The notes under the pieces are model-generated. The model was not told the DNA's origin and did not search any database. It was given only the letters and a program-made list of their open reading frames with translations. From a virus, in the IMG/VR virus record IMGVR_UViG_3300036772_000193, positions 1 through 32,912 of that record: DNA of 32,912 nucleotides; one strand, given 5' to 3'. Numbering within the stretch: position 1 is the first letter of the stretch; every line of letters starts with the position of its first letter. The translations under genes and the position numbers were made by a program. Shown here one piece after another: positions 1 through 32,912 of this stretch.

Positions 1-501
1 CTGGTCAATACGTCGGCCGCGTGGGCATTGGGCGATACCTATCAGGTCACCGGCACCCTTACCTGTTTGGTGACTACGAAGACGATTACCGAGATGATCC
101 TCTCGGACACCACGACTTTGTCGGGCACGACGACGATCGCGACATCATCGCAAGCCGCGGGCGCGACGACAGTGACCTTAACCGCCGGCGCAAATTTGCC
201 AACCGCTGGCAACTTCTACATCCAGGTTGAGAATGAAGTGCAGCTTGTCACCGCTGGGCAGAATTCCAATACCTTCACGGTGACGCGCGGAGCGCTCGGC
301 AGCACCTCGGCCGCACACGCAATCGGCGTTGCGGTAACGTGCGGTGGTGATGGCGGAGCATCAGCGGTGGCCCTCGGCGGTCAGACCGCCACAGTGGGTG
401 CGGCGCAGGGCGGCAGTAACTTCTGTCACGCCGATTTTGCCGGCATCGCGCTCAATGTCAACGACTCGATCCTGTTCACGGTAAAAGATCAGCTGACCTG
501 A
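1..501 (+). CDS. Partial beta-rich phage accessory protein (5' end outside window)
   Basis: The reading frame is open from the first base, so the N-terminus lies upstream; at least 166 residues are visible. The sequence is rich in Thr, Ala, Gly and Val with alternating hydrophobic positions, as in beta-sandwich or fibre modules. A Val/Thr-rich stretch around residues 45-105 ends in a VTRGALGSTSAAH motif, which resembles a segment I have seen repeatedly in phage structural proteins. Three Cys residues are visible, which would suit an exported protein, but no signal peptide can be seen because the start is missing. The stop shares its A with the ATG of the next gene (TGATG), so the two are probably translationally coupled. 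I do not recognise a named family; a virion surface or secreted accessory protein is inference. Confidence 0.6.
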   Translation: MVNTSAAWALGDTYQVTGTLTCLVTTKTITEMILSDTTTLSGTTTIATSSQAAGATTVTLTAGANLPTAGNFYIQVENEVQLVTAGQNSNTFTVTRGALGSTSAAHAIGVAVTCGGDGGASAVALGGQTATVGAAQGGSNFCHADFAGIALNVNDSILFTVKDQLT

Positions 502-1139
502 TGCCGGAGATCGAGCGCGTCACGTACAACCCGCGCATTTTTGATGTTCGCAATGTCGAGCAGGCCAAGAATATCATCCTCACCCCGGAGATGGGCAAAT
601 CAAGCGCCTTCCGCTGGGAATGGGAGACGCCGTATCTCGTCGATTTGATCTCCGAGAAATGCGGCCTTACGCAAGACAGTTGGGTGCTCGACTTCGGTTG
701 CGGGATTGGGCGGCTCGCCAAGCCTCTCATTGAGAGACATGGGTGCAAGATCGTCGGTGTGGATATGGCGGCTTCGATGCGGGCGTTGTCGATGAGCTAT
801 GTCAGCTCGCCGAATTTCTTCGCAATCGCGCCAGGCATGCTGCCTGAATTGCCGATCCAGTTTGATCTCGCTCTGTGTGTGTGGACGTTGCAGCACTGCC
901 TCAATCCAATCGAGGAAATCAAGCTGATACGCGATGCTCTCGTTTTCGGCGGTGAACTATTTGTTCTTAATAACAACGGGCGCGCGGTGCCGACATTCGA
1001 ACACACCTGGGTCAATGACGGGATCGACGTAAAGACCCTCCTGCGCGACGCCTCTTTCGGGGAACTAGAGCTAGGCGAGCCGAAAATCGGCATCCAGGAC
1101 GCCGAGAAATGGTGCTTCTGGGGGCTCTATCGCGCGTGA
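501..1139 (+). CDS. Class I SAM-dependent methyltransferase
   Basis: A 212-residue protein with a clear Rossmann-fold SAM-binding motif I, VLDFGCGIGRL at residues 62-72, and an acidic motif II, GVDMAASM near residue 86, typical of class I methyltransferases of the Methyltransf_11/25 type. A motif-IV-like segment (DLALCVWTLQHC) and the post-motif region with a GGELFVLNN strand follow in the right order. The length fits a stand-alone small-molecule or sugar methyltransferase with no extra domain. The ATG overlaps the stop of the preceding frame by one base, and the next gene starts with GTG inside the stop (GTGA). The substrate cannot be told from sequence. Its place beside a GH16-like protein, and the second methyltransferase domain at 26408-29059, make a sugar or capsule substrate an attractive but unproven guess. 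Confidence 0.85.
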   Translation: MPEIERVTYNPRIFDVRNVEQAKNIILTPEMGKSSAFRWEWETPYLVDLISEKCGLTQDSWVLDFGCGIGRLAKPLIERHGCKIVGVDMAASMRALSMSYVSSPNFFAIAPGMLPELPIQFDLALCVWTLQHCLNPIEEIKLIRDALVFGGELFVLNNNGRAVPTFEHTWVNDGIDVKTLLRDASFGELELGEPKIGIQDAEKWCFWGLYRA

Positions 1140-1648
1140 ACCGATGGCTGACGCTGCCCATAATCATCGCGTTTTTTTCAACCGCAGCGGAGGGCAAGCC
1201 TCATTCGATAAACGGTGCATGCGGTAGTGCTGATGCCGTCCCGACAAGCGTTCAGCCGAGCACCAATCTCTGCTCGGCCGGAACGGCTAGTTCGGTTACG
1301 GGGAGCGGTCCTTGGTCTTGGAGTTGCCACGGCTCAAGGGGCGGCTCAACGGCGCAGTGCTCGGCTCCTTATGGCGCGCCACCCCCGCCGGTTCTGATGT
1401 TGAGCTTCTCTCCGCCAAATCCTTCCCTCCCGGAAACCTCGCCATTGGGTACGATTGTAGCCACAGTCACCGCAGCCTGGAGCGATGGAAGCGCCTTTAC
1501 TGGCGCATTGGGATTTGCCGGGCCTTATTTTGATGATGGTGGCACGTTTGCGCTTTCGGGCAATAAGGTCGTCGTGAGCCCTCTTGGGATGGGTCTTCTT
1601 GCTGATGGCGGCACTACTCAGTTTGTGACCATCAACGCAGTTCAATAA
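1136..1648 (+). CDS. Secreted protein with Cys-rich motif and Ig/cadherin-like domain
   Basis: I chose the GTG at 1136 because it gives a 4-base GTGA overlap with the methyltransferase stop and places a short basic segment plus hydrophobic core (LTLPIIIAFFSTAAEG) right at the N-terminus, a plausible Sec signal peptide; an ATG at 1109 would bury it. The mature part begins with a Cys-containing module (NGACGS ... NLCSAG ... WSWSC ... AQCSA), a motif common in exported bacterial and phage-encoded proteins. After a Pro-rich linker, residues about 84-170 form a domain with PxxPLGTxVAxV and DGSxFxGxLxF signatures. A related copy sits in the 1027-residue protein at 3473-6556. The function is unknown; export is inferred from the signal peptide and the Cys pattern. 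Confidence 0.7.
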   Translation: MNRWLTLPIIIAFFSTAAEGKPHSINGACGSADAVPTSVQPSTNLCSAGTASSVTGSGPWSWSCHGSRGGSTAQCSAPYGAPPPPVLMLSFSPPNPSLPETSPLGTIVATVTAAWSDGSAFTGALGFAGPYFDDGGTFALSGNKVVVSPLGMGLLADGGTTQFVTINAVQ

Positions 1649-1649
1649 T

Positions 1650-2723
1650 TTGAAAAATACAAAATGGGTCGCCGAACACCTGTACATAGGGTTCGTGGCG
1701 CTGCTGTTGTCGTTCTCATGCGCTGTCGCGCAATCGACATCGAGTAATCTGGCTATAACAGTCACCCCCTCGGCCGCTAATATGTCGCCGCCGACTGGCT
1801 ATACTGCGGGAAACCTGTACGCTGAGGACAATTTCAGTTCAACTTCGCTAGACACGACGAAGTGGAATAATAATGAAGGCGCTTACGCATATGGTAGAGC
1901 AGGGAACAACGGAAGTCTTCCTGCCCCGTACTCGGCTCAGAATTCTGGGAGCTTTTTTGTAGAATATTTTGATCCATACCCATATGGGTACAGTACTCAG
2001 CTTGTTGCGGGCCAAACATCATTACAAAGAGTTACAGCCAACTGCGGAACAGAGCCCCAATGTTTACTTATGACTGCCACGCAAAATACACATTTTAGTC
2101 CGTTCTATTGGGCCACTTCTGCGCTATCCAGTTATTCTACTGGAACAAATTTCCCCAGCATGCGCCTAACGGGCTGCACGAATGCTTGTTATTTTCAGAT
2201 TAGATCACAGATGCCGGACGCTCGATATGGTATGTGGCCTGCCATTTATTTTCTTGGTGATGGCTCTGCCTGCGCTGGGCAAGGCAATTGTGATGAAACT
2301 GATCTACATGAGGGTGGCTTTGTCACCACAAATGGTAGTGCTGCCGCGAATACGCTTATCCATAGTAATTGCCTCTGGGCATCAGGATGTAATAATGTTG
2401 GAAAGACGTTTACCTCTCCTTCTGATTTATCGACTGGTTATCATATCTATGGCGCAGAATATGTTCCTGGGCAAAGATGGTCTACTTATTTTGATGGAAC
2501 TATAGTTGGGCAATGGGCAACAAATTGTACTGGGTTGGTTAATTGTACGACGAGTAGCTTTGTACCAAGTCATGATTATGAAGTGATTATAGATTTTGAA
2601 GTCGCGTGCGGCACTGGTGAAACTGGATGTAGCTCGCCGAGTGGCTTCCGCACCACAACTGACGGAGTCCATAATGGCCCGTACTTCTATTACATCAACG
2701 ATGTGCAACTTTATCGTAAGTAA
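1650..2723 (+). CDS. Secreted GH16-like glycan hydrolase (putative depolymerase)
   Basis: A 357-residue protein with an N-terminal signal peptide (hydrophobic core IGFVALLLSFSCAVAQ, cleavage probably after Gln28). The GH16 jelly-roll signature is visible: MPDARYGMWPAIYFLG around 188-203, then DETDLHEGG, which fits the family's catalytic E-x-D-x-x-E pattern with Glu216, Asp218 and Glu221. GH16 enzymes cleave beta-1,3/1,4 glucans, agarose, carrageenan and related polymers; the substrate here cannot be told. Many Cys residues suit oxidative folding outside the cytoplasm. The only in-frame start giving the full signal peptide is the TTG at 1650, two bases after the preceding stop. The gene is clearly AT-richer than its neighbours, with many TAT, AAT and ATT codons, which points to recent transfer. 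The GH16 assignment is fairly firm; a role as capsule depolymerase is inference. Confidence 0.8.
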   Translation: MKNTKWVAEHLYIGFVALLLSFSCAVAQSTSSNLAITVTPSAANMSPPTGYTAGNLYAEDNFSSTSLDTTKWNNNEGAYAYGRAGNNGSLPAPYSAQNSGSFFVEYFDPYPYGYSTQLVAGQTSLQRVTANCGTEPQCLLMTATQNTHFSPFYWATSALSSYSTGTNFPSMRLTGCTNACYFQIRSQMPDARYGMWPAIYFLGDGSACAGQGNCDETDLHEGGFVTTNGSAAANTLIHSNCLWASGCNNVGKTFTSPSDLSTGYHIYGAEYVPGQRWSTYFDGTIVGQWATNCTGLVNCTTSSFVPSHDYEVIIDFEVACGTGETGCSSPSGFRTTTDGVHNGPYFYYINDVQLYRK

Positions 2724-2735
2724 GATTGCGAGAAC

Positions 2736-3476
2736 ATGGTAACCCGAGTAGGTGGCGGCTTCAGCAACAACTCCGGTGCAGGCGGCGTTGCGAGTCTGGC
2801 TCTTACCTACTCTCCTACAGCCTCCAATACGCTGTGCGTTACCTGCAAGGCCAGCATAAATACCGGCACGTTCGTCGTCGGGGACGTGACGGTCGCCGAC
2901 AACGCGACTGGAGGAAGCAGCACTTATGTAAATCCGACCGCCGGGTTCGCCGGCTCGGGTACGGCCGAGGGGGCCTGGGTGCTCTATTGCCAAAGTCTGA
3001 AGAGCGGCGCGACGTCGGTCACGATGACGATCGCCAATCATGTTGCAACGGCGGTTACCAGCATTGACATCACCGTCGACGAATACAACAGCGTCGGTCT
3101 TTTCGACGTGGCTATTATGAATCTTCAAGCTAGCGCGACCAACGCGACGGACAACATAACCAGCGGCAACCTGACGACGACGGCCGCTAGTGATTGGCTG
3201 TGGAGCCGGGCTTGGAACGATACTGGTGGCGGCGTGCTATCGGTCGGGACTGGTTTTACGCTGGGCTTTACGCCCTCGCCCGGAACCGCGTGGGGAGGTA
3301 CCGAGTACAAAACCTGCGGCGCGGCGGGGGCCTATGCCGCGACCTGGACCTACAGCATCACGGGCACGCGTACCTTTACCGCCGCGATGGCGTTTAAGCC
3401 AAGCGGCATCCAGACCACCCAGCCGCTAATCCTCACTGCAGGCACTTTCCAGACGGTAACGCGCACAGTCGGATGA
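2736..3476 (+). CDS. Beta-sandwich surface protein of unknown function
   Basis: 246 residues from ATG 2736, without an obvious signal peptide. Residues 10-225 follow a pattern I know from exported or surface-attached bacterial proteins and phage fibre modules: a strand-rich start (SLALTYSPTASNTLCV), a 'VTVADNATGGSSTYVN' segment, a 'VTMTIANHVATAVTSIDITVDEYN' like core, and an ending in AMAFKPSG. No enzymatic motif is seen. The last 16 residues (LILTAGTFQTVTRTVG) look like one unit of the short repeat that fills the following protein, and the stop overlaps that gene's ATG (ATGA at 3473-3476). The two may therefore have been, or still act as, one polypeptide or one complex. The function is unknown; a fibre or decoration role is inference from context. 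Confidence 0.65.
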   Translation: MVTRVGGGFSNNSGAGGVASLALTYSPTASNTLCVTCKASINTGTFVVGDVTVADNATGGSSTYVNPTAGFAGSGTAEGAWVLYCQSLKSGATSVTMTIANHVATAVTSIDITVDEYNSVGLFDVAIMNLQASATNATDNITSGNLTTTAASDWLWSRAWNDTGGGVLSVGTGFTLGFTPSPGTAWGGTEYKTCGAAGAYAATWTYSITGTRTFTAAMAFKPSGIQTTQPLILTAGTFQTVTRTVG

Positions 3477-6400
3477 CGCAATTCACAAAGACCGTCAGCA
3501 TCAGCGAGGGGCAGCACGCCTCACTGACCGCGTCCGGCCACATCGGCACCCTTGGCGATCCGCAGGCGGTTACCGTAATCCGGAGCGCATCCCATGCGCT
3601 CGCGATGACCCAGTCAGAAGCGATTTCGGCGCAGAAGCAGCTGACGCGACCAGCCGTAATCCTGTCTAGTCCCGAGGCCTTTTCGATCCCGAGAGCGATG
3701 GCGCACAATGTTGCGCCGTCAACGGCGGGGTTGGTAAGCGCAGGAAAGGCAATTGCCCGGGCGGTCATGGCGAGTGACGGGCAAAATCTAGCGGCGTTAC
3801 GCCGGACGGCGAGACCGCTTGCGCTTGCGATGGCTGAATCTCTTGTCCGTCTATTGACGCCGATCAAGCCATTCGCTCTGACTGACGGCGAGACTCTATC
3901 GGCGGCGCGGGGATATCCCAGGACGACAGCCCCCTTATCGCCATCATCTCTGAGCTTGTCGGAACTCAAGCTGTTCGGGCGGATCGTCAGTATCACCGAG
4001 GGTGAAATTGTCACCGCCGCCAAACAAACAGCAAAGGGTGTCTCCTTCGCGGATTCCGAGGCGATCAACCAAAGCGTGATCGCAAGATGGTCACGCTCTC
4101 TCGCCGCGGGTTCTCAACTCGGGTTCGTGCGGGTACCCGGGCGGCTGGCAGCATTTGCGGATCCGGCGACTGTGAGCGGCGTACAGAGACTTGTGATCGC
4201 GCGTTCGGCAAGTGTGCCGCAGGGCGAACTTGTTACGGCCAGCGCGCCGGCAATCCGCCTCTATGGCGCAAGCATCGCTGCGGCCATTCCGATAAATATT
4301 GTCCGGCGCGTCGCTCATGCGGTCAGCGTGGCGCAAGGCGCGGCGCTACTGACGGCAAAATTCGCAACCAAGACCATTAGCGCATCTCTGGCCGAACTCG
4401 TCGCGCTAGGACAGCAGACGGCCCACGGCGCGCTGCTCTTGTCAACCAACGCGCTTGCCGCCGGGCGCAAGATTGGTCATCGCCAAGGACTTAGCCAAAG
4501 CCAGATCGTCACGCATGGCCGCGCGAACGCCAAGAATGTGACTTCGGCATTGCCTGAGGCCCTGGCTTTGCTGCGCGCCGGCACCTTCGGACTTCTCCAG
4601 AATTTCAGCCAGCCGAGCATTCTGCGGGTTGTCAAGAACAACATGCCGGCAATTGCTTTTGCCTCTGGGTCGACGATAATAATCGTGCGGCAGTTTACCA
4701 AGGCGATCGCACAAATCATAAGCAATACAGCTATCGCTATAAGGCAGACATCAGCGTTACGTAGCGTCTCTCTGGTGTCCGGGAACGCCGCTGTCGCCAT
4801 CACATTCATAAGGCGGGCCGGGGTCGTCGTTTCGCTCGTGCGTAGTCCGCAGCAAATCCAGCTGTTCCTGGCGAGAACGTTGACTCATCCGCTGAGTTGG
4901 TCGCAGGGAAACGTCTTGTCGAGCATAACCGTGCCGATCAAGCACACATTTTTGCTCGCCAATCAGATCGCCACTACCGTCAACCGGCAGTTGGGATCCA
5001 CAATCGGTGTCGTGCAAGCGGCGCGGATAATTACCCGGGCAGTCGGCACGCTCGCTAGTTCCGGATCTACCCAATTGCTATCGGTGTTTACAGCGCGGAC
5101 CGGTCCGACGCTGGGTTTGGTTGGGCTGCTGCAGCCGGAGTCAACGTCGGCATCGCGGCAAGCGACACTCCAAAAGACGATTATCCTTCCCGCCGATCCG
5201 GTTATTGCATTCAACCCGCCGGCCCCGTCCATCCCGAACACAACCCCGTTAGGTGCCAGAGTCGCGCAGATCATCGTCACAATGACCGACGGGAGTCCGT
5301 TCGCCGGGCAATTGAGTTTCGGGCCGCCGAATCAGAATGACAGTGGGATTTACGCGATCGACAACAATATCGCGCCAGTCACCTATACCGGCAACAACTT
5401 TATCACGATCAACCCTACTGGGCCTGGGGTTGGAGCGGAAGGCGGCAATATCGACAACATTACCGCCGTCGCGACGGTCGTGCCGACGCGTATGTTTAAT
5501 ATGATCTCATCGACACGGCAGAGATTTGCCAGCGCGCATCCCGTGCTCGTGCTGCTTTCGTCACCGCAATCCATGGCGATGCGGCGCTTCGTCTCCAAGG
5601 CTCTCGCGGCCCTCACACCGCAGTTGTTGGCGGCACAGAACGGAGCGGCGCATTTCAGAACATTGGCGACGGCGCATGCGCAAATCTCAGCGGTCGCGCG
5701 CGCGGCGATTAAAAACCTGCCAGCGGTAGCGCTGGGGCAAGTCGTGGCCAGCGGCTCACGCATTGGCAAGACAATCCGCGCGTTCAGCGCGGCGGTCGCG
5801 TCGACCAACAAGCAAAGGTTTAAAGCGGCGGTTTTCAATATAGCTGAGGCATTAACTGCGGCGGGGCAGCGCACTACGGGTAGACAGTCGGTCTCGCTCG
5901 CCTCTGGGCAATCGGCGGCTCTCGTGCGCCAGCCGCAGAAACTCATCCTTCCGATGCTGGGTTCGCAGATCTCGCGAATCATGGGAATTGCTCGCGCAGT
6001 GGTTCTGGCGATGCCGGAAACGCTCATCGGTGGTCGCCTCAAATTATCGATCCTCGCATTCTCGCACGCGCAGAGCGTTACCGCGCTGCGGCAGTCCGCT
6101 CACCAGCGGACGATCGCAATGGTCAGTTCGCTTTTCCAAACCTTGAGGCAGGTTCACGTTTTCTATTTGAATGTGACGCAAACGCTGGTACAGGCGAACG
6201 TCAATCGCATCGGCAAACTAGTCAGGGTATTGGCGCCCTATATCCTCGCGCGGACGACCGGTCGTTTCGTGGCGATAGCGGCGGGTATCGCGCAAAGCGT
6301 ATCGGTCGCGACTGTAAATCTCAGGCATGGCGGTGTTCAGGCCGTTATTGCACAGACCCAGCGGGTTACGAGCATCGCCAGCGCGGTTCGACCGTGGCCC

Positions 6401-6556
6401 CATGGGTTTGATCCAACTGCGATGATCGCGTCGGCGCAGCGGTTAGTGGTCGATATGGCCTCTGCAATCGCGCCGATCCTTCCGACGTCTGCGGTGTTGC
6501 GATTGGGTCGCGCGCTGCGACCACTTTATGCGAGACGTCGCTTTATCAAGCGATGA
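3473..6556 (+). CDS. Giant short-repeat protein with embedded Ig-like domain
   Basis: 1027 residues composed almost entirely of degenerate units of about 18-20 residues. By eye I count roughly 45-50, each approximating (V/I/L)-x-(L/F)-(A/S)-x-(S/G)-x-x-(Q/E)-x-(V/L)-x-x-x-(R/K)-x-x-x-(K/R). Examples are VSITEGEIVTAAKQTAKG, VSVAQGAALLTAKFATKT and ISASLAELVALGQQTAHG. The array is broken once, at about residues 576-670, by an Ig/cadherin-like domain (PSIPNTTPLGARVAQI, then DGSPFAGQLSF) related to the C-terminal domain of the protein encoded at 1136-1648. The C-terminus is basic (LYARRRFIKR). There is no signal peptide and there are no Cys-rich parts. Such periodicity suggests a solenoid or an elongated fibre. 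The start overlaps the previous stop (ATGA), as the stop does the next start. I know no function for this family. Confidence 0.75.
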   Translation: MTQFTKTVSISEGQHASLTASGHIGTLGDPQAVTVIRSASHALAMTQSEAISAQKQLTRPAVILSSPEAFSIPRAMAHNVAPSTAGLVSAGKAIARAVMASDGQNLAALRRTARPLALAMAESLVRLLTPIKPFALTDGETLSAARGYPRTTAPLSPSSLSLSELKLFGRIVSITEGEIVTAAKQTAKGVSFADSEAINQSVIARWSRSLAAGSQLGFVRVPGRLAAFADPATVSGVQRLVIARSASVPQGELVTASAPAIRLYGASIAAAIPINIVRRVAHAVSVAQGAALLTAKFATKTISASLAELVALGQQTAHGALLLSTNALAAGRKIGHRQGLSQSQIVTHGRANAKNVTSALPEALALLRAGTFGLLQNFSQPSILRVVKNNMPAIAFASGSTIIIVRQFTKAIAQIISNTAIAIRQTSALRSVSLVSGNAAVAITFIRRAGVVVSLVRSPQQIQLFLARTLTHPLSWSQGNVLSSITVPIKHTFLLANQIATTVNRQLGSTIGVVQAARIITRAVGTLASSGSTQLLSVFTARTGPTLGLVGLLQPESTSASRQATLQKTIILPADPVIAFNPPAPSIPNTTPLGARVAQIIVTMTDGSPFAGQLSFGPPNQNDSGIYAIDNNIAPVTYTGNNFITINPTGPGVGAEGGNIDNITAVATVVPTRMFNMISSTRQRFASAHPVLVLLSSPQSMAMRRFVSKALAALTPQLLAAQNGAAHFRTLATAHAQISAVARAAIKNLPAVALGQVVASGSRIGKTIRAFSAAVASTNKQRFKAAVFNIAEALTAAGQRTTGRQSVSLASGQSAALVRQPQKLILPMLGSQISRIMGIARAVVLAMPETLIGGRLKLSILAFSHAQSVTALRQSAHQRTIAMVSSLFQTLRQVHVFYLNVTQTLVQANVNRIGKLVRVLAPYILARTTGRFVAIAAGIAQSVSVATVNLRHGGVQAVIAQTQRVTSIASAVRPWPHGFDPTAMIASAQRLVVDMASAIAPILPTSAVLRLGRALRPLYARRRFIKR

Positions 6557-6933
6557 GGATCTCTCCGCCGTTCGACCCGATCGAGGTCGGCGAAATCGAC
6601 GACTTCGGGTTTGACTTTACCAAGGACTGCCCCCCTGGGGTTTATATTCTAGACACGGCATGGAGTTGTCGGATGAGCCCCTTTAGCCACGGGAGTGATC
6701 CTGCGCCGCAATCCCGCGTCTCGGGTGGCCGCGGCGGCAAGGGACGGGCGGTGACGACGGTCGCGATCGGCGACGGAGCGCCGGTCGCCGGTCAATGGTC
6801 GGTTGCGACGATCGGGCCAATGCCCGCCTCGGCAGCGGGTGGAGACTACATTCTCGACGCTGTTGCCTATCTCAGCGACACCCGACAAGTCGCTTACTAT
6901 GCGATTCTACGGTGTGTCTTACCAGGACAATAG
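6553..6933 (+). CDS. Conserved small phage protein, unknown function
   Basis: 126 residues from an ATG that overlaps the previous stop (ATGA). The arrangement of an N-terminal 'FDPIEVGEIDDFGFDFTKD' acidic segment, a central strand ending in TAWSCRMSP, and a C-terminal hydrophobic pattern (DYILDAVAYLSDTRQVAYYAILRCVLP) matches small proteins often found among structural genes of proteobacterial siphophages. These look like small beta-sandwich domains. No catalytic motif is present. The gene is followed, after ten bases containing a good GGAG, by the next ORF. A minor virion protein is the most likely role, inferred from position only. Confidence 0.7.
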   Translation: MRISPPFDPIEVGEIDDFGFDFTKDCPPGVYILDTAWSCRMSPFSHGSDPAPQSRVSGGRGGKGRAVTTVAIGDGAPVAGQWSVATIGPMPASAAGGDYILDAVAYLSDTRQVAYYAILRCVLPGQ

Positions 6934-6943
6934 GAGAAATGTG

Positions 6944-7459
6944 ATGCCAATGAACATGTGGGGCCTGCCGGGCGAGATCTATCTGTGCCGCAGTTCGGTC
7001 CGCTATACCGCTGATAGCGGCGGCTTCATCGCCAATGTCGCGAACAATGATGTCCCCGATCTTCTCGATGCCGCATGCTTTCCGATGGCACTCAGCGGCG
7101 TCACTGGTAGATTGATCGGCGCCAACATGAACGCGACGACCGATCAGCCGATCCCGCTCAACGTGCCGACCGGTGCGCGATACCTGCTTAACAAGATCTG
7201 GCTGGGCAACGCATCCATATCCCTGACGACTGCGGCCGGCGGCTTTTATACGGCCGCGTCGAAGGGCGGCACCGTTATCGTTCTCGCGGCACAAGCCTAT
7301 ACGGCATACACCGGACCGACGGTGTATGCCGGTGTTACCGTGGTGGCGGCGCAACTGGCGCTCGCACAGACCGCCAACCCGCTCTATTTCAGCCTTACCA
7401 CAGCACAGGGCGCTGCGGCCACGGCCGATATTTTTGTGTTCGCTGACCTTATCGGTTGA
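6944..7459 (+). CDS. Conserved phage protein, possible virion component
   Basis: 171 residues from ATG 6944. This start is chosen over an upstream open stretch because GGAG lies at 6933-6936 with an 8-base spacer and the preceding gene stops at 6933. The protein has an alternating hydrophobic, Ala/Thr-rich composition in the C-terminal half (for example TVIVLAAQAYTAYTG and LYFSLTTAQGAAATADIFVF), as in phage beta-rich decoration or stabilisation proteins. No signal peptide, transmembrane helix or enzyme motif is evident. The gene lies directly upstream of a small ORF and the head protease, so a head-related role is possible. I do not recognise a named family. Confidence 0.75.
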   Translation: MPMNMWGLPGEIYLCRSSVRYTADSGGFIANVANNDVPDLLDAACFPMALSGVTGRLIGANMNATTDQPIPLNVPTGARYLLNKIWLGNASISLTTAAGGFYTAASKGGTVIVLAAQAYTAYTGPTVYAGVTVVAAQLALAQTANPLYFSLTTAQGAAATADIFVFADLIG

Positions 7460-7470
7460 GGACAAATCCA

Positions 7471-7707
7471 ATGGCCATTATCAAGACGCTAGCCGCACTC
7501 AATGAGACGACGCCGCGTTATCATATGATCGACGCGCACGGCAATCACCACACGCTGAAGCAAATAGCGGTTCCTGTCATCGGTGCATCAGCGCCGGCCG
7601 CGCTCGTGCTTGAAAGCGGAGGCAGTAGGGTCGTTCTGTCGCAAACCAACGCTACGGACCTGGCGACCGCTCTCACCACCTTCGGGACCAACGGGGTCCT
7701 CTCCTAG
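7471..7707 (+). CDS. Small phage protein, unknown function
   Basis: 78 residues from ATG 7471, preceded by a GAGGAC sequence at 7457-7462 that overlaps the upstream stop and gives a fair ribosome binding site. The product is mixed: a basic/polar start (MAIIKTLAALNETTPRYHMI) then a compact region ending in LATALTTFGTNGVLS. Nothing in it points to a catalytic function. It ends two bases before the ATG of the protease gene, so it is most likely co-transcribed and coupled with it. Its size, place and lack of low-complexity sequence make it a real gene, probably a minor head or assembly protein; that role is inference. Confidence 0.65.
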   Translation: MAIIKTLAALNETTPRYHMIDAHGNHHTLKQIAVPVIGASAPAALVLESGGSRVVLSQTNATDLATALTTFGTNGVLS

Positions 7708-7708
7708 A

Positions 7709-9730
7709 ATGTCGCTTCCCCTCGATCATCTGGCCGCAATGGCAACATCGCTCGCCGATAAAAGTGGTCGTTACCAGGCTTTTGAGGGCCCTAAGCGCCT
7801 CTATGGCTTGATCGAGAAGGTCGAAGAGGTCGGCGACGGCACAATCAAAGTTCACGGCATCGCCTCAACTGAGGCCGAGGATGATCAAGGCGAGGTAGTA
7901 CGCGCATCGGCGATGCGGGAGGCGATCCCGACTTACATGAAATTTGGTGCAGTGCGTGAGATGCACGGATTGACTGCCGCAGGTCGGGCGCTTGAGTGTA
8001 ACTGCGGTGAGGACGGCATCACCCGCATGGTCGCGCACGTCGTCGATCCGGTAGCCGTCCTGAAGGTCAAAAATAGGGTCTACAATGGATTTTCGATCGG
8101 CGGACGCGTCGTGGAACGCGAAGCTGGCAATGCCCGTAACATAACGAGATTGGCGTTGCATGAGATCTCGCTCGTCGATCGGCCAGCCAATCCGCAGGCG
8201 ACAATTGATCTGTGGAAATTAGGAGAAAGCTCAATGCCTGACGGACTGGGCGTAATGCAAACCGCCTTTGCCGAGGCAATGGCCAAAACCCAGCAAGTAT
8301 GGCGCTGCAGTGATTCGACCCATACTCACGCCAAGAAAGAGGATGCGGCCGGCTGCATGGCTAAGGCGGGACAGTCGACGGCAAAGACCGGGCTGCCGAA
8401 CACGCCGCCGATCAAGCCGGGCGAGCCGCCCGGCGCACCCAATTCCGAGGGCAATTTCGATGGCGATGGCGACAGCGACGATAACAGCGAGTCTGCCGAG
8501 TCTGCTGGCGGAGGGTTCAGTCCCGAGAGCGAGGCTAATCGCCATGCCGATTTTGCTGGCAAGAAGGGCGACGGTGACGGTCCATCCAAGCCCTATGGCG
8601 ACGTAACCTACGCTGACCCCGGGTATCGCAACAATAAGAAGCGCTACCCGATAGACAGCGAAGATCACGTGCGTGCGGCATGGTCGTACATCAACATGCC
8701 GAAGAACGCGAAGAAGTACACCTCTCAGCAGCTTAACAGTATTAAGTCGAAGATCCGTGCTGCCGCCAAGAAACACGGGGTCGAGATCGCGGCCAAAGTC
8801 GCTGATGTCGGCGATGAGAGCGAAATCGCCCATATGGCGGCCGAGCTCGTGCGGGTTGTCGAGATGCTCGGCGATCTAACGATCGAGAAGGCGGGACGTC
8901 GCCAATCGGCGGCCGACCATTTCTTGATGAATGTGGCTCACGACGCCATTGGCAAGCTCGGCGAAGGCCAGTGGTGCGCCAAGGCGGGAGGCAACGCCAC
9001 GCAGGACACGGGCGGCAACGCCACCCATCCGGCGCCGTCTGCATCGCCTCCCGCCGAGAGTTTCACACCGGGATCAAATGCAACGCAAGACACCTCGAAA
9101 CGCGGCTCGCGGCATTCCTCCGCGACCCTCACTCATCTCAAGGCGGCGCATGACAGCATGTGCAAGGCCGGCGCGATGTGCCCGGTACACGGCAATATGG
9201 GAAAGACTTCAACCACGGAGGATAGCGCGATGAGCGCGGCCGAATCTCTATTTAGCACGACGCTCACCGGTGAGCCTGACGAAGTGGCCAAGGCGCTCAA
9301 GAAGGCGCTGAAGAAGAACGACAAGATGGAAAAGCAGATGGGCGAAATGGCCCATCAGATGCAGACAATGCAGTTGCATGTCGAACATATGGCCAAGCAA
9401 TCCGGCACGCCCCCGCCTCCGCCCCCTGCCCCTGTCGAAAAAGAGGGCAAACTCAAGAAGCAGCTGGGCTCGATGAATGAGGCGATACAAGCAATCGCAG
9501 AAAGGGTCGAGCAGATCGCCAAGCAACCTATGCCCGGTATCGCCAGCCATCTGCCGCCGGGTATTATCGACGTTTCCAAAGCGCAGGACGGCCGGCAAGC
9601 GCCGCCACCTCCTGAGCAAACTCAAGCCGCAGAGGAGATTGCAAAGCGTTGGGAAAGCATGACTCCCGACGAGAGATTTGCTGCGAGCTACGCAGTGTCG
9701 CGTTTGCGACCATACACGCAGCAGCGATAG
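7709..9730 (+). CDS. Prohead serine protease (XkdF/S78-type) fused to scaffold-like C-terminus
   Basis: 673 residues from ATG 7709. Residues 30-170 resemble the XkdF-type putative phage serine protease (Peptidase_S78_2): GIASTEAEDDQGEVV, REMHG with candidate catalytic His86, YNGFSIGGRV with candidate Ser129, and LHEISLVDRPANP, which ends the fold. Such proteases mature the procapsid by cutting scaffold and capsid protein. Residues about 290-365 contain a YADPGYRNNKKRYPIDSEDH segment followed by a helical, basic stretch, recognisable as a DUF6582-like domain. The C-terminal third has a CKAGAMCPVHG knuckle-like motif, a Lys/Met-rich coiled coil and a Pro8 run, as in scaffolding proteins. Two in-frame ATGs (8234, 9230) carry good Shine-Dalgarno sequences and may give shorter scaffold products. 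The gene lies directly upstream of the capsid gene, the usual order. Confidence 0.85.
   Translation: MSLPLDHLAAMATSLADKSGRYQAFEGPKRLYGLIEKVEEVGDGTIKVHGIASTEAEDDQGEVVRASAMREAIPTYMKFGAVREMHGLTAAGRALECNCGEDGITRMVAHVVDPVAVLKVKNRVYNGFSIGGRVVEREAGNARNITRLALHEISLVDRPANPQATIDLWKLGESSMPDGLGVMQTAFAEAMAKTQQVWRCSDSTHTHAKKEDAAGCMAKAGQSTAKTGLPNTPPIKPGEPPGAPNSEGNFDGDGDSDDNSESAESAGGGFSPESEANRHADFAGKKGDGDGPSKPYGDVTYADPGYRNNKKRYPIDSEDHVRAAWSYINMPKNAKKYTSQQLNSIKSKIRAAAKKHGVEIAAKVADVGDESEIAHMAAELVRVVEMLGDLTIEKAGRRQSAADHFLMNVAHDAIGKLGEGQWCAKAGGNATQDTGGNATHPAPSASPPAESFTPGSNATQDTSKRGSRHSSATLTHLKAAHDSMCKAGAMCPVHGNMGKTSTTEDSAMSAAESLFSTTLTGEPDEVAKALKKALKKNDKMEKQMGEMAHQMQTMQLHVEHMAKQSGTPPPPPPAPVEKEGKLKKQLGSMNEAIQAIAERVEQIAKQPMPGIASHLPPGIIDVSKAQDGRQAPPPPEQTQAAEEIAKRWESMTPDERFAASYAVSRLRPYTQQR
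8221..8236 (+). promoter_or_regulatory. Internal ribosome binding site and ATG in protease gene
   Basis: AGGAG at 8221-8225 is followed by an 8-base spacer and an in-frame ATG at 8234 (residue 176), exactly after the protease fold ends (DRPANP ... LWKLGESS). Initiation here would make a separate protein of about 498 residues lacking the protease domain. Placement at the domain border supports function, but expression is not shown by sequence. Confidence 0.55.
9217..9232 (+). promoter_or_regulatory. Second internal ribosome binding site and ATG (nested scaffold)
   Basis: GGAGG at 9217-9221 is followed by an 8-base spacer and an in-frame ATG at 9230 (residue 508). The product, about 166 residues, starts MSAAESLF and contains the Lys/Met-rich coiled coil and the Pro-rich C-terminal part, which looks like a stand-alone scaffolding protein. 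It parallels the nested Nu3 scaffold inside lambda gene C. Confidence 0.6.
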
Positions 9731-9755
9731 CTGAACACCGCATCCCCCAATGACC

Positions 9756-9778
9756 ACCCGGCTTTTGCCGGGTTTTTT
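9756..9778 (+). terminator. Rho-independent terminator between protease/scaffold and capsid genes
   Basis: A 7-bp perfect stem (ACCCGGC / GCCGGGT) closes a TTTT loop at 9756-9773 and runs straight into a six-T tract (9773-9778). It lies in the 67-base gap between the protease stop (9730) and the capsid ATG (9798), which otherwise holds only the capsid ribosome binding site. Partial termination, or RNA end protection, here could change the ratio of scaffold to capsid message. Confidence 0.85.
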
Positions 9779-9797
9779 ATTGGGCGGAGGACATGAC

Positions 9798-11483
9798 ATG
9801 AACACCAACCAAGAGACCCTCGGCATGCTCGGTCAACCGACGCCGCAGATGCGAGACCAGATTATCAAGGCGCAATCGGCGCCGAGCACTGATCTCGCCA
9901 AGTCGGTAGCGGGAAACCCGCTCTTTGCTGGCCGTGCTGGCAACATCGGACCATTCAGCCAGTTCTCGGAAGAGACCTTAAAGGCGCTCGATGCGCTCGG
10001 TCTCGGCGAGTTCGCCAATATGGCGAAGTCGATCACGACCACCACTGGTCTTGTCGCCTACGATCTGCAGGCGCCAGCCAAGAACCTCTATCCCTTTTAC
10101 GCGCCGATCCGCAACTTTCTGCCGCGCGTCGGCGGCGGCGTCGGCACCGCGACGAACTGGCGGCAAGTCAACGCCATCATCGGGTCCGGCTTCGATAATA
10201 TCGCGTGGGTGCCGGAAGGCCAGCGCTCTGGCCGGATGAGCTACAACACGTCCAACCGCTCGGCCAGCTATGTGACGATCGGTGAGGAAGACGCGATCAC
10301 CTACGAAGCCATCAACGCCGCCCGCACCTTCGAGGATTTGCAGGCGACGATGGTGTTCCGCCTTCTGCAGAAGATGATGCTGAAAGAGGAGATGGCGCTG
10401 CTTGGCGGTAACGCGACTTTGGCGCTAGCCACACCCACGGCCCCGACCATGGGTACCACAGGTAGCTCGACCGGCGTCACCTTGCCGAGCGCAACCTATT
10501 ACGCACAGGTGGCGGCGTTGACGATCGAAGGTTGGAACAACGCGGTCCGCACCGCGCCGATGTCGGCCCCAACGTCGATCTCGGTGACCGGTGCCGATAG
10601 TCAGTCCTATACCGTCAATGGCGGCACCGGGCCGATCAGTCTCCTGTCAACCGGGCAAGCCTCGGGCGGCAATGGGCTGACCGCGACGACCCCGGCCGTC
10701 CAGGGCGCCGTGGCTTATGCGTGGTATGTCGGCACCACCAACTCGGCCGGCACAGGTCGATTGCAGGCGATCACAACGATCAACAGCGTCGTCTTGACGG
10801 GCGCGTTGAACGCCTCCGCGCAGCTCGCCTCGGCTTTGTCGGCTGACTTTTCGGCCAACCCGAACTATGGCTTTGATGGCCTGTTGACGACCGCGCTCAA
10901 GGCCGGCTCTGGCGCCTATCTCAATCCATTGGCCACGGGCACGGCCGGCACTGGATCGACCTTGACCCCGTCCTATCGCGGATCGGTAGTCGAGATCGAT
11001 ACGATGCTACGCACGATGTGGGACACTAACCTTTTGTCGCCGACCATCCTGTTTGTCAACTCGCAAGAATTGACGAACATCACGACCAAGGTCTTGCAGG
11101 GCGGCTCAGGGTCGTCCGTCGCGCCATTGCTGCGCTATGATACTCCCGCAGACGGTGGCGATTATCGCAACTTCACGGCGGGCGGCGTGATCAGCACGTA
11201 TTATAATCCTTATGCGCCGCCCGATGCCGGCATGATGATTCCGGTGAGAATTCATCCGAAGGTTCCGCCGGGAACCATTATTGGCTGGGCACAGAATCTC
11301 CCGGTTCAGTACCAGTCCAACGAAGTGCCGAATGTTGCCGAAGTCAAGACCCGGCAGGACTACTATCAGATCGATTGGCCGATCGTCACTCGTCAGAGAG
11401 GCGTCGGTGTCTATGCCGAAGAGGTTCTGGCGGTTTATGCCCCGTTCGCAATGGGCGTCATCAGCAATATCGCGAACGGTTGA
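9798..11483 (+). CDS. Major capsid protein with inserted Ig/FN3-like domain
   Basis: 561 residues from ATG 9798, preceded by GGAGG at 9786-9790 with a 7-base spacer; this is the strongest ribosome binding site in the window, as expected for the most abundant virion protein. The flanking parts look like an HK97-fold capsid: an N-terminal helical arm (residues 40-80), a segment with NFLPRVGGGVGTATNW and WVPEGQRSGRMSYN, the helical spine with LLQKMMLKEEMALLGGN near 190-205, then after the insert SYRGSVVEIDTMLRTMW, LFVNSQELTNI and a C-terminal QIDWPIVTRQRGVG ... EVLAVYAPFAMG region. Between residues about 212 and 350 lies a Thr/Ser/Gly-rich strand-forming domain (YYAQVAALTIEGWNN, AYAWYVGTTNSAGTG) resembling an Ig or FN3 module. 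It is longer than a typical 300-400-residue capsid protein because of this insert. Confidence 0.88.
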   Translation: MNTNQETLGMLGQPTPQMRDQIIKAQSAPSTDLAKSVAGNPLFAGRAGNIGPFSQFSEETLKALDALGLGEFANMAKSITTTTGLVAYDLQAPAKNLYPFYAPIRNFLPRVGGGVGTATNWRQVNAIIGSGFDNIAWVPEGQRSGRMSYNTSNRSASYVTIGEEDAITYEAINAARTFEDLQATMVFRLLQKMMLKEEMALLGGNATLALATPTAPTMGTTGSSTGVTLPSATYYAQVAALTIEGWNNAVRTAPMSAPTSISVTGADSQSYTVNGGTGPISLLSTGQASGGNGLTATTPAVQGAVAYAWYVGTTNSAGTGRLQAITTINSVVLTGALNASAQLASALSADFSANPNYGFDGLLTTALKAGSGAYLNPLATGTAGTGSTLTPSYRGSVVEIDTMLRTMWDTNLLSPTILFVNSQELTNITTKVLQGGSGSSVAPLLRYDTPADGGDYRNFTAGGVISTYYNPYAPPDAGMMIPVRIHPKVPPGTIIGWAQNLPVQYQSNEVPNVAEVKTRQDYYQIDWPIVTRQRGVGVYAEEVLAVYAPFAMGVISNIANG

Positions 11484-11674
11484 TATTGACCGACTGGGTA
11501 ACGATAACAATCGCGTCGAGCGGCGCTAAAGTGCGCCGCCGCGCTGCATCGATCGATGCTTACGGGATCTTGCCGCCCGGGCAAACATTTATTGAGATTG
11601 GCGGTCGAGCGATCTCAGTCCGAGAGACGGTAGATGAAATCGCTCAAAAACTCCAGGATACCGATAAGGGTTAG
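11480..11674 (+). CDS. Small FlbD-like phage protein
   Basis: 64 residues if the TTG at 11480 is used; that start forms a TTGA overlap with the capsid stop, the same pattern as elsewhere in this operon. A second TTG at 11486 is also possible. The C-terminal half, PPGQTFIEIGGRAISVRETV followed by DEIAQKLQD, looks like the compact FlbD-type fold (strand, 'V-R-E-(S/T)-V-E/D-E' turn and final helix), which is common in small phage proteins between capsid and connector genes. The protein has no catalytic residues. Its role is unknown; in this place it may be a head accessory protein. Confidence in the gene is moderate because of the weak start. Confidence 0.6.
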   Translation: MILTDWVTITIASSGAKVRRRAASIDAYGILPPGQTFIEIGGRAISVRETVDEIAQKLQDTDKG

Positions 11675-11677
11675 TCT

Positions 11678-11899
11678 ATGCTCCACGCCGCCCCGGTCAC
11701 ACCGTCTGATAGCGCGAACCTGCCGGCAGGTAGCGATTATCTATCATTTGCCAACTCTGGCACGCAAACGCTGCAGATTACGACGTTGGGCGGCGAGGTC
11801 GTCTCGATATTGCTGCCTTCGGGCATGTGGCCGATCCGCGCCAAGCAGGTGTGGTCGACGGGAACCACCGTCACCAGCATAGTGTGTTACTGGACATGA
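11678..11899 (+). CDS. Small spike-base-like virion protein
   Basis: 73 residues from ATG 11678, three bases after the previous stop. The pattern (VTPSDSANLPAGSDYLSF, then LQITTLGGEVVSILLPSG, then WPIRAKQVWSTGTTVTSI) resembles the small beta-rich proteins annotated as 'spike base protein, RCAP_rcc01079 family' in gene transfer agents and many phages, where they sit at the head-fibre base. The typical TLGGEVVxxxLPxGxxPxRxxxVxxTGT order is complete. The stop overlaps the following ATG (ATGA). The function assignment rests on family resemblance seen by eye. Confidence 0.72.
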   Translation: MLHAAPVTPSDSANLPAGSDYLSFANSGTQTLQITTLGGEVVSILLPSGMWPIRAKQVWSTGTTVTSIVCYWT

Positions 11900-12105
11900 G
11901 CCAGATGGTTACGCTGATCTGCCCAGAAGGCGCTTTCGACTACCCAATCGCGCACGGAACGCGAGATTTTTATCCGTATCGAGAGGACATTCACAGCGAC
12001 GACTGGCGCGAATTTGGCGGCAGGTGGTTAGTGGATGTCCCGATCGAAGTGTACCACCATTTTCTGGGCCGCGCTGGGTTTACGGTCTACGAACCGGGAG
12101 AATGA
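11896..12105 (+). CDS. Small acidic phage protein, unknown function
   Basis: 69 residues from ATG 11896, which overlaps the stop of the preceding gene (ATGA). The upstream open stretch from 11827 is not needed. The protein is acidic and aromatic (FYPYREDIHSDDWREFGGRW) and ends in GRAGFTVYEPGE. Its VTLICPEGAFDYPI start and short length resemble small proteins between capsid and connector genes of other phages, but I cannot name the family. The next gene follows after one base, behind a GGGAG ribosome binding site that overlaps this gene's 3' end. Confidence 0.65.
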   Translation: MSQMVTLICPEGAFDYPIAHGTRDFYPYREDIHSDDWREFGGRWLVDVPIEVYHHFLGRAGFTVYEPGE

Positions 12106-12106
12106 A

Positions 12107-12355
12107 ATGATGATCCGTTGCCGGCCGGGTGCCGGGTTTCAGGCCGGTGACGGCACGCTCTACGTCGATGATGGTAGCGGCGAAATGGAAATCGCCGATG
12201 AGCATTTTCGCGACGCGATGCTGGCGGGCGTGCATTGGATAAGTGTTGAGGTGCCGACAAAGGTAGAGCAGGTCACGCCAGAGAAAGAATCCGAAAAACA
12301 GGCGCCAGAACCCACAGAGACGGATGACAAACCGAGGCAGGTACCGCGGCGCTGA
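12107..12355 (+). CDS. Small phage protein with charged disordered tail
   Basis: 82 residues from ATG 12107 (a second ATG follows directly), with GGGAG at 12096-12100. The N-terminal 50 residues carry a compact pattern (CRPGAGFQAGDGTLYVDDGS, then IADEHFRDAMLAGVHWI). The last 30 residues are Glu/Lys/Pro-rich and probably disordered (EKESEKQAPEPTETDDKP). The stop shares its A with the connector ATG (TGATG). No function can be assigned; similar small proteins with charged tails occur beside head-completion genes. Confidence 0.6.
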   Translation: MMIRCRPGAGFQAGDGTLYVDDGSGEMEIADEHFRDAMLAGVHWISVEVPTKVEQVTPEKESEKQAPEPTETDDKPRQVPRR

Positions 12356-13059
12356 TGCCTGATCTTACGACGCTGGACGATGCCAAGGCGTGGCTGGCGA
12401 CGGGGCAACAGGCGTTTCCGCCGACCGACGATGCGCTGTTGGCGCGGCTCGTTACGTCGTGCAGTGCATTTATCGCGTCGTGGATCAGCCGGCCTCTGGG
12501 GTTGGCGACATGGCAGGAGATCCGCGACGGAGCGGGCGGCGAGCGCGCCAACCGTATGCAGCTTGCGGTGACTCCGGTGCGGCAGATTTTGTTTCTCTCG
12601 ATCGATGGCCTCGTGATTCCGCCCGCCCCGCCAATGCAGCAGCAGGGCTGGACCGCCGGCTATGTGTTCACTCCGACAGAATTGGGGTTGCGCGGCTATC
12701 GCTTCTCGCGCGGACTGCAGAATGTCCTTGTCCAATACCGGGCCGGCTATGACCCGATACCGGCGGACATCTCTCAGGCCTGTATCGAGATGGTGGTGCG
12801 TAAATACCGCGAGCGCACCCGCATCGCCGAACGCACCAAATCGTTAGGCGGAGCCGAAACCGTGGCTTACGAGACGGTGATGTTCACCCGCCGCGACATG
12901 GCATCCGATATTCAGGTGTTGCTGTCGCAATACCGGCAAGCTGCGCCGATCCTCGCGGCAACATTGATCCCGGATCCCTCCGACGCCCTCTTGCTCGAGG
13001 GGCGGGCGACCCAGATTGTCGTCGAGGATCAGACGACCCCAATCGTGGCCGAGCAATGA
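12355..13059 (+). CDS. Head-tail connector (HK97 gp6-like adaptor)
   Basis: 234 residues. The N-terminal part (LTTLDDAKAWLATGQQAFPP, LLARLVTSCSAFIASWISRP) is the standard helical pair of phage gp6-like head-tail connector proteins, followed by the beta excursion (TPVRQILFLSIDGLVIPP) and the helical segment that starts at PADISQACIEMVVRKYRERT. These proteins form a ring below the portal and seal the head after packaging. A long C-terminal extension of about 60 residues (from GGAETVAYETV on) is a little more than usual. The start overlaps the previous stop and the stop overlaps the next start, so the gene lies in a tightly coupled head-completion set. Family recognition is by pattern. Confidence 0.82.
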   Translation: MPDLTTLDDAKAWLATGQQAFPPTDDALLARLVTSCSAFIASWISRPLGLATWQEIRDGAGGERANRMQLAVTPVRQILFLSIDGLVIPPAPPMQQQGWTAGYVFTPTELGLRGYRFSRGLQNVLVQYRAGYDPIPADISQACIEMVVRKYRERTRIAERTKSLGGAETVAYETVMFTRRDMASDIQVLLSQYRQAAPILAATLIPDPSDALLLEGRATQIVVEDQTTPIVAEQ

Positions 13060-13526
13060 TCACCGCATTTCTGACCGGCGATACGCAGGTTATTGCCCGA
13101 TTCAACGCGATGCCCGGCGCCCTCCGATCGGGCATCGTGCGGGCGGTGACTCGCCTTGCCCTCGAAACGCAGCGCCTCGTGCAGCAGAAATTGAGTGGAC
13201 CGGTACTCGCGGTGCGAACCGGGGTCTTGCGGTCGAGCATCAACTACCGCGTCCAGGATAGCGCCACCGAGGTCACCGCGACGATCGGGACCGCCGTCAA
13301 GTATGCCAAGTTCCATGAGTACGGCGTGCCGCATTCCTGGGAGATCCGTCCGCGGTCGGCCAAGGCTTTGGCCTTCGAAATCGGGGGCAGGTCGATCTTC
13401 GCTGCGCGGGTCATTCATCCCCCGCTGTCTGAGCGCTCGTTTCTGCGCTCGGCGTTGCGTGAGATGGAGCCGCGGATTAAGGAAGAGCTGCAGGCTGCGG
13501 TCGGCGAGGTCGCTCACGCGGCATGA
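13056..13526 (+). CDS. HK97 gp10-like neck / tail-completion protein
   Basis: 156 residues from the ATGA overlap at 13056. The hallmark of the HK97-gp10-like family is clear: a helical N-terminus, RTGVLRSSINYRV, then VKYAKFHEYGV and the HPPLSERSFLRSALREM segment before the last helix. Proteins of this family act at the joint of head and tail, between connector and tail terminator, which is its place here. The length (about 150) is normal. The stop overlaps the next ATG. Confidence 0.88.
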   Translation: MITAFLTGDTQVIARFNAMPGALRSGIVRAVTRLALETQRLVQQKLSGPVLAVRTGVLRSSINYRVQDSATEVTATIGTAVKYAKFHEYGVPHSWEIRPRSAKALAFEIGGRSIFAARVIHPPLSERSFLRSALREMEPRIKEELQAAVGEVAHAA

Positions 13527-13963
13527 TCGATCGCGAGGCGATCTACTCAGCGCTCTGGAGCCAAGTCTCGGGCGCCGCGAGCTTTGTCACTGCCAATCGC
13601 CGATTGAGACACTGGTCCGACGTTTCGCCTGCCGAGCAGCCGGCACTATTCATGTCGCAGAAGGCGCAGCGCGGCGAGACGCAGCGCGCCGAAGTCAATC
13701 TACCGATAGTGTGGATCCTTGAAGCCGAATTCTACATTTATGTGCATTCCAGTGACCCTTATACGGCTCCGGCGATCCTGCTCAACCCGCTGATCGATGC
13801 GGTGGAGAATGTCTTATCGTTCGACCCGATAAGCGGAGTGCAGGATCTCGGTCTGCCGCAATTTGTGCGCCATACCCGCATTAATGGCCGGATCGAGACC
13901 GCCGAGGGCGTCTTGGGTGACCAGGAATTGGCGATCATACCCGTGGAGGTGCTTTGTGTCTGA
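13523..13963 (+). CDS. Tail terminator-like protein
   Basis: 146 residues from the ATGA overlap at 13523. The protein starts with a helix (MIDREAIYSALWSQVSGAAS), followed by RRLRHWSDVSPAEQPALFM and a strand-rich core with VWILEAEFYIYVHS. The C-terminal FVRHTRINGRIETAEGVLGD and final ELAIIPVEVLCV match the shape of phage minor tail U / tail terminator proteins that cap the growing tail tube and bind the head. Position between gp10-like and tail tube genes is canonical. The assignment rests on pattern and order rather than on a catalytic motif. Confidence 0.75.
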   Translation: MIDREAIYSALWSQVSGAASFVTANRRLRHWSDVSPAEQPALFMSQKAQRGETQRAEVNLPIVWILEAEFYIYVHSSDPYTAPAILLNPLIDAVENVLSFDPISGVQDLGLPQFVRHTRINGRIETAEGVLGDQELAIIPVEVLCV

Positions 13964-14129
13964 CGAGAAAGAACAGGTGGTCGAACCATCATCGGTGGAG
14001 CGATTGATCGAGCAATGGTTTGCCGATCAATTCCACGGCTCGCCGATCGCCCGCGATAACGAACACTATCAGCACGCATGGGGCGCAAAAGAGGCACTGA
14101 AGCGGCTCCTTAAAGGACATCAATCATGA
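13956..14129 (+). CDS. Small charged phage protein
   Basis: 57 residues starting at GTG 13956, chosen because GGAGGT at 13945-13950 lies five bases upstream and the coding content begins there (SDEKEQVVEPSSVERLIEQW). The protein is mostly helical and charged, ending in KEALKRLLKGHQS. It overlaps the tail terminator gene by 8 bases and the tail tube gene by 4 (ATGA). Nothing shows its function; small acidic/basic helical proteins in this place may be minor assembly factors. Confidence 0.6.
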   Translation: MSDEKEQVVEPSSVERLIEQWFADQFHGSPIARDNEHYQHAWGAKEALKRLLKGHQS

Positions 14130-14905
14130 CTCAAACGTCGTTCGGACCCGGAGTGATGTGGGGCGAGCGGACCGATACCACGGGCTCCGGCATCGGGCCG
14201 CGGCAGTTCGGGCTAATGCAGGACGTTGATCTTACGTTCACCTTTTCCAGCAAAGAACTCTACGGCCAGGAGCAGTTTCCGGCGGTTGTCGCGCGAGGGC
14301 AAGGCAAGATCACCGGCAAGGCCAAGTTCCCGCGCATCAACGTGCTGGTATATTCCGACCTTTTCTTTGGGCTGACCTCGGCGGCCGGATCGCTCGGCGT
14401 TTCGCAATACGAGCCGGCAACCATTCCGCAGACTCCCGCTTTTCAGGTTACTGTCGCCAATGCGGCCACTTACAACGATGACCTCGGGGTATTTTACGCG
14501 CTGACCGGCAACGCCTTCAACCGCGTGACTACCCCGGCCAATGCCGGGGAATACAGCGTCAACCTGTCGACCGGGGTCTACACTTTCGCTTCGCCCGATG
14601 CGGGGGTCGCGATCAGGATCAGCTACAGCTACAACCAAGCAACTGCAGGTCGTCAGATCCAGGTGACGAACCAAGTTCAAGGCACGACACCGTATTGGAA
14701 ATGCACAATCTATCAGAAGGTCAGTCCTGGTTCTCCGGGGGCCGGTTCCTCGAGTCTGCCGTGGGTGTGGCATCTCAACGCCTGCAGCTCCAGCTCGCTC
14801 AGCTTTCCAACTGCGCAGGATGCATTCACGATGACTGCGATCGATTTCATGGCATTTGCCGATCCTGCCGGGATTATCGGCGTCTACAATGCGGTGAGCC
14901 AATGA
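14126..14905 (+). CDS. Major tail tube protein
   Basis: 259 residues from ATG 14126. The composition is beta-rich with few charged repeats. The start (FGPGVMWGERTD), the TFTFSSKELYGQEQFP segment, the GKITGKAKFPRINVLVYSD core and the C-terminal AFTMTAIDFMAFADPAG strand fit tail tube monomers of long-tailed phages, which stack as hexameric rings around the tape measure. Residues about 110-190 add an extra strand-rich part (GEYSVNLSTGVYTFAS, then GVAIRISYSYNQ) that looks like a small surface-exposed domain. Position directly before the tail chaperones is typical. Stop and next ATG overlap (ATGA). Confidence 0.82.
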   Translation: MTQTSFGPGVMWGERTDTTGSGIGPRQFGLMQDVDLTFTFSSKELYGQEQFPAVVARGQGKITGKAKFPRINVLVYSDLFFGLTSAAGSLGVSQYEPATIPQTPAFQVTVANAATYNDDLGVFYALTGNAFNRVTTPANAGEYSVNLSTGVYTFASPDAGVAIRISYSYNQATAGRQIQVTNQVQGTTPYWKCTIYQKVSPGSPGAGSSSLPWVWHLNACSSSSLSFPTAQDAFTMTAIDFMAFADPAGIIGVYNAVSQ

Positions 14906-15255
14906 TCCCGGGCGTCGAGATCGAGATGGGCGGCCAGAAGTGGCAAGTGCCGCCTCTTACTCTTGGGCAATTGCGACGCCTGCAGTCCAAGATCGCTGAT
15001 CTAGCGAGCGCGGATTCGCTGCGCATCATGGATGCGATATGCGAGATCGTTGCCACAGCGTTGTCGCGCAATTATCCGGACATGAACCCGGAGAAGGTCG
15101 CAGATTTGATTGATTTGAGCAATCGTGACCGCGTCGTAAACGCCGTAATGGGCGGTTCGGGGTTCGTCGCGGGGGAAGCGGGAGCGGTGGTGAGGGGCAA
15201 TGGGGCCGCGTCTATGGCCTCCTCGCCACCGCTTGCGGATACCCCTATCCAGTAA
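14902..15255 (+). CDS. Tail assembly chaperone, short form (lambda gpG-like)
   Basis: 117 residues from ATG 14902 (ATGA overlap); the earlier open frame from 14695 is a shadow. The pattern is MIPGVEIEMGGQKWQVPPLT, LGQLRRLQSKIADL and a helical body with NPEKVADLIDLSNRDRVV, matching GTA/siphophage tail assembly chaperones of the lambda gpG class, which coat the tape measure before tube polymerisation. The last 25 residues (GAVVRGNGAASMASS onward) are low-complexity, as expected for a short form that is read through a region meant for the other frame. The -1 frame opened at 15129 encodes a continuation (see 15174-15527). Confidence 0.82.
   Translation: MIPGVEIEMGGQKWQVPPLTLGQLRRLQSKIADLASADSLRIMDAICEIVATALSRNYPDMNPEKVADLIDLSNRDRVVNAVMGGSGFVAGEAGAVVRGNGAASMASSPPLADTPIQ
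15171..15177 (+). other. Candidate -1 ribosomal frameshift site
   Basis: The heptamer G-GGG-GAA (GGG and GAA are in-frame codons of the short chaperone) lets the Gly tRNA re-pair perfectly after a -1 slip; the Glu tRNA pairs at two of three positions. It lies inside the 15129-15255 overlap of both open frames and resembles lambda's GGGAAAG. It is not a perfect X-XXY-YYZ heptamer, so the exact site is uncertain. Confidence 0.45.
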
Positions 15256-15527
15256 TCGATGCAATGACATTGTGGGATCTGCGCGAACTCTGCGATTACT
15301 GGACCGAGTGTCCGCCAACCCATATCCTTGTCGCCGGTTTCATCGGCTATCATGGCCCCGACGCGAACGAAAAACCGGACTGGCGCGCCGAGATGGCTCG
15401 CGCGCAAATGCCGTCTGCCGAGCTCAACCAAGTTGCGCGGCAATTGGGGATGACGCCCGGAACCATCGACGGGTTGCCGGCAGCGATCTTCGATGTCGAC
15501 GAGCTGATGCGGCAGAGGCCGAACTGA
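15174..15527 (+). CDS. Frameshift extension of tail assembly chaperone (gpGT-like T domain)
   Basis: This is the -1 frame relative to the chaperone at 14902. No internal start fits it well; an ATG at 15264 would remove its conserved beginning. Read from the slip site it encodes GSGSGGEGQ, a linker, then WGRVYGLLATACGYPYPVID and MTLWDLRELCDYW. The W-x-x-(V/I)-Y-x-x-L-x-x-x-x-G ... ID-x-MTL-x-x-L-x-x-YW pattern is the usual T domain of frameshifted tail chaperones. The full fusion would run 14902-15527 with a -1 shift near 15177, about 208 residues. Its C-terminus ends in an ELMRQR motif shared with the following protein. The stop overlaps the next ATG (TGATG). Confidence 0.75.
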   Translation, partial: GSGSGGEGQWGRVYGLLATACGYPYPVIDAMTLWDLRELCDYWTECPPTHILVAGFIGYHGPDANEKPDWRAEMARAQMPSAELNQVARQLGMTPGTIDGLPAAIFDVDELMRQRPN

Positions 15528-16099
15528 TGTCGCTCGGCTGCGACGGCTGTGCATTGTGTTGCAAGCTGCTCTCCGTCGAGGAGATCGACAAGCCGGCCTG
15601 CCAATGGTGCACAAAGATACAGCGCGGCCCGCATGGCCGCAGTTGCGGGATCCATGACGAGAAGCCACAGGCATGTCGCTCGTTCGAATGCCTTTGGCTC
15701 GTCACCCAATCGGTCAAAGGTAAGGAGATGCAGCCGGCGCTGCGGCCCGACCGTAGCCACGTCGTCTTTGCGATGGACGCTCATGTCACCGGGGCGGACC
15801 GGATCGAGGACGATCATCGCAGGCTCTATGCACACGTCGATCCGAATTGGCCGAACGCATGGCGTTCTGGGCTGCCGGCACTGGCGATCAAAACGTTTCT
15901 GGCGCGCGGCGGCTCGGTGATGGTGTTTGTCGGTCCGTTCTATTGGGAGAAGCAGCGCGGCTGGCTACAATGGGAGCATGGTCTGGTTTCCGATCGTGAT
16001 CGAATAGAGATCAAACGTATGTTCACACAAGGTGATCCTCTCAATGGATTGCCGTTGCCGACCTTCAATGTCGAGGAATTGATGAGAAGGCGCGTCTGA
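15527..16099 (+). CDS. YkgJ-family cysteine-cluster protein (CxxCxxCC)
   Basis: 190 residues from ATG 15527 (TGATG overlap with the chaperone extension); a longer frame from 15200 is a shadow of the chaperones. The N-terminus has the family signature C5-x2-C8-x2-C11-C12, then C25-x2-C28, C40, C50 and C55, in the context CGIHDEKPQACRSFECLWL, as in YkgJ/CxxCxxCC proteins thought to bind zinc or an iron cluster. The rest has no recognised domain: a segment with AIKTFLARGGSVMVFVGPFYW and a C-terminus NGLPLPTFNVEELMRRR. It sits precisely between the tail chaperones and the tape measure, where unrelated genes are rare. That suggests a role in tail assembly or a structural metal site, but the function is not known. 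Confidence 0.8.
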   Translation: MSLGCDGCALCCKLLSVEEIDKPACQWCTKIQRGPHGRSCGIHDEKPQACRSFECLWLVTQSVKGKEMQPALRPDRSHVVFAMDAHVTGADRIEDDHRRLYAHVDPNWPNAWRSGLPALAIKTFLARGGSVMVFVGPFYWEKQRGWLQWEHGLVSDRDRIEIKRMFTQGDPLNGLPLPTFNVEELMRRRV

Positions 16100-16100
16100 G

Positions 16101-18266
16101 ATGGCCGGCGTCGACGACATCGTCGTAAACATCGTCGCTCAGGTCGAGGGCTTACTCAGTGGTCTACAAACTGCAGCGCACGAAATCGAGGGGCTGACCG
16201 CTCCGGTTCAGAATCTCGCCGAGACCTTGGGTAAGCTGAGCGAAGCCTTCGCCGCAGCGTTTGCGGTAGAAAAAATCGCGGAATTCGCCGAGAAGTTTGC
16301 CGAACTCGGCGAGAAGGCTCTTAACACGGCGTTTATCCTTGGTTCGACCGTAGAGGAATCCGATCGCGTCACGACCGCAATGCGGATCCTCGGGGTCGAT
16401 ACCGACACCGCGTCGCGCACGCTGCAGTTCCTCGGCCGCAGCATTCAGCAATCGCTGGTCGACGGCAATAGCCGCGCCGCCGTGGGTTTCCGAAACCTCG
16501 GCATCTCGATGGAGGAGGTGCGCGCCAACGCTAACAGCCTCACCGGGATGTTGACCTTGATTATCGAAAAGGTCAACGGGCTCCAACAGGCAGGATTGCA
16601 GAGCGCGGGCGCGATGCGCGATGTCCTCGGTCGCGGAATGCAAACCCTGGCACCGTTATTGCGCGCCACCGCCGAAGAATTCCAAGCAGCGCAGCACGCC
16701 GCCGAGGCGCATACTCAGGCGATGGTCGAAAATGCTGGCGGTATGGACAAAGTCGCGCAGCAGATGCATACGCTCGGCGTCAATGTCGAGACTTTCGGCA
16801 TTAAGATGTTCGGGCTATTCCGGCAGGACATCGAGGGTGTGATCCACTCGCTCAACAATCTGCTGTCGATCGGCGAATCGGTCATTGGTTGGCTCAAATA
16901 TCTCGGAGATGCGTTCAACCAGGTAAACAAAGATGTCACCGAGGCGGGGCACGCAGTAAACAATTTCATCCGAGAGATGGCCGGCTTGGGGCCGGCTGCC
17001 TATGCGGACATTCCGCCCAAGGCAGATGAGGGACCGCACGGCACCCGGCAGATCGGCACGGAAAAAGCCGGCAAAGGCGCCAAAGGCGCCAAGGGCACCG
17101 ACGACCGGATGTCCGAATGGCGCGACGCGCTCAAACAGCAATTGCAGGACGAGCAGAATTTCCTCGGCGATTCCAAAAAGGAGGAGCTCGCCTACTGGCA
17201 GGACAAGCTGCAACAAGTCGGCACCGGCACGAAGGAAGACATCAAACTACGGCGCGAGGTAAACGCCGAGATCTTCTCGCTGCAGAAGTCGCTCGCCAAG
17301 CAGACCGAGACTGACGCCATCGCCGAGCAGAGCTACCAGCAAAAAGTCAACGACCAGAAACTCTCGTCAGAACGAACGCATCTCCAAAGTCTGGAAAACC
17401 TTGGCAAGATCACCGCACAACAGCGGCTCGCCACCGAAAAAGGTCTGATCGATCAGGAGATTGCCGCCGACGAAGAATACTATCACAAGAAAGAAGCTGC
17501 CGCGCAAGGTGACCTGCGTGAGATCACCAAGCTTGAGCAGGAAGAATATCTACAGCATCAAAAGCTCGTCGATCAGAAAGCGGCTCTCGACGATCAGATG
17601 CTCGAAGAATCGCACCGTACATGGATGCAGATCGGCGACTCCATCAGTCAAGCGGTTGATCGCAGCGTCCTGGGAATAATCCAAGGCACTCAGACGATTG
17701 GCCAAGCGTTTCAGAAGCTTGGTCAGTCAATTCTCGAGGAGTTCGTCAATCTCGGCATCAAGAAGGCCATGGCCTCGCTGTGGAGCAGTCTTGGTGATGC
17801 GCTAGGCATCGGCGGTGCTCTCGGTGGCAGCAGCGCCGGAGGTGGCGGCATAGGCAGCTTGCTCTCTGGCCTGCCGTTGATCGGGAGTTTATTTGGTGGC
17901 GGTGCCGGGGCTGCGGGCGGTCTCGGCGGCGGGTTGACGGAGAGTCTATTCGGGACCGCTACGATTCTTGAGAAAGGCGGGATCATCCCATCGGCGGCGG
18001 CCGGGTGGCAAGTGCCCGGCAACACGATGGCTATGCTGCACAAAAACGAGATGGTCTTGCCATCGCATATCAGTCAGGGCTTTCAGGACATGTTCTCTGG
18101 TCGTGGTGGCGGCGGCGGCGACATCCATATTCATGCGATCGACACACAGTCCGGCGCGCAGTTCCTCATGCAGCACGGCTCGGCGATCTCGCAGTCCTGG
18201 CGCAATGGCGGGCAATCCGGCAATTGGTCGCCGCGGATGCTCTCGCAGGGCGGCCGCTATCCTTGA
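16101..18266 (+). CDS. Tail tape measure protein
   Basis: 721 residues from ATG 16101, one base after the previous stop. The N-terminal third is helical (SGLQTAAHEIEGLTAPVQNL, then a long heptad region), the middle contains GDSKKEELAYWQDKLQQVGT and long Glu/Lys/Gln-rich coiled coil, and residues about 570-620 are Gly/Ala-rich and hydrophobic (SSAGGGGIGSLLSGLPLIGS), as in the membrane-active part of many tape measures. The C-terminus carries the usual ILEKGGIIPSAAAGWQVPG ... LHKNEMVLPS ... IHIHAIDTQSGAQF pattern. As an upper bound, with about 0.15 nm per residue, the tail would be near 108 nm. This is moderately short for a siphophage, in line with a GTA-like tail. Confidence 0.9.
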   Translation: MAGVDDIVVNIVAQVEGLLSGLQTAAHEIEGLTAPVQNLAETLGKLSEAFAAAFAVEKIAEFAEKFAELGEKALNTAFILGSTVEESDRVTTAMRILGVDTDTASRTLQFLGRSIQQSLVDGNSRAAVGFRNLGISMEEVRANANSLTGMLTLIIEKVNGLQQAGLQSAGAMRDVLGRGMQTLAPLLRATAEEFQAAQHAAEAHTQAMVENAGGMDKVAQQMHTLGVNVETFGIKMFGLFRQDIEGVIHSLNNLLSIGESVIGWLKYLGDAFNQVNKDVTEAGHAVNNFIREMAGLGPAAYADIPPKADEGPHGTRQIGTEKAGKGAKGAKGTDDRMSEWRDALKQQLQDEQNFLGDSKKEELAYWQDKLQQVGTGTKEDIKLRREVNAEIFSLQKSLAKQTETDAIAEQSYQQKVNDQKLSSERTHLQSLENLGKITAQQRLATEKGLIDQEIAADEEYYHKKEAAAQGDLREITKLEQEEYLQHQKLVDQKAALDDQMLEESHRTWMQIGDSISQAVDRSVLGIIQGTQTIGQAFQKLGQSILEEFVNLGIKKAMASLWSSLGDALGIGGALGGSSAGGGGIGSLLSGLPLIGSLFGGGAGAAGGLGGGLTESLFGTATILEKGGIIPSAAAGWQVPGNTMAMLHKNEMVLPSHISQGFQDMFSGRGGGGGDIHIHAIDTQSGAQFLMQHGSAISQSWRNGGQSGNWSPRMLSQGGRYP

Positions 18267-18269
18267 CGC

Positions 18270-18881
18270 ATGGACATCTTTCCGGTTCTCCCTGGCCTCA
18301 CCTGGTCGGTCACCAAATCTCCGAAATTTGCAACGCGGATTCAGACTTCGATCTCCGGTCGGGAGGTGCGCGTCATCGACCAGATATATCCGATCTGGAC
18401 GTGGCAGCTCATCTATAGCTTCCTGCGCGACCACAACGATCAAAGCTATGGGCCGGCGCTTGGTGCGGGATATGATGAATTGCGCACCTTGGCGGGGTTT
18501 TTCCTGCGTCAGCAAGGTTCGTTTCAGACCTTTTTGTATCAGGACCCGACCGACACCATCGTCACAAATCAGGTTATTGGCACAGGCGATGGGACAACGG
18601 CAGCATTTCAGCTGGTCAGGACTTTTGGCGGATTCACCGAACCGATTACCCAGCCGTTTGCCATTGCCATATTTGTCAATGGTGTAGTGGCCCCATACAC
18701 GCAGGGTCTATACGGCGCCATAACGATGTCTTCGGTGCCCAACCCGGGTGCCGTAGTCACGGCAAATTTCAGCTATACTTTCCCGGTTCGATTCACAACC
18801 GACATGCTCGATTTCGAGAATTTCATGTTTCAGCTGTGGGAGTTGAAGAAACTGGCGTTTCAGTCGGTGCTATTGCCGTAA
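18270..18881 (+). CDS. Distal tail protein, DUF2460 family (GTA-like)
   Basis: 203 residues from ATG 18270. The order is typical of DUF2460 (TIGR02217) proteins: FPVLPGLTWSVTKSPKFATR, ISGREVRVIDQIYPIWTWQL, GYDELRTLAGFFLRQQGSFQ, FLYQDPTDTIVTNQVIGTGD, GTTAAFQLVRTFGGFTEPI and finally FPVRFTTDMLDFENFMFQLW. In the Rhodobacter GTA the homologue forms the distal ring between tube and hub. Length and motifs are normal. The stop lies in TAATG with the next start. Confidence 0.9.
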   Translation: MDIFPVLPGLTWSVTKSPKFATRIQTSISGREVRVIDQIYPIWTWQLIYSFLRDHNDQSYGPALGAGYDELRTLAGFFLRQQGSFQTFLYQDPTDTIVTNQVIGTGDGTTAAFQLVRTFGGFTEPITQPFAIAIFVNGVVAPYTQGLYGAITMSSVPNPGAVVTANFSYTFPVRFTTDMLDFENFMFQLWELKKLAFQSVLLP

Positions 18882-19786
18882 TGCGCCCGGCACCGGCGGC
18901 GGTTGCGTCGTTTCTCGCAACGAACCGCTTCTTTCCGCTGGTGTCGCTGTTTACCTTTGTTCTGACGACGGGCGAGATCCTGAAATATTCCGGATCGACG
19001 GTCCAGCTCACCCTCTCCGCCGCAACCTTCCCGCCCGAATCCTTGAGTGCGGGAGGCGGAACATTCATCCTTGGGCCACGGTTCAACGATCCTACGGTTG
19101 CGACCAAAATCGGCGTGCAGGTCGATACGATCGATCTTCAGATCATGGCATCGAGTACGGATCTGCTGCATGCGCTGACTTGGCAACAAGCCTTTCGCTA
19201 TGGTGTATTCGATGGGGCCAGGATCGAGGTTAGCCGCCTCATCTGCCAACCCGCAAGCGGCTCCGGTTTTGGTCCCCCAGTTGGCGCGATCGTATGGTTT
19301 CAGGGTTACGTCGGCGAGGTCGAGATCGGCCGCTCGCTGATTACGATCAAGGCCAATTCGATGCTGGGCCTTCTCAATGTCCAATATCCGCGGCGACTGT
19401 GGCAGGATACATGCAGCCACGTATTTGGCGATGCGATGTGTCAGTTCGATCGGACGACCTATTCGGCCGCAGTGCTGGCGCAAGGTGGCTCGGGTCAGAG
19501 TGCGATCGTTACCGGGTTCAATCCGTCACCAGTCAACCTCTACAATAACGGCACGGTCATTGGGCAAAGCGGGCAGAATGCCGGTTACAAGCGCACCGTC
19601 GGCAATGCCGATCGGGGGGATGGCACGGTCTATCTGACGGTGCCGTTCGTTTACCCAGTTGCGGTTGGGGATGCGTTCCAAATGCTGCCGGGATGCGGAC
19701 ATTATAAGACCGATTGCCAATTCTTTAACAATCTCAACCACTTCGGGGGCATGCCGTATATTCCCCCAGCAGAGTTCGCTATTTGA
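18881..19786 (+). CDS. Tail hub protein, DUF2163 / phage BR0599 family
   Basis: 301 residues from ATG 18881. The family pattern (TIGR02218) is clear: an N-terminal TGEILKYSGS, IGVQVDTIDLQIMASSTD, the VFDGARIEVSRLI region and the conserved C-terminus MLGLLNVQYPRRLWQDTCSH with CSHVFGDAMCQFD and GCGHYKTDCQFFNNLNHFGG. The four C-terminal Cys residues are in the place where lambda gpL, a relative in the tail tip, binds a [4Fe-4S] cluster. An iron-sulfur site is therefore likely but inferred. The gene overlaps the next start (TTGA). Confidence 0.88.
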   Translation: MRPAPAAVASFLATNRFFPLVSLFTFVLTTGEILKYSGSTVQLTLSAATFPPESLSAGGGTFILGPRFNDPTVATKIGVQVDTIDLQIMASSTDLLHALTWQQAFRYGVFDGARIEVSRLICQPASGSGFGPPVGAIVWFQGYVGEVEIGRSLITIKANSMLGLLNVQYPRRLWQDTCSHVFGDAMCQFDRTTYSAAVLAQGGSGQSAIVTGFNPSPVNLYNNGTVIGQSGQNAGYKRTVGNADRGDGTVYLTVPFVYPVAVGDAFQMLPGCGHYKTDCQFFNNLNHFGGMPYIPPAEFAI

Positions 19787-20220
19787 CCGCCCGCGAGAAG
19801 ATCGTCGCCGCTGCGGAAGGTTGGTTACGAACACCTTATATTCACGCTCAACGCTGCCGCGGCGCCGGGGTCGACTGCATCAATCTGTTGTGCGCGGCGT
19901 ATGAAGAGGCAGGTCTTAGCCGGCATATCGAATTGCCGTTCTACCCGCCCGACTGGATGCTACATCGCAGCGAAGAGCGCTTCCTGATGGGCATCGTCGA
20001 ACAGCGGATGGAACAGGTGCAGCAACCTGGCACGGGTGACATAGCGCTTTTCCGGTATGGTCGATGCTATTCGCACGGCGCGATCGTCATCGACTGGCCG
20101 AGCCTGATTCACGCCTTTGCCGGGCTCGGTGTCGTTTATGGCGATGCGCGGCGGCATCCGCTGCTCGACGCCAAAGGGGAGCCGCGGTTGGTCAAATTCT
20201 ATTCGCTGATGGAGATGTGA
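19783..20220 (+). CDS. NlpC/P60 tail-tip peptidoglycan endopeptidase
   Basis: 145 residues from TTG 19783, which overlaps the previous stop (TTGA); no better ATG lies upstream. The NlpC/P60 catalytic triad can be followed: Cys32 in GVDCINLL, His98 in SHGAIVID and His110 in LIHAF. This matches the phage NlpC-type family (TIGR02219) that follows DUF2163 in GTA-like tails. The enzyme probably cuts cell wall peptide cross-links during DNA entry. Length (about 145) is typical. The following gene begins only after 46 bases. Confidence 0.9.
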   Translation: MTAREKIVAAAEGWLRTPYIHAQRCRGAGVDCINLLCAAYEEAGLSRHIELPFYPPDWMLHRSEERFLMGIVEQRMEQVQQPGTGDIALFRYGRCYSHGAIVIDWPSLIHAFAGLGVVYGDARRHPLLDAKGEPRLVKFYSLMEM

Positions 20221-20266
20221 GACGGCCGGGAACCCCACGCCATTCGTCAATGCATTCGATCACCCG

Positions 20267-21523
20267 ATGCAGAACTCGCTGCGTTACAATGTGGCGCAGT
20301 TCGGATCGGCGATCCCGCTCCTGTGGGGTACGGCGCGCGTCTCGCCAAATGTGCTCGATCTCTTCGGCTTCAAATCAACAGGCTCAGGCAGCGGCAAGGG
20401 CGGCATCACTGGCGCCGCCAAAGGCAAGTCAGGCGGCAAGCAATATTCGGTCAACGTCGCGTTTGGTTTTGGCGTAGGCCCCTGGAACATCACCTCGGCG
20501 CAGCGCATTTGGGCCAACAACGGAGTGAAACAAGCGGGCTCAGTGCCGCTCAACAGTTTCGATGGCTACGATGGGCAGCCGCCCGACAATGTATTCGCGT
20601 CATCTAGCTACAATACACCGGTCATCAATTATTCGGGACTGGCCTACGCAACCGGCACGCCATTGCAGCTCGGCAATTCGCCGGTATTGCCGAACATCTC
20701 GGCGGAATGGCTTGGGTTCCGCGCCGGCACTGCGGGAGCCGACCCTAATCTTGCCGGGCTCGACGCTAATCCGCAATATATCGTGAGCGATATTTTGACC
20801 GATCCGCGGGTCGGGATCGGGTTCCCGGGGGCGTTTGATGTTGCTGACTGGGGGCAGTTCTGTCTGGCGAGTTATTTCGGGTTGTCGTTGCTGATGGATA
20901 AACAGCAGCCGTGCACGCACTGGATCGAGGAACTTGGCCTGTTGACGACATCGGCGATCTTCTGGTCCTCCGGCCGGCTGCGGATCGTGCCTTACGCCAT
21001 CACCCAGCGCAATGGCAACGACACGACGTGGTCGCCGAACCTGACGCCGTTATACGACTTGACGGACGATGATTATCTGCCGTGGAGCGGCGGGTCGACC
21101 AGATCGCCAGGCGAGAAAGATCCGGTATTGATCACTCGCTCAGACCCGGCGACGATCGTCAATTGGATCACGATCGAATATCTCGATCGCGCGGGCTGGT
21201 ATGATCCGTATATCAACGCGCCGACTTTCGACCAAGCGTCAATCGAGCTATATGGGGCGCGCACTCAGGCCTCGGTGCAAGCGCACGAAGCATGCTCGTT
21301 GGCGGTCGCCAACGCCATTGCGTCGGACATGCTGCACCGCAAGCTATACCTGCGCAACACATACAAATTCCGCGTCGGCTGGCGGCACATGCTTCTCGAG
21401 CCGATGGACGTGGTTTCGTTGACCGACTCGGTTTCCGGTCTCGTGCACACGCCGGTGCGGATCATTGAAGTGCAGGAAGATGCCGGCGGGGCGCTGACGA
21501 TGACCGCCGAGGATCTGGTCTGA
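20267..21523 (+). CDS. Tail tip protein, N-terminal part (GTA gp15 / phage tail_3-like)
   Basis: 418 residues from ATG 20267. Motifs fit large tail-tip proteins: YNVAQFGSAIPLLWGTARVS at the start, FGFGVGPWNITSAQRIWANN, LPNISAEWLGFR, a GYSL-less helical middle, and a C-terminal WRHMLLEPMDVVSLTDSVSG and VRIIEVQEDAGGALTMTAED. These proteins close the tail and carry receptor-binding parts. Usually one protein of 600-1000 residues covers this and the next ORF. The frame is open upstream to 20210 and reads GNPTPFVNAFDHP, which looks coding, but has no ATG, GTG or TTG. The true start may be non-standard. The stop and the next ATG form TGATG. Confidence 0.85.
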   Translation: MQNSLRYNVAQFGSAIPLLWGTARVSPNVLDLFGFKSTGSGSGKGGITGAAKGKSGGKQYSVNVAFGFGVGPWNITSAQRIWANNGVKQAGSVPLNSFDGYDGQPPDNVFASSSYNTPVINYSGLAYATGTPLQLGNSPVLPNISAEWLGFRAGTAGADPNLAGLDANPQYIVSDILTDPRVGIGFPGAFDVADWGQFCLASYFGLSLLMDKQQPCTHWIEELGLLTTSAIFWSSGRLRIVPYAITQRNGNDTTWSPNLTPLYDLTDDDYLPWSGGSTRSPGEKDPVLITRSDPATIVNWITIEYLDRAGWYDPYINAPTFDQASIELYGARTQASVQAHEACSLAVANAIASDMLHRKLYLRNTYKFRVGWRHMLLEPMDVVSLTDSVSGLVHTPVRIIEVQEDAGGALTMTAEDLV

Positions 21524-22152
21524 TGGTAAATGTCCCCTATGACACCTTGGCCGATCCGAGCCCGACCGCGCCACCGGTTTTGTTCGAGCCGCCGCCGGAT
21601 CTGACGCACGGCCGTTTCGAATTGTGGATCGTCGCAGGAGGTGGCGAGCACTGGGGCGGCTGTGAGGTGTGGGGATCGGTTAACGACGAAAGCTATGACA
21701 AGGTCGGGATTATCGGTCCGGGCGCGGTCATCGGATCGCTTGCGACAGTTTTGTCTTCCGGACCGGATCCTGACACGTCGAGCACGTTCACAGTGGACGT
21801 GGCGCTATCGCAGGGGGCGCTTTTCCCTGGCTCGCAAAGCGACGCCGATAAGCTGGTCACACTCTGCTGGATTGCAGGAGAGCTCGTTGCGTACAGCGCC
21901 GCCCGGCTCGTGGCACCCTACCTCTATGCTTGTGACGGCTATTTGCGGCGCGGCTGCCTTGGAACTGTGATTGCCGATCATCCGGCCGGCGCGCGGTTTG
22001 CTCGCCTCAACCAGGCGGTCTTCCGTTTTGAATACCCGGCCTACCTGAAAGGCACGACCGTTCACGTAAAATTGCCTGCCTTCAATCGATTCAACCAGAT
22101 GATGGAAGGTCTCGACCGGGTCCAATCCTATAGCCTGACGCTCACGGGATAG
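21523..22152 (+). CDS. Tail tip protein, C-terminal part (split ORF)
   Basis: 209 residues from ATG 21523 (TGATG overlap). The sequence FEPPPDLTHGRFELWIVAGG, GCEVWGSVNDESYDKVG, SDADKLVTLCWIAGELVAYS and YLRRGCLGTVIADHPAG is the pattern normally found in the C-terminal half of phage tip proteins following the part encoded at 20267-21523. The split does not disrupt any motif I can see, and the one-base overlap allows coupled translation, so both parts may be stable partners. The function is completion of the tail tip and support for the fibres encoded next. Confidence 0.82.
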   Translation: MVNVPYDTLADPSPTAPPVLFEPPPDLTHGRFELWIVAGGGEHWGGCEVWGSVNDESYDKVGIIGPGAVIGSLATVLSSGPDPDTSSTFTVDVALSQGALFPGSQSDADKLVTLCWIAGELVAYSAARLVAPYLYACDGYLRRGCLGTVIADHPAGARFARLNQAVFRFEYPAYLKGTTVHVKLPAFNRFNQMMEGLDRVQSYSLTLTG

Positions 22153-23096
<944 letters not shown>

Positions 23097-23097
<1 letters not shown>

Positions 23098-26000
23098 TGG
23101 CGTGGAAGCTTTTATCGTTTGTTTTCGCGACGGCTCTGCTTGTCAATACGGCGCAGGCTCAGAACGTCTTTAGCGATGACGTGCAAATGTGCTCCGGGCA
23201 TCCGTGGATAGACGTGCGTTGCAACGGCGCCCTCGGCGACGGCAACAACGACGACACGAGCGCGATCAACACGACGATTTCTGCTGCCATTACAGCCTCG
23301 GTTCCTGTCTATTTTCCGGCCGGGACATATAAAGTCACCAGCAAGATTACCATCGATTACCAGGGGATATCCGGCAATGGTCTTCAAATCATCTCGTCGG
23401 GCGCGACTGTGGACGGGCGATCAATCGCGTCGGGAAACGTCCTGCAATTGATCTGCTCTGGCGGCACGACTGGAACTCCCGCCGTCTGCAATCATCTCCG
23501 GATCGCCGGATCCCTCACCGTGTCCGGCAATGGCGCCGGATATGTCGTCGTTCTTGGTAAAACCGACTTCTCCGATCAGCACAACGCCGCCCGAATCGAA
23601 CACCTCGTCGTCACGAACAACGGAACCGGCGGCGCGATCCAAGCAAACTATCTGACCGATGGCGACCTTTGGCTCTCCGGCAGCACTGCGGGCGGATCCG
23701 CGAGCGTCGGCGCGGTGGCTCTGGAGCAGGTTCAGGCCAGCAAGATCGGCGGCTGGGGCTCCGCTGCAGGAGCGAGCGCTCCGGCTCTTCTTGTCGAGAA
23801 CGGCGCTTCGGTGGGCAATGCAGTCACGGGTTTTGCATACGACCCGAACAGCGCTACCTGTGTCTCGATTACGACTGCATCCGCGCAGCGCAACGCCTGG
23901 GTTGCGCCTTATTTTCCATGCGTGACTGCAGTCAACGCTCCGGGCCCGGCCAATCAGAACGCATTTGTCGGCCCGACCTTCGCCGGCACCAATCTCGGGC
24001 CGACATCGGGCGGCGTTGCCATAATCGGCCGCGGAAGCCTGAATCGCTTCGTCGCTCCCTCCGTTGCAAGCTACACCGCATTCGGCGTTGATGACGGAAC
24101 GATCTTTTCGGCCGCGAACGCCATCGGCCCTGCGACCCAGTTCACCGCCGCATCCTTGCCGATCACTCTGCCCACCCCGGCTCAGGTCGGCGTCGGATGG
24201 TCGGCCGGTTTTGTCAGCGACAACAATAAGGCGGTCGTTCTGACCGCACCCGCCAGCAGCAAAATCCTGCTCGGCTCACAGCAATTCACGACCTTGATTG
24301 TGGGCGCATCGGGGACTTCAATCGGTTTCGAGACTGCGGTTTTGGAAAGCGATGGAAGCAACTTCCGTGTCACGCACCTCAGCCAAGGCACGGCCCTTCT
24401 CAACGGCGCACAGACCACCTTCCCAGCTCGCTGGATTTTCCCTGGTGGGCCGGGCTATCAGGCAACCTTGGAAGACAATGCCAATGTTATTTCGAGCGCC
24501 GCTACTTCCGCTAGCCTCGCAGTGACGTTGCCGCCGACGAACACCATTCCGGTGGGCTGGATGGTGGCGGCGGTTAGTGACGCGAGTCGGCCTTTAAGTC
24601 TAGCAATCAACAGTACGAACGGTGGCACTATTACTTCCAAATCGGGAGCGACTCTCTATTCGATTGCCATCGGCGCCGGGTCACCGACCACACTACAGTT
24701 CGATGGGACGACATTCCGGGTTGTGGTCGATATTCATGGCTCACAAGTAACGCCGATGGATTGGGGGTGCGTCGGAGACGGCGTAACCGATGATACGGCT
24801 TGCGTTCAAGCGGCAATCAATGGAGCCGCGACGGCGGGGGTTACGCTGACATTCGATGGTCAGCATCTCTACAAGACCTCGTCGACGGTAACGATGTCTA
24901 CGCCTGGCCGGATAGAGGGGCAATACCGATATGGTGAATGGGTTGCAAATCAACCGACCGGCCCCGGAGGGGGAGTAATTGGTTGCACGTCTGGTATTCT
25001 CAACACGTCCAATGGCAATGTTTTATCAGTCACTGCTGTATCGGCGACTGTTCGCTATCTGTGCATTCAAGCATCTACCAGCAATTCTACGCAGGCAACG
25101 GCAGGTGCGGCAATGGCGTTTCAGCCGCCTAGCCTAGTGACCTACCAGGCTGGCGTCGACGTTGAATTCAACACTATTATTAGACCGTATGACGGCATTA
25201 CCATCAACGGTATCGCGAAATCTGTGGGTTGTTGCGGCCAGGGCAGCGCGGCAGACGGCGCGACATTCAGCAACAATACGATTATCAATCCAGCCGATAT
25301 CGGCATCTCGGTTGGCAAGAATACTGCTGCTGGAGTATCCGTTGGTCTTACGATGGTTGATAATACCATCATCTGCGGCTCGAATGGGACGATACGAGGA
25401 GTCGGTGTCGCGCTGTACGATGGGGGCATCAACTACGACGGGACTCAGAACGGTCCTTTCGGGTGCAATATTGGTTTTGAAATAATCCCTGGTACAATTT
25501 CGGGCGTTGGGCAGAATGCGCAGCTGTATGCGAGGGGAGTTCTTGGCGACAGCAGCATCACATATGGTTTCTTGCTCCGGCCGCAAACGTCTCTAGGCGC
25601 TGTGGAGTTTTCGGAGATCAACGAGGGTTGGGTCGGCGCGGCCAACACCACCACTTCCGTTCCGGTACTTATCAGCAATATCAACGGGGGCATCATCCAA
25701 GGCGTGAAATTCGTGGGTGGTTTCTACCATTCCAGCACAAATCAATCCGTCCCCGTCATAGACATCGAGGGCAATTCTTCGGGCACCGGATCACTGAGAA
25801 ATATCGGCATTATCGGGACGGAGATCGACTGTTGGGGTGGCGGTGTGTGCTCCGCGCCTCTGCTGAAGATCAACGGCACAGGGCCAGGGCAGCCTGCAGC
25901 TATTGTCATTAGCGGCAACCATATCGGCAACAATCACCAAGCTGGCACCTCGTTCGGGACGACTGGCCTTGCGATAACGGGTGGTGTCCCAGGATACATA

Positions 26001-26393
26001 TCCATCACCGGAAACGACTTCAGCGATTTCGGCAATCCTAACACCCCGATCGCATTTACCTCTAATAATACTGACTATCGAATCCTAGCTAGCGGCAATG
26101 CGGGGATTGATGATTTGTGCAACGATGTCGTGGCCTCGGCCGCAACGGTTGCTATTCCGAATATGGACAGCTGCTTTCATCTGAGCGGCACCACTACGGT
26201 TACCGCAATTGGCAATCTCTACACCGCCAAATCCGCGACGATTATCGCCGACAGTGGCCTGACATTGAGTACCGGGGGGCCTGCGAAAAGCGGCGCGCAA
26301 GCTCCATTTTGCAATGGGGTCACGCTCACGGCAGCGCAAGCGGCGCAAATTCGGTACAACTCGATTGGCGCCTGTGTCTCGGTTATGCAATAA
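23097..26393 (+). CDS. Tandem beta-helix tailspike / pectate-lyase-like protein with signal peptide
   Basis: 1098 residues from ATG 23097 (TAATG overlap); the longer frame from 22716 overlaps the collagen gene and is rejected. Residues 1-22 (MAWKLLSFVFATALLVNTAQ, AQ) look like a Sec signal peptide. At about 40-85 lies a Pectate_lyase_3 start (NGALGDGNNDDTSAINTTIS, then VYFPAGTYKVTSKIT) and a parallel beta-helix pattern follows. Residues about 355-433 and 455-547 hold two similar strand-rich modules, each with LP ... GW ... SDG/FDG-xxFRV. A second pectate-lyase start (WGCVGDGVTDDTACVQAAIN) begins near 555 and leads into a second helix with NNTIINPAD-like rungs. The C-terminal 90 residues form another fibre-like module. 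Such proteins usually degrade host polysaccharide. The second helix (24900-26050) looks AT-richer than its surroundings. Confidence 0.85.
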
Positions 26394-26407
26394 AAACGGT
26401 GGCTTCA

Positions 26408-29059
26408 ATGAGCCGGATTTGTCTCAACATGATCGTCAAGAACGAGGCGGCTCGGATCGAGCGTTGTCTCGTCGCGGTCAAGCCACACATCGCTTGCTGG
26501 TCGATCACCGATACCGGATCGAGCGACGATACCTGCGCCCGCATACGCGATCTGCTGGGCGATTTGCCGGGGTATCTATCGCACATAACCTTCGAGAATT
26601 TCAGCCAGGCACGCAATGACGCATTGCGGGCCGCGCTGCAATCCCGTCTCGACTTCAATTATCTGCTCCTTGTCGATGCCGATATGGAGCTCGTCGCGCC
26701 CGATGGGTTTGGTGAATTGGCGGCGCCGGGATATCTGATGTTGCAGAAGTCCAGCGATCTCGCCTACTGGAATGCGCGCCTCGTGCGCCGAGATAACCCG
26801 TGCCGCTATAAGGGCGTCACGCACGAATATCTTGAAACCGACTGGTCGATAGAGAACCTCTATGGTCCGCATTTCCGCGACCATGCCGACGGTGCCAATC
26901 GCCCGGGCAAATTCGATCGCGACATCGCGTTGCTCGAGGAAGCATTGAAGAGCGACCCGGACGATGCGCGCACCGTGTTTTATCTAGCACAATCCTACAA
27001 GGACAGCGGCGATTTCGCGAAGGCTGCCGAACTTTATGAGCGACGCGCCGAAATGGGAGGGTTTGACGAGGAAGTGTTTTATTCCTGGCTCGCCGCCTCG
27101 CGCTGCCCTGAGGGCGTTCGGATGAAATCGGCAACCGATCTCGCGCTAAAGGCATTCGAGATGCGGCCCAGTCGCGCCGAGTCGCTAGCCGATCTCGCGC
27201 GGCATTACCGCGAGCTCGGCATGAACGAAACCGCGCAGATGTTCGCGCGGCGCGGGATGGAAATCCCGCCATCTGAGGACATGCTATTCGTTGAAACCGG
27301 GGCGCAGGAGGAGTGCCGCAACACCTTCGCGATCTGCGCCTTTTACGCAAGGGACGCGGAAACCAAGGCGCTCGGTGCGCAAGTCTGCGATCGGCTCGCG
27401 CTCGACCGCAGTGTTTCGCCTCAAACACGCGACACCGCGCGGCAGAACCTCTTCTGGTATGCCAAGTCCGCTGGCGAATTGATGCCGTCGTTTGCCGCGG
27501 AACAGATCGATTTCGAAGCGCCAGACGGCTACCGGGCGATGAATCCGTCGATCTGTCGGCATGGCACTCGCGTCGTCATGGTCGTGCGCTGCGTCAATTA
27601 CCGGATCGACGAGAGCGGGCGCTATATCATGCCGGAAGGCGAGACGGCGATCCGCACGCGAAACTTTGTCTGCGATCCGCGCTCGGATCATGCTGTCGAG
27701 ATCGCTGGGCCTGCCGCGCCGCTCTACGATCAGGTCCTCGGCTTTGAGGACATTCGCATAGTCCCGGGCAATTATGACAATCTGTTCGGCGTCGCCACGA
27801 TCCGACAAGACAACGCCGAAGGCTATGCGGAGCAAGCTCGGATCACTATTACGCCAGATGGCGAAAGTCGTGCGTGGGAGGTCATGCGGCCCGAGGGTCC
27901 GCGTATGCACGAAAAGAATTGGATGCCCGTCGTCGGGAGAGGCGGCCGCACTTTTATTTATCGGTGCGATCCGACGCGCATTGTCGATTGGATTGGCCGC
28001 ACGGTATCCGAGAGCTCGCCGGAAATCGCCGCCGATAACTTCTCCGGCGGATCGCAGGCCATTCCCTTTGAGGATGGCTGGCTCGCACTGATCCACGAGG
28101 CCATCGCCAGCCCGATCGACGGCAAGCGATGTTATCAGCATCGTTTCGTCTGGTTCGACGCCGGCTTGCAACTGAAAAAAACAAGCCGGCGTTTTTATTT
28201 CCAGGCCAATAATCAGATCGAATTCGCCGCGGGGTTGTGTTGGCGTCCCGACGAACGACGATTGCTGATCTCCTACGGTATCAAAGACTGTGAGGCGTGG
28301 CTGGCGAGCGTAGATGCTGACGAAGCGCGCGATCTGCTCGGGTTGCCGCATCAGCCAAAACCAACTACGCGTCTCGCGAGATTCGACGATGATGCGTGGA
28401 TCAAAGGTCAGACCAATAGGGCCCTGCAGGAGCGCATCGCGATCGACCGCGCCCGCAATATGCTGGCGCAATTCGACCTGCCGCGCCATCCCGACCACCC
28501 GAAGAGTTGGGACAGCTATATCGCATTGTGGCACGCCTTTGCGACCACCCATTCAGGCGGAGCGGTTCTCGACGCTGGCGGTACGCGGGAGTCGGTATTC
28601 CTTCCCGGGCTTGCGCGACTCGGGTTTCGACGCTTGATCAACCTCAACATCGATGAGCAGACGCCGCAAATCGAGGGTCATATCAGCTATTCTCGGGGAG
28701 ATATCACCGCAACCGGCCTGCCGGACGGTACCTTCCATTTCATTGCCTGTCTCTCGGTGATCGAGCACGGCGTCGATTGGAAGAAATTTCTCGCCGAGGC
28801 GTCTCGCATATTGGCGCCCGGGGGGCATCTGTCCGTCTCGGTCGATTATTGGGAAACGCCGATCGATACGGGCGATCGGACCGCCTTTGACGCGCCGGTC
28901 AAGATCTTTGCACCCGAAGAGATCTACGACTTTATCGGTTATGCCAACCGTCTCGGTCTCGATGTCATCGGCGACGTCGACTTGCGTTGCCGTGATCGGG
29001 TGGTGAACTGGATCGGGTTGGATTTCACCTTCCTCAATCTGCTTTTCCGCAAAGAGTAA
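26408..29059 (+). CDS. GT2 glycosyltransferase-TPR-beta-propeller-methyltransferase fusion
   Basis: 883 residues from ATG 26408; upstream open frame from 26117 belongs to the previous gene's shadow. Residues 1-160 are a GT2-type glycosyltransferase: [28 protein letters not shown] and the metal-binding VDADMEL (Asp90, Asp92), then NARLVRRD and [10 protein letters not shown], as in SunS-like and other peptide or surface GT2 enzymes. TPR-like helices follow (about 170-330; [20 protein letters not shown]). Residues about 375-640 look like a five-bladed propeller of GH43/GH130-related type ([35 protein letters not shown]). The C-terminus (about 716-830) is a class I methyltransferase: [39 protein letters not shown]. 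Sugar transfer to the neighbouring fibres, followed by methylation, is my inference. Confidence 0.85.
28158..28196 (+). terminator. Terminator-like hairpin inside the glycosyltransferase fusion gene
   Basis: An 11-bp perfect inverted repeat (28158-28168 with 28182-28192) has a 13-base loop ending in seven A (28175-28181), and a T-rich run follows (28192-28196, then ATTT). On the + strand it has the shape of an intrinsic terminator; it lies within the reading frame, in the propeller part. Termination in vivo is not shown. Confidence 0.5.
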
Positions 29060-29064
29060 AGTCA

Positions 29065-30897
29065 ATGGCAAACGGCACGACCGGCCTGACTGGGATCGCC
29101 ATATCGGGAATGACGGGCTATGGCCCGTTGGATGGTACGGAGTTGATCCCGATCGTCCTCACCTCTGGGCCGGCCGGCGCCGTGCGCAGCCGCGAGACGA
29201 CCAGCGCCAATCTCGCGGCGCTCGTCGGCGTGAGGGTCGGTCCTACCGGCGCAATGGGTCCGACGGGACCAGGTGTTACGGGCGCCACTGGATCGGTCGG
29301 TCCGCAGGGTGTTTCCGGCCCACTAGGCCCGACCGGTTTTCCTGGAAATCCGGGTCCGACTGGACCAACGGGGATCGGCGGCGGCATCGGGCCTACCGGG
29401 CCACAAGGCAATGTTGGTCCAACCGGCAATCTTGGCCCCACAGGGGCGACGGGCAATCCGGGGATTGGCACTACCGGCCCGACCGGGCCGCTCGGACCAG
29501 CCGGCGCAACCGGCTTGCAGGGAATGATCGGCCCGACCGGCGTCCAGGGCAACGCGGGCGTTACCGGCCCAGGTGGGGCCGGACCAACCGGATCCACCGG
29601 AGCGGGTGCGACGGGGCCGACCGGTAGCCAAGGAACACTCGGCCCGACCGGATCGACGGGGCAGCAAGGTTTCGCTGGCCCGACCGGCGTCCAGGGCAAC
29701 GCGGGCGTTACCGGCCCGGCTGGCGGGGCCGGCCCAACCGGCGCGACTGGAGGGGGCTCCACGGGCCCAACCGGGCCACTGGGAACGCTTGGTCCAACCG
29801 GAGTCCAAGGAAATGCGGGCGTTACTGGACCAACTGGCGCCGCTGCGACGGGCGCCACTGGGTCAACTGGAAGTTTGGGCCCGACCGGTCCGGCCGCTGG
29901 CCCAACCGGGGCGACAGGTGTCACGGGGCCAACCGGATTCAACGGCGTCCTTGGCGGCACAGGGCCGACGGGGCCGGCGGGCGGACCAACCGGACCGACT
30001 GGAGCGCCCGGGAGTGCTGGGGTAACCGGCCCAACCGGCAGCCAAGGCGCGCTCGGTCCGACCGGTGTCCAAGGAAATGTAGGTGTTACCGGCCCGGCTG
30101 GCGCGGTCGGCCCGACGGGACCAACCGGATCCATCGGAGCTGTCGGAGGACAGGGTATCGCTGGCCCCACTGGGCCAACTGGTCTCCAGGGCAGCGCAGG
30201 TCCTACCGGTCTTCAGGGCAGCGTTGGATTGACGGGACCAATCGGCGCGGCTGGCGGCGTCGGCGCTACCGGCGCCACTGGCGCGACCGGGCTTGGTGCT
30301 ACTGGCGCGCCCGGGAGTGCTGGAGTAACCGGGCCAACTGGAATTCAAGGCAATCTCGGACCAACCGGAAATGCGGGAAGTGCGGGCGCTACGGGGCCGA
30401 CGGGGCCCGCAGGGGTCACAGGGCCCCCGGGGTCTACGGGGCCAACAGGGCTCGGCGCAACCGGGCCGGCAGGCGGTGCCGGCGTTACGGGGCCGACCGG
30501 GATCCAGGGAAATCTTGGACCAACCGGTACGCTAGGCCCGACTGGCGCCACTGGGCCAGCTGGTTCGGGCGCCGGATCGACCGTCACCACTGGCATCACC
30601 GCCAACAACACCACGCAGGGAACCGCGACCGTCCTGACGACGCAAGATAATTATATCGCGGTTGTCGGGGTCAATGGCGCTGTCAAAATCCCTGCGGCGC
30701 TAATGGTTCCGGGGAACCTAATTCTGATCGTCAACGAGCAGACCGTCAATGCGCTGAACCTCTTTGGCGATGTCGGCGTGTCGATTAACGGGCAAGCCGC
30801 CAACACTTCGATCTCCATCCCCGCCGCAGTCGGCCCGGCGCGGCAAAGCGCCTTCATCAAAGTCAAGGATGTCACTCATTTGAGTACAATACCATGA
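29065..30897 (+). CDS. Collagen-like tail fibre protein 2 (long)
   Basis: 610 residues from ATG 29065. Residues 1-58 form a non-repetitive head ([20 protein letters not shown], with DGTELIPIV) similar to phage fibre N-termini. Residues about 59-500 are some 440 residues of Gly-X-Y, richest in GPTG, GVTG and GATG, with interspersed QG-N-x-G elements; one 41-base exact direct repeat is present at DNA level. The last 110 residues ([20 protein letters not shown] ... [17 protein letters not shown]) form a strand-rich module related in type to those in the tailspike and the next protein. It is likely a long trimeric fibre. The stop overlaps the next ATG (ATGA). A very long antisense frame opposite the repeats is only a result of their base composition. 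Confidence 0.88.
29236..30570 (+). repeat. GPT-type collagen coding repeats, fibre 2
   Basis: About 1.3 kb of in-frame Gly-X-Y coding repeats, much longer than in the first fibre gene. Thr fills many Y positions. The interruptions (for example [13 protein letters not shown] and GLGATG) keep the frame. Similar segments reappear at intervals, which suggests growth by internal duplication. Confidence 0.88.
29530..29717 (+). repeat. 41-base exact direct repeat in fibre 2
   Basis: The sequence at 29530-29570 recurs without change at 29677-29717 (147 bases between starts, 49 codons). It codes for the same [14 protein letters not shown] segment, so the spacing keeps the frame. This points to a recent 147-base duplication or to selection for identical triplets. 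Confidence 0.85.
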
Positions 30898-31682
30898 GAA
30901 AGATTATTGACTTAGTCATCTTGGTCGGTGTCATGGCATGGAATGCAGCGGCGCTTGCCCAGGAAACTGGCGTGAGGCTGTCGCCGGGAGCGGGCGTCTG
31001 CATGTCCGGTGGCATCATTACAGCCTGTCTGCCATTCAAGGACCAGTCCGGCGGCGGCTATACGATCCTAGCCACGGACAATCTATTTACCATCAAAATC
31101 GGTACATCTGGCGCGATCTTGCCGCGCGCCGGATCCACTGGATTCCCAGCAAATTGGAAGATTTCCATTATCAATGTATCGACAGGACCCGTTCAGGTCA
31201 ATACGACCACATCGGTGTTTAAAGGAGCAAGCGGAACTACAACATTAACTCTTGCTTCGGGAGAGAAAGCCGAACTGCAGAGTGATGGGACCGATTGGCA
31301 AGCGGTACTGACTGGAAACAGTTTTGTGCCCATAATTACGCTTCCCACGGCCACTACCCACAACTTCAACCTATCGACGGGCAACACCTTTCTTGTCACC
31401 GAGACAACTGACGGAGATCTATACGCCAATCCAACTTGCGGCACCGTTTCTTGCTGGGTTTATCTTGGTCAGGTCTTCACGATCGACCGGATCTCCGCCG
31501 CGGAGACGACTGGCCCTTCGTTCGCTTCGTCGTACACCTGGAACGACAGCATCCAACCTACATTATCCCACACGTCGTTAGCGCACGATAAATTAGTGTG
31601 TCAGATCTATTCCTATACCGGTTCTAACGTAACTGAGTTTGATTGCAATCTTGCCGGCCATTCGCTGGGTCATGGTCCGTGA
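30894..31682 (+). CDS. Secreted fibre-like protein with beta-rich module
   Basis: 262 residues from ATG 30894 (ATGA overlap). The start is a good signal peptide ([25 protein letters not shown]). Residues about 55-135 form the phage fibre module [35 protein letters not shown] and [19 protein letters not shown], a pattern that also occurs in the tailspike at 23097. The C-terminal part has strands and three Cys residues ([22 protein letters not shown]) and ends in SLGHGP. No enzyme motif is seen. A secreted or virion-surface fibre tip is likely; how a signal peptide fits with virion assembly is not clear. The stop is part of GTGA with the next start. Confidence 0.72.
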
Positions 31683-32912
31683 GGATCACACTATACGCGG
31701 TCGTTGGGCTTCTTCTGCTCATCATCGCGCCATTGTGCTACGCCGATCTCTCGGCCATGTTTCTGTCGATACGGGGCGTTTCTTCGCGGTTTGACATAAC
31801 CCGCAATACAGGGGCGAACTTTTCGTTTTCTGCCGATCACTTCACAGCTACAGAGCTTACGAACGCGCCAACTAACTCCAATTACTCCGCGTTTACGACC
31901 CTCCTGCGCTCTGATACGAAGCGGTTCTTCGAAATTATGATCGGCACCGAATCATCAAGCTGCGGCCAGGGGATAGGGGTAGCGTCATCCACAGAGATCA
32001 ACGGGGCCTATCTTGGGCACGGAGGCAGCAACTCCCTTGGGATCTACAATGACGGCGGCACCTCGATAAATAACGCATCGGTGGGCAATACTGGCATTAC
32101 ATTTGGGCCAGGAGATGTGATCGATATTATCGACGACCCGAACGCGAAGACAATACAAGAGGTCAAGAATCACGGCGCGCCAAGCGCGCCGCTAAACATA
32201 GCGGCGCTGAGCACCCAGAACGTATCCCCAGCTATCTCGCTGTGCGCGGCAAACGACTCCATGACCTACAACGGCAATCCGTCTGTCAGCTATAGTGGGG
32301 CGGTCACATGGGATGCGCCAGCGCCAGCATCAGCGCCTATGATCAGCGGCGTTACGGCGTTTCCCGGCAATTTCACCGCACCCTCCACCAATCCCGTAGA
32401 GACGCTGACGGCCAATTGCAGCGCAGGCTCGTGCGCTGGCGCGACTTTCTCGCTACCGTCGGGCGCGACGGCGGGATGTACGGCGGCACAGATTGCGCAG
32501 AACAGCCTCTTCACAATATCGGGAACCAATCTCAACGCCGTCTCTACGATAACTGGTTCGCCCACGGAGAATGTCGGCGTCGTCGTCACGCTTACTGGCG
32601 CAAGCAACAGCGGCGCGTGTTATCCGCTTGTGTTGACCGGCTCGCCGCAGTCGCAGGGAGCTGGACTATGTGCCTCGCCGCCGCCGGCCGCCGCCGCCGC
32701 CGGCATGACGACCATGGCGAAGTGCCAGGATTTTACGATCGCCATCCCTAACACGGCCGGCACCGGATTACCGAGCAACACGGGGGGGAATTGCTACGGC
32801 GGCCAAGGTTGTTGGTTGGGTGCGGCCGCTGGAGGCGGGACATATGGTTCGGCCGATAGTTATCCGCACGAGTGGTATGAACCAGCCCCGGACTATGCGA
32901 GCGATCCGCCGC
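31679..32912 (+). CDS. Partial secreted protein with SPRY-like domain (3' end outside window)
   Basis: The frame from GTG 31679 (GTGA overlap) stays open to the window edge, 411 codons. The first 23 residues ([21 protein letters not shown]) are a signal peptide. Residues about 45-165 look like a SPRY/B30.2-type beta-sandwich: KRFFEIMIGTESSSCGQGIG, GAYLGHGGSNSLGIYNDGG and FGPGDVIDIIDDPNAKTIQ. After a Pro/Ala linker there is a Cys- and Thr-rich module (ETLTANCSAGSCAGATF), a Pro3-Ala5 run coded by a GCC/CCG tract near 32680-32703, and a Gly/Tyr-rich segment ending in PHEWYEPAPDYASD. The C-terminus and possible catalytic part lie outside. SPRY-like modules in phage fibres bind ligands; here that is inference. 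Confidence 0.75.
   Translation, partial: MRITLYAVVGLLLLIIAPLCYADLSAMFLSIRGVSSRFDITRNTGANFSFSADHFTATELTNAPTNSNYSAFTTLLRSDTKRFFEIMIGTESSSCGQGIGVASSTEINGAYLGHGGSNSLGIYNDGGTSINNASVGNTGITFGPGDVIDIIDDPNAKTIQEVKNHGAPSAPLNIAALSTQNVSPAISLCAANDSMTYNGNPSVSYSGAVTWDAPAPASAPMISGVTAFPGNFTAPSTNPVETLTANCSAGSCAGATFSLPSGATAGCTAAQIAQNSLFTISGTNLNAVSTITGSPTENVGVVVTLTGASNSGACYPLVLTGSPQSQGAGLCASPPPAAAAAGMTTMAKCQDFTIAIPNTAGTGLPSNTGGNCYGGQGCWLGAAAGGGTYGSADSYPHEWYEPAPDYASDPP

Follow-up and report, generated by a model that had tools for sequence, protein, structure and literature searches.

The repeat gene and its neighbours

The stretch of DNA analysed here (the window) is a 32,912-base IMG/VR virus record. Its source is an uncultured soil-type phage, in our reading a siphophage. 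We found no Rfam families and no tRNA genes in the window. At the centre of this analysis stands P0001, a long repeat protein encoded within the following set of features.

1109..1648, + strand: small protein whose N-terminus is signal-like and which has an Ig-like domain as in P0001 residues 573-668
1650..2723, + strand: GH16-like secreted hydrolase of the fibre cluster, under the Pfam cut-off
2736..3476, + strand: gene E, beta-rich head-domain protein of 246 aa, whose stop overlaps the ATG of P0001 (ATGA)
3473..6556, + strand: repeat protein P0001, 1,027 aa, ATG start, no internal stop
3491..5188, + strand: first repeat block of P0001 (residues 7-572, about 30 units)
5189..5476, + strand: Ig-like domain of P0001 (residues 573-668), interrupting the array
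5534..6553, + strand: second repeat block of P0001 (residues 688-1027, about 18 units)
6553..6933, + strand: gene G, 126 aa, predicted Ig-like beta-sandwich, fibre adaptor of the GP4 Gp77 type
7700..9730, + strand: prohead protease (S78/HK97-type), which closes the slot
9750..11483, + strand: major capsid protein candidate (phrog_13692)
16101-18266: tape measure (phrog_2276 match, E 1.4e-18)

P0001 is a protein of ~107 kDa with a pI of 12.0, no Cys, and 96 R+K versus 28 D+E. With six clear phage genes as the training set, codon scoring gave +0.136 bits/codon for its sense frame and negative values for all five other frames; gene E, for comparison, scored +0.184. Because only the sense frame scores positive, P0001 is a gene and not a chance reading frame. 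An earlier sequence-only reading had placed it in a phage head operon just before the protease, and this position was borne out, with the adaptor gene G and then the protease following P0001. The same reading had missed both the Ig-like domain inside the array and gene G, the neighbour that reveals a function. It had also named a clear hit to a tape measure among the results that would refute its claim, and this is excluded: P0001 matched nothing in PHROGs up to E 10, and the tape measure of this phage is the gene at 16101-18266, which lies downstream in the window, as do the siphophage tail-tip genes.

Period, pattern and relatives of the repeat

The Fourier power of R/K positions over the whole of P0001 was 30.1 at a period of 18.6 aa (shuffled 95% maximum 8.3). 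By part, it was 20.0 at 18.6 aa for residues 1-570 and 12.4 at 18.8 aa for residues 670-1027. When 150-aa windows of the protein were taken, the period was clear in most of 1 to 450 and 676 to 975, and weak or absent across 376-750. Unseeded segmentation scored 382 versus 272 +/- 12 in shuffles (shuffle maximum 298), and hand-seeded segmentation delivered 45 units of 18 aa, a few of which fall inside the Ig-like domain. P0001 is thus built of ~45-50 degenerate units of 18-20 aa with a mean of 18.6, the units being ~20% alike. The sequence-only reading had counted the same number and length of repeats, and both the Fourier period and the segmentation agree with it; the internal period, which it had proposed to check by self-comparison, is significant. 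Its further claim that nearly the whole protein can be laid out in such units holds for the two blocks and fails for residues 573-668, the one Ig-like domain that separates them. This domain shares 40% identity with the window ORF at 1109-1648. The second block runs to the C-terminal end of the protein, where it closes in a basic tail (...LRLGRALRPLYARRRFIKR).

A unit profile built over 41 units revealed hydrophobic residues at positions 2 (73%), 4 (71%) and 10 (71%), and more weakly at 12-13 and 16. Position 6 is occupied by D/E/Q/S and position 8 by E/Q/N; between them, position 7 (G/P/A/S) is never hydrophobic and has the highest turn propensity, and beta propensity is highest at 2, 4 and 10. 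The basic residue that had been seen before the next unit corresponds to position 18 (R/K/H), and a second basic position lies at 14 (66% R/K). The resulting sequence pattern resembles a strand, a turn and a second strand, the corners being basic, and it may represent a real fold of this kind. A unit-like stretch was also picked out by eye in the last residues of gene E (PLILTAGTFQTVTRTVG); its PWM score of 1.2 is not significant and falls below the quartile range of the P0001 units (median 5.2), so that it is kept as tentative.

Two known folds offer a comparison. The triple beta-spiral of the adenovirus fibre shaft, a trimeric strand-turn-strand repeat, has a 15-residue motif, and the left-handed beta-helix has 18 residues per coil, made of [LIV]-G-x4 hexapeptides. 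P0001 resembles both in its short units, its two or three hydrophobic strand segments and its G/P turn, and the hydrophobic positions 4, 10 and 16 are spaced by 6. However, the unit is longer than the 15-residue motif, with which its pattern is compatible as far as sequence alone can tell, and unlike the left-handed beta-helix it has no [LIV]-G-x4 signature, since G does not follow the hydrophobics in its profile, and its period averages 18.6, not 18. An AlphaFold (monomer) run on residues 171-428, together with four other P0001 segments, reached a pLDDT of 36.5 and provided no usable array model. Of the two shapes suggested by the sequence-only reading, a long thin fibre is the best reading, whereas a solenoid fold is unsupported by this run.

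In line with the earlier remark that known repeat families do not fit, P0001 had no Pfam hit at E values up to 10 (TPR, LRR, pentapeptide, haemagglutinin and collagen included). There was also no match in NCBIfam, none of note among PDB sequences, and none in 50,697 phage records. A two-unit profile run against the ORFs of 176 related loci recovered P0001 itself (E 4.5e-101) and nothing else. A gapless unit profile (A3) gave no convincing match across about 1,500 Pseudomonadota genomes; of its two short matches, at loci L179 and L190, one fell in a 228-aa frame and the other spanned stops, and both were set aside as chance. When 2.9 million viral contigs were scanned for peptide patterns from P0001 and its two halves, no relative emerged, and distant relatives may be missed because these scans rely on short exact or near-exact peptides. 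A repeat of the type 'ISVTSAQVASLVR' was likewise unmatched in phages, plasmids and viral contigs. The expectation that the 18.6-aa repeat would have homologues in other phages was therefore not borne out in the phage records, loci, genomes and contigs searched, and by sequence the ~18-19-residue repeat of P0001 appears to fit no described family.

Gene G and the slot proteins of related phages

Related phages were collected via the major capsid protein candidate, which had 362 matches in metagenomic viral contigs and others in Alphaproteobacteria and a Frateuria, related prophages being present for example in Rhizobium sp. AC27/96 and Methylocapsa sp. S129. The nearest relatives, at 87% and 76% identity in the capsid protein, come from sample 3300047160, on contigs that break off close to the slot. 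In the relatives the portal gene is followed by at least one gene for a surface protein, then by the small gene G, the prohead protease and the capsid protein, and the collected loci contain 58 ORFs related to G. In the window, G begins within the P0001 gene and shares its last 4 bp. Among 18 aligned members of the G family, 8 matched Pfam Gp77 (PF23148; best E 1.3e-5), and the window G alone did not. A model of G built with 17 relatives (pLDDT 86.6) had as its top structural match in the PDB 8jou_B (Z 9.4, rmsd 2.0, 89/89 residues), from an entry entitled 'Fiber I and fiber-tail-adaptor of phage GP4'; Foldseek placed the same chain at rank 2 (E 1.3e-3). That chain B is the adaptor we infer from its length (89 residues) and that of the Pfam model (84). 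Collar chains of Agrobacterium phage Milano came next (Z 9.3-7.8), followed by other Ig-like folds (<=7.5). The modelled G has the adaptor fold of the GP4 Gp77 type, and its link to Gp77 runs via the sequences of its relatives and the fold, not via the sequence of the window G.

In the Ralstonia podophage GP4, the fibre I/adaptor system (Gp77, PF23148) combines the same adaptor fold with a fibre-like gene beside the adaptor. The phage of the window differs in possessing a tape measure along with tail-tip genes of siphophage type, and its fibre and adaptor genes sit in the head operon; the sequence match to the GP4 adaptor is weak for relatives of G and absent for the window G alone. The Milano collar protein gp13, whose neck/collar chains G matches at Z 7.8-9.3, is about twice the size of G. 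It has been reported that gp13 forms pentadecameric (15-fold) rings round the neck, and that fibres are lacking on the Milano collar, which does have an additional decorating domain (PMC10491603). The DEV fibre is described as forming a 15:12 collar that resembles the one in GP4 (PMC10925440).

The decisive evidence on P0001 is this neighbour: because G is like a fibre-tail adaptor, we take P0001 to form the shaft of a fibre at the collar or tail. We consider it probable that P0001 is the host-binding fibre shaft of a siphophage, made of an undescribed beta-type repeat and held by a Gp77-type adaptor, most likely at the neck or tail. The same shaft might instead be anchored to capsomers, as a head fibre or decoration of the capsid. 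The gene precedes the protease and capsid genes, and long capsid fibres are present in alphaproteobacterial phages such as 7-7-1 (PMC12796354), yet the fold of G matches the fibre-tail adaptor of GP4 and the neck collar of Milano and not a capsid protein, and we regard anchoring to the capsid as unlikely.

The gene before G in the relatives encodes an N-domain, a repeat array and a C-terminal motif. A basic C-terminal motif, S-x-x-R-L-L-x-S-P-G-R-x-R-I-L, is common to 37 distinct slot proteins, with G within <=1.6 kb in 28 and within <=70 bp in 20. The arrays consist of a 14-aa unit, D-A-x-x-P-I-E-W-L-A-x-x-R (core D-x-x-x-P-I-E-x-L-A-x-x-R), of which 253 units were counted, with 165 successive pairs exactly 14 apart. 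The N-domains vary (Gly-rich, jelly-roll-like, or of the 'GGRDYSTLAAW' type), and mean pairwise identity is 0.46 over the first 60 residues, 0.31 over the array and 0.51 over the last 30. The 4-bp overlap of P0001 with G recurs between array gene and G at one locus (L052), and at another (L119) a 14-15-aa array and a G domain are fused in one ORF, this G domain scoring 22.1 bits against Pfam Gp77 (cut-off 27). The varied N-domains, the recurring C-terminal motif and the L119 fusion suggest that the C-terminal end of the slot proteins faces the virion.

The 14-aa slot proteins of these soil phages (L131, L052, L087, L133 and others, all outside Pfam) mostly lie directly before G, and P0001 has the same position, directly before G and then the protease. 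Both kinds of protein carry degenerate short repeats with E/Q, a hydrophobic residue and R at similar spacing. Furthermore, the P0001-type Ig-like domain occurs twice (46% identity) within the array of another slot protein, that of L145/L180, whose gene precedes a weak G match, so that an interrupting Ig-like domain is common to this protein and P0001. The two kinds differ in period (18.6 versus 14) and in charge, P0001 being very basic and the 14-aa arrays D/E-rich; moreover, N-domain and array form one ORF in the 14-aa slot proteins, whereas gene E is separate from P0001 here. For gene E, the N-domain of L031 was considered as a relative and, with E 0.02 when single sequences were compared, was not accepted. 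P0001 lacks the C-terminal motif: its C-terminus scored -2.2 bits against an HMM of 20 relatives, a value that 1,140 of 2,000 shuffles also reached; a likeness to the L131 C-terminus noted by eye (LGR.LR.L..RR) was dropped after this HMM test. Profile alignment of the 18.6-aa unit with the 14-aa unit gave a non-significant p of 0.07, which is suggestive of kinship at most. Since the motif is absent and the unit alignment stands at this level, P0001 might be a replacement of the usual slot protein rather than its descendant, and it probably works like the 14-aa slot proteins, to which it is tied by position, gene overlap, adaptor and Ig-like domain.

These relatives also bear on the idea that P0001 is an internal head protein, a basic, Arg-rich repeat protein that is packaged in the prohead, condenses or binds DNA or acts as a scaffold and is perhaps processed by the protease. 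Its gene does precede the protease within the head operon, and the pI of 12, the excess of R+K over D+E and the lack of Cys would suit such a role. However, the slot genes of the relatives have adhesin-like N-domains and D/E-rich arrays and adjoin a fibre adaptor, to which one of them is fused, and Ig-like inserts are a typical feature of phage proteins that are exposed. An internal role is thus rather improbable.

A proposed fibre shaft

In the fibre shaft that we favour, each ~18-19-residue unit would be a short beta unit, in which a hydrophobic strand, a D/E/Q-G/P-E/Q turn and a second hydrophobic strand are followed by basic corners at positions 14 and 18. Stacked or intertwined, the units would build a thin rod, probably trimeric, with the Ig-like domain as its single interruption. 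P0001 would be held on the virion by binding the Gp77-type Ig-like adaptor G, which in turn likely belongs to a neck or tail ring. The rod would present the modules of the cluster, namely gene E, for which we propose the role of fibre head or tip, the Ig-like domains and perhaps the GH16-like enzyme, to surface glycans, and its basic ladder would favour an acidic polysaccharide or LPS as ligand. That the array is instead a decaying part of a fibre gene, with functionless and drifting repeats, is very improbable: the units are indeed only ~20% alike and no relative of the repeat was found, but the 3 kb open frame keeps sense-frame codon usage, a strict 18.6-aa phase is maintained over many units, and overlapping starts and stops are retained with both neighbouring genes.

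More tentatively, P0001 could be a new ~18.6-residue beta-repeat rod with a basic ladder along one edge, serving as an interchangeable shaft, such that in this siphophage lineage unrelated repeats (14-aa acidic and 18.6-aa basic) share a Gp77-type collar adaptor, with the C-terminus anchored and a variable adhesin tip at the N-terminal side. We hold this wider proposal to be possible but doubtful. A C-terminal anchor with an N-terminal tip is the reverse of textbook phage fibres.

Fibre shafts determine the reach and stiffness of host recognition, and repeats as degenerate as those of P0001 are missed both by profile libraries and in the annotation of phages. Such shafts can be found and named by their position ahead of a Gp77-type adaptor, and since one slot accommodates two kinds of repeat, the exchange of shafts becomes testable. 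Should the anchor be the C-terminus that is conserved in the relatives, fibre polarity would be reversed in this lineage.

Repeat arrays in the slot of related phages

Proteins encoded in the slot, the gene position before the fibre adaptor and prohead protease, were examined in loci of related phages (L numbers). We found a 14-aa tandem unit, D-A-x-x-P-I-E-W-L-A-x-x-R, in 19 of these proteins (253 copies); the 14-aa tandem repeat proteins gave no match to Pfam, and most carry the conserved C-terminal motif ..ERLLRSPGRIRILAGPGS.HPLRG. They include, with further loci:

L131:15776-17845
L052:1346-3559
L087:8465-10039
L133:14783-16621

Array and Gp77-like adaptor domain are joined in a single ORF in L119 (7784-9310), whereas in other loci they occupy separate neighbouring genes.

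Junction with the beta-rich gene

In relatives the N-domain and array lie within one ORF, whereas in the window the beta-rich gene E and the repeat gene are separate. At the end of gene E (window:3398-3476), its stop and the repeat-gene ATG share an ATGA overlap, which could reflect translational coupling or else an assembly frameshift.

Other genes of the window

501-1139, class I methyltransferase gene within the fibre cluster
22159-23097 and 29065-30897, two collagen-like proteins with G-P-T repeats, probably additional fibres
23301-26393, long pectate-lyase-like protein (weak PF12708 match), likely a depolymerase spike; L010:93-3116 resembles it in sequence
26402-29059, tail-fibre-region protein with matches to glycosyltransferase-2-like, TPR and methyltransferase

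N-terminal variation

In five slot proteins, an N-terminus beginning TIGSGGRDYSTLAAW or similar replaces the Gly-rich domain, as if tips had been swapped on one shaft type:

L107:3107-4573
L125:7155-8696
L115:3562-5244
L130:7470-9083
L078:3700-5298
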